Below are positions 1 to 42,859 of a stretch of 42,859 bases of DNA, one piece after another. The notes beneath the pieces were generated by a model. The model was given only the letters and a program-made list of their open reading frames with translations. It did not search any database and was not told the DNA's origin. The DNA is taken from positions 1 through 42,859 of the forward strand of contig DAHUYJ010000007.1 of NCBI GenBank assembly GCA_027315225.1. Reading direction: 5' to 3'. Numbering within the stretch: position 1 is the stretch's first letter; each line of letters opens with the position of its first letter. Origin of the DNA: Candidatus Saccharimonadota bacterium. GTDB taxonomy: Bacteria; Patescibacteriota; Saccharimonadia; Saccharimonadales; UBA4665. The position numbers were made by a program, and so were the translations under genes.

Positions 1-2
1 AA

Positions 3-326
3 GCTCGTCCTAACCAAATAAAACTGCAAGTTCCCATTGATAAGCAGCTTCACCAGAGGCTGGAGAAACGTGCCGAGGAGCTAGGCTTCGATTCAGTACA
101 GGCTTATGTCCGTTTCTGGGCGAAAGCTGAAGCGGGCGACCCGGCTAACAATCGCGCGGCAGTAGACCTCCGCAGGCCGGATGCCCAGGCTCTGCGCTAC
201 GTGGAACTCCTGCTGGCTTTTAACAAGCAACAACCGGCATCGGCTCAGGAAGCCTTGGAATATATCTTCGAGCAACTCCAGCGGGTAAAACTTGGAAAAT
301 ATCTTGAACAAGTTTTACGGACTTGA
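3..326 (+). CDS. C-terminal part of a ribbon-helix-helix-like protein (5' end outside window)
   Basis: An open frame runs from the first bases of the window to a TGA at 324-326 and encodes about 107 residues with no internal stop. The visible N-terminal part (KLQVPIDKQLHQRLEKRAEE, then LGFDSVQAYVRFWAKAEA) has the strand-helix-helix rhythm of ribbon-helix-helix DNA-binding proteins such as ParD/Arc. The rest is predicted helical and charged. It ends just before the rpsO promoter. The true start lies upstream, so length and neighbours cannot be judged. The family call is an inference from pattern only; it could be another small helical protein. Confidence 0.5.
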   Translation, partial: ARPNQIKLQVPIDKQLHQRLEKRAEELGFDSVQAYVRFWAKAEAGDPANNRAAVDLRRPDAQALRYVELLLAFNKQQPASAQEALEYIFEQLQRVKLGKYLEQVLRT

Positions 327-330
327 GGGC

Positions 331-359
331 TTGCGCTTGAGACGCTCATCTGATAAAAT
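331..359 (+). promoter_or_regulatory. rpsO promoter, extended -10
   Basis: TTGCGC (331-336), a 17-base spacer and TAAAAT (354-359) preceded by TGA give a sigma70-type promoter with an extended -10. Transcription would begin around 366-368, on or next to the rpsO ATG, so the mRNA is predicted to be leaderless. Confidence 0.6.
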
Positions 360-367
360 GCGTGTAC

Positions 368-634
368 ATGATCACAAGTGAGAAGAAGTCCGCTGCTATT
401 AAAAGTGCGCAGCGGCACAAGAACGACACCGGTAGCCCTGCCGCGCAGGTAGCCGTGCTGACGGAGCGCATCAAGGAATTGACCGACCACCTGAAGACCA
501 ACAAGCATGACTACATGGCCCGGCGCGGTTTGTTGCAGATGGTCGGCAAGCGCCGCCGCCTCCTGCGTTACATCGCAACCCGCGACAGTCAGGCGTACTT
601 GAGCCTGATCAAGCAACTTGGCATTCGCCGTTAA
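368..634 (+). CDS. rpsO: 30S ribosomal protein S15
   Basis: Ribosomal protein uS15 binds the central domain of 16S rRNA and nucleates the platform of the small subunit. The 88-residue product matches the family along its full length (about 88-89 residues): HKNDTGSPAAQVAVLTERI, the basic stretch HDYMARRGLLQMVGKRRRLL, and the end LIKQLGIRR. I chose ATG 368 because the -10 box ends at 359 and no ribosome-binding site is present; an in-frame GTG at 362 would lie upstream of the likely transcript start. The order rpsO-pnp is conserved in many bacteria, but here pnp also seems to have its own promoter. Confidence 0.95.
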   Translation: MITSEKKSAAIKSAQRHKNDTGSPAAQVAVLTERIKELTDHLKTNKHDYMARRGLLQMVGKRRRLLRYIATRDSQAYLSLIKQLGIRR

Positions 635-679
635 GACATGAGAACCATAAATTCCAATTTGGAAATCCTAAACAGTGTC

Positions 680-721
680 AAACCTCATTCCGCTGAGGTT
701 TGAACCCGGCTGCTTCGGGTT
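680..721 (+). terminator. Tandem hairpins after rpsO
   Basis: Two adjacent stem-loops lie between rpsO and pnp. The first pairs AAACCTCA (680-687) with TGAGGTTT (694-701); the second pairs AACCCG (703-708) with CGGGTT (716-721). Neither has a strong T-run behind it (TTT and TTTCC), so they may be weak terminators, mRNA 3'-end stabilisers or processing sites. The pairing is plain; the role is inferred. Confidence 0.45.
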
Positions 722-765
722 TCCAGCATTAGAATTTGGGACTTATTCCGGATTTGGTGACTGGG

Positions 766-852
766 AATAATATTTTTAATGGGCGGGTGGTAGAGCACAG
801 GTCTCCGTCTCACAAGCGGATGCTTGAACCCTGTCACCCCCGAAAGGAACGT
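766..852 (+). promoter_or_regulatory. pnp promoter and structured tRNA-like 5' leader
   Basis: A -10-like TAATAT (768-773) would start transcription near 780. From there the leader can fold: GGGTG (785-789) pairs with CACCC (835-839), ACAGG (797-801) pairs with CCTGT (830-834), and an inner hairpin TCCGT (804-808)/GCGGA (816-820) closes a 7-base loop CTCACAA. Several parts resemble a tRNA: GGTAGAGC like a D-arm, an anticodon-like loop with T before CAC (valine), and TTGAACCCTGT like a T-arm. The 5' half of the D-arm and of the T-stem are missing, so it is not a normal tRNA. A GAAAGGAAC ribosome-binding site follows at 842-850. Confidence 0.45.
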
Positions 853-3006
853 ATGGGACAAACAATTAACCCCTTCGACAAAGACATCATCAAAGTAGAA
901 ACGGAGCTCTGCGGACGGACGCTCAGCCTGGAGATCAACCGGGTCGGCTTTCGGACAACATCTTCAGTTCTAGCCCGCTATGGCGACACCGTGGTGCTCG
1001 GTACAGTTATGGTCAGCGACAAGAAGGTGGACATGGACTACTTCCCGCTGAGCATCGATTACGAAGAGAAAATGTATGCCGCCGGCAAAATCAGCGGTTC
1101 GCGTTTTATCAAGCGCGAAGGACGGCCTAGCGATGACGCCGTCCTCATTGGCCGGTTGATAGACCGCCCCATACGGCCGCTCTGGCCGAAGGGCTACCGG
1201 CACGAGGTACAAGGCGTTGCGACCGTCCTAAGCATGGATCCTCAGTTCCGGCCCGACGTCGTAGCTATGGTCGCCTTGAGCGCGGCGTTCTCTTTGAGCG
1301 GCGCGCCGTTCGACGGTCCTGTAGCCGGTTTGCGCGTGGGCTACGACCAAGAGGGCAAGCTGGCGGCCTTCCTGCCTCCTGAGCAGCTGGATAAAGGCGG
1401 ACTGGACCTCGTTGTGGCCGGTACGCAGAGCGGCGTGATGATGGTCGAAGCCGGCGCTACCGAAGTTAGCGAAGAGCAGGTTGCCGAAGCGATTGAGTTC
1501 GCATTCACGACCATGCAGCCGGCTATCAAGCTGCAGGAGCAGCTGATTGAAAAAGTTGACGTAGCCAAGCAGGAATACGAGCTGAACCTGCCTGACGAGA
1601 GCATCCAAAAGACGGTTGACGAGTGGCTGGAAGGCAAGCTTGGCGACGACTTGCGCCTGCCATACCCGGAACGCAACGTGCTAGTCCAAAAATTGCGTGA
1701 CGAGATGTTCGACGAACTGTCCGAAAGGCTTGGCAAGGAGCAATTCTCTGAACTCCGCAACCATTACCACGATGCATTCCAAATGGCCCTGCACAAGGAT
1801 GTCCGCAAAGGCATTGTAGAAGATAATGTCCGACCCGACGGCCGCAAACTTAGCGAAGTGCGTATGCTCAGCAGCGAAGTCGGCGTACTGCCGCGCGTAC
1901 ACGGCTCCAGCATCTTTACCCGCGGCATAACGCAGGCGCTCAATATTGTGACACTGGCGCCGCTGAGCTACTCCCAAATGGTAGACACCATGGAGAAGGA
2001 GGGCGAACGCCGCTACCTTCACCATTATAATGCCCCGGGTTACACCGTAGGTGAGGTCAGGCGCTTGGGCAGCCCCGGGCGGCGCGAGATCGGTCACGGC
2101 TATCTGGCGGAACGGGCCTTGATACCTGTACTGCCGGCCGAGTCGGAGTTCCCGTACGCGATGCGGTCAGTCACAGAAATCATGTCCCAGAATGGCTCTA
2201 CATCTATGGCGGCCACCTGCAGCAGTTGTTTGGCTCTCATGGACGCCGGCGTCCCGCTTAAGGCTCCGGTCAGCGGTATTGCTATGGGCCTGATGATGGA
2301 CGACAATAAGCCTTACATACTGAGCGACATCGCTGATGCCGAAGACTTTGCCGGCGATATGGACTTCAAGGTAGCCGGCACCGCCAAAGGCATTACGGCC
2401 TTACAGATGGACATGAAGGTGCACGGCCTGCCGGTGGAAATCCTGTCCCAGGCGCTGCAGCAAGGCAAAGAGGGCCGGGCCTTTATTCTGGAGCACATGC
2501 TTCAGACTTTGGACAGTCCTCGTGACACGATGAGCCCCTACGCGCCCCGCGTAGAGTCAATCCAGATCAATCCTGACAAAATCCGCGACATTATCGGCAA
2601 AGGCGGTGAAACCATTCAGAAGATTACAGGCGAAACCGGTACGGATATTGACATAAAAGACGACGGCACGGTCATGATCGCCAGTCCGGACGGCGCCAGC
2701 ATAGAAGCGGCCAAGCACTGGATCCAGACCCTGACAGAGGAACCCGAAGTCGGCAAGATCTATGTCGATAAGCCGGTGGTCAGCGTCATGGACTTTGGCG
2801 CGTTCGTGCAAATCATGCCCGGTAAGGACGGCTTGGTACATATCAGCGAACTTAGCGAAGACCGCGTGGCAAAAACCAGCGATGTAGTCAAAGAAGGCGA
2901 CAAAGTGACCGTTAAACTGGTGGCTATCGACGACCGCGGCCGCCTGCAACTCAGCATGCGGGCTGCCAAGCGGGAACAGTCAGAAAAATCCGAGAAGGCA
3001 GGCTAG
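853..3006 (+). CDS. pnp: Polyribonucleotide nucleotidyltransferase (PNPase)
   Basis: PNPase degrades RNA 3' to 5' by phosphorolysis, releasing nucleoside diphosphates, and can add tails in reverse. The 717-residue product has two RNase PH-like domains (the second includes PGYTVGEVRRLGSPGRREIG and a SEFPYAMRSVTEIMSQNGS segment), a KH domain with the IIGKGGETI loop near residue 580, and a C-terminal S1 domain from about residue 630 (VSVMDFGAFVQIMPGKDGLVHI). Length fits the family. The frame is open upstream to a TTG at 736, but ATG 853 is chosen because GAAAGGAAC sits at the right distance and homology begins there. The preceding structured leader suggests post-transcriptional control. Confidence 0.97.
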   Translation: MGQTINPFDKDIIKVETELCGRTLSLEINRVGFRTTSSVLARYGDTVVLGTVMVSDKKVDMDYFPLSIDYEEKMYAAGKISGSRFIKREGRPSDDAVLIGRLIDRPIRPLWPKGYRHEVQGVATVLSMDPQFRPDVVAMVALSAAFSLSGAPFDGPVAGLRVGYDQEGKLAAFLPPEQLDKGGLDLVVAGTQSGVMMVEAGATEVSEEQVAEAIEFAFTTMQPAIKLQEQLIEKVDVAKQEYELNLPDESIQKTVDEWLEGKLGDDLRLPYPERNVLVQKLRDEMFDELSERLGKEQFSELRNHYHDAFQMALHKDVRKGIVEDNVRPDGRKLSEVRMLSSEVGVLPRVHGSSIFTRGITQALNIVTLAPLSYSQMVDTMEKEGERRYLHHYNAPGYTVGEVRRLGSPGRREIGHGYLAERALIPVLPAESEFPYAMRSVTEIMSQNGSTSMAATCSSCLALMDAGVPLKAPVSGIAMGLMMDDNKPYILSDIADAEDFAGDMDFKVAGTAKGITALQMDMKVHGLPVEILSQALQQGKEGRAFILEHMLQTLDSPRDTMSPYAPRVESIQINPDKIRDIIGKGGETIQKITGETGTDIDIKDDGTVMIASPDGASIEAAKHWIQTLTEEPEVGKIYVDKPVVSVMDFGAFVQIMPGKDGLVHISELSEDRVAKTSDVVKEGDKVTVKLVAIDDRGRLQLSMRAAKREQSEKSEKAG

Positions 3007-3012
3007 GCAGAG

Positions 3013-3222
3013 ATGTTGCGCCGGCTCACCAGGTTCCATCAGACTAAAACCGGCCTGTTCGTTTTTGGGCTTGTTGAGCTGGCCGTCACCTACGGTTTTG
3101 CCAGCCTCGCCATCGCCCGAGGCAGCCTCTGGTACTACCTGCTGACGCTTATCTTCCTGGTCGGTGTGTTACAAAATTTCTTTAAGCTTATCGGGAGACT
3201 GTTTCATGTCAGCCGCCGTTAG
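3013..3222 (+). CDS. Small two-helix membrane protein
   Basis: A 69-residue protein starting 6 bases after the pnp stop. It has a basic N-terminus (MLRRLTRFHQTK), two hydrophobic segments (about residues 14-35 and 39-60) and a basic tail ending HVSRR, so both termini probably face the cytoplasm. Its last 17 bases overlap the start of the uracil-DNA glycosylase gene, suggesting co-translation from the pnp mRNA. I do not recognise a family. The position between two confident genes in the same direction, tight spacing and clear membrane pattern support it as real. Confidence 0.65.
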   Translation: MLRRLTRFHQTKTGLFVFGLVELAVTYGFASLAIARGSLWYYLLTLIFLVGVLQNFFKLIGRLFHVSRR

Positions 3223-3796
3223 TACCAGGCAACAGCTTGACGATGTCAGGCAGAAGATCGTGGATGACGATCCAGTGCCTGAGCTGCGCGAAAGCGCCAC
3301 GCAATTAGTGTTCGGTGACGGCGACCCCGAGGCCGATATTGTGTTCATCGGCGAGGCGCCGGGCAAAAACGAAGACCTGCAAGGCAAGCCATTCGTAGGA
3401 GCAGCCGGCCGGTTCCTGAATGAAATGCTGGAAATGATCGATCTCAAACGCGAGGACGTGTATATTACCAACATCGTCAAATACCGCCCGCCCGATAACC
3501 GCGACCCGTTTCCCGACGAAAAGCAGGCCTTCATGCCCTATTTGGAGTCCCAGCTGGATGCGATTCAGCCTAAACTGACGGTAACACTTGGCCGTCACAG
3601 TCTGAACTGCTTCCTGCCGGAGCTGCAAATCAGCACCTGTCACGGGCAGCCCAAGCGCTACAAGGACAGGGTTTACCTGCCGCTGTTCCACCCGGCAGCC
3701 GCGCTCTATAACGGCGCTATGCGCCAGACCCTTATTGATGATTTTGCCCTTATACCGGCTATCGTCGATAAGATTTCAGCTGTTAGTAAGAAATAA
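3206..3796 (+). CDS. Family-4-type uracil-DNA glycosylase lacking Fe-S cysteines
   Basis: This enzyme family removes uracil from DNA to start base-excision repair. The 196-residue product has the family-4 motifs: VFIGEAPGKNEDLQGKPFVG (GEAPG at the active site), DVYITNIVKYRPPDNRDP, and the late FHPAAALYN loop. Start ATG 3206 has GGGAG 8 bases upstream. Canonical members bind a 4Fe-4S cluster through four cysteines (an N-terminal pair, the Cys in KCRPP, and one about 16 residues later). Here the N-terminal pair is absent, KCRPP reads KYRPP, and the fourth position reads F in KQAFMPYL. The fold and catalytic motifs remain, so activity without a cluster is plausible but inferred. Confidence 0.9.
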   Translation: MSAAVSTRQQLDDVRQKIVDDDPVPELRESATQLVFGDGDPEADIVFIGEAPGKNEDLQGKPFVGAAGRFLNEMLEMIDLKREDVYITNIVKYRPPDNRDPFPDEKQAFMPYLESQLDAIQPKLTVTLGRHSLNCFLPELQISTCHGQPKRYKDRVYLPLFHPAAALYNGAMRQTLIDDFALIPAIVDKISAVSKK

Positions 3797-3827
3797 ATTC
3801 TATAAAGCATAAGAGAAAGGAACTTTA

Positions 3828-5966
3828 ATGCAACCAAATAACACATCTAACCGTTCGCCGGAAGGCAAACCGGCCGGCCGGAACCGGAACGCGTCACGGC
3901 GCGGATCGTCCGGGAAGCCCGGCCAGCGGTCCAAAAAGCCGCAGGGACCGTCCATGAACACCAACCTGACGACCTCCCGCGGCCAGGCGGTGCGCGCCCA
4001 GCGCCGGGCCCAAACCGACGCGCAGCGTATCGCCAACCAGTACGTAGCAGCGGCTTCCAACGTTAGCGCTGACGAAACTGCCAAAGGGGGGCAACCTCGC
4101 CGCCGCGCCAATGTTATCGATGACAGCCCGCGCCTCAAGATCATTGGCCTGGGCGGCATGGACGGCGGCGGCTCCAAGAACATGATCCTAGTGGAATACC
4201 GGGATGACGCCGTAGTCCTGGATTGCGGTAACGACTTGGGCGTCGACCTGCCTGGCATTAACTATGCCGTGGCTGATACCGCCTACATGGAGCAGATCAG
4301 ACACAAGCTCCGCGCTTACATCATCACGCACGGCCACCTTGACCACATCGGCGGACTGCCGCACATCGTGCCCAAATTCCCGGCGCCGATTTACGGCAGC
4401 AAATTTACTATCGGCCGGGTAGAGGAAATATTTGAAAACTTCGGCTTGCCGATGCCTGATGGCTTCGAGCTCAAGACTGTAACTATGAACGAAGACACCC
4501 ACGAGCGCCTGAAGATAGGCGAGTTCTTTGTCGAGCTGGTACGCGTTACGCACTCCATTCCAGGCAGTACCTGTATCGTGCTTGACACGCCCGTGGGGCG
4601 CATCATTAACACTGGTGATTTCCGTCTTGACCCCAATCCGCTGGATCATGAGCGCAGCGACATGGAGCGGCTCAAAGAGCTTGGCAACGAAGGTGTCCTG
4701 GCACTTCTAAGTGAAAGCACCACTACCGAGCGCATGGGCCGCACACCGTCCGAGTCAACGATTGAGCAAAGCTTCATCGATATCATGAACCAGGCGCCGG
4801 GCCGTATCTTTGTCGGCGTGTTCTCCACGAATATGAACCGTATCCAGATGATCATCAATGCCGCGGTACATCATGGGCGTAAGGTAGCCATCGACGGCCG
4901 CAGCATGGTCAGCACGCTGGAGATGGCTGTCCGGCACGGGTTTGTGCGAATCCCGAAAGGGACTTTTGTCCCGATTGCCTCTGTCGGCACCATGAAAGAC
5001 ACCGACGTAGTGGTAGTCTGCACCGGATCCCAGGGCGAACCGAGTTCAGCACTGCAGCGTATGAGCAACGGCGAGCACCGGCATGTCAAGCTCAAAGAGC
5101 AAGACACCGTCATTCTTTCCAGTACACCTATACCTTACTCGGGTAATGACGGGGCCATCCGCGCCATGGTTGACGAGTTCTTCAAAAAGGGCGTACACGT
5201 CTTTCGTCACGCTACCCGCGAACTGGACGGCATCGGTCCGCTACACGTTTCTGGTCACGCTTCCCGAGACGAGTACGCCGACATGATCGGGATGATTAAG
5301 CCTAAATTCTTCATACCCATTTACGGTGATTACACTGCCAAGCACTACCATGTTGAATTGGCGGTTGAGTATGGCATCCCCCGTGCCAACATAGCCAACG
5401 TGGGGAACGGCCAGGTCATCGACCTGACTGCCGATAAGATGGAACTGGGCGGGGAAGTTCCGCATGGCACCATTCTGGTAGACCAAACCGGCGCCATCGT
5501 TAACAACGTGGTCATCAAGGATCGCGTGTTACTGAGCGAAGAAGGCCTGGTAGCCATAGTGCTGACTATCGATAAAAAGACCGGCACGCTGCTAACCAGC
5601 CCGGATATCATCAGCCGCGGTTTCATATATATGCGCGACAACGAAGAGATCATGAACGGTCTGCGGCAAGAGCTGAAACGCGCTGCTGTGCAGCGCTTCA
5701 AGCGGGTCGACCTGGACCGCTTCAAGCTGGAACTCAAAGAGCACATTACGCACTACCTGTTCGAGCATACGGGCCGCAGCCCGATTGTCATACCGGTTGT
5801 TAATGTCATAAGCGTTTCCGGCGGCAAGCCGCCAGCTCGTGCTAAAGACGGTTCACCAGGCAAGCAGGAACCAGAAAAAACCCCTGAAGAAATAGCCGCC
5901 GAACAGCAAAAGCGCTTCCAGGAGATGCGCGCCCGCCTGCTAACCCAGGATGCCCGGATCGACTAA
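3828..5966 (+). CDS. rnj: Ribonuclease J, metallo-beta-lactamase type
   Basis: RNase J combines endonuclease and 5'-3' exonuclease activity in mRNA turnover and rRNA processing. The 712-residue product has a basic, low-complexity extension of about 100 residues rich in Arg, Lys, Ser and Gly, then the beta-lactamase core with the zinc motif HGHLDH at 168-173, the beta-CASP domain, and a C-terminal domain. The core is family-sized (about 550 residues); the extension is longer than in Bacillus RNase J and could bind RNA or partners. ATG 3828 is preceded by GAAAGGAAC (3814-3822). With pnp upstream, the region groups two central RNA-decay enzymes. Confidence 0.95.
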   Translation: MQPNNTSNRSPEGKPAGRNRNASRRGSSGKPGQRSKKPQGPSMNTNLTTSRGQAVRAQRRAQTDAQRIANQYVAAASNVSADETAKGGQPRRRANVIDDSPRLKIIGLGGMDGGGSKNMILVEYRDDAVVLDCGNDLGVDLPGINYAVADTAYMEQIRHKLRAYIITHGHLDHIGGLPHIVPKFPAPIYGSKFTIGRVEEIFENFGLPMPDGFELKTVTMNEDTHERLKIGEFFVELVRVTHSIPGSTCIVLDTPVGRIINTGDFRLDPNPLDHERSDMERLKELGNEGVLALLSESTTTERMGRTPSESTIEQSFIDIMNQAPGRIFVGVFSTNMNRIQMIINAAVHHGRKVAIDGRSMVSTLEMAVRHGFVRIPKGTFVPIASVGTMKDTDVVVVCTGSQGEPSSALQRMSNGEHRHVKLKEQDTVILSSTPIPYSGNDGAIRAMVDEFFKKGVHVFRHATRELDGIGPLHVSGHASRDEYADMIGMIKPKFFIPIYGDYTAKHYHVELAVEYGIPRANIANVGNGQVIDLTADKMELGGEVPHGTILVDQTGAIVNNVVIKDRVLLSEEGLVAIVLTIDKKTGTLLTSPDIISRGFIYMRDNEEIMNGLRQELKRAAVQRFKRVDLDRFKLELKEHITHYLFEHTGRSPIVIPVVNVISVSGGKPPARAKDGSPGKQEPEKTPEEIAAEQQKRFQEMRARLLTQDARID

Positions 5967-5989
5967 GCAAGCCCAAGCATTGACTAGGG

Positions 5990-6018
5990 TTGTAAAAATT
6001 GCTATTAACTGGTATAAT
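5990..6018 (+). promoter_or_regulatory. ftsK promoter
   Basis: TTGTAA (5990-5995), a 17-base spacer and TATAAT (6013-6018) preceded by TGG form a strong extended -10 promoter. The predicted transcript start near 6025 leaves only about 8 bases before the ATG and no ribosome-binding site. Confidence 0.7.
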
Positions 6019-6032
6019 CCTAGATACACGTT

Positions 6033-8237
6033 ATGGCTAAAAAGAAAAAGCGTACCACAAAAAAGAAACCTGTAGCCGCATCATTGGAGCGCTCCCCGTT
6101 CTGGGCGCTCAGCGGCGCGGTCCTGCTCATGCTGGTCGCGCTGTTCCTGTTTCTTGGTGGCTTCGGAAACGGCGGACCGCTGCCGGTCAGTCTGTTCCAT
6201 GCCGCGTACTGGACTCTGGGCTGGGCTGCTTACCTGCTGCCTATAGCCTTGGTTTACTGGGGCGTCTACAAGTTTATCAGCGAAGATCGGCGCATTCCGC
6301 TCAGCAAGCTTATTAGCATGTTGTGCGTCCTGTTGTTCGCCAGCGCTTGGTATTACGTTACCTGGGCGTCAAAGGACATGTCCGGCCAGTGGGCTGGCGG
6401 CCACGGCGGAGAGGTCGGCAAAATTATCGGCGGCGCCGGATTGAGCTTGCTGGACAAAGTTCCGGCGGCTCTTCTGTTCTTCGTTTTTGCGATGTTAGCA
6501 GTATTCTTTGCCTTTGGTATTTCGCCAAGAGTCCTGCTCAAGCTTGGCAACTTATTCAAACGACCGGAACGTGAAGAAGGAAATGATCTGGCTGCTCTCA
6601 AAGCCAGGGCCGGCGAGCAACCGGAGTTCAAATTGAATGAAGGGGTGCCGGTAGTTCACCACAAAGCCGGCGAACCTGCCGTGGCTCGCCTAAGCAGCCT
6701 GAAAAACACCGCGCAAAAGATCAGCGGCGACGAAAACCATGAAGCCCTGACCACAGCCAGCGATCCGGACTGGCAGTTCCCGAGCATCGACCTGCTCAAC
6801 CAGAAGCAGGACAAGGCGGACGCCGGCGACGTCAATGCCAATGCCCAGATTATTCACGACACGTTCCAGAACTTTAACATTGACGTTGAGATGGAAGGTG
6901 CCAACATCGGTCCGCGCGTGACGCAGTATACGCTCAAGCCGCCTACTGGCGTTAAGCTGACCAAGATTACCGCCTTGGAGAATAACCTGGCGCTGGATTT
7001 GGCGGCGCACAGTATCCGTATGGAAGCGCCAATCCCTGGCAAACGGGCTGTCGGTATTGAGGTGCCGAATATTAAGTCCGCCACTGTCCGTATCAGCTCC
7101 ATTCTGCTCTCGCAGGAATGGCAGACCCACCAGAGCCCCCTGGAACTGGTGATCGGCAAGGATATATCCGGAACACCGGTCGTAACTGACCTTGATAAAA
7201 TGCCGCACTTGCTGGTGGCCGGCCAGACCGGTTCCGGTAAATCGGTGATGATCAACACGATCCTGACCAGTCTGCTGTACCGTAACTCCCCTGCTGATCT
7301 CAAGCTCATCCTGGTTGACCCCAAGCAGGTCGAACTCAAGCCGTATGACGAAATCCCACACCTCTTGACTCCTGTTATCACCGAGCCGGAGAAGTGCATC
7401 AGCGCGCTCAAGTGGGCGGTCGCCGAAATGGAACGCCGTTACCGGGCCCTGGCAGAGGTCCGCAAGCGCAATATCGGCGAGTACAACGACCTCAAAAAAG
7501 AAGAAGGCATGCCGTACATTGTCATCGTGATCGACGAGCTGGCCGACCTTATGATGATGGCCGCCCGGGACGTCGAGGCGCTGGTGGTGCGGATTGCCCA
7601 GAAAGCCCGCGCCGTCGGCATTCATCTTGTGCTGGCTACCCAGCGCCCGTCAGTAGATGTTATCACCGGACTGATCAAGGCAAACGTTCCGGCCCGGATC
7701 GCTTTCAAAACGACTTCCCAAGTGGACAGCCGGACTATTATTGACCAGGTCGGCGCAGAAAAGTTGCTCGGAGAAGGAGACATGCTGTTGACTACGGCGG
7801 CCATGCCTAAGCCCAAGCGTATCCAGGGAGCTATGATTATAGAAGAAGAGACCACCAAGGTCACTGATTTCATACGCATGCAACGGCCGCCGCAATATGA
7901 CGACGAAGTCGTCAGCCAGCCCGTGCAACTGAATGGTAAGGGCGGTGTAGTCGCGGATTATGGGACCAACGACGCGGATGACGATATGTGGCGCGACGCG
8001 GTCCACGTGGTTATCGAGAACCGCAAGGCTTCGACTTCGCTGTTGCAGCGCCGCTTGCGAATCGGTTATGGCCGCGCGGCCCGCCTGATTGAGACCATGG
8101 AAGAGCAAGGCATTGTCGGACCGGCTGACGGATCCCGTCCCCGCGAGGTATTGGTCAGCTCCCTTGACGACGTCATGGGCGGTGACGCCGTTTCTGAAGC
8201 CGACGCCGCACTGGACGAAAATTTCGGCGAACCGTGA
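6033..8237 (+). CDS. ftsK: FtsK/SpoIIIE-type DNA translocase
   Basis: FtsK is a septum-anchored hexameric ATPase that pumps chromosomal DNA during division and helps resolve dimers with Xer recombinase. The 734-residue product has a Lys-rich cytoplasmic start (MAKKKKRTTKKKP), about four membrane helices within residues 25-180, a short linker, the alpha domain (NFNIDVEMEGANIGPRVTQY), the motor with Walker A GQTGSGKS near residue 396, Walker B IVIVIDELADLMM, and a winged-helix gamma domain at the end (TSLLQRRLRIGYGRAARLIE) that reads polar DNA motifs. The linker is much shorter than in Escherichia coli. A tyrosine recombinase that could be its partner lies at 37679-38599. Confidence 0.96.
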   Translation: MAKKKKRTTKKKPVAASLERSPFWALSGAVLLMLVALFLFLGGFGNGGPLPVSLFHAAYWTLGWAAYLLPIALVYWGVYKFISEDRRIPLSKLISMLCVLLFASAWYYVTWASKDMSGQWAGGHGGEVGKIIGGAGLSLLDKVPAALLFFVFAMLAVFFAFGISPRVLLKLGNLFKRPEREEGNDLAALKARAGEQPEFKLNEGVPVVHHKAGEPAVARLSSLKNTAQKISGDENHEALTTASDPDWQFPSIDLLNQKQDKADAGDVNANAQIIHDTFQNFNIDVEMEGANIGPRVTQYTLKPPTGVKLTKITALENNLALDLAAHSIRMEAPIPGKRAVGIEVPNIKSATVRISSILLSQEWQTHQSPLELVIGKDISGTPVVTDLDKMPHLLVAGQTGSGKSVMINTILTSLLYRNSPADLKLILVDPKQVELKPYDEIPHLLTPVITEPEKCISALKWAVAEMERRYRALAEVRKRNIGEYNDLKKEEGMPYIVIVIDELADLMMMAARDVEALVVRIAQKARAVGIHLVLATQRPSVDVITGLIKANVPARIAFKTTSQVDSRTIIDQVGAEKLLGEGDMLLTTAAMPKPKRIQGAMIIEEETTKVTDFIRMQRPPQYDDEVVSQPVQLNGKGGVVADYGTNDADDDMWRDAVHVVIENRKASTSLLQRRLRIGYGRAARLIETMEEQGIVGPADGSRPREVLVSSLDDVMGGDAVSEADAALDENFGEP

Positions 8238-8255
8238 GCTGAAGCCTAACGGGTG

Positions 8256-8284
8256 TTGACCAACAGAGGCCATTCAGGTATAAT
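8256..8284 (+). promoter_or_regulatory. rpsF operon promoter
   Basis: TTGACC (8256-8261), a 17-base spacer and TATAAT (8279-8284) predict a start near 8291, giving a leader of about 66 bases before rpsF. GCTCGC and GCGGGC in the leader can pair around a 14-base loop; this could be an S6/S18 autoregulatory structure, but I cannot match it to the known motif with confidence. Confidence 0.65.
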
Positions 8285-8356
8285 CCCTAGCACTATCAAA
8301 TTCAGCTCGCGGCCTCTTGTGTGTGCGGGCGTTAACCAAAGGAAGGAACGTAGCTG

Positions 8357-8743
8357 ATGACGCAATATGAGATTGCCGTGCTGTATCATCCTGACCTGGA
8401 AGTCGACCTGACCAAGGCCGAGGACCGTGTTAAGAAGATCGTTACGGATAATGGCGGCAAGGTAGTGGGTGCCGACAACTGGGGCAAACGCAAATTGGCG
8501 TACCCGATCAAGGGTAATGAGCACGCGGTGTATGTTTTTTACACCGTGGAACTGCCTGGCGAGAGCGTTGCCAAGATCGAGAGCACGCTCAACATCACCG
8601 ACGAAGTGATCCGTTTCCTGATCACCCGGCCGGATCTCAAAGCGATCGCCAAGGCGGAAACTGCCAAAGCTGAAAAAGCCGAGCAGGCCGCCAAGCGCCG
8701 GGATCAGGGAGACGACAAAGAAGAGAACGAAGACGAAGATTAA
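8357..8743 (+). CDS. rpsF: 30S ribosomal protein S6
   Basis: bS6 pairs with bS18 on the platform of the small subunit. The 128-residue product has the ferredoxin-like S6 fold: YEIAVLYHPDLEVD, then GGKVVGADNWGKRKLAYPIKG (the conserved W-G-KR-LAYPI signature) and AVYVFYTVELPG. A highly charged tail of about 30 residues rich in Lys, Ala, Glu and Asp follows the core; S6 tails vary between lineages. ATG 8357 has an AAAGGAAGGAAC ribosome-binding site upstream. First gene of an rpsF-ssb-rpsR-efp cluster, so S6 and its partner S18 are made together. Confidence 0.95.
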   Translation: MTQYEIAVLYHPDLEVDLTKAEDRVKKIVTDNGGKVVGADNWGKRKLAYPIKGNEHAVYVFYTVELPGESVAKIESTLNITDEVIRFLITRPDLKAIAKAETAKAEKAEQAAKRRDQGDDKEENEDED

Positions 8744-8847
8744 GAAGTCGTTAAAACGAACGGGTTTTCGCGGATTGAAACTTGACTGGCAAATTAGACA
8801 AAGCGTAGTGTAAGCGTACAAGCTAAGTCAGAGACATAGGTCTTATA

Positions 8848-8857
8848 AAGGAGGTGT
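8848..8857 (+). promoter_or_regulatory. Near-perfect Shine-Dalgarno site of ssb
   Basis: AAAGGAGGTG lies 4 bases before ATG 8862 and matches almost the entire anti-Shine-Dalgarno tail, showing that this organism uses canonical initiation beside its apparently leaderless genes. A possible internal promoter TTGACT (8782-8787) with TAGTGT (8806-8811) also precedes ssb. Confidence 0.75.
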
Positions 8858-8861
8858 TACG

Positions 8862-9377
8862 ATGGCACGAAGCCTAAACCAAGTAATATTAATGGGGAAC
8901 CTGACGCGCGATCCCGAGCTGCGTCAAACGCCGTCAGGACAGAATGTGACCAGCTTTAGCCTGGCGCTCAACCGGGCGTACAAGGATGCGAGCGGCGAAT
9001 GGCAAGAGGTTACCGACTATGTGGACTGTGTCTGCTGGGGACCGCTCGCCGAACGGGTTGCTCAGTACCTTAGCAAAGGCAGACGCTGTCTAGTGCAGGG
9101 TCGCCTCCAGTCCCGCTCATGGGAGCAGGACGGCGCCAAGCGCAGCAAGGTCGAGGTTCTGGCTAACGACGTAACATTTCTGGACGGCCGCGGCGGCGGT
9201 AGCAATGACGATGGCGCCGGCACAGGCTCCAGCGACGGCTCCGACCGGGCCAACGAGGCTTCATCCACTAAAAAAGCTGATGGAAAACCTCAGCCGTCCA
9301 AAAAACCCAAGCAAGACGATGTTGTGATAGAAGACATCGGCGACGAGCCGATCAATCTGGATGATATACCATTCTAA
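8862..9377 (+). CDS. ssb: Single-stranded DNA-binding protein
   Basis: SSB coats single-stranded DNA and recruits replication and repair proteins through its acidic tip. The 171-residue product begins with an OB-fold (NQVILMGNLTRDPELRQTPS, TSFSLALNRAYKD, VDCVCWGPLAERVAQYLSKG) over about 110 residues, continues with a Gly/Ser/Asp/Lys-rich linker, and ends in the canonical acidic peptide NLDDIPF. Length and layout are typical. It sits between rpsF and rpsR, its classical location. Confidence 0.96.
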   Translation: MARSLNQVILMGNLTRDPELRQTPSGQNVTSFSLALNRAYKDASGEWQEVTDYVDCVCWGPLAERVAQYLSKGRRCLVQGRLQSRSWEQDGAKRSKVEVLANDVTFLDGRGGGSNDDGAGTGSSDGSDRANEASSTKKADGKPQPSKKPKQDDVVIEDIGDEPINLDDIPF

Positions 9378-9390
9378 ACCTAATATTTAA

Positions 9391-9412
9391 GAAAGGAGAG
9401 GGGTTTTACCCC
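9391..9412 (+). promoter_or_regulatory. rpsR ribosome-binding site spaced by a hairpin
   Basis: GAAAGGAG (9391-9398) is about 22 bases from ATG 9421, too far for efficient initiation in linear form. Between them GGGG (9400-9403), TTTTA and CCCC (9409-9412) form a tight hairpin. Folding it shortens the effective spacing to about 9 bases. The sequence is clear; its effect on translation is inferred. Confidence 0.5.
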
Positions 9413-9420
9413 GCAGCATA

Positions 9421-9624
9421 ATGGCTAAGATTTTTAAGCACAGGACCGACGTGGCGTATTTTGATTACAAGGACTTCAAGACCTTGCAGCGATACGTAAA
9501 CATGTACGGTCAGATCGAGACCCGTAAAAAGACCGGCTTGACCGAGAGCCAACAGCGTCATTTGGCCCGCGCTATCAAGCGCGCCCGGCATATAGCGCTC
9601 TTACCGTTTGTAGCTACCAACTAA
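9421..9624 (+). CDS. rpsR: 30S ribosomal protein S18
   Basis: bS18 forms a heterodimer with bS6 on the 30S platform. The 67-residue product contains the core signature: IDYKD-like FDYKDFKTLQRYVNMYGQI, then the basic R-H-ARAIKRARHIALLPFV ending. Slightly shorter than many S18 proteins and without cysteines in its N-terminus. Its stop is 19 bases before the efp ATG. No rplI (bL9) gene follows, unlike the classical rpsF-ssb-rpsR-rplI order; some CPR lineages are known to lack bL9. Confidence 0.95.
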   Translation: MAKIFKHRTDVAYFDYKDFKTLQRYVNMYGQIETRKKTGLTESQQRHLARAIKRARHIALLPFVATN

Positions 9625-9643
9625 TTTGTGGATAGGCAGGCGT

Positions 9644-10210
9644 ATGGCACTAAGTATTACCGAACTCAAGAAAGGAACGCTCTTCCAATGGGAGGGCAAG
9701 CCGTTCAGGGTGGTTGATTACAAGCAAAAAGTCATGGGACGTGGCGGCTCAATCGTCAACGTCCGCATAAAAGGTTTGCTCGATGGCAAGGTGCTGGACA
9801 AGACTTTCAAGGGCAACGAACAACTGGAAGGCGCGGATGTAACCACTCAAACCGTTCAATACCTGTACAATGACGGCGCCAACTTTTTCTTCATGAATGG
9901 AGATAGTTTTGAGCAGTTTGAAGTATCTGCCGACCTGATAGGTGATGGCGCCGGCTATATCAAAGAAGGCGACCATCTTCAGCTGCAGTTCTTCAACAAC
10001 CAACCGATCAGTGTTGAGCTTCCCAAGAACGTGCCGCTAAAAGTCACCTACACCGAGACAGCGGTCAAGGGGGACACCAGCACGTCAATTAGCAAGGACG
10101 CCACCCTGGAAACCGGGATAGCAATTAAGGTCCCGGCTTTCATCAAGCAGGGCGACACGATTTCCGTTGACACTGCTACAGGCGCGTACCGCGAGCGTAT
10201 CAAGCAATAA
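9644..10210 (+). CDS. efp: Elongation factor P
   Basis: EF-P enters the ribosomal E site and rescues ribosomes stalled on consecutive prolines. The 188-residue product has the KOW-like domain I (MALSITELKKGTLFQWEGKP), the central OB domain and the C-terminal OB domain ending with the family signature (QGDTISVDTATGAYRERI). The tip loop reads KVMGRGGS, so residue 33 at the apex is Arg rather than the Lys modified in E. coli, and the usual Pro before the Gly is Met. Start is ATG 9644 rather than the upstream GTG 9626, since homology begins at MALS and AGGCAGG precedes it. Probably co-transcribed with rpsR. Confidence 0.95.
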   Translation: MALSITELKKGTLFQWEGKPFRVVDYKQKVMGRGGSIVNVRIKGLLDGKVLDKTFKGNEQLEGADVTTQTVQYLYNDGANFFFMNGDSFEQFEVSADLIGDGAGYIKEGDHLQLQFFNNQPISVELPKNVPLKVTYTETAVKGDTSTSISKDATLETGIAIKVPAFIKQGDTISVDTATGAYRERIKQ

Positions 10211-10227
10211 TCCCTGTCTCCAGAGCG

Positions 10228-10236
10228 TGCTAGACT
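10228..10236 (+). promoter_or_regulatory. tlyA extended -10
   Basis: TGC followed by TAGACT (10231-10236) ends 7 bases before ATG 10244, so transcription should begin on the start codon. No clear -35 box and no ribosome-binding site. Confidence 0.5.
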
Positions 10237-10243
10237 TAGACCA

Positions 10244-10990
10244 ATGAAAGACCGTCTGGATCGGGAGCTGCTTAGGCGCGGGTTGGTCAGGACGCGCAGC
10301 CAGGCAGAAAGTTACATCAAGCTGGGCAAAGTGCGGGTTAACGGCCATGTTGTAACCAAGCCCGGTTTTTTGGTCCGGCCTGGCTGCGCAGAGGCAACGG
10401 GGGAAGCAGGCGACAACATAAAGCTGTCTGTCAAGGAGCAGTATGTCAGCCGGGCGGCACTGAAACTGGCGTCAGTAGCACAAAGACTGGAGCTCGACTT
10501 CACAGGTAAGGCAGTGCTTGATGTGGGTAGCAGCACTGGCGGGTTTACGGACTACGCTTTGCGCCATGGCGCAAAAAAGGTGATTGCCGTAGAAGCTGGC
10601 CGCGAACAGCTGCACCCCAGCTTGCGCGGCAACCCTAAGATAGAGCTCCACGAGCAGACCGATATCCGTGACGTCCGCACGCTGAGCACAACCCCGGACA
10701 TTGTGCTGGCCGACGTTTCGTTCACCAGTCTTAGGGAAATATTGCCTCATGTTGCGGACTTGTGCGTGAGCAGTACGTTGATAGCTGTGATGGTCAAGCC
10801 CCAGTTTGAGGCACGCCAGAGCGATCTCAAACACAAAGGCGTTATTAAAAACGACAAAATAAGGCGTGACATTCTGAGAGATTTTGAAACATGGCTCCGC
10901 GGACGTTTCTCGGTACTTGGGAAAGCGGACTCAGCGGTCAGCGGCGCCAAAGGCAACCGGGAGCGTTTTTACCTATTACGCAAAGCATGA
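10244..10990 (+). CDS. tlyA: TlyA-family rRNA 2'-O-methyltransferase
   Basis: TlyA proteins methylate ribose 2'-OH groups in 16S and/or 23S rRNA using S-adenosylmethionine. The 248-residue product begins with an S4 RNA-binding domain (residues 1-60: RSQAESYIKLGKVRVNG), followed by an FtsJ-type Rossmann domain: SAM loop LDVGSSTGGFTDYALRHGA near residues 92-110, acidic motif VLADVSFTS, and catalytic-type Lys in VMVKPQFEA. Length is typical. Often annotated hemolysin A, a name not supported by mechanism. Its 3' end is part of a 20-base tandem duplication. Confidence 0.93.
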   Translation: MKDRLDRELLRRGLVRTRSQAESYIKLGKVRVNGHVVTKPGFLVRPGCAEATGEAGDNIKLSVKEQYVSRAALKLASVAQRLELDFTGKAVLDVGSSTGGFTDYALRHGAKKVIAVEAGREQLHPSLRGNPKIELHEQTDIRDVRTLSTTPDIVLADVSFTSLREILPHVADLCVSSTLIAVMVKPQFEARQSDLKHKGVIKNDKIRRDILRDFETWLRGRFSVLGKADSAVSGAKGNRERFYLLRKA

Positions 10991-11011
10991 GTTTACTACG
11001 CAAAGCATGAG
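10977..11011 (+). repeat. 20-base-period direct repeat at the tlyA stop
   Basis: TACGCAAAGCATGAG occurs at 10977-10991 and again at 10997-11011, separated by TTTAC. The first copy holds the last tlyA codons and stop; the second is non-coding. Looks like a local slippage duplication of the gene end. Confidence 0.8.
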
Positions 11012-11034
11012 CAGGGTGGTACACTTACAGCGAT

Positions 11035-11691
11035 ATGTACTTTGCCTCACGCGTACAAGCAGGCCGTATGTTGGCTGCCCAGCTAGCCGAAAGGTATCGC
11101 TATGAAAACTGTGCCGTCATAGCGCTGGACGACGGCGGGGTCATGGTGGGGGCGCAAATCGCGGTACAGCTGCACTGTGTGCTGACCTTGCTGGAGAGCG
11201 CAAAAATCATGCTGCCCCGGGAGCCCCAGGCTGTAGCGGGCATTACGACCGGCGGCGCCTTGGCCTATAACCCCAGTTACTCAAGCAGCGAAATAAATGA
11301 GCTTATAGGCGAGAATTATGGATTGATCGAACAAGAAAAAATCACGCACATTCACGATCTTAACCAGTTGGTAGGAGGAGGTGGCACGATTAATAGAGAA
11401 CTTCTTAAGGGGCACAACATTATTATCGTATCTGATGGGCTGGATAGTGGCTTTGCCATAGACCTGGCCGTAGAATTCCTGAAACCCATTGCTATAGAGA
11501 AGCTCATAATTGCCGTACCCTTGGCAAACGTCCAGGCTGTGGACCGTATGCATGTCCTAGCCGATGACCTGTACTGCTTAAACGTTGTTGAAGACTACAT
11601 TAACACCGACCACTATTACGACAAGCGTGATGTGCCTGACCACGAAACGGTACTTAGAACCATCGAGCAGATAATCCTTAAATGGAAATAG
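11035..11691 (+). CDS. Phosphoribosyltransferase-like protein
   Basis: A 218-residue protein resembling the predicted phosphoribosyltransferases of the COG1926 type. The N-terminus (SRVQAGRMLAAQLAERY) and the loop ALDDGGVMVGAQIA match that family, and IIIVSDGLDSGFAIDLAVEFL occupies the place of the PRPP-binding motif (normally DDG-TG), with SDGLDSG replacing it. The change of the acidic pair may weaken PRPP binding. Substrate unknown. An extended -10 (TGG TACACT, 11017-11025) ends 9 bases before ATG 11035, so the mRNA is nearly leaderless. Confidence 0.75.
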   Translation: MYFASRVQAGRMLAAQLAERYRYENCAVIALDDGGVMVGAQIAVQLHCVLTLLESAKIMLPREPQAVAGITTGGALAYNPSYSSSEINELIGENYGLIEQEKITHIHDLNQLVGGGGTINRELLKGHNIIIVSDGLDSGFAIDLAVEFLKPIAIEKLIIAVPLANVQAVDRMHVLADDLYCLNVVEDYINTDHYYDKRDVPDHETVLRTIEQIILKWK

Positions 11692-11698
11692 TTTTAGC

Positions 11699-12352
11699 TT
11701 AGGTCAAATGCTGCCGCAGGGCCTCTACGTCCTTGAGCAAAGTTAAGGATTGTTTGTTCTCAAGCAGGCCTTTGCGTTCCAGGGCTGCCAGTTCGCGGCT
11801 GGTTGTTTCGCGGCTGGAGTTGACAGAGCTGGCTATATCCTGGTGCCTAAGGGGTACGTCTATCAACAGGCCCGCGGCGGTCTGCTTACCAAAACGCTGG
11901 CTCATAGTAAGAAGAAACGATATTATGCGCTCCCGAACGGTACGGTATTCCAAGGTCATAATCCGTTCGCCGTGCAGGCGGTACATCTCGATCGTCATAT
12001 CCAGGAGCGGCCCTGTCACTTCCGGATGGCTTTTTAGCAGGTCTGTAAAGGCCTTGCGGCTAATCTGCCAGGTGGTAGTTGGCGCCAAAGCTTGGTAAAT
12101 AACACGCCGTTCGCGTCCAGTGATGGCCCATATTAGCGGAAAGATCTCATCCTGCTTGCGTATAATCAGCAGGTTTTCCTCGTTGTACTTGGTGATGTCG
12201 TAGGCCTTGACCAAACCGCGATAAATATAATAAACACCGCCCGGAGTGTCTCCCGCGCGTATTATAAAGTCACCTTTTCTGAAAGTCTGCTTTGTGCCGT
12301 GTAGTCGGAAAAACTCTACAAACTCTGCCGTCTGTTTCAACGTGGCCAGCAT
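11699..12352 (-). CDS. Crp/Fnr-family transcription regulator
   Basis: A 217-residue regulator with an N-terminal cyclic-nucleotide-binding-type beta barrel (FRKGDFIIRAGDTPGGVYYIYRGLVKAY), a long dimer helix, and a C-terminal winged helix-turn-helix (HQDIASSVNSSRETTSRELAALERKGLL). No FNR-type cysteine cluster is visible and the phosphate-cassette residues of CRP are not obvious, so the ligand is unknown. An ATG three codons upstream (12361) is in frame, but with the -10 at 12368-12363 it would precede the transcript start, so ATG 12352 is chosen. Divergent from the PH-domain gene, which it may control. Confidence 0.88.
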   Translation of the reverse strand: MLATLKQTAEFVEFFRLHGTKQTFRKGDFIIRAGDTPGGVYYIYRGLVKAYDITKYNEENLLIIRKQDEIFPLIWAITGRERRVIYQALAPTTTWQISRKAFTDLLKSHPEVTGPLLDMTIEMYRLHGERIMTLEYRTVRERIISFLLTMSQRFGKQTAAGLLIDVPLRHQDIASSVNSSRETTSRELAALERKGLLENKQSLTLLKDVEALRQHLT

Positions 12353-12362
12353 AACGGCCATT

Positions 12363-12391
12363 ATTATGATGAAGTTTTATCAAAACGTCAA
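12363..12391 (-). promoter_or_regulatory. Promoter of the Crp/Fnr gene
   Basis: On the minus strand TTGACG (12391-12386), a 17-base spacer and CATAAT (12368-12363) form a good promoter. Expected start near 12356 leaves about 3-4 bases before ATG 12352. Confidence 0.6.
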
Positions 12392-12475
12392 CTTGCTATC
12401 TGTAAATGTGATAGAACTAACAAGTGTGTGGTTAGAATTATTACTCCCTATTTTAAGAATTAGAGTTATCATCTT

Positions 12476-12499
12476 CTTGCGGTGAAGCTCCGGCGCAAG
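12476..12499 (+). promoter_or_regulatory. Hairpin overlapping the ribosome-binding site of the PH-domain gene
   Basis: CTTGCG (12476-12481) can pair with CGCAAG (12494-12499), whose last bases begin the AAGGAGGG ribosome-binding site. Formation could limit access to the site. The 12362-12475 stretch upstream is AT-rich and holds a -10-like TAGAAT; I see no clear -35. Confidence 0.4.
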
Positions 12500-12509
12500 G
12501 AGGGTCGCC

Positions 12510-13457
12510 ATGGTAAGTAATGAAGAAGTTGAGAGACAATTAAAAAAAATAGGGTTTAATTATCACGGATGGGGTAGGACTGAAGTAAAAGAGCTGGAGC
12601 AAATCATCCTGCCCGAAGAGGAAATTTATGAGTGCGTTAATGGCATATATGAAGGAGGCTTTGCCTTACTACTGGCTAGTGATATACGAGTGTTGCTTAT
12701 CGACAAGAAGCCCCTGAATTACTTGCGGGTGGAAGATTTGCGCTTCGACATGATCAATGAGATTGACTATAACCACCGCTTAATCGGTGCCTACATAACG
12801 ATAGCTACCGGCAACAAAGTCCTTAAATTTACGAGCCTTAACCAGCCGCGTTTACGGAAACTGATCGGTCACGTCCAGGCCTGCATGGCGGAGGCAAAGA
12901 AGCAGCAAACTACGCACCAGGAAGGCCAGAGCCAGCACCTGGAACGCCTAAACCAACAGCTACAGTCGTACCTGTTGGCGCAATATCGTCAACAGCAGCA
13001 ACTTCATGAGCAACTGCAAAAGACGCAGAACGGCCAAGGTCCGGCATCCGTGCCGCTACAGCAGCAGCAAGCTCCACCTGAGGTTAAGCCTAGTCCCGAA
13101 CTGGCCGATTACCTGTATGCCCAAGGCTTGTTAGCGGAACACGAGGCGCGTACCGGGCAAATAGTCGATGCCGATTCCGTATCTCTAGATCGGCGCCAGT
13201 CGTACTCGGCTACAGAGCATGCTGTCGAAGCTGCCGGGGCCCAGATGGATGATCTATATTCCGAGGGCATGAAAGAGGTATTCGGCAAGCAGGCCAAAGC
13301 CCAGGAAGCAGCCCCGGCTACCGGCGACATGTTTGCCAGAATCTCGCCGGAGCCTTCAAGGCACATGGCGGCCCGGGCGTTGGCCAGCGCCTTAGGAAGC
13401 GCCCGGCGCCACTGGACCGGCTGGTCACTGCATGGCAGCAACCAACCAGTTAATTAG
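12510..13457 (+). CDS. PH-domain protein with glutamine-rich C-terminal region
   Basis: A 315-residue protein with two parts. Residues about 30-130 look like a bacterial pleckstrin-homology domain of the YokE type (EEEIYECVNGIYEGGFALLLASDIR, then VLLIDKKPLNYLRVEDLRFD). The rest is predicted disordered or coiled: a Gln-rich stretch (LLAQYRQQQQLHEQLQKTQ), a Pro-containing linker, and acidic/Ala-rich helices. No signal peptide or membrane helix. ATG 12510 follows AAGGAGGG. It overlaps ychF tail to tail by 4 bases. Function unknown; bacterial PH domains often sense membranes or protein partners, which is inference here. Confidence 0.8.
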   Translation: MVSNEEVERQLKKIGFNYHGWGRTEVKELEQIILPEEEIYECVNGIYEGGFALLLASDIRVLLIDKKPLNYLRVEDLRFDMINEIDYNHRLIGAYITIATGNKVLKFTSLNQPRLRKLIGHVQACMAEAKKQQTTHQEGQSQHLERLNQQLQSYLLAQYRQQQQLHEQLQKTQNGQGPASVPLQQQQAPPEVKPSPELADYLYAQGLLAEHEARTGQIVDADSVSLDRRQSYSATEHAVEAAGAQMDDLYSEGMKEVFGKQAKAQEAAPATGDMFARISPEPSRHMAARALASALGSARRHWTGWSLHGSNQPVN

Positions 13458-14533
13458 CTGACGTTGAACCTGAACTCGACGACGTCATCAGGCTGCATAA
13501 CATAGGTCTTGCCCTCGGTTTTTAATTTTCCAGAAGCGCGGGCAGCCTGGAGCGAACCGGCGGCCATTAAATCGCTATAGCTGACGACTTCTGCCGCGAT
13601 GAATCCGCGCTCGAAGTCTCCGTGGATGACGCCGGCTGCCTGAGGTGCCGTGGCGCCTTTGGGAGTGGTCCAGGCCCGGACCTCTTTCTCGCCGGCTGTC
13701 AAAAAGCTTTGCAGGCCGAGCGTGCCGTACGCGGCATGGATCAATTGCAGGAGGCCCGACTCCTGCTGGCCATAGCTCTCAAGCAGCTCGGCGGCGTCTG
13801 CTGTATCCAGGTCTTTTAGTTCGCTCTCCAACTTGGCGCACACGAACAAGGCCTGCGCTGGAGCAACGAGCTTGCACAGTTCATCCTGACGGCTCTTGTC
13901 ATTCAGGCCAGCCTCGTCGACGTTGAACACATAAATGACCGGCTTCATGGTGAGCAGCTGCAAATCGGCCAGCATCTCCTGGTCAATCTCCGGGCGGCTC
14001 CAAAGCGGTTCGCCGTTATCCAGAATTGCGTTCGCCCGCTGATAAGCCTCCAACACCGGCTTGAGCTTAGTGTTGGCACGGGCTTCTTTCTCGAACTTGG
14101 GTAATCGCCGCGACAGTGTTTGCAGATCGGCCAGCACCAGCTCCGTGTTAATCGTACTGATGTCTTTTGCAGGGTCGTGGGCCTCATCGACGTGTTGGAC
14201 GTTAGGGTCGTCGAAGGCCCGCACTACTTGCACGATGGCGTTGGTAGTCCGGATATGGCTCAGGAACTGGTTGCCGAGACCTTCGCCTTCGCTGGCGCCG
14301 GCGACCAGGCCGGCAATATCTACGAACGTGACTGCAGCCGGAACAATCTTGTTCGTTTTGTACAGTTCGGCCAACTTTTGCAGACGCTCGTCCGGCACGG
14401 GAACAATTCCGGTGTTCGGCTCAATAGTCGCGAAGGGGTAGTTAGCGGCCAGCGCGGCGTTGCCGGTCAGCGCGTTGAACAATGTCGACTTGCCGACGTT
14501 AGGCAAACCTACGATGCCTATGGATAAGCTCAT
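13454..14533 (-). CDS. ychF: Redox-regulated ATPase YchF (OLA1 family)
   Basis: YchF is a universally conserved ribosome-associated P-loop NTPase that prefers ATP. The 359-residue product has the G1 loop GLPNVGKST at residues 7-15, G3 DIAGLV, the NVDE segment replacing NKxD that explains ATP preference, a coiled-coil insertion, and a C-terminal TGS domain (QPDDVVEFRFNVS). Length is typical. Minus-strand TGT TAAAAT (14542-14547) ends 8 bases before the ATG, with no ribosome-binding site, so the mRNA should be leaderless. Confidence 0.96.
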   Translation of the reverse strand: MSLSIGIVGLPNVGKSTLFNALTGNAALAANYPFATIEPNTGIVPVPDERLQKLAELYKTNKIVPAAVTFVDIAGLVAGASEGEGLGNQFLSHIRTTNAIVQVVRAFDDPNVQHVDEAHDPAKDISTINTELVLADLQTLSRRLPKFEKEARANTKLKPVLEAYQRANAILDNGEPLWSRPEIDQEMLADLQLLTMKPVIYVFNVDEAGLNDKSRQDELCKLVAPAQALFVCAKLESELKDLDTADAAELLESYGQQESGLLQLIHAAYGTLGLQSFLTAGEKEVRAWTTPKGATAPQAAGVIHGDFERGFIAAEVVSYSDLMAAGSLQAARASGKLKTEGKTYVMQPDDVVEFRFNVS

Positions 14534-14570
14534 AGGTATTTATTTTAACAGATAAAAAACAAAAGCAGTC

Positions 14571-14599
14571 TTGACGATTACATATACGTTATGTAGTAT
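14571..14599 (+). promoter_or_regulatory. Toxin-antitoxin promoter with operator
   Basis: TTGACG (14571-14576), a 17-base spacer and TAGTAT (14594-14599) form the promoter. The spacer contains an inverted repeat ACATA (14580-14584)/TATGT (14590-14594), a likely operator for the ribbon-helix-helix antitoxin. The -10 ends 6 bases before ATG 14606, predicting a leaderless transcript. Confidence 0.65.
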
Positions 14600-14605
14600 T
14601 TATGT

Positions 14606-14860
14606 ATGAGCAGCAAGGTTATCAATATTACGTTACCAGATGATCTGGTTAAGAAGATCGACAGGCTGGCCAAGAGTGAGTTCTCCAGCAGAAGCGATTT
14701 TATACGGGAAACTTTAGTGAGGAGGCTTAAGCATCAACGAATAGTTGATGAATGGGGTGACGATGGAGAATGGGAAACCGTAGTCAACTTCCAAGATATA
14801 AATCCTGACGGTGTTCCCGCAGAAGAGGTGTTGGAAGTTCTTAAAAAACTGACAAAGTAA
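14606..14860 (+). CDS. Ribbon-helix-helix antitoxin (CopG/ParD-like)
   Basis: An 84-residue protein. The first half is a classic ribbon-helix-helix domain: VINITLPDDLVKKIDRLAKS followed by FSSRSDFIRETLVRRL, in which the N-terminal strand pairs in the dimer and reads DNA. The acidic second half (DEWGDDGEWETVVNFQDI) is the kind of flexible tail that wraps around and blocks a toxin. The toxin ATG begins one base after the stop, so the pair is co-translated. Expected to repress its own promoter together with the toxin. Based on fold pattern and context. Confidence 0.87.
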   Translation: MSSKVINITLPDDLVKKIDRLAKSEFSSRSDFIRETLVRRLKHQRIVDEWGDDGEWETVVNFQDINPDGVPAEEVLEVLKKLTK

Positions 14861-14861
14861 T

Positions 14862-15107
14862 ATGGCAGACAAAATTGCCAAGTTACTTGCAAAACTACCG
14901 CCTAAGCAGCTTGTTGCCATTAAATTAGCGGTCGCCAAGATACTGAGCGGTGATTACAGTGGTCTCGACGTAAAAATGCTTAAAGGCCAGAAGGGTGTTT
15001 TCAGGGTCAGGGTCGGTAATTACAGGGTCATCTTCAAGGTGGTTGATAAAAAGCAGAGAATTGTCGCAATTGATAGGCGAAACGAGAAAACCTACAGAGA
15101 CTTTTAA
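14862..15107 (+). CDS. RelE/ParE-family toxin
   Basis: An 81-residue basic protein. The second half carries the RelE/ParE signature: GLDVKMLKGQKGVFRVRVGNYRVIFKVVDKKQRIVAIDRRNEKTY, with the conserved K-L-G pattern, the R-x-R-x-G-x-Y-R-v-iF strand and a late Arg/Tyr-containing end. RelE members cut mRNA on the ribosome; ParE members inhibit gyrase; the sequence alone does not decide. The N-terminal helices (KIAKLLAKLPPKQLVAIKLAVAKI) are somewhat longer than usual before the core. Directly behind the antitoxin. Confidence 0.87.
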   Translation: MADKIAKLLAKLPPKQLVAIKLAVAKILSGDYSGLDVKMLKGQKGVFRVRVGNYRVIFKVVDKKQRIVAIDRRNEKTYRDF

Positions 15108-15122
15108 TTAATTGAATTATGG

Positions 15123-17312
15123 TTACTTGGATTCGCGGAACAGGCGGGAGGGCCACCAGTTCCAGCGGCCGAGCAGGGCGGCGATAGACGGCACCAGCAA
15201 CGTACGGACAAAGAACGTGTCAAGCAGTATACCGAAAGCGATGCCGAAGCCGATTTGCTGTAGCTGAGCATTACCGCCGACTAGCCCAAGTATGGTGAAG
15301 GTTCCAGCCAAGATCAGCCCGGCTGACGTTACAGTTGAGCCGGTAATGCCTACGGCTTTGGTGACCGCCTCGGACATGGTTTTGTGCTTGTGGGACTCCT
15401 CACGGATGCGGCTCATTACCAGAATGTTATAGTCCTCGCCGAGCGCCATGCAGAAGATGAACATTAGGAAGGGAAGTATAAAGTTCAACCCGTCCTGGCC
15501 GCCCATGTGGACAAAGACTATCATGGCAAATCCCAGGCTGGCCATGTAGGACAGGCCGACGGACAGGATCAGGTACCAAGGAGCCACCAGACTGCGCAGC
15601 AATACGGCAAGCAGCACGGCGATAATGAGCAGCACCACAGGAATAATTCGCTTGAGGTCGTTGGTGGTCGTCTGGTCGATATCGTAGGCGGCGGCATCAT
15701 TGCCGTAGACCTGGTTTTGGCTGGCGCCGACGCTGCTGGCTACCTTTTGCAGCGCGGCCCGGACGGCCGGGGTGGCCTGCGTTGCTGCCTGGCTGCCGCT
15801 TGGCCCGGCCTTTAGGGTGGCATAAAACTGTACGGTCCGGCCGTCCGGGCTGATGAACTGGGAGACAGCACTAAGAACCGGACTTGGCCGGTTGCTGTCG
15901 TGCAACAACTGTAATTGCCCGGGCGTAAGGGATAGGCCATTAGCGTTGAACGGGCCGCTGACGTCTTTGAACACCTTGGTCTGTGACGCCAGTTCCGACT
16001 GCGCCCTCTCAACGGCCGGCATGTTATTCCAGACCGAATGGTCGAACCTGAAGATCAGCACCTGGGGGCTGGCATCGGCCGCCGGAAAGTGCTGGGCAAT
16101 GATTTTCTGGCCTTTTGCCGACTGCGTGCCTGACGGCGCGCTTTGGTCGTTAAAGCCGGCAATCCGGTAACCAATAATTCCAAGTGACAGCCCGCCAAAG
16201 ATAATCGCTCCTACCACCAGCATGACAACCGGGCGCTTAATAACCCGGTCTGCCACACGTCCCCAGAGACCGATCTTGAGAGGTTGCTTACTTGTATTAG
16301 AAGGCCAGAACACTGCCCGGCCTAGAATTGCCAGCAGAGCCGGCAGGAAAGTAAGTGCAGCGAGCAGCATGATCGCTAAGCCGATGGCTAAGGCCGGGCC
16401 CAGACCGTGGTATAGACCGAACGTAGCCAGAACCAGACTCAGCAGCGCCGCGGCTACGGTGGCTGCCGAAAACGTGATGGATTCGCCGACCCTGGACAGC
16501 GCCTTGACTACTGCCTCTTTCGGCTCCAAGCCGCGGCGCAATTCCTCCCGCATCCGGAACACCAGGAACAACCCGTAGTCGGTTCCGGCGCCCAGCAACA
16601 GGACGATCAGCAAAATCTGCGTGATAAATGACACCTGCACACCGATTTTGGTCGATTCGGCAATGACCGGCTGGGCTACCAACAGGGCCAGCCCGGCGGG
16701 CACCAGCGTCACGATCGGCGCCAGCAGGGCGCGGAACACCAGAAGCAGCAGTACGAGTATAAGGATAACGGAGTAACCCTCGGTGCTGTTTCGGCCGGTA
16801 CGGTTGGCGTTGTTGGAGTCGACGCTTTCGGCCAGTTGGCCGGTCAAGTACACGTGCAGGCCTGCCGGCAGGTCCCGGCCCAGCTGGTCGCGGATATTGG
16901 ATGCGATAGTCGTGGCCTGGTTGCTGAAAGCGGCCTGGGTAATACCGAGCTTGATTTGCCGGGCCTGGCCGTCAGCTGACAGGCCCTGGTTCTGGACCTC
17001 GGTAATATCCGGTAATTTCCGTACGGCTGTCTCAATGCGCTGGATAGCAGTGTTATCAGCCGCAGTCAGCGGACCGTTATCGCGGGCCGCTACAATAGTC
17101 GAGCTATCGGCGGTATTTTTACCCTGAAAAACCGTTTCCAGCTCGGCGGCTTTGGTGGTCGGGCTGCTGGACGGCAGGAACTTGACGTTGTTGTTCTTAG
17201 AGACGTCATTGATGTTCAGGAAGTTGTGCGTCAGGACAGGCACGGCTATAAGCCAGGCGGCTATGATGAACCAGCGGAACCGGACCGAAAAGCGGGCAAT
17301 TGCTTCAAACAA
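15123..17312 (-). CDS. MMPL-family (RND superfamily) exporter
   Basis: A 729-residue integral membrane protein with two repeats of one helix, a large external loop and five helices, the 12-helix RND layout. Both halves carry the MMPL signature in the central membrane helices: GTDYGLFLVFRMREEL and GEDYNILVMSRIREES, whose Asp-Tyr pairs relay protons. MMPL proteins export lipids or drugs; substrate here is unknown. The start is TTG 17312 (no in-frame ATG nearby), supported by GGAGA 6 bases upstream. Divergent from the MFS exporter with about 95 bases between starts, so the two may be regulated together. Confidence 0.92.
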   Translation of the reverse strand: MFEAIARFSVRFRWFIIAAWLIAVPVLTHNFLNINDVSKNNNVKFLPSSSPTTKAAELETVFQGKNTADSSTIVAARDNGPLTAADNTAIQRIETAVRKLPDITEVQNQGLSADGQARQIKLGITQAAFSNQATTIASNIRDQLGRDLPAGLHVYLTGQLAESVDSNNANRTGRNSTEGYSVILILVLLLLVFRALLAPIVTLVPAGLALLVAQPVIAESTKIGVQVSFITQILLIVLLLGAGTDYGLFLVFRMREELRRGLEPKEAVVKALSRVGESITFSAATVAAALLSLVLATFGLYHGLGPALAIGLAIMLLAALTFLPALLAILGRAVFWPSNTSKQPLKIGLWGRVADRVIKRPVVMLVVGAIIFGGLSLGIIGYRIAGFNDQSAPSGTQSAKGQKIIAQHFPAADASPQVLIFRFDHSVWNNMPAVERAQSELASQTKVFKDVSGPFNANGLSLTPGQLQLLHDSNRPSPVLSAVSQFISPDGRTVQFYATLKAGPSGSQAATQATPAVRAALQKVASSVGASQNQVYGNDAAAYDIDQTTTNDLKRIIPVVLLIIAVLLAVLLRSLVAPWYLILSVGLSYMASLGFAMIVFVHMGGQDGLNFILPFLMFIFCMALGEDYNILVMSRIREESHKHKTMSEAVTKAVGITGSTVTSAGLILAGTFTILGLVGGNAQLQQIGFGIAFGILLDTFFVRTLLVPSIAALLGRWNWWPSRLFRESK

Positions 17313-17331
17313 GCGGCATCTCCATTTTTTT

Positions 17332-17337
17332 ATTTTA
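17332..17337 (-). promoter_or_regulatory. -10 box of the MMPL gene
   Basis: TAAAAT on the minus strand (17337-17332) would start transcription near 17326, giving a leader of about 14 bases that contains GGAGA. No clear -35 is seen. Confidence 0.4.
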
Positions 17338-17371
17338 GAGCAAGTTCGCCCAAAACGTGAAAAATTCCGCT

Positions 17372-17399
17372 TTGTAAAAAGTCCGGAGGTGCTTATAAT
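17372..17399 (+). promoter_or_regulatory. Promoter of the MFS exporter
   Basis: TTGTAA (17372-17377), a 16-base spacer and TATAAT (17394-17399). The -10 ends 8 bases before ATG 17408, so the transcript should be leaderless or nearly so. Confidence 0.65.
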
Positions 17400-17407
17400 C
17401 TAACAGA

Positions 17408-18874
17408 ATGGCAAAGGGCAAAAAACAAACGCATTGGTTCATCCTGGTCCTGGTGGCTCTCGCGCAGTTCATGGTCATCCTGGACGTGTCGATAGTTAAC
17501 GTGGCGTTGCCGGCCATCCAGCACGCCTTTCATATGAGCGACGCCAACCTGCAGTGGATCGTCACGGCCTACTCGCTGACGTTCGGCGGGTTCTTGCTGC
17601 TCGGCGGACGCAACGCCGACCTGTTCGGCCGGCGCCGCACGTTCCTGGGAGGAGTTGTGGTGTTCACGCTGGCCTCTCTGGGTTCTGGGTTGAGCTCGTC
17701 TGGCAATATGCTGATCGTTTTCCGGGCGCTGCAGGGTCTCGCCGGGGCTTACATGTCGCCGGCGGCGCTTTCGATCATCCTGGTCACCTACCGCGAAGGG
17801 CATGAACGTAACGTGGCGCTCTCAGTCTGGGGCGCGGTGGCTTCCGGCGGCGCGGCTATCGGCGTGCTGGCTGGCGGTATCATTACGCAGTACCTGACTT
17901 GGCGCTGGAATTTCTTCGTGAACATACCGGTCGGTATCTTTGTGGTAGCCGCGGCGCTCAAGGTACTCGACAAGCATGAGTCAAGCCTGGAACACCGCAG
18001 TCTCGACCTGCCAGGCGCCGTCCTGGTAACCGGCGGCTTGATGATGCTGGTGTACGCGCTAGTCAAGGCTCCGTCGTACGGCTGGCTTGATTACCGCACA
18101 CTGGTATTCTTCGTTATCAGCCTGGTTGCCCTAGTGCTCTTTGTGGTCAATGAACACCGGGCCAAGCACCCGCTGATGCCGCTCAGTATATTCAAGATCC
18201 GGAACGTTGCCGGCGCGGATTCGCTGATGCTGTTCATGTCTGCGGGGTTGTTCTCGGTCTTTTTCTTCACCACTCTGTATATGCAGGAAGTCCTGGGATA
18301 CACGCCGGTCCGGACGGGTTTCAGCTTTTTGCTCGTACCGGTGGTCATCGCTGTTGTCGCTACCAATGTGCCGCGTTTGGTGCGCCGGGTAGGTTATAAA
18401 CCGATCCTGGTCGTCACGCCGCTGCTGGTGTCGGCCGGGCTGTTCTGGTTGTCGCATATCCCGGTGCATGGTTCATATTGGGGCAATGTCGCCCCAGGGC
18501 TGCTGCTCATGGGGCTCGGCATGGGCGCGACGTTCGTCAGTGTGACTATCGCCGCGACTTCCGGTGTTCCTCATCACGAAGCCGGCTTGGCCTCAGGACT
18601 TTTGAACACTGCCCAACAGGTCGGCGGCGCTGTCGGCCTGGCCGTATTAACAGGGGTGGCGACCTCCAGCACAACGCACTATCTAAGCGGATTGCACTTG
18701 CACGCTGCGCCCAGCCGGGCGGCCATCGCCGCGGCCACCGTGCACGGCTTCCACGACGGCTATCTGATTGCTTCATGCTTCGGGATCGGCGCCTCGCTGA
18801 TCGCCATCTTTGTCCTTCGCGCCCAAAAAGCCAAGACCGACCCCAGCCACGGCGAGATGGTGGGGATGGGATAA
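17408..18874 (+). CDS. MFS exporter, DHA2 (14-helix) drug:H+ antiporter family
   Basis: A 488-residue transporter of the EmrB/QacA type. It shows the family start (LVALAQFMVILDVSIVNVALPAIQ, with the motif D1 Asp in helix 1), motif A after helix 2 (GGRNADLFGRRRTFLGG), a motif C-like Gly-rich helix 5 (GAVASGGAAIGVLAGGII) followed by W-R-W-NFFVNIPVG, and enough hydrophobic segments for 14 helices. DHA2 members export drugs or metabolites using the proton gradient; substrate is unknown. It shares an intergenic region with the MMPL exporter. Confidence 0.93.
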   Translation: MAKGKKQTHWFILVLVALAQFMVILDVSIVNVALPAIQHAFHMSDANLQWIVTAYSLTFGGFLLLGGRNADLFGRRRTFLGGVVVFTLASLGSGLSSSGNMLIVFRALQGLAGAYMSPAALSIILVTYREGHERNVALSVWGAVASGGAAIGVLAGGIITQYLTWRWNFFVNIPVGIFVVAAALKVLDKHESSLEHRSLDLPGAVLVTGGLMMLVYALVKAPSYGWLDYRTLVFFVISLVALVLFVVNEHRAKHPLMPLSIFKIRNVAGADSLMLFMSAGLFSVFFFTTLYMQEVLGYTPVRTGFSFLLVPVVIAVVATNVPRLVRRVGYKPILVVTPLLVSAGLFWLSHIPVHGSYWGNVAPGLLLMGLGMGATFVSVTIAATSGVPHHEAGLASGLLNTAQQVGGAVGLAVLTGVATSSTTHYLSGLHLHAAPSRAAIAAATVHGFHDGYLIASCFGIGASLIAIFVLRAQKAKTDPSHGEMVGMG

Positions 18875-18897
18875 GGACGAGCCTCTAGGCGAAGCGC

Positions 18898-18926
18898 TTG
18901 ATTTTGTTGCTGTTTGATGGTACTCT
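18898..18926 (+). promoter_or_regulatory. Promoter of the His-rich surface protein gene
   Basis: TTGATT (18898-18903), a 17-base spacer and TACTCT (18921-18926) preceded by TGG. Start near 18933; the leader contains GGAGG 8 bases before ATG 18959. Confidence 0.55.
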
Positions 18927-18958
18927 ACGAAAGCAGAGTGTTAATGGAGGCCAAGCCA

Positions 18959-19891
18959 ATGGGAGAGTTAGTAGGGACCATACCTCAACACCAACAAGAC
19001 ACACGTGAACAATTAATAGCATTATCAATCAGTGAAGTCAGTGGATTGGGCGTAGCGCCTGAGACAATGACCGCTTTTGCCACTCCGGAGGCTTCGGCTT
19101 CTGAGACACAAGAAACATATATAGGAGCCACAGCCATCACGGCAGGGCCTGTAGAGACCCAAGAGTCCGCCCACAACTCAGTACTTGACCGGCTCCGTGG
19201 TACTGCCGTGGGCAAGTTTCTAACCCGTACGGCTGTAGTTCTTGCTGGTATCGGTGGCGGTTCAGCAATAGCTGGATCTACTGCCGGCGAAGCCCTGGCT
19301 GCACAAGGCCACCATCGCCATGGCCAGCATAGTGGGCGTGCTCATGGGGCAGGACACCACAGCAGCCTCATGTCCCCAGACCAGATGGCCTTTGACGCTA
19401 TACATTACTATGATGACGAAATTAACAATAGTGGTACAAACCTAAGGGGTAAACCAAAGAAGCTAGAGCTAAAGCCCCACCTGTTTCTAGAGGCCACTAA
19501 TTGTCCCCCAAATCGCACGGACGTTAATCAACTGCTAAGGTTCAACCAGAAGGGGGCATATTCGGAGAGCTGCACTAAAGTAAACGGCAAATTTCAGTCC
19601 TACATGGTCAAGCATCGCTATATATATTATCCACCGGCCGCTAAGGCGGTGGACTTGATGCCTCCCTTAGAGCAAATAGGTGATGTAGCAGCCCAATCAG
19701 CGGGCATTGACCAGCATGGTACACCAGCTGCGGTAAAGATTATTTGGGGTAAACGGGCAACCACAGCCTACCTTAAATATAAGGAAGACTCTGCATTAAT
19801 GCAGTCCGGCCAGCAGGATCTTAAAGGGTTACAAATCAGCGTTTCGAACAAGACTAAGAAAGTCACCGCCAAATCGCCAACTTGGTATTGA
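18959..19891 (+). CDS. Unknown membrane-anchored protein with His-rich segment
   Basis: A 310-residue protein with no family I recognise. Layout: about 75 polar residues, a single hydrophobic Gly/Ala-rich segment (TRTAVVLAGIGGGSAIAGST), a His-rich stretch (HHRHGQHSGRAHGAGHHSS), then a globular-looking domain with two cysteines (EATNCPPNRTD and YSESCTKVN) that could form a disulfide. This suggests a membrane anchor with an extracytoplasmic C-terminal domain, and His residues that might bind metal. ATG 18959 is chosen for the GGAGG site; an ATG at 18914 would lie within the promoter. It precedes two other surface genes. Confidence 0.7.
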   Translation: MGELVGTIPQHQQDTREQLIALSISEVSGLGVAPETMTAFATPEASASETQETYIGATAITAGPVETQESAHNSVLDRLRGTAVGKFLTRTAVVLAGIGGGSAIAGSTAGEALAAQGHHRHGQHSGRAHGAGHHSSLMSPDQMAFDAIHYYDDEINNSGTNLRGKPKKLELKPHLFLEATNCPPNRTDVNQLLRFNQKGAYSESCTKVNGKFQSYMVKHRYIYYPPAAKAVDLMPPLEQIGDVAAQSAGIDQHGTPAAVKIIWGKRATTAYLKYKEDSALMQSGQQDLKGLQISVSNKTKKVTAKSPTWY

Positions 19892-19960
19892 TCGACACGG
19901 TTCTAGATTCTCTGATGCCGCACTTATAGCAGCTGTTAGCAGCTATTTATGACGGGGAAG

Positions 19961-19989
19961 TTGCCCGATAAGCACAAGCGCTGTACAAT
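19961..19989 (+). promoter_or_regulatory. Promoter of the surface-protein operon
   Basis: TTGCCC (19961-19966), a 17-base spacer and TACAAT (19984-19989) precede the 20019 gene; the leader of about 22 bases holds an AAGGA site. Just upstream, TAGCAGCT is repeated directly within 19926-19945 and CGGG/CCCG can pair across 19953-19967. Confidence 0.55.
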
Positions 19990-20018
19990 TGCTCCTGTAG
20001 TGAACATCTAAGGACGCT

Positions 20019-20552
20019 ATGAACAAAAAAAATGCCGACAGCGCTATTAAACCCGGTGAAAAAACTGCTATCGTCGCTATACCAGAGCCTAGAAAACGAC
20101 TCTTGCTTATAGCGGTTATTTGCGTAGTTATTGTGGTAGGTGTAGTTGCAGGGATACTTATCAGCCGCACCCTACAAAACAAAGCAAGGATTAACGTATC
20201 AAAGCTCAACGCCCTTGTTCAGTCAAATGATTGCAGCAAAAAAGCCATGCAGTCTATAGGCAGCGATAAGCCCAACAAACAACAGGTGGATGCCTCTATT
20301 ACTCTCTTGAACTATAGAGGCTACTGCCTGGTGAAGAACGGCAATTACAAGCAAGCCAGCGCAGAACTCGAGCAGTTAAAGAGTTATTATGCGATTAAGG
20401 GCGACAAAGTTGCCATAAAAAACCTCAACCAACGAATCGCGACTGTTAATTATGCTGCTACCCATCACGGACGGCCATATACCAATGCCCACCCCGAACT
20501 TAGCCAGACCGAAGCTGCGAAGCTACAAAAATTCTATGAGGCACATCAATGA
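20019..20552 (+). CDS. Membrane-anchored helical (TPR-like) protein
   Basis: A 177-residue protein with a cytoplasmic N-terminus of about 27 residues, one strong membrane helix (LLLIAVICVVIVVGVVAGILI), and an extracytoplasmic helical domain. Segments such as ITLLNYRGYCLVKNGNYKQASAELEQL have the spacing of tetratricopeptide repeats, suggesting a protein-binding scaffold. Cysteines in NDCSKK and GYCLVK may pair. Its stop overlaps the start of the 1348-residue secreted protein (ATGA, 4 bases), so the two are translationally coupled and likely act together. Family unknown. Confidence 0.75.
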   Translation: MNKKNADSAIKPGEKTAIVAIPEPRKRLLLIAVICVVIVVGVVAGILISRTLQNKARINVSKLNALVQSNDCSKKAMQSIGSDKPNKQQVDASITLLNYRGYCLVKNGNYKQASAELEQLKSYYAIKGDKVAIKNLNQRIATVNYAATHHGRPYTNAHPELSQTEAAKLQKFYEAHQ

Positions 20553-23500
20553 CTAGGTACTGGGTCAAGACTAGCCTAACGGGCGCGCTATTCTTAATAG
20601 TGTTGATGTTTGTCATGAAAGTTTCGACTAGTAATGCGTATGCCGCGGCCAATAAAACGATCCAGGGCGACATCTCAAACAGCACTGATTGTCCCCAACC
20701 CCCTTCCTCTAGCAACTGTCATGCGATTACTGACAACGAAGATTCGTATTACGATATTTGGGACTCTTTGGGGACGGGTGGCGAGACCATAGAAGTAGAC
20801 GTTTACTATACTTGTACCTCTGGTGGTGTGGGGTTTGATGCATCCACTAGCGGAGGCAACGGCCTTACAAGCCGTCTGAACAGTAACATTTGCGCATCGG
20901 AACCTGCCGGCTATTCTCCTAGTAGTCCCGTGACCATGTACTTTAAAATGAATAGCCCCTGTGCTACGACGGAAAGCGGTCAGTACTGTCACGCTATTTT
21001 AGATATGCATGCAGAAGATCCTCTTGGAGATGGCGGCCATTTCTCCTACACACTGGTAATTAGACAGGGCAACAATCCATCAATCTCTTACGCTGCTCAG
21101 CAGAACCCAGGTAATACTATAGGAAGCAGTTGGCCTCCCGGCGGTAGTGATAGTCAGTTTGGTGTGTTTGCTGACAGTCAGACTATTAATTTCCAACCCC
21201 CATGCGGTTTTGGCAGTCATAATGTAGAAGTGGCGTGGAGCGGTGCTGACTACGGAGCTCCCTATCAGAATAGCGGCATTCAATTTACTTTAACGGATAA
21301 TGGCAATCCGGTTACCCTGAGCAACGGTAAATTTATCAACAATCCTATAAGTAAAGATGCACTTGGCGATTATCCCAGTAGTGCTGTTTTTTCTATTGAA
21401 TTTCAGGCAGTAGCAGGACACCATTATCAGTGGGCGTGGACAAGCGAAAGCCCATATAATGAGATTGTTTACTCCATTCCCTTTACATCGAACTCATTTG
21501 ACTACGGAGTCCAGTGTTCCTCCAAGCAGCCTACGAACCCCTCGCCAACGACCAAGGCACAGTGCTCAACTCTTTCCGTAACAGACCCGGGCGGATACAC
21601 TACAGGCAGTGGCAAAACTGCTGTTACGCATAAAACAAACACTCTGGTTAATAGTAGTAATGCGGCTCCCTCCATCAACGCCAGTAATCCCAGTAATAAC
21701 GGGGCTTCCTGGAACGGTGATAGCGGGTCGGTGAGTGGGATAGTGAGTAACGGCAGTACCAATAAATTTAACTATTTACCAACTGGGGCCAACTCTGTCA
21801 CCATTACGACCAGAACGATTTACTACGACTCAAGTGCTAATAAGTGGTATAAGGTACCCGGCAGTGATACCTCTACGACCGCTGGTCCGCCTTGCTACTC
21901 TGCAGAGTGCAACATCTACCAAGTAGTTGGTAATCTGCCTGATGGGTACACAAGCCCGGGCGGTACTGTAACTGTCTACGCAGAAGTGTGGAATGACTCT
22001 TCTATCGTAGAATACTCCGGCGACCCTGCTGCACATGCTCAGCTACAGCTACAGAATAACGGTGGCGACTTTGGTTTTGCGGCACCGGTGGCGGGATCCT
22101 CATACTTGAATACGCCTACGAATGGCGGCCAATGGACCCCTAGCAATGCGGGCTGGTGGCAACCAATCTCATTCCAGACAACGGCACCTACAACTGGCAC
22201 AAGCGGTACTATAGTCGCCCAAATGGCCTATGCCGGCGAGTTCTTTATGGGAAGCTCGTGTAGCTACACAGTTAATTTTTACCCGCCACCCTTAATTAAC
22301 GTAGATAACGCCATATGTGGCTCATCGTCACCGACGCTTAATGGTTGGGCGTTTGCCCGAAACGGCCAAGAAGGGCAATCTATAAATGTCGATGTCTATG
22401 TGGATGGACCCGCTGGTACGGGGACATACATGGGTCGCTTCCTGGCAAACGGCTCCAGGCCTGACGTAGATGCCGCTTATGGCATACCGGGGAATCACGG
22501 GTTCAGCATTCCTATACCCACTTCCTATCAAGACGGGCAGAACCATACGTTTTACGCCTATGCTATTGATCCAAGCGGTATCGAAAACGGAGGGCCTTCC
22601 ACCTATGCTATGACCGGCTGCGAATCGTTTGACCTGCAGCCGGGAGCGAATGGCGGGGCACTAAGCCCAACCATAGAATATCCGTCAAGTTTTGATGGTT
22701 CCGCTACGGTTACTGTGACATATGGTCCGAACAATAACTCATGGTATGGGCCCGATCTTAATGGCTCCAACCAGAATAAGGTGCCAGGCTTCCCGGGAGT
22801 ACCGGCTTCTGTCCCGTATACACTAACAAAGAACGGTACCGTACTTTCTAGCGGTTCAGTACCCAGCCCGACCAGCAACAGTCGCTTCAACGACACTACG
22901 TACACACCAACCGCACTCACTATCGCTCCAGGGACATATCAGGCCGGAGACACTTATTGCATTAACGTCAGCGCGGATCCCATTGACGGGTATATCCAAA
23001 ACGACGGTACCGTATTGAGCGTAACCAACGGCGGTCCGGACACCCAGTCGTCATGCGACACAGTAAAAAACCGGCCGTACTTCAAAGCCTACAATAGCGA
23101 TGTGTCGGCTGGAGGCAACTTCAAATCCATAGACAGCACCTGTGGAGGCGGCGGAACGCTCGCGGGCTGGAATAACGATAGCGGCACAAATCCAAGTTAT
23201 GATTTCGGTTCTGGCGCCCAGTTCAGTGCGCTGGCACTTGGTAACATTGTAGGTTTCGCTAGCGCGCAGCAAACCGGTGTTGACCGTTCCCGGGCCCCCA
23301 CTACCTTAAGTTTTGCCAATACCGCTAACAACAGCGGCAGCGGCACCGACGGGTCAAGTTATAGTCCATATCTGGGGGGTAAACTTGGCAGCAGTAACTG
23401 TCTGTCAGATGCGACAGCACCTGCTGACGCCGCCGCACTGGATACCGGAGGCGTTACACCATACACGCTTGGCATAAGCGGTTTATCCAGTGGCGGCCAA

Positions 23501-24595
23501 ACGATTGGCACGGCCGCCAACCCGGTGAACGTAGACCTTACGGGCGGCTCTGTAGCACCGGGCACGGACACATCCCTCTTTGTTAATGGCAATGTATATA
23601 TAAGTGGCAACATCGTTTACGGGGGTAGTAACTGGAACCTAAGCAACGTGCCGTCTTTCGCGCTGCATGCTACCGGCAACATATACATTGATCCGAGCGT
23701 AACCGAACTGGAAGGCATGTACATAGCTAAGGCTACCTCGTCGGGCGGCGGCACTATATACACATGCGGTACCAGCAGCTACGCACCCGTGGCCGCGAAG
23801 GTTTTATATGGTACCTGCAACAAACAGTTAACCGTTTATGGAAGTTTCTCCGCTAACCAGGTTAACTTGATGCGGACTTTCGGCTCACTACGCGACGCTC
23901 GACCAGTAGCAGGAGAGTCGGCGGTCAGCGTCACCAAAAATGGTACCGACTATAGTTCATGCGGGCCTTACGCACCAGGTGCCTATCCTTGCTCTGCGGA
24001 CGGCACATCAGTATACGCCCTTCAGGAGTACAAGAGTACTTACTCATTGACAATACCTGCCGGTACTGGCTACAAACTGGATCTTAACTACGGGAATTAC
24101 CAAGGCAACTGGCCGCCTCCAGCGGGGCTAAGTCCGCCCTACACGTACGATGTCGAAGTCGACGTTAATGGTGCCCAAGTAGGCAGCGACTTGCATCTCT
24201 CTGCCGCCGGGTCTTCAAAGACCGTTAACCTCGGCACCCTGCCGGCAAACCCCTCAATCACTATTACATGGAAGAACAACTACTATGGCAGTGACATAGG
24301 TTTTGTCCCTTGGAACGGTAACACTTATGCTTATGACCCGAACTTCGAAATACATTCGTTAACCGTCAGTTCGCCGGCAACCCCGACCACGCCGGCCTCA
24401 ATCACCAGCGCCGCCAGCTGTAGTAACAGCGGCGGCGGCTGGATGAGCCTGGCCTTGGGGACAGGCTACAATACGTGCGCAGCCGAGGTCTTCTATCTTG
24501 ACCCGTCCCTTTACTTGTCTAACCCGGCCATAGAACCGCCAAGCAACGGGGCCCCGCAAGCCGACTCCATTACAAGCTTGCCGCCGGTTCTCTAG
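20549..24595 (+). CDS. Large secreted Cys-rich protein, candidate adhesin
   Basis: A 1348-residue protein starting with a signal peptide or N-terminal anchor (residues 1-35, hydrophobic core ALFLIVLMFVM, then SNAYAA as a possible cleavage region). The rest is rich in Ser, Thr, Gly, Asn and aromatic residues with beta-rich character and about 24 cysteines spread through it, suggesting extracellular disulfides. Near residues 1010-1110 motifs such as LFVNGNVYISGNIVYGGSNW and ALHATGNIYIDPSVTELEGM look like a beta-solenoid. No LPXTG signal or C-terminal membrane helix is seen. Located directly before pilM, so a pilus-associated or host-contact adhesin is plausible; this role is inferred. Confidence 0.75.
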   Translation: MTRYWVKTSLTGALFLIVLMFVMKVSTSNAYAAANKTIQGDISNSTDCPQPPSSSNCHAITDNEDSYYDIWDSLGTGGETIEVDVYYTCTSGGVGFDASTSGGNGLTSRLNSNICASEPAGYSPSSPVTMYFKMNSPCATTESGQYCHAILDMHAEDPLGDGGHFSYTLVIRQGNNPSISYAAQQNPGNTIGSSWPPGGSDSQFGVFADSQTINFQPPCGFGSHNVEVAWSGADYGAPYQNSGIQFTLTDNGNPVTLSNGKFINNPISKDALGDYPSSAVFSIEFQAVAGHHYQWAWTSESPYNEIVYSIPFTSNSFDYGVQCSSKQPTNPSPTTKAQCSTLSVTDPGGYTTGSGKTAVTHKTNTLVNSSNAAPSINASNPSNNGASWNGDSGSVSGIVSNGSTNKFNYLPTGANSVTITTRTIYYDSSANKWYKVPGSDTSTTAGPPCYSAECNIYQVVGNLPDGYTSPGGTVTVYAEVWNDSSIVEYSGDPAAHAQLQLQNNGGDFGFAAPVAGSSYLNTPTNGGQWTPSNAGWWQPISFQTTAPTTGTSGTIVAQMAYAGEFFMGSSCSYTVNFYPPPLINVDNAICGSSSPTLNGWAFARNGQEGQSINVDVYVDGPAGTGTYMGRFLANGSRPDVDAAYGIPGNHGFSIPIPTSYQDGQNHTFYAYAIDPSGIENGGPSTYAMTGCESFDLQPGANGGALSPTIEYPSSFDGSATVTVTYGPNNNSWYGPDLNGSNQNKVPGFPGVPASVPYTLTKNGTVLSSGSVPSPTSNSRFNDTTYTPTALTIAPGTYQAGDTYCINVSADPIDGYIQNDGTVLSVTNGGPDTQSSCDTVKNRPYFKAYNSDVSAGGNFKSIDSTCGGGGTLAGWNNDSGTNPSYDFGSGAQFSALALGNIVGFASAQQTGVDRSRAPTTLSFANTANNSGSGTDGSSYSPYLGGKLGSSNCLSDATAPADAAALDTGGVTPYTLGISGLSSGGQTIGTAANPVNVDLTGGSVAPGTDTSLFVNGNVYISGNIVYGGSNWNLSNVPSFALHATGNIYIDPSVTELEGMYIAKATSSGGGTIYTCGTSSYAPVAAKVLYGTCNKQLTVYGSFSANQVNLMRTFGSLRDARPVAGESAVSVTKNGTDYSSCGPYAPGAYPCSADGTSVYALQEYKSTYSLTIPAGTGYKLDLNYGNYQGNWPPPAGLSPPYTYDVEVDVNGAQVGSDLHLSAAGSSKTVNLGTLPANPSITITWKNNYYGSDIGFVPWNGNTYAYDPNFEIHSLTVSSPATPTTPASITSAASCSNSGGGWMSLALGTGYNTCAAEVFYLDPSLYLSNPAIEPPSNGAPQADSITSLPPVL

Positions 24596-24598
24596 CGT

Positions 24599-24613
24599 GC
24601 TTATGCTATAATT
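24599..24613 (+). promoter_or_regulatory. Distal promoter of the pil cluster
   Basis: GCTTATGCTATAATT, with TATAAT at 24607-24612 preceded by TGC. The same 15 bases recur at 24710-24724. A transcript from here would carry a leader of about 117 bases before pilM. Confidence 0.55.
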
Positions 24614-24701
24614 CGTGCAGAGGACCATAGCCTTATAACAATAAAGACTCGAAGATACAAAAAAATGGGTGGGAAAACCAATCTTAACCGACAACGATTT
24701 A

Positions 24702-24724
24702 CAGATAACGCTTATGCTATAATT
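24702..24724 (+). promoter_or_regulatory. Proximal promoter of the pil cluster
   Basis: CAGATAACGCTTATG (24702-24716) runs into an extended -10 TATAAT (24718-24723). The expected start near 24730 leaves about 6 bases before the pilM ATG 24736. The same 15-base element precedes the minor-pilin operon at 33777. Confidence 0.6.
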
Positions 24725-24735
24725 GGGGCTGCGTT

Positions 24736-25773
24736 ATGAGCTTGTTAGGCACCAAGACCGACTTCTTTGGCCTGGATATAGGAACCACGGCTGCCCGCTT
24801 AGTGCAGCTTCGTCCCAGCGGCACCCTTAAGGCCCTGGCCAAATATGCTTACGTGCCGTTGCAAGGCAACATGGCGCTAAGCGAAGCCAAGGCCGACCAG
24901 CAAAAGCTGGCCCAAACTATCAGCCAGTTGGTCAAGCAGTCCGGCGTGAACACACGCGACGTGGCGGTGGGCATCCCTTCCAGCAGAGTGTTTACGACGA
25001 TAGCTGACGTTGACCGCCTGCCAAGCGGTGAGCTGTCCAAGGCTATTACTTACCAAGCCGACTCTCTGATCCCGACCCCGCTGTCAGAGTCCAAAGTCGA
25101 CTGGGCGCTTATCGGCGACTCGCCGAGCGACAAGACCAAGCAGGAGATCCTGCTTACCAGCGTGGCAAACAAGTTTGTCGAGGCTCGCCTGGACATGCTG
25201 GAGTCCATAGGACTCAATGTAATTGCTTTCGAACCTGACAACCTGGCGATGGCGCGCGCCCTTGCGGTGCCGGATGCCGGAGCCCAGTTGCTCCTGGACG
25301 TAGGCCGCCGGTCAACAGACCTGGTTGTGGTAATGAACGGCGTGCCGCACCTGACGCGAAGTGTCCCCACCGGGGTAGAAGCTATTGTCCGGGCTGCCAC
25401 CCAGAACCTCACCATCGACGATAAGCAGGCCGAGCAGTTCGTCTTCAAGTTCGGGCTGAGCAAGGAAAAGCTGGAGGGACAGGTCTTTCAGGCGATCAGC
25501 GGCACGATCGACCTGCTGACAACCGAGATCGAAAAGTCCATTAAGTTCTTCCAGACCCGCTACACAGGTATAAAAATCGACCGTATTATCGTCACCGGCG
25601 GCGCCTCTGTTATTCCCGAGTTTCCGTTATATCTGGCTAACAAGTTCGCCCTGAACGTGGAAATCGGCAATGCCTGGCAAAATGTAAGCTACAGCCCGGA
25701 AAGGCAAAACGAGCTACTGGCAATCTCTAACCAATTCGGCGCGGCGGTCGGACTCGCGGAGCGGTCAACATGA
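24736..25773 (+). CDS. pilM: Type IV pilus assembly protein PilM
   Basis: PilM is a cytoplasmic actin-fold ATP-binding protein that holds the N-terminus of PilN and links the pilus platform to the motors. The 345-residue product shows the ASKHA phosphate loops FFGLDIGTTAARLVQL near the start and QLLLDVGRRSTDLVVVMNG in the second half, plus the adenosine-binding IIVTGGASVIPEF. Size is typical. Its end overlaps pilN by ATGA, coupling translation. First gene of the platform operon. Confidence 0.94.
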   Translation: MSLLGTKTDFFGLDIGTTAARLVQLRPSGTLKALAKYAYVPLQGNMALSEAKADQQKLAQTISQLVKQSGVNTRDVAVGIPSSRVFTTIADVDRLPSGELSKAITYQADSLIPTPLSESKVDWALIGDSPSDKTKQEILLTSVANKFVEARLDMLESIGLNVIAFEPDNLAMARALAVPDAGAQLLLDVGRRSTDLVVVMNGVPHLTRSVPTGVEAIVRAATQNLTIDDKQAEQFVFKFGLSKEKLEGQVFQAISGTIDLLTTEIEKSIKFFQTRYTGIKIDRIIVTGGASVIPEFPLYLANKFALNVEIGNAWQNVSYSPERQNELLAISNQFGAAVGLAERST

Positions 25774-26492
25774 TTGAACTGAACCTACTACCGGATGTCA
25801 AGCTAGAATACCTGAAGGCCCAGCGGGTCAGACGGCTGGTGCTCAGTGTTTCCATTATCGTAAGCCTGGCTGCCATAGTCCTGCTGGTGCTCCTGCTCGG
25901 CTATGACGGCTTGCAGAAGAAGCACCTCAGCGACCTGAACGGCAATATTGCTTCTGAGACCGGCAAGCTGCAAGGCGAGCCGAACATTAACCAGATCCTG
26001 ACCGTGCAAAACCAACTAGAAAGCCTGACGTCATTGCACAACGATAAACCGGCTGCCTCGAGACTGTTTAATTACCTCAATGAGGTTACGCCAGCGACAG
26101 TCAGTATCAATGACTTCAGCATTGACTTCACCCAGCAGACCATAACCCTTACAGGTGCAGCTAATACCCTAAGCAGCATCAACCAGTATGTCGATACGCT
26201 TAAATACACACAATATACGTCCGGGAGCAGCAAGACCTCCGGTATGGCTTTCAGCAACGTGGTACTCAGCAGCTTTGGTATTACTAGTGGTGCCACGGAT
26301 CCCAGCCAGGCCGCTTCTTATACCATTACTTTGTCGTATGATAAAGATATTTTCGATATCACACAGAACATCAAACTGACTGTACCTAGCGAGGTCGTAA
26401 CCCGTTCCGGCACCCAGCAGCCGACTGACCTGTTCAAAAAATCAACTAGCCCGTCGAGCCCTACCAGCTCGCCGAGCAATGGGGGGCAATGA
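25770..26492 (+). CDS. pilN: Type IV pilus assembly protein PilN
   Basis: PilN is a bitopic inner-membrane protein whose short cytoplasmic peptide docks in PilM. The 240-residue product begins MIELNLLPDVKLEYLKAQR, containing the conserved INLLP-type docking motif (here LNLLP), then one membrane helix (about residues 24-47), and an extracytoplasmic domain with coiled-coil and ferredoxin-like fold. The Ser/Pro/Thr-rich tail of about 25 residues is an extra. Overlaps both neighbours by 4 bases. Confidence 0.9.
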   Translation: MIELNLLPDVKLEYLKAQRVRRLVLSVSIIVSLAAIVLLVLLLGYDGLQKKHLSDLNGNIASETGKLQGEPNINQILTVQNQLESLTSLHNDKPAASRLFNYLNEVTPATVSINDFSIDFTQQTITLTGAANTLSSINQYVDTLKYTQYTSGSSKTSGMAFSNVVLSSFGITSGATDPSQAASYTITLSYDKDIFDITQNIKLTVPSEVVTRSGTQQPTDLFKKSTSPSSPTSSPSNGGQ

Positions 26493-27175
26493 CCGCCATG
26501 CCAAAACTAGACGTTTCTACTAAACGCATAGCTATTAGTAAGGCAAATGCCCAAATGGTTGCTGCGGTTAGCATAGCTTCGTTCATCACTGTTTTTTGTC
26601 TGATAGCTGCCAAGAACGTTTGGAGCCAAACTGCTTACCAGGCGCGGGTATCTGCCAAAGATGCGCAAGCCTATCAGCAGCTACAGAAAAACGTCCAAGC
26701 CTTCAATGATTTAGCGCAGTCTTATAAAAAGTTCAATTCAGACCCTACCAATATTATTGGGGGCAGCTCTACCGGTAATGGTAAAAACGCTGGCGAGAAT
26801 GCTAAAGTCATCCTGGACGCGCTACCTGATAAATATGACTTTCCAGCTCTGACTTCCAGCATAGAGAAGATCTTGACCAGTGGTAAATTTAACGTTACCG
26901 GCATCAGCGGTACCGACGAGCAGCTAAGCCAGCAGAACAATACCTCAAGCCCAAACCCGCAGCCGGTCAACATGCCCTTTTCTTTTACAGTCAGCAATGC
27001 CAACTATACATCAGTCCAACAACTGATCACCGTGCTACAGAACTCCATTCGTCCTATCCAAATAGATACGATTGATTTAACAGGTGGCACTAGTAACATG
27101 ACCTTGACCGTAAAAGCCCATACTTATTTTCAGCCTGGCAAGAAAGTAACCATAACCAAGCAGGAGGTACGATGA
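26489..27175 (+). CDS. pilO: Type IV pilus assembly protein PilO-like
   Basis: PilO pairs with PilN in the inner-membrane platform. The 228-residue product has a cytoplasmic N-terminus, one membrane helix (about residues 28-46, VAAVSIASFITVFCLIAA), a coiled-coil region and an extracytoplasmic domain (VNMPFSFTVSNANYTSVQQLI, then IQIDTIDLTGG) typical of the PilO beta-alpha fold. Identification rests on topology, size and position right after pilN. ATG 26489 overlaps the pilN stop; an in-frame ATG lies 3 codons later. Confidence 0.82.
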   Translation: MTAMPKLDVSTKRIAISKANAQMVAAVSIASFITVFCLIAAKNVWSQTAYQARVSAKDAQAYQQLQKNVQAFNDLAQSYKKFNSDPTNIIGGSSTGNGKNAGENAKVILDALPDKYDFPALTSSIEKILTSGKFNVTGISGTDEQLSQQNNTSSPNPQPVNMPFSFTVSNANYTSVQQLITVLQNSIRPIQIDTIDLTGGTSNMTLTVKAHTYFQPGKKVTITKQEVR

Positions 27176-27423
27176 AACAAAAGGACATCGCCCTCATAGT
27201 AATCATAGTTTTTATTAGTGCTATGGTCTCGTTGTTTGTATCAAAAGCCATCTTTGTGTCACCCAAAAACCGCCAGCAGCAAGTAGATGTAGTACAGCCG
27301 ATTACGTCAAAATTCCCGAAGCCCGACAAACAGTATTTCAACAATAGCTCCTTCGACCCGACGCAGCTAATCCAGATAGGCCAGAATGCCAACCCCAACC
27401 CGTTCAACACGCCGCAGCAGTAG
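27172..27423 (+). CDS. Small bitopic protein in the PilP position
   Basis: An 83-residue protein starting in an ATGA overlap with pilO. It has one N-terminal membrane helix (IALIVIIVFISAMVSLFVSKAIF) and a short Pro/Asn/Gln-rich extracytoplasmic tail. In Gram-negative bacteria this locus holds pilP, a lipoprotein that bridges to the outer-membrane secretin; here there is no lipobox and no secretin gene in the window, as expected for a single-membrane cell. It may stabilise the PilN/PilO complex. No family recognised. Confidence 0.75.
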   Translation: MKQKDIALIVIIVFISAMVSLFVSKAIFVSPKNRQQQVDVVQPITSKFPKPDKQYFNNSSFDPTQLIQIGQNANPNPFNTPQQ

Positions 27424-27432
27424 GTATTTACG

Positions 27433-29223
27433 ATGAGCGTCTTATCGTCGACCGCCGTCCAGCAAGTCGAGGAAACACTGGTTTCCAGCGGCATGATTAG
27501 CCGTGACAAACTGGAAGAAGCCCGCGCTGATGCTGCCAAACAAAAGGAGCCGCTCTTCGGCTTCATGGTCAAGAACAACTACATAACCGATGAGCAGCTG
27601 ACTAAGGCTAACGCTACGGTTACCAAGGTCCCGTATGTTAACCTGACTTCCGCTAAAATTGACCCTAAGATATTGGGCCTTTTGCCGGAGGATATCGCCA
27701 AACGGTATATGGCTGTACCTCTGGGAGAAATGCAGCATCGTCTAGTAGTTGCCATGTTGGACGCCGATAACGTCCAGGCCGTGGACTTTTTGAGCAACCG
27801 TATAGGCCGGCCGCTAAAAGTCTACGTGGCCAGCGAGAACGGCATCCGCCAGGTACTCAAGCAGTATGAAGCCCGGCTGGATACCAGGATGGGCAATGCG
27901 TTTGGCGCCAAACTATCGGGTGCCGACACTGAGGGCAAGAGCCAGACTCCAAAAGCTAAGTCCATACAGGACCTGGTGGAAGATTCGCCCATCAGCAAGG
28001 CGTTGTCAGCGATCCTGGAGTTCGCCGCAAACAATAGGGCCAGCGATGTGCACATTGAACCGATGCAAAAAGAAGTCAAGGTACGCTGCCGGGTGGACGG
28101 CGTACTACGCGAGGTTATGCGCTTACCCAAGAACGCCGAGCCAGCCCTGATTTCCCGCATAAAAATCCTGGCCAACCTTAAAATTGACGAGCATCGCACG
28201 CCGCAGGACGGACAATTCACCGTTAAAGTCGACGAACGGGAGATTGACTTGCGTATCGCCATCGCGCCGATTGTCTGGGGAGAACAGGTCGTAATCCGTT
28301 TGCTGGATAAAACCGGTACTTCGATGAAGTTGGAAGACATGGGCTACACCGGTCGGGCGCTGCGGCTGATACGCGAGGCGGTCAAACAGCCGAACGGCAT
28401 GATCCTGACCAGCGGCCCGACCGGTTCCGGCAAGTCAACTTCTATGTACGCACTGATCCAGGAAATCATGAGCGACACCATTAATATAGTTACCTTGGAA
28501 GATCCGGTGGAGTACAAGATAGACGGCGTCAACCAAATCCAGGTGAACCCGGATGTCGGGCTGACGTTCGCTTCGGGGCTGCGCAGTATTCTGCGTCAGG
28601 ATCCCGACGTCGTAATGGTCGGAGAGATCAGGGATAAAGAGACCGCCCAACTGGCAGTGCAGGCATCGCTGACTGGACACTTGGTATTTAGCACATTGCA
28701 CACCAACAGTGCCGCCGGCATTCTGCCGCGCCTGCTGGATATGGGAATTGAGCCATTCCTGATCGCCAGCACTGTCCACACCGTCATCGGCCAGCGATTG
28801 GTCCGCCGGATAGCGGATAATGACAAACAGACGTACCAATCCTCCCAGGCGGAGGCGCAGGCTATCCAGCAAACACTCGGCAAACTGCTGCCGCCAAGTG
28901 CTGACCAGGCGGAGGCTGCCGCCAAGGATCTCGGCTACAAAAGCTTGCCCTTACAGAACCAAACCGCTTATACTTTAGCTAAGGGCGTGGATACGTCCGA
29001 TACGCCCGGGGGCTACCGGGGTCGCATGGGACTGTACGAAGCCTTTGAAGTGTCGGAGTCCGTCCAGGCGCTGATTATGCAGCGGGCCACCAGCTCTCAG
29101 ATCGAGAAAGCCGCCGTGGCCGAAGGGATGATCACCATGCGCCAGGACGGTTACCTGAAAGCGCTTGACCAGCGTACGACCCTGGACGAGGTCAATCGTG
29201 TGGCCGCGGAGGATAACGCATGA
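27433..29223 (+). CDS. pilB: Type IV pilus extension ATPase PilB
   Basis: PilB powers pilin addition. The 596-residue product has an N-terminal MshEN/GspE-N domain (residues 10-150), the N2 domain with ASDVHIEP, the motor with Walker A GPTGSGKST at 328-336, Asp box and Walker B region DPDVVMVGEIRD near 391-401, and the His box HLVFSTLHTNSA. The region near 450-520, which in most GspE/PilB proteins holds a zinc-binding tetracysteine, has no cysteine (VDTSDTPGGYRGRMGLYE). It starts 9 bases after the small upstream gene. Confidence 0.95.
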   Translation: MSVLSSTAVQQVEETLVSSGMISRDKLEEARADAAKQKEPLFGFMVKNNYITDEQLTKANATVTKVPYVNLTSAKIDPKILGLLPEDIAKRYMAVPLGEMQHRLVVAMLDADNVQAVDFLSNRIGRPLKVYVASENGIRQVLKQYEARLDTRMGNAFGAKLSGADTEGKSQTPKAKSIQDLVEDSPISKALSAILEFAANNRASDVHIEPMQKEVKVRCRVDGVLREVMRLPKNAEPALISRIKILANLKIDEHRTPQDGQFTVKVDEREIDLRIAIAPIVWGEQVVIRLLDKTGTSMKLEDMGYTGRALRLIREAVKQPNGMILTSGPTGSGKSTSMYALIQEIMSDTINIVTLEDPVEYKIDGVNQIQVNPDVGLTFASGLRSILRQDPDVVMVGEIRDKETAQLAVQASLTGHLVFSTLHTNSAAGILPRLLDMGIEPFLIASTVHTVIGQRLVRRIADNDKQTYQSSQAEAQAIQQTLGKLLPPSADQAEAAAKDLGYKSLPLQNQTAYTLAKGVDTSDTPGGYRGRMGLYEAFEVSESVQALIMQRATSSQIEKAAVAEGMITMRQDGYLKALDQRTTLDEVNRVAAEDNA

Positions 29224-29276
29224 CCTGCCCGGCAATGGCAACCGGTTATAACACAGAAAGGGTGGATAACTAAGTT

Positions 29277-30347
29277 ATGGCAGCAGCGCAACCGAGGATC
29301 GAAGTTCTGCTCGACGAAGTCGTCAAGAAGAAAGGGTCTGACCTGCACCTCCAAGTCGGCTTGCCGCCGATGCTGCGGATTGACGGCGCGCTTACCCCTG
29401 TTACAGGAGCCGATCCTTTGGACGAAGAGGCGGTGGAGGCCTTGGTCTTTGCCATACTGGACGAAGACCAAAAGCAGATCCTGCTCAAGGACAAGGAGTT
29501 TGACTTCAGCTTCGCGTACGGCGATCTCGGACGGTTCCGGGTCAATGCTTTCCATGAACGCGGAAACCTGGCGGCGGCGCTTCGTCTCATCCCCAACGAA
29601 GTCCCCAGTATCGAACAGCTGGGCCTGCCGCAGATCGTTAACAAATTCGCTAATTATCCGCGCGGTCTGGTGCTGGTGACCGGCCCGACCGGTTCCGGCA
29701 AGTCGACCACGCTGGCATCGCTGATCCGCCAGATTAACAGCGAGAAGGCCGTCCATATTATTACTATCGAAGACCCTATTGAGTATGCCCACAAATCGCA
29801 GAAATCAGTCATCGTCCAGCGGGAAGTGCATTATGACACCTATTCTTTCAGCGCCGCGCTGCGCTCGGCGCTGCGCGAAGACCCTGACGTAGTGCTGATA
29901 GGCGAGATGCGCGACCTGGAAACCATTGCCAGCGCCATTACTATCGCCGAAACCGGCCACCTGGTGTTCGCGACTCTGCACACCAACAGCGCGGCGCAGA
30001 GTGTCGACCGCATGATCGATGTTTTCCCGCCGCACCAACAGCCGCAGATCAGGGCCCAATTATCCAATATTCTGGCGGCAATTGTTTCGCAGCGCCTGAT
30101 ACCGGTGATCGGCGGCGGCCGCGTCGCGGCCGCCGAGATTCTGGTGGCGACACCGGCGGTGCGCAATATCATCCGAGAAGGAAAGAGCCACCAACTGGAA
30201 GCAGTCATACAGACAGGCGCCGAGTTCGGCATGCAAGGCATGGACAAGACTCTGGTGGGCCTGATTCATGACGGTACGATTACGTACGACGAAGCCCGCA
30301 ATTTCGCGGTAGACCTTGATGAACTGGACAGGTTAATGAGAGGCTAA
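29277..30347 (+). CDS. pilT: Type IV pilus retraction ATPase PilT
   Basis: PilT drives pilus disassembly and retraction, giving twitching and pulling force. The 356-residue product has a PAS-like N-terminal domain (GSDLHLQVGLPPMLRIDGAL), Walker A GPTGSGKST at 136-144, Walker B region DPDVVLIGEMRD, and His box HLVFATLHTNSA. The C-terminal part (NIIREGKSHQLEAVIQTG, then GMQGMDKTL) matches PilT rather than PilB, which lacks this ending. A GAAAGGG site lies 53 bases into the gap after pilB. Its presence argues for dynamic pili. Confidence 0.95.
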   Translation: MAAAQPRIEVLLDEVVKKKGSDLHLQVGLPPMLRIDGALTPVTGADPLDEEAVEALVFAILDEDQKQILLKDKEFDFSFAYGDLGRFRVNAFHERGNLAAALRLIPNEVPSIEQLGLPQIVNKFANYPRGLVLVTGPTGSGKSTTLASLIRQINSEKAVHIITIEDPIEYAHKSQKSVIVQREVHYDTYSFSAALRSALREDPDVVLIGEMRDLETIASAITIAETGHLVFATLHTNSAAQSVDRMIDVFPPHQQPQIRAQLSNILAAIVSQRLIPVIGGGRVAAAEILVATPAVRNIIREGKSHQLEAVIQTGAEFGMQGMDKTLVGLIHDGTITYDEARNFAVDLDELDRLMRG

Positions 30348-30372
30348 AAACAAAACATAAGAATAAAAAGCC

Positions 30373-31590
30373 ATGCTGACATTCAATTACGAAGCCAAAA
30401 ACGCCAAAACCGGCCAAAAAGTCAAAGCCCAGGTCCAGGCCGACAACGAGCAGGCCGCCGCCAAGCTGATCAGGGAGCAGGGACTAGCACCTCTCAGCAT
30501 CAAGCTGGAGAAGAGCAGTAGCGGCGGCCGGTTCAGCCGTATCAGGACTAAGGACAAAGTGCTCTTCAGCCGTCAGCTGGCAACGCTCATTAACGCCGGA
30601 CTGCCGCTGGTACAATCCCTGCGAAGCGTGGCGCAGCAGACCACCAGCAAGCCGCTCAAAGTTGTTATTAATCAGGTTATAGCTGATGTTGAGGCTGGCA
30701 CCGCTTTCAGTGTTGCTCTCGCGAAACACCCGAATGTTTTTAATAGGGTGTATATAAGCCTGGTCGCGGCCGGCGAGACATCAGGTACATTAGACACTGG
30801 GTTAGAACGGCTGGCGGACCAACAAGAAAAGGATGCTGACATAGCAAGCAAAGTCCGCGGCGCCATGATGTACCCGGGCATTGTTCTGCTGGTTATGATC
30901 GCGGTCGTGACCTTCATGATTGTCAAGGTCTTGCCGGAGGTGCAAAGCATTTATAAGGGCTTGCCAGGAGTATCGTTGCCTTTGCCGACGGAAGTGCTGC
31001 TGGCTATCTCCCATTTTGTAACTCACTTTTGGTGGGTGGTATTGATTATTATAGCCCTGCTAGTATTTTTCGGTTCGCGCTGGGCCAATACGCTTGGCGG
31101 GCGCTCGGTGATCGACAAGTTCAAAATGAAAGCCTGGCCGGTCGGCCCGCTGTTTATGAAAATGTACATGGCCAGGTTCTCCCGCACCGGTACTACCTTG
31201 GTAGCTAGCGGCGTACCGCTTATCCAGGTGCTGGAAATCACTGCTGACGCTGTTGACAACGTACACATAACTGCGTCTTTACACAGGGCTATCGATAAGG
31301 TTAAGGGAGGCAAAGCCCTCAGCGAAGCGATATCCAACGACCCTAACTTTCTGGAACTGGTGCCGAACATGTTACGGATTGGTGAGCAATCCGGCGCCAT
31401 GGAGACCATGCTGTCCAAAATCGCCGACTACTATGAAAAAGAAGTTGACAACGAGATCAGAAACATCAGCACCATCATAGAACCAGTCATGATGGTCATC
31501 ATGGGCATAGTTGCCATTACTATTGTTGCTGCTATCCTGTTGCCTATTTACGGACTTGTGAACCAGTCTGGCTTCACCAGCAACATTTAA
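30373..31590 (+). CDS. pilC: Type IV pilus inner-membrane platform protein PilC
   Basis: PilC (GspF family) is the polytopic protein turned by the motor ATPases. The 405-residue product has the usual layout: N-terminal cytoplasmic region, first GspF domain beginning VLFSRQLATLINAGLPLVQSL, a membrane helix pair near residues 170-235, a second GspF domain with the same pattern (ARFSRTGTTLVASGVPLIQVLE), and a last membrane helix with the family signature IIEPVMMVIMGIVAITIVAAILLPIY shortened here at the end. Length is typical. Confidence 0.95.
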   Translation: MLTFNYEAKNAKTGQKVKAQVQADNEQAAAKLIREQGLAPLSIKLEKSSSGGRFSRIRTKDKVLFSRQLATLINAGLPLVQSLRSVAQQTTSKPLKVVINQVIADVEAGTAFSVALAKHPNVFNRVYISLVAAGETSGTLDTGLERLADQQEKDADIASKVRGAMMYPGIVLLVMIAVVTFMIVKVLPEVQSIYKGLPGVSLPLPTEVLLAISHFVTHFWWVVLIIIALLVFFGSRWANTLGGRSVIDKFKMKAWPVGPLFMKMYMARFSRTGTTLVASGVPLIQVLEITADAVDNVHITASLHRAIDKVKGGKALSEAISNDPNFLELVPNMLRIGEQSGAMETMLSKIADYYEKEVDNEIRNISTIIEPVMMVIMGIVAITIVAAILLPIYGLVNQSGFTSNI

Positions 31591-31601
31591 GTGAGCTATG
31601 C

Positions 31602-32138
31602 ATGAAATATTTTTGCCGCCTCTCTCGTCGGATATACGGCCCGCGCCTTTGTGGCCCAGACGGGTTTACTATAGTTGAAGTAATGATCGTGCTGGCTATA
31701 GCAGGGTTGATGCTGCTAGTCATATTTGAAGCGATACCGGCTCTGGAGCGCAGCTCACGCAACAACCAGCGTAAGCAGGATGTACAGGCTATACTGGCCG
31801 CAGTATCACACTACGAACTCAGCAATTCCGGCAATATGCCCGCAAGTGGCAGCAACTTTTTGCAGTACACCAAATTGACGTATTATGAAAATTCAGTGCG
31901 GTATAACGCGGCACCGTCTAACGGTATAGGCGTCTACGCATACGGTGATGCAACCAGTGCTCCGCATAACGTAGCTGGCAATACCTCGACGGAGGAGGTA
32001 CTAATATACAACTATCAACGTTGCAAGAGCTCCGGCGGCGGCTCAACGAGCTATGCCGCCGGCTATAGCGACGTCGTGGCACTGTATGCTGTAGAAAACG
32101 GCAAGGGCGGTGGTACACCTCTGTGCCAGCAACTTTAA
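31602..32138 (+). CDS. Prepilin, type IV pilin-like
   Basis: A 178-residue pilin precursor. A 21-residue leader (MKYFCRLSRRIYGPRLCGPDG) ends in Gly21, followed by FTIVEVMIVLAIAGLMLLVI: N-terminal Phe and Glu5 of the mature pilin are present. The leader is unusually long and holds two cysteines. The head domain is about 130 residues with Ser/Asn/Gly loops and two cysteines (QRCKSSG and PLCQQL) that may form the D-region disulfide. Just after pilC, so it is probably a major subunit. Confidence 0.88.
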   Translation: MKYFCRLSRRIYGPRLCGPDGFTIVEVMIVLAIAGLMLLVIFEAIPALERSSRNNQRKQDVQAILAAVSHYELSNSGNMPASGSNFLQYTKLTYYENSVRYNAAPSNGIGVYAYGDATSAPHNVAGNTSTEEVLIYNYQRCKSSGGGSTSYAAGYSDVVALYAVENGKGGGTPLCQQL

Positions 32139-32198
32139 GATAATGGCCGAAGTAGCAAGCTGTGGATAACTTGTCCTTGCAGGTTGCTTTTTTCTCTC
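32139..32198 (+). terminator. Possible terminator between the two pilin genes
   Basis: GCAAG near 32156 can pair with CTTGC near 32178, and AGCAA can pair with TTGCT just before a six-T run ending about 32193. The stems compete and the loop is large, so this is a weak prediction. The same stretch holds TGTGGATAA, a perfect DnaA-box sequence, as a single copy. Confidence 0.35.
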
Positions 32199-32258
32199 TC
32201 AAGCCATATCATCAAACCATAAGCATAAATACTAATCATCTGCAAAGGGGCACCTGCA

Positions 32259-32810
32259 ATGTATAAAAAACTAAAGACACCTAATAGTGACGGCTTCACT
32301 ATCATCGAAGTCATGATAGTGCTGGCCATCGCTGCCTTGATCCTGCTCATCGTCTTCTTGGCCGTACCGGCCTTGCAACGTTCCCAGAGGAACACTTCAC
32401 GCAAGAGTGATGCCGGACGTGTTTCGTCGGCTATAAATGACTTTGTCTCTAATAATAACGGACAGCTGCCTGGCGGTAGTACTGGTAGCACATGGAATAC
32501 TGACTGTAGTACTATCCTAAACGATGCCGGAAGCCTAAGCCAGTACAATTCCAGTAACAACTTCACCTGTGGCGCTAGCAGTAGTCTGGCAAGCGGTGCG
32601 GCGAACAAGTTTGAAGAGCAGTATGGCACTACAACAATGAATGCTGTCTCTGGCCAAGCGATGGTCTTGGATGAAAACGCGACGTGCCCGGCGACTGCTA
32701 GCACTACCCCCGCCACGCAGTCGGCAACTACTCCTCGCCAGGCCGCTTTGCTCTATGCAGTTGAACCATCAAGCGGCAGCTGGACGTGGGACTGCATCCA
32801 ATCAGAGTAA
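32259..32810 (+). CDS. Prepilin, type IV pilin-like
   Basis: A 183-residue pilin precursor with a 12-residue leader (MYKKLKTPNSDG), cleavage after Gly12, and mature start FTIIEVMIVLAIAALILLIV with Phe1 and Glu5. The head has Ser/Asn/Thr-rich loops and four cysteines (TDCSTI, FTCGAS, ATCPAT, WDCIQS), suggesting two disulfides. It shares the stretch NTSRKSDAGRVSSAINDFVSNN-like organisation with the pilin upstream. AAAGGGG 8 bases before the ATG and a strong terminator behind it suggest a separately controlled, abundant subunit. Confidence 0.88.
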   Translation: MYKKLKTPNSDGFTIIEVMIVLAIAALILLIVFLAVPALQRSQRNTSRKSDAGRVSSAINDFVSNNNGQLPGGSTGSTWNTDCSTILNDAGSLSQYNSSNNFTCGASSSLASGAANKFEEQYGTTTMNAVSGQAMVLDENATCPATASTTPATQSATTPRQAALLYAVEPSSGSWTWDCIQSE

Positions 32811-32840
32811 GCAAAAATTAAGAGATCCAGTGGTGCTATA

Positions 32841-32866
32841 AAAGCAGGCCCCATGGGGCCTGCTTT
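32841..32866 (+). terminator. Intrinsic terminator after the second pilin
   Basis: AAAGCAGGCCCC (32841-32852) is a perfect reverse complement of GGGGCCTGCTTT (32855-32866) around AT, giving a very stable GC-rich hairpin ending in TTT. The flanking A and T bases let it work on both strands. Confidence 0.85.
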
Positions 32867-32873
32867 CTCGATG

Positions 32874-32882
32874 TGCTACTAT
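32874..32882 (+). promoter_or_regulatory. Promoter (-10) of the prepilin peptidase gene
   Basis: TGC then TACTAT (32877-32882), 8 bases before ATG 32891. It follows the terminator immediately, so the peptidase gene is transcribed separately from the pilins. No ribosome-binding site is present. Confidence 0.55.
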
Positions 32883-32890
32883 AAGTGCTA

Positions 32891-33766
32891 ATGATTATTG
32901 CCATACTGGTGGTCGTCGGCCTGTGCTTCGGCAGCTTCGTGAACGCACTGGTGTGGCGGCTTCACGAACAGGCTGAGGTAGCCTCTAAGCTCTCCCGATC
33001 CGAAAAGAACCCGAGTAAAAAAACCCGGGAACTGCGTGTGGAGCAGCAGCGGCTCTCCGTGCTTAAGGGCCGCTCCATGTGCCCCGACTGCCATCACGAG
33101 CTTGCGGCCGTGGATATGGTGCCTGTTATCAGCTGGCTGGCGCTTAGAGGCCGGTGCCGCTACTGCGGCCATCCCATTATGCCGCAGTATCCGCTGGTAG
33201 AGCTGGTAACGGCCGGCTTGTTCGTAGCCTCGTATATCTGGTGGCCCGTAGCATTTGGCACGGCGCAAACTGCAATCTTTGCGCTCTGGTTACTGCTGAT
33301 TACCGGCTTGATGGCGCTGCTAGTCTACGATATACGGTGGAAGCTGTTGCCTAGCCGCCTAATCTATCCATTGAGCGCTATCGCCACGTTTATGGCAATT
33401 ACTGCCATAGCTACCGCGCACAGTCCGTGGGCAGCTGTTTTGAACGCCATATTGGCAGTCGCAGTGGGCGGCGGGCTATTTTACGCGTTATTCCAGGCGT
33501 CGTCCGGTAAATGGATCGGGGGCGGGGACGTGCGTCTAGGGTTTCTGCTTGGGCTTGTAGCAATAACGCCTGCTCGAAGCTTCTTATTTATATTTTTGGC
33601 GGCGCTGCTTGGCAGTCTGCTGAGCCTGCCGCTTCTGGCGACAAAGCGCCTCAAGCGTAACAGCACTATACCGTTCGGACCGTTCCTGATAATCGCCCTG
33701 ATCGTGGTGCAACTTTTCGGCACTGCTATACTCAACTGGTATCAGCGCGTGTTCATCGGACTTTAG
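32891..33766 (+). CDS. pilD: Prepilin peptidase / N-methyltransferase PilD
   Basis: PilD cuts the leader off prepilins and methylates the new N-terminus. The 291-residue membrane protein begins with the N-terminal membrane helix and the GSFVNALVWRL signature, then a cytoplasmic loop with two zinc-type CxxC pairs (CPDC and CRYC), followed by further membrane helices. The two catalytic aspartates of the TFPP aspartic protease are visible in LVYDIRWKLLPSRLI and in the GGGDVRLGFLLGL (GxGD) motif. The frame opens at GTG 32885, but the promoter position favours ATG 32891. It should process the six prepilins in this cluster. Confidence 0.95.
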   Translation: MIIAILVVVGLCFGSFVNALVWRLHEQAEVASKLSRSEKNPSKKTRELRVEQQRLSVLKGRSMCPDCHHELAAVDMVPVISWLALRGRCRYCGHPIMPQYPLVELVTAGLFVASYIWWPVAFGTAQTAIFALWLLLITGLMALLVYDIRWKLLPSRLIYPLSAIATFMAITAIATAHSPWAAVLNAILAVAVGGGLFYALFQASSGKWIGGGDVRLGFLLGLVAITPARSFLFIFLAALLGSLLSLPLLATKRLKRNSTIPFGPFLIIALIVVQLFGTAILNWYQRVFIGL

Positions 33767-33776
33767 TTGAAGTTAT

Positions 33777-33798
33777 CAGATAACGCTTATGGTATACT
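33777..33798 (+). promoter_or_regulatory. Promoter of the minor-pilin operon
   Basis: CAGATAACGCTTATG (33777-33791) followed by G and TATACT (33793-33798). The first 15 bases are identical to the element before pilM. The -10 ends 9 bases before ATG 33808, so the leader is about 2 bases. Confidence 0.6.
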
Positions 33799-33807
33799 GA
33801 AACCGAT

Positions 33808-34608
33808 ATGAAAGGTGAAAAATCACCTCTCGGCTATACCATTGTTGAAGTCATGATTGTACTGGCAGTTTCCGGCGTAATGTTCCTGATAGCAGCTAGC
33901 TTCATCAGCGGAAAGCAGGAGAACACTGCTTTTACCGAAGGTGCTAACCAAATGGCATCCGAAATTCAAAACACCATTTCTCAGGTTATCGCCGGTAAGT
34001 ATAGCGATATACCTCTCAACTGCACATATGATTCCATTGCCGGGACAAACCCCAACGTCTCCGGCTTCGGGTCTCCTGGCCAGGGTGCTAACCCGCAGTG
34101 TATGTTCTTGGGCAAAATGCTTTATTTTGTGATGCCTTTGCCCACCACAAATTACGAGACCGTATCCGTTGCTGGCGGCCGGGTGGATAGTTCGGGAAAC
34201 CCCATAACCGACCTGACTACGGCCAAACCGGCTATAATTACCGATCTCACCACGGACCAAATTACACCTCAAAGCCTTGATATCGGCAAGATCACTGTCA
34301 ACGGAGGGTCTACCACAACACCGGCAATCGGCTTTTTGCAAAGTCAGGGTTCGACAATGAACGGTACAACCCTCGCCAACGGAGCCCAGACCGTCGGGCT
34401 ATATTACTACACCGGTTCGGCTACAGATTTTCCTTCATCCCCGACCGCATCATCAGCGCTTAAAGGCAGTAACATTGCCCCTGCTCAGAGCATCGATCTT
34501 TGTATAACCGACAGCATCCGCTATGCCGACATCACGTTGGGAGTCACCGGTGGACAGCTCAATGCGACTGTTAAGATGGACGGTCAGACAAGGCCCGCCA
34601 CATGTTAA
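33808..34608 (+). CDS. Minor pilin, GspH/FimT position
   Basis: A 266-residue prepilin with a 9-residue leader (MKGEKSPLG) and mature start YTIVEVMIVLAVSGVMFLIA, carrying Glu5. Tyr replaces the usual Phe/Met at position 1. The head is large and beta-rich with cysteines in LNCTYD, PQCMFL, DLCITD and the final ATC. It opens a four-gene operon in the order typical of the initiation complex (GspH, I, J, K), and overlaps the next gene by 7 bases. Confidence 0.83.
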   Translation: MKGEKSPLGYTIVEVMIVLAVSGVMFLIAASFISGKQENTAFTEGANQMASEIQNTISQVIAGKYSDIPLNCTYDSIAGTNPNVSGFGSPGQGANPQCMFLGKMLYFVMPLPTTNYETVSVAGGRVDSSGNPITDLTTAKPAIITDLTTDQITPQSLDIGKITVNGGSTTTPAIGFLQSQGSTMNGTTLANGAQTVGLYYYTGSATDFPSSPTASSALKGSNIAPAQSIDLCITDSIRYADITLGVTGGQLNATVKMDGQTRPATC

Positions 34609-35885
34609 AAAAAATAAAAATGTTAGATGCCAAAGGCGACACTATCGTTGAGGTTATGGTAGTGCTGGCAGTACTGGGTCTGGCGATTAGTGTTTCCTAT
34701 GCTACGGCTAACCGGAGCCTGCTTAATACCCGCCAGGCCGAAGAAAACGCCCAGGCGACCGCATTCGCCCAATCACAGATTGAGGCCTTACGTTATCTGG
34801 CGCCAAACGCGGCTGCCGACCCGTCCAACGACATATTTTCGCAGAGCGGTTTGTTTTGTATTGATACCAGCAATAACGTAGTTCCAACTTCACCTCACGA
34901 AAATGACTACTCCAATTTTTCAGGAAGCAATAGCTATCCCGCCAGCTGCACTAACTCCGGGCTGCCATACCACATGGCAGTTGCTAATTGTACGCCTAGC
35001 AACATTACTGATCCTGCCGTAACAGCAATATGTAATGGCGCACAAGGCACTTTCGTAGCACAAGTTATGTGGCCGGACGTGGAAGGGCAAGGTAACGATA
35101 CCGTAACCCTGTTTTATAGAGTGTACCAGTCTGTCCCTCAGGTTACTCAGGCTCCTGGTGGTGGCGGCGGCGGTAGTCTGTCTCCTGTCCTTACAACTTC
35201 TGGATGCACTGGTCCGGTCGGGGTAGATTGGACGGGATATGCTTGTCGGTCAGGTGATAAAGTTTCAGTAACCGTAAGTGGTGTCAATTCTGGAGACACT
35301 TGCACGCTCAAGAACGACCAAGGCGATGGCTCCGGGTCTACGATGGTCACTCTTACCGCCAGCGGTACGAGCTGTTCAGGCAATTTCAACTTTAATAAAT
35401 TTGGCGGGAACGCCCAAACAGATTACCTGACAGCCTATGTTAGTGATAGCGGCCAAACCTTTAACTCAAACACGGTCTCATTAGAATCATGGGCCAATAC
35501 GCCTATTTATGACGCCTGCAGCTGGCCAGGCCCTGATCATGCATACGGGGGCGTCGACTATTCCAACTGGGTTTATACAATTAATTCCGATAGCTGTCCG
35601 TCCGGCACAACACCATGCACACCTGGAGTCAACTGCCCCGGAGTGGGTAGCAGTCCTGGAACTTATGGTGCTGACGTTGCCTGCGCGACAGGTTCAATTT
35701 ACGTGTATGGTTCGACCTGGAACGGCCACAATAATAATGGTATCCCGTGTCCGCCAGGTACTACACAGGTGTCTCGTGCGGTAGTTCCACCTAATATTTC
35801 TCCCGTAGAACAACAGTACGCGCTAAAACCGGATATTAGTAAAGTTGTAGGGTGGCAAAGGGCTATATATGCGGCTACGGGATAG
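34602..35885 (+). CDS. Minor pilin (GspI/PilV position) with Gly hinge and extra Cys-rich domain
   Basis: A 427-residue prepilin. The leader MLKKIKMLDAKG is followed by DTIVEVMVVLAVLGLAISVS; Glu5 is present but position 1 is Asp, which is unusual. After a pilin-like head of about 170 residues comes a hinge APGGGGGGS (about residues 184-192) and then some 235 residues rich in Gly, Ser, Thr and Cys with Ig-like strand patterns (KVSVTVSGVNSGDTCTLKND). This second domain has many cysteines and Pro and probably sits at the pilus tip. A binding role is inferred. The 3' end overlaps the next gene by 17 bases. Confidence 0.82.
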   Translation: MLKKIKMLDAKGDTIVEVMVVLAVLGLAISVSYATANRSLLNTRQAEENAQATAFAQSQIEALRYLAPNAAADPSNDIFSQSGLFCIDTSNNVVPTSPHENDYSNFSGSNSYPASCTNSGLPYHMAVANCTPSNITDPAVTAICNGAQGTFVAQVMWPDVEGQGNDTVTLFYRVYQSVPQVTQAPGGGGGGSLSPVLTTSGCTGPVGVDWTGYACRSGDKVSVTVSGVNSGDTCTLKNDQGDGSGSTMVTLTASGTSCSGNFNFNKFGGNAQTDYLTAYVSDSGQTFNSNTVSLESWANTPIYDACSWPGPDHAYGGVDYSNWVYTINSDSCPSGTTPCTPGVNCPGVGSSPGTYGADVACATGSIYVYGSTWNGHNNNGIPCPPGTTQVSRAVVPPNISPVEQQYALKPDISKVVGWQRAIYAATG

Positions 35886-36522
35886 CAAAGCCGGCTTTAC
35901 TATTATTGAGCTGATGATAGCGTCGGCGGTGCTGTCAACGATTCTGCTGCTCGTTACTGCCTTGATGATCAGTATCGGCAGCCTGTACTACAAAGGCGTA
36001 AACGAATCCAGCGTGCAGGATGATGTCCGCAGTATTGCCACTGATGTATCACAACAGCTTCAGATCAGCGACGGCTTTACGACGGCTTCCTCTAACTTGT
36101 CGTATCCCAATGTACAGGCTTACTGCGTAGGATCTATGCGTTATACATTTATAACTGGCGTAGAAATAGGCCAGACGGTCGGCGTCGGCGGCTCGGGTAC
36201 GACGTACTATCATATTCTCTGGCGGGATACCAACCCAACACCAGGCAATTGTACGATCGATAACACCAACGGCGGTGCCTTAACTACCGAAAACCCAAGC
36301 GATTCTGGAGGTACTGAGCTTATAGCTCCGAACTCTCGCCTCACGGCTTTCTCAATTACCGGCTCATCACCTTACGCTATATCTGTTGGGGTGGCATATG
36401 GCGCTGCCGACCTGCTTAATTTGAATGGAATTAACACTACCTGCAAAGGCGGCACCGGAGACCAGTTCTGTGGTACGGCCAGCTTGACCACGACAGTCGT
36501 GCAACGCATAACCGGTTCGTAG
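35869..36522 (+). CDS. Minor pilin, GspJ/PilW position
   Basis: A 217-residue prepilin with a 9-residue leader (MRLRDSKAG) and mature start FTIIELMIASAVLSTILLLV, with Phe1 and Glu5. The following QDDVRSIATDVSQQL segment is typical of PilW/GspJ-type minor pilins. The head is Gly/Ser/Thr-rich with four cysteines. ATG 35869 lies inside the end of the previous gene, giving coupled translation. Confidence 0.83.
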   Translation: MRLRDSKAGFTIIELMIASAVLSTILLLVTALMISIGSLYYKGVNESSVQDDVRSIATDVSQQLQISDGFTTASSNLSYPNVQAYCVGSMRYTFITGVEIGQTVGVGGSGTTYYHILWRDTNPTPGNCTIDNTNGGALTTENPSDSGGTELIAPNSRLTAFSITGSSPYAISVGVAYGAADLLNLNGINTTCKGGTGDQFCGTASLTTTVVQRITGS

Positions 36523-36526
36523 TAAA

Positions 36527-37678
36527 ATGTATATGTTTATGACTAAAACAACACGTTTACATCAGGATGAGAACGGCTTCGCTTCAATCGTTATCGCGCT
36601 TGTTTTGATTGTAGTGTTGGCACTTTTAACAGTAGGCTTTGCTCAATTGTCTCGCCGTGAACAGCAAAGCGCATTGGATTCACAACTGGCTACGCAGGCC
36701 TCATATGCCGCGGAGACAGGGGTTAATGATATATATAACGCGATTGCCCAAGATGGGATAACCACCAGCACGACGAATGTTGGAACCAGCAACTGCCTAC
36801 AATTTCCGCTCACATATGTTGTCGGAGGGCAGAGCCACACAATCGACAATACTATTAATTCCACTGATGGCGTGTCTTACACCTGCGCGCTTGTAAACCT
36901 TACGCCGCCCACTCTCGTCAAAAACCCAGTAAACACCGGCACGACATGGGACACGGTTTTTTCTACGACCGGCAGCCTAGGCAGCCTTAAAGTTACCTGG
37001 AGCAGCGCAGACGGCCATACTGGGTCACCACCGGGTAGCATAGGCGACTCACCGCCGGACACATTCCCCCCTGTCAGTGGTTGGGGAAACGCACCGCCGG
37101 TCCTGGAGCTCAGTCTCACACCGCTTGGCGACGGCACTGGGCTAACCTCCAGCTCCCTGATAGACAATACCTTTACGGTTTACTTATACCCAGAGGGCAG
37201 CGGCACTAACAGCGTGCACTATTATCCAGAAACCTCTAGCTCCAGTCCCAGTCAAACGGGGACTATTATAATATCGGGCAACTGCAGCAGTGGGGTATGC
37301 AGTTCTACCGTGGACAGTCTTAACGGTGCTGCAGGCGAGTACTACCTTATGCGTATCTTCGACCTTCCATACGACCAGGCCAACATTTCCACCTCTGCCA
37401 CTTCTACTTCTGGCACTGCGCTTGACTTTACAGATTCCCAAGCGGTTATTGATGTTACGGGCCATGCCAAGAATGTCCTCAAACGGCTCAGGGAGGTCTT
37501 ATCGATAAATGGAATTGGCGATAACCCCGGCAACAACAATGACTCTTTACCTGGCAACGCATTGCAGGCCCAGAATATTTGTAAACGCTTTGATACAGCC
37601 CCTTACGATTCCACTAACAACCCTAATGGAACCACCTATCACACCGGGACAAGTTCCAGTTGCAGCCTAAGCCAGTAG
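36527..37678 (+). CDS. Minor pilin, GspK/PilX-like, lacking Glu5
   Basis: A 383-residue protein with a leader ending ENG and a mature start FASIVIALVLIVVLALLTVGFAQLSRREQ. Position 5 is Val rather than Glu, as in GspK-type tip pilins, which do not need to bind the next subunit's N-terminus. The motif QLATQASYAAETGVNDIY is typical of PilX N-terminal regions. A TAAAAT box (36523-36528) overlaps the first ATG, so internal ATGs at 36533 (out of frame) or 36539 (in frame) also deserve attention; I keep 36527. It ends exactly beside the recombinase stop on the other strand. Confidence 0.8.
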   Translation: MYMFMTKTTRLHQDENGFASIVIALVLIVVLALLTVGFAQLSRREQQSALDSQLATQASYAAETGVNDIYNAIAQDGITTSTTNVGTSNCLQFPLTYVVGGQSHTIDNTINSTDGVSYTCALVNLTPPTLVKNPVNTGTTWDTVFSTTGSLGSLKVTWSSADGHTGSPPGSIGDSPPDTFPPVSGWGNAPPVLELSLTPLGDGTGLTSSSLIDNTFTVYLYPEGSGTNSVHYYPETSSSSPSQTGTIIISGNCSSGVCSSTVDSLNGAAGEYYLMRIFDLPYDQANISTSATSTSGTALDFTDSQAVIDVTGHAKNVLKRLREVLSINGIGDNPGNNNDSLPGNALQAQNICKRFDTAPYDSTNNPNGTTYHTGTSSSCSLSQ

Positions 37679-38599
37679 TTATTTATTGTCGATGTGCCTG
37701 TGGAACTTCTCGTGAATGCCCTTGAGGTGGGGGTCCGTCACGTGAGTGTAAATCTGGGTGGTGGCAATGTTGCTGTGACCCAGCATGGCCTGTACCGACC
37801 TGAGGTCGGCGCCGTTCATCAGTAGATCAGTGGCAAACGAATGCCGCAAGGTGTGCGGGCTTACATGCTTGGTGATACCGGCCAGGCGCGCGTAGCGCGC
37901 CACCAGCCGCTGCACGCTACGCGCCGTTAACCTGTAGAAGTTTCCGCTGAGGTCCACTTGCTTATTGCCGCTGTAGCGCGCGAATAGCGGCTTAGCCGTA
38001 TCCTCGCGCTTGCTTAGGTAGTGCCCGACCCACTTGGCGGCCTCCGGGCTGACAAAGATCGGCCTGTCTTTCTGGCCTTTGCCGCGGACCATGAACTCCC
38101 GGCGCTTGAGGTTGATACTGTCCCGGTCCAGCCCGACCAGTTCGCTGACGCGCAGCCCTGAGCTAAACAGAAGCTCCAGTATGGCGCGGTCCCTCACGCC
38201 GCCCATGGTGTTCAAGTCCGGCTGTGCGAACAACCTCGTCAGCTCGTCCTCGCCCAGGAATGTCACCTGCTTGCGCCGGGTGCGGGCCAACTCGACCTTG
38301 TCGGCGCTGAGGGCGGGTATGTCGCGTTTGGCGCAGTATTTGAGAAAGCTGCGCAGCGCGATGAGGTGGTAATTCTGAGTCGTCTTGCTGAGTTCGTCAG
38401 AGGTATTGGTGCCCAGACGGTTCAGCCAAAGCCGCCACTTGCGTATCAGCTCGGGGTTAATGTCGGCTATTTTGATTTCTCCGGCGAAGTCGACCAGCCG
38501 CGTCAGGTAGTGGTCATAGTTTTCGATCGTCTTTTGCGAACGGTTCTGCTCGATCTCCAGGTATTCGAGGAAATCGGTCTTGGCTTTCGCGAATAGCAT
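37679..38599 (-). CDS. Tyrosine recombinase of the XerC/XerD/XerA type
   Basis: A 306-residue recombinase, the typical length of Xer proteins that resolve chromosome dimers. An N-terminal SAM-like core-binding domain (EYLEIEQNRSQKTIENYDHYL) is followed by the catalytic domain with the full active-site set: Arg150 (SGLRVSEL), Lys174 (VRGKGQKDR), His249 and Arg252 (HTLRHSFATDLL), His275 (LGHSNIATT) and Tyr284 (QIYTH). Only one Xer is visible, so a single-recombinase system working with FtsK is plausible. A minus-strand TGT TACAAT box ends 6 bases before the ATG, predicting a leaderless mRNA. No nearby att site was found. Confidence 0.95.
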   Translation of the reverse strand: MLFAKAKTDFLEYLEIEQNRSQKTIENYDHYLTRLVDFAGEIKIADINPELIRKWRLWLNRLGTNTSDELSKTTQNYHLIALRSFLKYCAKRDIPALSADKVELARTRRKQVTFLGEDELTRLFAQPDLNTMGGVRDRAILELLFSSGLRVSELVGLDRDSINLKRREFMVRGKGQKDRPIFVSPEAAKWVGHYLSKREDTAKPLFARYSGNKQVDLSGNFYRLTARSVQRLVARYARLAGITKHVSPHTLRHSFATDLLMNGADLRSVQAMLGHSNIATTQIYTHVTDPHLKGIHEKFHRHIDNK

Positions 38600-38605
38600 G
38601 AGCTT

Positions 38606-38614
38606 ATTGTAACA
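38606..38614 (-). promoter_or_regulatory. Extended -10 of the recombinase gene
   Basis: On the minus strand TGT (38614-38612) then TACAAT (38611-38606); the start codon begins 6 bases later. No -35 match. Confidence 0.55.
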
Positions 38615-38690
38615 TTGTACGACACCCTGCCAGGCGCATCACGCCGGCCTAGAGCAGTTGCGGGCTGCGCGTACGCCTCGGAACACCGCA

Positions 38691-38732
38691 CATCGCACAC
38701 CGAACATCGCACACCGAACATCGCACATCGCA
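38691..38732. repeat. 14-base tandem repeat
   Basis: CATCGCACACCGAA occurs at 38691-38704 and 38705-38718, followed by a partial copy CATCGCACATCGCA (38719-38732). A GGCG/CGCC hairpin (38634-38646) precedes it. The 38600-38875 stretch has no supported gene; besides this repeat it holds two palindromes and the promoter of the XRE gene. Confidence 0.75.
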
Positions 38733-38741
38733 TTTCCAGGT

Positions 38742-38790
38742 ATAACATATATGTTATGACCCAATCTGTTAACGATAACATATATGTTAT
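38742..38790. promoter_or_regulatory. Twin palindromic operators
   Basis: ATAACATATATGTTAT, a perfect 16-base palindrome, occurs at 38742-38757 and again, identical, at 38775-38790. Start-to-start distance is 33 bases, about three helical turns, placing both on the same DNA face. The second overlaps the -10 box TATACT (38788-38793). This is the pattern expected for cooperative repression, most simply by the XRE protein encoded downstream. Confidence 0.75.
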
Positions 38791-38793
38791 ACT
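38785..38793 (+). promoter_or_regulatory. Promoter of the XRE regulator gene
   Basis: TGT followed by TATACT (38788-38793), overlapping the second palindrome. The start near 38800 gives a leader of about 75 bases with the ribosome-binding site GGAGGGGAGG before ATG 38876. Confidence 0.55.
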
Positions 38794-38875
38794 GCAAAAC
38801 GCGAATGTAGTTGCGTAAAACCCACAGGCCGGCCCCGCCGACCGCCAATACACAATAAATTAATGGAGGGGAGGT

Positions 38876-39217
38876 ATGAGTATGCCTGACAACCACGACA
38901 ACCACGACCACGACGATTACGACCAGATGGTAAAAAAGCTTCAAAAAGAAGCCATGGAGACTTTACAAAAGCAGATTGCCGAGGCCGAGGAAGCCAAAAA
39001 GACGGCAAATAACAAGTTGCAGTATGAGCAGTCCGCATTCTTGGTACAGCTGGTAAGGGCCAGGCACAGAAAGAAGATGACGCAAAAGGAGTTGGCCGAG
39101 CGGCTTGGCAAGCAGCAATCGGCCGTTGCCCGGATAGAAAGCGGACAGGGCAATCCGAGCCTGCGCACGCTCTTGTCCATTGCCAGGGTGCTTAACGCTA
39201 ATCTCATGGTAAAATAG
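38876..39217 (+). CDS. XRE-family helix-turn-helix regulator
   Basis: A 113-residue protein. The N-terminus is rich in His, Asp and Asn (DNHDNHDHDDYD) and could bind metal; then a coiled segment (KEAMETLQKQIAEAEEAKKTA); then a clear XRE helix-turn-helix at about residues 55-113 (RHRKKMTQKELAERLGKQQSAVARIESGQGNPSLRTLLSIA), as in HigA-type antitoxins. No toxin gene is adjacent, so it is an orphan regulator or a solitary antitoxin. Probably autoregulated through the twin palindromes. The ndk -10 box lies in its last codons. Confidence 0.88.
   Translation: MSMPDNHDNHDHDDYDQMVKKLQKEAMETLQKQIAEAEEAKKTANNKLQYEQSAFLVQLVRARHRKKMTQKELAERLGKQQSAVARIESGQGNPSLRTLLSIARVLNANLMVK
39207..39215 (+). promoter_or_regulatory. 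ndk extended -10 inside the end of the XRE gene
   Basis: TGG then TAAAAT (39210-39215), with ATG 39223 seven bases later. The box coincides with the final codons of the upstream gene. No ribosome-binding site for ndk is visible. Confidence 0.5.
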
Positions 39218-39222
39218 AGCGC

Positions 39223-39687
39223 ATGGAAAGAACTTTAATTATTGCCAAGCCGGACGCTATCCAGCGGGGCTTGATCGGTGAGATAATTACTCGCCTGGAA
39301 CGAAAAGGGCTCAAACTTATCGGTATTAAAATGTCCAGCCTGGACCAAACCATGCTGCGCGACCACTACGCGGAACACGTCGACAAGTCATTCTACAAAG
39401 GCCTCGAGGAATTTATGAAATCCTCGCCGGTAGTACTCATGGCGTGGGAAGGGTACGAGTGCGTAGAGTCCGTCCGGACGCTGGTCGGCGCCACCAATCC
39501 GCGTCAGGCTTCCCCGGGTTCTATCAGAGGTGACCTGGCCATCGGTACTGGGCGCAACCTGATCCATGCCTCGGATTCCAAGAAAAGCGGCGAAGCAGAA
39601 GTTGCAAACTTCTTCGGCCCTGACGAGTTGTTCGCGTATGATAAGTCCGAGTACGTGCACATTTACGAAGAGTCCGAGCGCGCATAG
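39223..39687 (+). CDS. ndk: Nucleoside diphosphate kinase
   Basis: Ndk transfers the terminal phosphate between nucleoside triphosphates and diphosphates through a phospho-histidine. The 154-residue product has the family start ERTLIIAKPDAIQRGLIGEII, the conserved GATNPRQASPGSIRGD loop, and active-site His115 in GRNLIHASDS. Length is slightly above the typical 140-150 because of an acidic tail. CPR bacteria usually lack de novo nucleotide synthesis, so interconverting scavenged nucleotides would be important; that is inference. Confidence 0.96.
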   Translation: MERTLIIAKPDAIQRGLIGEIITRLERKGLKLIGIKMSSLDQTMLRDHYAEHVDKSFYKGLEEFMKSSPVVLMAWEGYECVESVRTLVGATNPRQASPGSIRGDLAIGTGRNLIHASDSKKSGEAEVANFFGPDELFAYDKSEYVHIYEESERA

Positions 39688-39713
39688 CCGTAACCGAGCG
39701 GCGCTGCTCATGG

Positions 39714-39788
39714 GCCCCTGTAGTTCAATGGATAAAACAACTCCGTCCTAAGGAGAAGCTGGGGGTTCGAATCCCTCCGGGGGCACCA
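39714..39788 (+). tRNA. tRNA-Arg (anticodon CCT)
   Basis: A 75-base cloverleaf with encoded CCA. The acceptor stem pairs GCCCCTG (39714-39720) with CGGGGGC (39778-39784), one G-T pair. The anticodon loop GTCCTAA, closed by CTCC/GGAG, reads CCT and decodes AGG. The T-arm GGGGGTTCGAATCCCTC is canonical. No promoter is seen directly upstream, so it may be transcribed with ndk. Confidence 0.95.
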
Positions 39789-39811
39789 ATCCAGGGCTGA
39801 CCTGATCAAGG

Positions 39812-39820
39812 TGCTACAAT
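39812..39820 (+). promoter_or_regulatory. Extended -10 of the membrane PH-domain gene
   Basis: TGC then TACAAT (39815-39820), ending 7 bases before ATG 39828. The transcript should begin on the start codon. Confidence 0.55.
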
Positions 39821-39827
39821 AAGCGGT

Positions 39828-40445
39828 ATGGCAAAGACCAAACCGGCGCCGACTAAGTATTTCGAAGACCAGTTCGACGACGAAGAAGTATTGTTTGTCT
39901 TTCGCAAACATCCGATTATGATGCGCCGCGGCCTGATCATCGGCCTGCTGGCCTGGCTCGTGGGGCCGGTTATTACGCTGGCCCTTACCTATACTAGACC
40001 CAACAATCCGCCGAATATGGCTTTCTTTGGCCTCAGCCTGGCTATAAGTATCGTGCTGGGCATATTACTCCTTACACCAAGCTGGATCAGTTGGTACTTC
40101 AGCGTGTTCATCGTGACTGACCAGCGTTTTATTCAGATCGCGCAGCGGGGGTTGTTCCATCGGGCGGTGGCCGACTTGGGGCTTAAGCAAATCCAGTCGG
40201 TTAATTATGAAGTCGACGGTTTTCAGGCTACGCTACTGGGATTTGGTACAATGAATCTACGGACGTATGTTGGAGACCTGACTATTCACGAGGTTCATCA
40301 CCCTGCGAAGGTTCAGAAACGGTTTCTCGACATACTGCGCAAAGAGGGGATAGAGGCCGAACCATATCCGGCCGCCGCCCAAACACACCAGCCAAGTGGA
40401 GTACATGAAGAGACCGAAGCTCAAGAAGACACCCAAGAAGCCTAA
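39828..40445 (+). CDS. Membrane protein with bacterial PH domain (YdbS/bPH2-like)
   Basis: A 205-residue protein with a cytoplasmic N-terminus, two membrane helices (about residues 34-55 and 65-90), and a PH-type domain after them: SVFIVTDQRFIQIAQRGLFHRAVADLGLKQIQSVNYEVDG, then ATLLGFGTMNLRT, the typical bPH2 pattern. A disordered Glu/Thr/Gln-rich tail ends the protein. Function of this family is poorly known. Its last 41 bases overlap the foldase gene, so the two are probably co-translated. A second, soluble PH-domain protein lies at 12510. Confidence 0.85.
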   Translation: MAKTKPAPTKYFEDQFDDEEVLFVFRKHPIMMRRGLIIGLLAWLVGPVITLALTYTRPNNPPNMAFFGLSLAISIVLGILLLTPSWISWYFSVFIVTDQRFIQIAQRGLFHRAVADLGLKQIQSVNYEVDGFQATLLGFGTMNLRTYVGDLTIHEVHHPAKVQKRFLDILRKEGIEAEPYPAAAQTHQPSGVHEETEAQEDTQEA

Positions 40446-41544
40446 GACCCCCAAGAAGATCCGGGGTTCTTTTAAGAGCAGCGCCGGCCGCTTGGCCCAT
40501 ATACGCAAAAAGGCCATACCGACCGAGCAAAAAGTGAGCGACGCGATCAGCAATGTGCCGCGCATTACCAACGAGACCGTCGGCGAACACCGCGAGGAAG
40601 TGCTCTCCAGCGCCCGGAAGTACATTTATCCGCTCAAACATTCTAAGCGTCACGTGGTACGGACATCGATCACGTTGCTCGCGTTTGTTTTAGTGGTGTT
40701 CCTGGCATTCTGCGGCCTTGACCTTTACAAGTTACAGGGGACCTCCGGCTTCATCTATGACGTGACACGTGTTGTACCGTTCCCGGTGGGCAAAGTCGGT
40801 ACACACTGGGTCAGCTATGAATCATACCTGTTCGAGCTTCGCCGCGACATGCACTACTATGCGACGCAACAACAATCCAACTTTTCTACTAAAAGCGGCC
40901 AGGCCCAGCTTTCCAGGCTCAAGCAGCAGGCGTTGGACCAGGTCATCCAGGACGAATATGTCAAGCAGCTGGCCGCCCAGCATCACGTAACCATCAGCAG
41001 CCAGGAAGTTAACAATCAGGTGGCGCTGGTACGTAACGAGAACCGCCTGGGCAGCAGCAGCCAGGTATTCCGCGAAGTCCTAAGCGAGTTCTGGGGCTGG
41101 AGCGAGGCTGACTTCAAGCGTGAACTCAAGCAGCAGTTGCTGGCCCAAGCCGTGGTGTCCAAGCTCGATACCTCGACCTATGCCCGGGCTCAGGCGGCGC
41201 TCAAACAACTCCAGGGCGGAACCGACTTCGCCACGCTTGCCAAACAGGTCTCTGACGACCGATCTACCAAAGCGAATGGCGGCCAGTACCCGGCCGCGCT
41301 GCAGCTAAACGACAGTTCGGTTCCGCCGGCTATAACTGCCACGCTATTCAAGCTCAAACCAGGCCAGATCTCCGGAATCGTAAATAGCGGTTACAGCCTT
41401 GATATCGTTAAGTTGTTGGACCACAGCGGGGACAGCGTCCACGGCGCCCACATACAATTCAACTTCCAGAGCATCAATACGTATATCCAGCCTTTGCGCT
41501 CCAAGCAGCCGCCGCACTATTACATCAAGGTACAGCCCGCTTAG
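40405..41544 (+). CDS. Membrane-anchored parvulin-type foldase (PrsA/SurA-like)
   Basis: A 379-residue protein with a very basic Lys/Pro-rich cytoplasmic N-terminus (KRPKLKKTPKKPKTPKK), one membrane helix near residues 84-105 (SITLLAFVLVVFLAFCGL), a SurA-N-like helical chaperone region (QALDQVIQDEYVKQLAAQHHVTISSQEV), and a rotamase domain (GGTDFATLAKQVSDDRSTKANGGQYP), followed by a C-terminal helix region. The PPIase signature is recognisable but short. Such proteins fold exported proteins outside the membrane, and the Cys-rich surface proteins and pilins here are obvious clients. ATG 40405 is preferred over GTG 40396. It has a membrane anchor rather than the PrsA lipobox. Confidence 0.86.
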   Translation: MKRPKLKKTPKKPKTPKKIRGSFKSSAGRLAHIRKKAIPTEQKVSDAISNVPRITNETVGEHREEVLSSARKYIYPLKHSKRHVVRTSITLLAFVLVVFLAFCGLDLYKLQGTSGFIYDVTRVVPFPVGKVGTHWVSYESYLFELRRDMHYYATQQQSNFSTKSGQAQLSRLKQQALDQVIQDEYVKQLAAQHHVTISSQEVNNQVALVRNENRLGSSSQVFREVLSEFWGWSEADFKRELKQQLLAQAVVSKLDTSTYARAQAALKQLQGGTDFATLAKQVSDDRSTKANGGQYPAALQLNDSSVPPAITATLFKLKPGQISGIVNSGYSLDIVKLLDHSGDSVHGAHIQFNFQSINTYIQPLRSKQPPHYYIKVQPA

Positions 41545-41560
41545 CCGAGTCTAGTCAAGT

Positions 41561-41589
41561 TTGCTTTTCCCGCCGCGAGTTGCTATTAT
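41561..41589 (+). promoter_or_regulatory. tRNA-Asp promoter
   Basis: TTGCTT (41561-41566), a 17-base spacer and TATTAT (41584-41589) preceded by TGC. The predicted start near 41596 is 12 bases before the tRNA. Confidence 0.65.
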
Positions 41590-41607
41590 TACCCCTGTCT
41601 TTAACGC

Positions 41608-41685
41608 GGGCTCGTAGTGAAGTTGGCCTATCACGCCTCCCTGTCACGGAGGAGATCGCCGGTTCGAATCCGGTCGGGCCCGCCA
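41608..41685 (+). tRNA. tRNA-Asp (anticodon GTC)
   Basis: A 78-base cloverleaf with encoded CCA. The acceptor pairs GGGCTCG (41608-41614) with CGGGCCC (41675-41681), discriminator G41682. The anticodon stem CCTCC/GGAGG closes loop CTGTCAC with anticodon GTC. The T-arm GCCGGTTCGAATCCGGT is canonical. Confidence 0.96.
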
Positions 41686-41688
41686 ATA

Positions 41689-41717
41689 TTGACAAAATGC
41701 TATTTTTGTGATAGTAT
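41689..41717 (+). promoter_or_regulatory. Strong promoter of the methyltransferase-like gene
   Basis: A perfect -35 TTGACA (41689-41694), a 17-base spacer and TAGTAT (41712-41717) preceded by TGA. The start near 41724 gives a short AT-rich leader before ATG 41740. Confidence 0.75.
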
Positions 41718-41739
41718 TTTTTTATTGAAAGAAAACAAA

Positions 41740-42450
41740 ATGACAAGCAATCCAAATCAACATCCTAGAACTAGCGAGTCCAATGCTCGTAAGGGTCGTG
41801 CTGGACACGCTTTGGCAAGGAGACTCTTTGAAAAACTCCCGGGCGTCCCATCGCTAGAGTCGCGTATTGATGCTACTAAAGGGCCTTTTGTTGAAGTAGG
41901 AGCAGTTCCCAGCAGTCCAAGGCCGCGTAAAACACTTATTGATTTACGTAAGATTAACAAGCCTCTATTAACCTCCAATATATATCATCCTCAAGTGATC
42001 GAGAGTCATTACACGCATCGTATTAGCGGTGGACGTAAGATGATCACTCATCGTGATGAAGTCCCTCGTTCCCGCATGTTCAAACCAATAGGAGTTCAAT
42101 TTAAGGAAGTGGAAAGTGGCCCTAATTGGGGCGAGCCCATATTAGACGATGTTGACTTAATTATTGATGCGACAGACCTTCCATTTGATAGCGGCAGCGT
42201 AGGTGCTTTATATGCGAATGCGCTTCACCCGGAAGCAGAGGTAACTTTTGTTAGCGATGAAGCGCCTCGTGTTTTGGAACCGGGAGGAATGTTAATACTT
42301 GATGCTGTTAAACCGGAGTCGATTGCAGCCGACAATCCTTATCTCGATACTATTACTCTTGTAACCCACGGGAAAGGCGAGGGGCTTTCAACTAATTACG
42401 CTGCAGTACGCAATGATGTGCCATACGAATCTCCTCAAATGAGACAATAG
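41740..42450 (+). CDS. Methyltransferase-like protein lacking a clear SAM loop
   Basis: A 236-residue protein, AT-richer than the genes upstream. Its C-terminal half looks like the second half of a class I methyltransferase: ATDLPFDSGSVGALYANAL, then EAPRVLEPGGMLILDAV, which match the motif after the SAM site (LPF-d-S, RvLkPGG). The usual glycine-rich motif I before it is missing; the corresponding stretch is polar and charged. It may be a degenerate or regulatory domain. The N-terminal 60 residues are basic and look disordered. An open frame reaches back into the tRNA, but ATG 41740 follows the promoter properly. Confidence 0.7.
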   Translation: MTSNPNQHPRTSESNARKGRAGHALARRLFEKLPGVPSLESRIDATKGPFVEVGAVPSSPRPRKTLIDLRKINKPLLTSNIYHPQVIESHYTHRISGGRKMITHRDEVPRSRMFKPIGVQFKEVESGPNWGEPILDDVDLIIDATDLPFDSGSVGALYANALHPEAEVTFVSDEAPRVLEPGGMLILDAVKPESIAADNPYLDTITLVTHGKGEGLSTNYAAVRNDVPYESPQMRQ

Positions 42451-42492
42451 AAAAATAGTTCCATACCTGAGTAGCTACGGCCCGCCATAGTA

Positions 42493-42533
42493 TTGACTTA
42501 TTAACAAGCTTATGCTAATATTAGTGTAAGCTT
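42493..42533 (+). promoter_or_regulatory. Promoter with large palindrome
   Basis: TTGACT (42493-42498), a 17-base spacer and TAATAT (42516-42521) preceded by TGC form a good promoter. The -10 sits inside a nearly perfect 28-base palindrome: outer arms AAGCTTA (42506-42512)/TAAGCTT (42527-42533) and inner CTAATATTAG (42515-42524). A T-run follows, so it could also fold as a terminator. Operator is the favoured reading. The rest of 42451-42569 is AT-rich with nothing else recognised. Confidence 0.55.
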
Positions 42534-42569
42534 TTTAAATATAAAAGTAAAAATAAGAAAGAAAATAAA

Positions 42570-42859
42570 ATGTCATCAGCAGAACAACTATCAACAGATG
42601 AAGCAGCTACTGTAGAACAAGCTGCACAGCAAATAGGCCCTATGGCTATAGAAACAGAATTACAAGCTCCTAGAAAAGAAGGTGAACCTTTAACGTGGCA
42701 GGACACCGCAAACATGGTTAACTCAACTTTACCAAACGGTCAGACTCCACGTACAGCAGAAGAAATTAGAGATATAGAAGAACATGCAGCAGAACGTGAT
42801 GGACGTCCAGCAGAAGTAAGGGAGCAAACAAGAGCTCCTCGTAGCCAAGACCAAATTAC
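42570..42859 (+). CDS. N-terminal part of an unknown acidic protein (3' end outside window)
   Basis: From ATG 42570 the frame stays open to the end of the window, giving 96 complete codons. The sequence (MSSAEQLSTDEAATVEQAAQ, later TAEEIRDIEEHAAERDGRP) is acidic, Ala/Glu/Gln-rich, with no membrane segment and probably low structure. An AAGAAAGAAA purine stretch precedes the start but no strong ribosome-binding site. Base composition is AT-rich like the gene before it, which sets this end apart from the rest of the window. Function unknown. Confidence 0.7.
   Translation, partial: MSSAEQLSTDEAATVEQAAQQIGPMAIETELQAPRKEGEPLTWQDTANMVNSTLPNGQTPRTAEEIRDIEEHAAERDGRPAEVREQTRAPRSQDQI

Follow-up and report, generated by a model that had tools for sequence, protein, structure and literature searches.

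A large secreted protein encoded beside pilM probably forms the tip of Saccharibacterial type IV pili and primes their assembly

The PilY1/PilC proteins of type IVa pili (Myxococcus, Pseudomonas, Neisseria) carry a type I signal peptide, a poorly conserved N-terminus and a conserved C-terminus, and are encoded in minor pilin/pilY1 clusters (PMC7541494; PMC13190605). ComZ of Thermus thermophilus is a DNA-binding pilin with an inserted β-solenoid; a position at the pilus tip has been argued for it, and DNA is probably bound there (PMC6561018). For Saccharibacteria, PilX1 and PilX2 of Nanosynbacter lyticus TM7x, which have large C-terminal domains, were proposed to be pilus-tip components, with PilX2 suggested as the adhesin of a second pilus; the genes listed in that study are those of the machinery and the pilins, and no secreted tip protein is mentioned in its main text (PMC12206443). 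Saccharibacteria are naturally competent, and most type IV pilus (T4P) genes are essential in S. epibionticum (PMC10633639).

We analyzed a stretch of 42,859 nucleotides (the window) from a Saccharibacteria-type genome of 0.97 Mb, in which the gene for a 1348-residue secreted protein, here termed BIG, lies between the gene for a small membrane protein and a set of pil genes:

20019..20552, + strand: 177-aa partner, anchored by a single N-terminal membrane segment and with a TPR-like domain predicted to be extramembrane
20549..24595, + strand: BIG (1348 aa, secreted), proposed pilus tip and priming protein
24599..24613, + strand: extended -10-like box, copy 1 (GCTTATGCTATAATT)
24710..24724, + strand: extended -10-like box, copy 2 (GCTTATGCTATAATT), just 5´ of pilM
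24736..31590, + strand: pilM, pilN, pilO, pilB, pilT and pilC, by family matches (pilO by position and relatives)
31602..32810, + strand: two pilins
32885..33766, + strand: prepilin peptidase PilD (A24_N_bact, 5.8e-29; Peptidase_A24)
33808..36522, + strand: three minor pilins
36527..37678, + strand: PilX (PilX_N), proposed direct partner of BIG

The two ORFs lie exactly at the originally stated positions (20019-24595); they encode 177 and 1348 residues and share an ATGA of 4 nt. Equimolar or paired production had also been read from this overlap, a step that we reject, because pilM/pilN and pilN/pilO in the window are joined by ATGA overlaps as well; the preservation of the arrangement across loci is stronger evidence for a pairing of BIG with its partner than the overlap itself. 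Upstream of the partner gene, positions 18914-19891 encode a 325-aa protein with no family match, which ORFs 5´ of BIG in two other loci (L036, L040) resemble by eye.

The following features were assigned within BIG:

20549..20647, + strand: signal peptide of the Sec type, residues 1 to ~33 (MTRYWVKTSLTGALFLIVLMFVMKVSTSNAYAA), from sequence
20648..23014, + strand: variable N-terminal region, aa 34-822, proposed outermost part
22283..22618, + strand: Ig/FN3-like mobile module, aa 579-690, pLDDT about 76-92
23015..23938, + strand: conserved C-terminal module, aa 823-1130, by profile A3
23438..23893, + strand: β-solenoid core of the module, about aa 964-1115, ComZ-like in predicted structure
24005..24376, + strand: jelly-roll insert, aa 1153-1276, CBM35/CBM6-like in predicted structure
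24473..24592, + strand: conserved C-terminal tail, CAAEVFYLDPSLYL...ADSITSLPPVL-COOH

The signal sequence, the roughly 24 cysteines (exactly 24 by count) and the β-solenoid-like segment of the original prediction were all borne out, and four of the cysteines, Cys836, 865, 1073 and 1090 of the module, are near-invariant among relatives. BIG itself had no significant match in Pfam or NCBIfam. By simple sequence criteria rather than a trained predictor, a single N-terminal hydrophobic segment was seen in each of the 59 homologues checked and an AxA-like site in 49, whereas a prepilin motif or a second membrane segment was seen in none.

BIG resembles PilY1 in its type I signal peptide and lack of a pilin domain, its variable N-terminal region followed by a conserved C-terminal docking region, its very large size and its coding with minor pilins and PilX. 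The two differ in the conserved region, which is a β-propeller in PilY1 and a β-solenoid in BIG; the conserved C-terminal tail, the usual position of the gene just 5´ of pilM and the overlapping TPR-like membrane partner are further features of BIG unlike PilY1. By hmmscan, BIG and 46 relatives gave no match to the PilY1 β-propeller family (PF05567). A six-frame search of 93 genomes for PilY1, and likewise one of the relatives for DUF7305, gave no match in runs that also left the controls undetected, so these two negatives carry no weight. Since BIG has the testable features of PilY1 save the propeller, with a solenoid in its place, we regard it as a PilY1-like tip protein and not as a member of PilY1.

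The solenoid was predicted with confidence. An AlphaFold2 model of residues 689-1348, built with 59 sequences, had a mean pLDDT of 74, rising above 90 in the β-solenoid at ~960-1115. Among solved structures, the best VIA-align match of this modeled C-terminal half was ComZ (6qvi_A; Z 13.0, 223 residues aligned), and the next scored 8.5. The module profile had no match among PDB sequences; the likeness to ComZ is structural only and on a predicted model. ComZ (PDB 6QVI) and BIG share a β-solenoid at a proposed pilus tip, but ComZ is a pilin that carries the solenoid within the pilin fold, whereas BIG has a Sec-type signal, no prepilin motif (0/59 homologues) and an extra N-terminal region. For the insert at 1153-1276, modeled at pLDDT about 58-81, Foldseek gave E 2.6e-4 to the EclA sugar-binding domain and VIA gave Z 8.5 to CBM35; the insert sequence had no match in the PDB. 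The N-terminal model was poor (pLDDT 52) and unusable outside the Ig-like module at aa 579-690; its structure matches were generic Ig/FN3, and adhesive domains in this region are only putative. DUF7305 (PF23981) matched the module weakly in 2/47 relatives and in a protein from outside the class (L135), the best E being 7e-5 at 23.2 bits; the L135 score of 23.2 bits falls below the family cut-off of 27 bits, and BIG itself was unmatched.

The extreme C-terminus is also conserved. Pro at position -3 was found in 55/59 relatives and Leu at -5 in 52/59, and one five-residue end pattern fits 49/59, a typical end being YDSITSLPPVL-COOH. Elsewhere in these loci the pattern is almost absent: about 940 other ORFs yielded only five with it, two of them being one more BIG-like copy and a fragment of BIG. 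The last residues are ELPPRF or HELAPRY in Nanosynbacteraceae-type relatives (such labels are our reading of genome groups); in relatives outside the class they are often WREINP, WSEVAP, WYEIVP or similar. We read the tail as a putative docking peptide.

We examined how widely the protein is found. A single-sequence search detected relatives in 111 of the 393 class genomes, mostly via residues 780-1120, and a single-protein search of named genomes gave matches in uncultured Saccharibacteria only. A profile (A3; 58 rows) of this C-terminal region of ~300 residues located the module in 353/393 genomes of the Saccharibacteria class and in 94 Patescibacteria outside it. The length of the relatives ranges from roughly 400 to 2100 aa, with 64-1715 aa before the module, and the N-terminal 820 residues of BIG resemble those of only a small minority of 61 homologues (E 1e-2). 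The Ig-like module of BIG (579-690) recurs in five other loci (L061, twice; L048, L084, L088, L042), so module shuffling seems to have shaped the N-terminal regions. The module is acidic (mean net charge -1.2 per 100 aa) and the N-terminal region of BIG more so (-4.9). BIG belongs to a fast-changing family present in most Saccharibacteria and in other Patescibacteria. Full-text literature searches, with subscription papers, preprints and supplementary tables outside their scope, returned no paper describing BIG, and we regard the novelty of the family as provisional.

Two unusual frames were encountered in these searches. A 25,343-codon open frame with the module in one genome (G002; L141/L184-L187, G002:C2:316045-392077) was rejected as an artefact of a 72-kb masked N run; a real module protein ends at the end of the false frame, adjoining PilN, PilC and PilM. 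The module protein at L135:8105-10147 has a Hint (intein-like) domain near its N-terminus along with its weak DUF7305 match, a composition that suggests possible self-cleavage of a pilus-linked secreted protein.

PilM was found in 387/393 class genomes. Positions of PilM and of the module were both listed for 102 genomes; 96 of these have the module immediately 5´ of pilM in the same orientation, with a median module-to-pilM distance of 247 nt. The six exceptions include a locus split by contig ends (G266), and nine genomes have two tandem BIG copies. Outside the class, a module protein is directly 5´ of pilM in 6/19 loci (L124, L127, L128, L131, L132, L140). The pair therefore does stay beside pilM, the partner being conserved too, and a lack of conserved linkage to pil genes is excluded by these counts together with the way that BIG tracks a relocated minor-pilin/PilX cluster. 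In one genome (G107), the pilM locus (C3, L171) is without BIG, minor pilins and PilX, and BIG, PilX and three minor pilins are found together on another contig (C5, L188). In two others (G132, L191; G229, L195), a second BIG is beside a second minor-pilin/PilX cluster, and in Nanosynbacteraceae-type genomes BIG adjoins PilX or minor pilins (L150, L151, L155, L159, L161). Joint absence was seen in G236, whose pil locus (L189) has no BIG, PilX or minor pilins. Over 93 genomes of the family, 63 had both BIG and PilX, 4 BIG only, 13 PilX only and 13 neither, a co-occurrence with p 5e-6, uncorrected for kinship and incomplete assemblies. Since BIG is inherited, moved and lost with the pilus-tip genes, it is probably a tip protein for starting pili and touching cells.

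Some loci count against a place at the pilus tip: the 13 genomes with PilX and no BIG, three genomes with pilM and no detected adjacent BIG (G292, G365, G289), and several BIG copies of genus g37 with no detected pil gene nearby (L080, L147, L158). Several loci with pilM or PilX and no BIG are ended by contig edges. The g37 copies are 986-1891 aa long, and L080 has two BIG relatives back to back with a small membrane partner for each.

Partner equivalents were present 5´ of BIG homologues in most loci, the upstream ORF overlapping by 4 nt in 27 of 61 loci and by 1 nt in 7. The description of the window partner as a TPR-like membrane protein holds: its single membrane segment is N-terminal and TPR_2 matches it weakly, and the assignment is strengthened by its positional equivalents, which matched TPR_2 in 14/48 cases and TPR_1 in 9/48. 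These partners are 100-364 aa long, likewise with one N-terminal membrane segment. In 46/48 of them the number of Lys plus Arg before the segment is at least that after it; with the basic side first, the bulk of the partner is probably outside the cell membrane. At the sequence level, the window partner found matches in just three further genomes of its family, and it is therefore the arrangement and not the sequence that is conserved. We consider the TPR-like partner to be probably an escort or anchor for BIG. In five loci (L035, L046, L051, L058, L060) it is replaced by a membrane-anchored protein of 304-364 aa with a 'VFVIDGKxY' start, which appeared SurA/PrsA-like by eye and had no match in Pfam.

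The BIG stop codon occupies 24593-24595, and pilus promoters had been predicted right after it. Two exact copies of an extended -10-like box (GCTTATGCTATAATT) are indeed present between BIG and pilM, against a chance expectation of 0.09 matches (≤2 mismatches, whole window), but no -35 was recognizable for either, and a sigma-70 scan gave no two-hexamer promoter between the two genes; the boxes are putative promoters. A third near-copy with 2 mismatches is at 42508-42522 of the window.

Collectively, the gene linkage, the relocation and loss of BIG in step with PilX and the minor pilins, the PilY1-like layout and the ComZ-like fold prediction lead us to propose that BIG probably forms the tip of the type IV pilus in Saccharibacteria and primes its assembly, thereby doing the work of PilY1 with a docking fold of another kind. 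BIG would be exported by Sec and escorted or held at the membrane by the overlapping TPR-like partner. Its β-solenoid module and tail would then dock on PilX and the minor pilins, the tail perhaps supplying PilX with an extra strand, in the way predicted for PilX and PilY1. Such docking, to which gene linkage, joint relocation and joint loss point, would prime the pilus above PilM/N/O/B/C. Extension of the pilus would put BIG at the tip with the variable N-terminal region and the CBM35-like insert outward, where they may touch a surface, probably envelope glycans of a host bacterium. Host adhesion by BIG is plausible, given the epibiont lifestyle, the N-terminal variability and the CBM-like insert. 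BIG differs from PilX1 and PilX2 of TM7x, which are PilX-type minor pilins, in being a separate secreted protein encoded beside PilX, one that is not among the pilus genes named in the main text on the TM7x pili (PMC12206443).

The adhesion step is what divides this proposal from an overlapping one, in which BIG primes or stabilizes the pilus and binds no host, its N-terminal variation being drift or phage evasion. Conservation limited to the docking half and the essentiality of most T4P genes in S. epibionticum (PMC10633639) fit such an assembly factor, but binding is suggested by the CBM35-like insert and by the N-terminal regions, which reach 1700 aa and contain mobile Ig-like modules, and we consider it unlikely that assembly is the only role. 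ComZ, the top structural match of the C-terminal half, binds DNA (PMC6561018), and with natural competence documented in Saccharibacteria (PMC10633639), BIG might instead cap a competence pilus and catch DNA for natural transformation. We think this quite improbable: module and N-terminal region are acidic, a plain DNA receptor would not be expected to have such large, fast-changing N-terminal regions or a CBM-like insert, and BIG, unlike ComZ, has no pilin domain.

The original prediction was of a host-attachment system in which an anchored partner and a giant adhesin act with pili. Its linkage to pil genes and the conservation of the partner stood, but a role for the protein within the pilus itself explains the data better than a separate attachment system beside the pili. 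That BIG is an independent cell-surface adhesin, anchored by the TPR-like partner and working beside the pilus rather than on it, would agree with the conserved, overlapping membrane partner, the separate promoter-like boxes before pilM and the remote copies of genus g37. It is very unlikely, as BIG moves and is lost jointly with PilX and minor pilins and its relatives have no second membrane segment.

The pilus-tip proposal touches on how Patescibacteria recognize and hold their hosts. The module profile and C-terminal tail form a simple signature by which a named candidate can be picked out in most genomes of Saccharibacteria and in other Patescibacteria, and BIG would show that a different fold has taken over the role of PilY1. 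More tentatively, and with somewhat less than even confidence, we suggest that the family comprises phylum-wide patescibacterial pilus-tip adhesins unrelated to PilY1, in which the fast-evolving N-terminal region reads host identity and docking on PilX is through the solenoid and a C-terminal peptide that completes the PilX sheet; this peptide is LPPVL-COOH in most Saccharibacteria and elsewhere WxEVxP or the like. If so, the BIG family would be a main determinant of which bacterium an epibiont can attach to.
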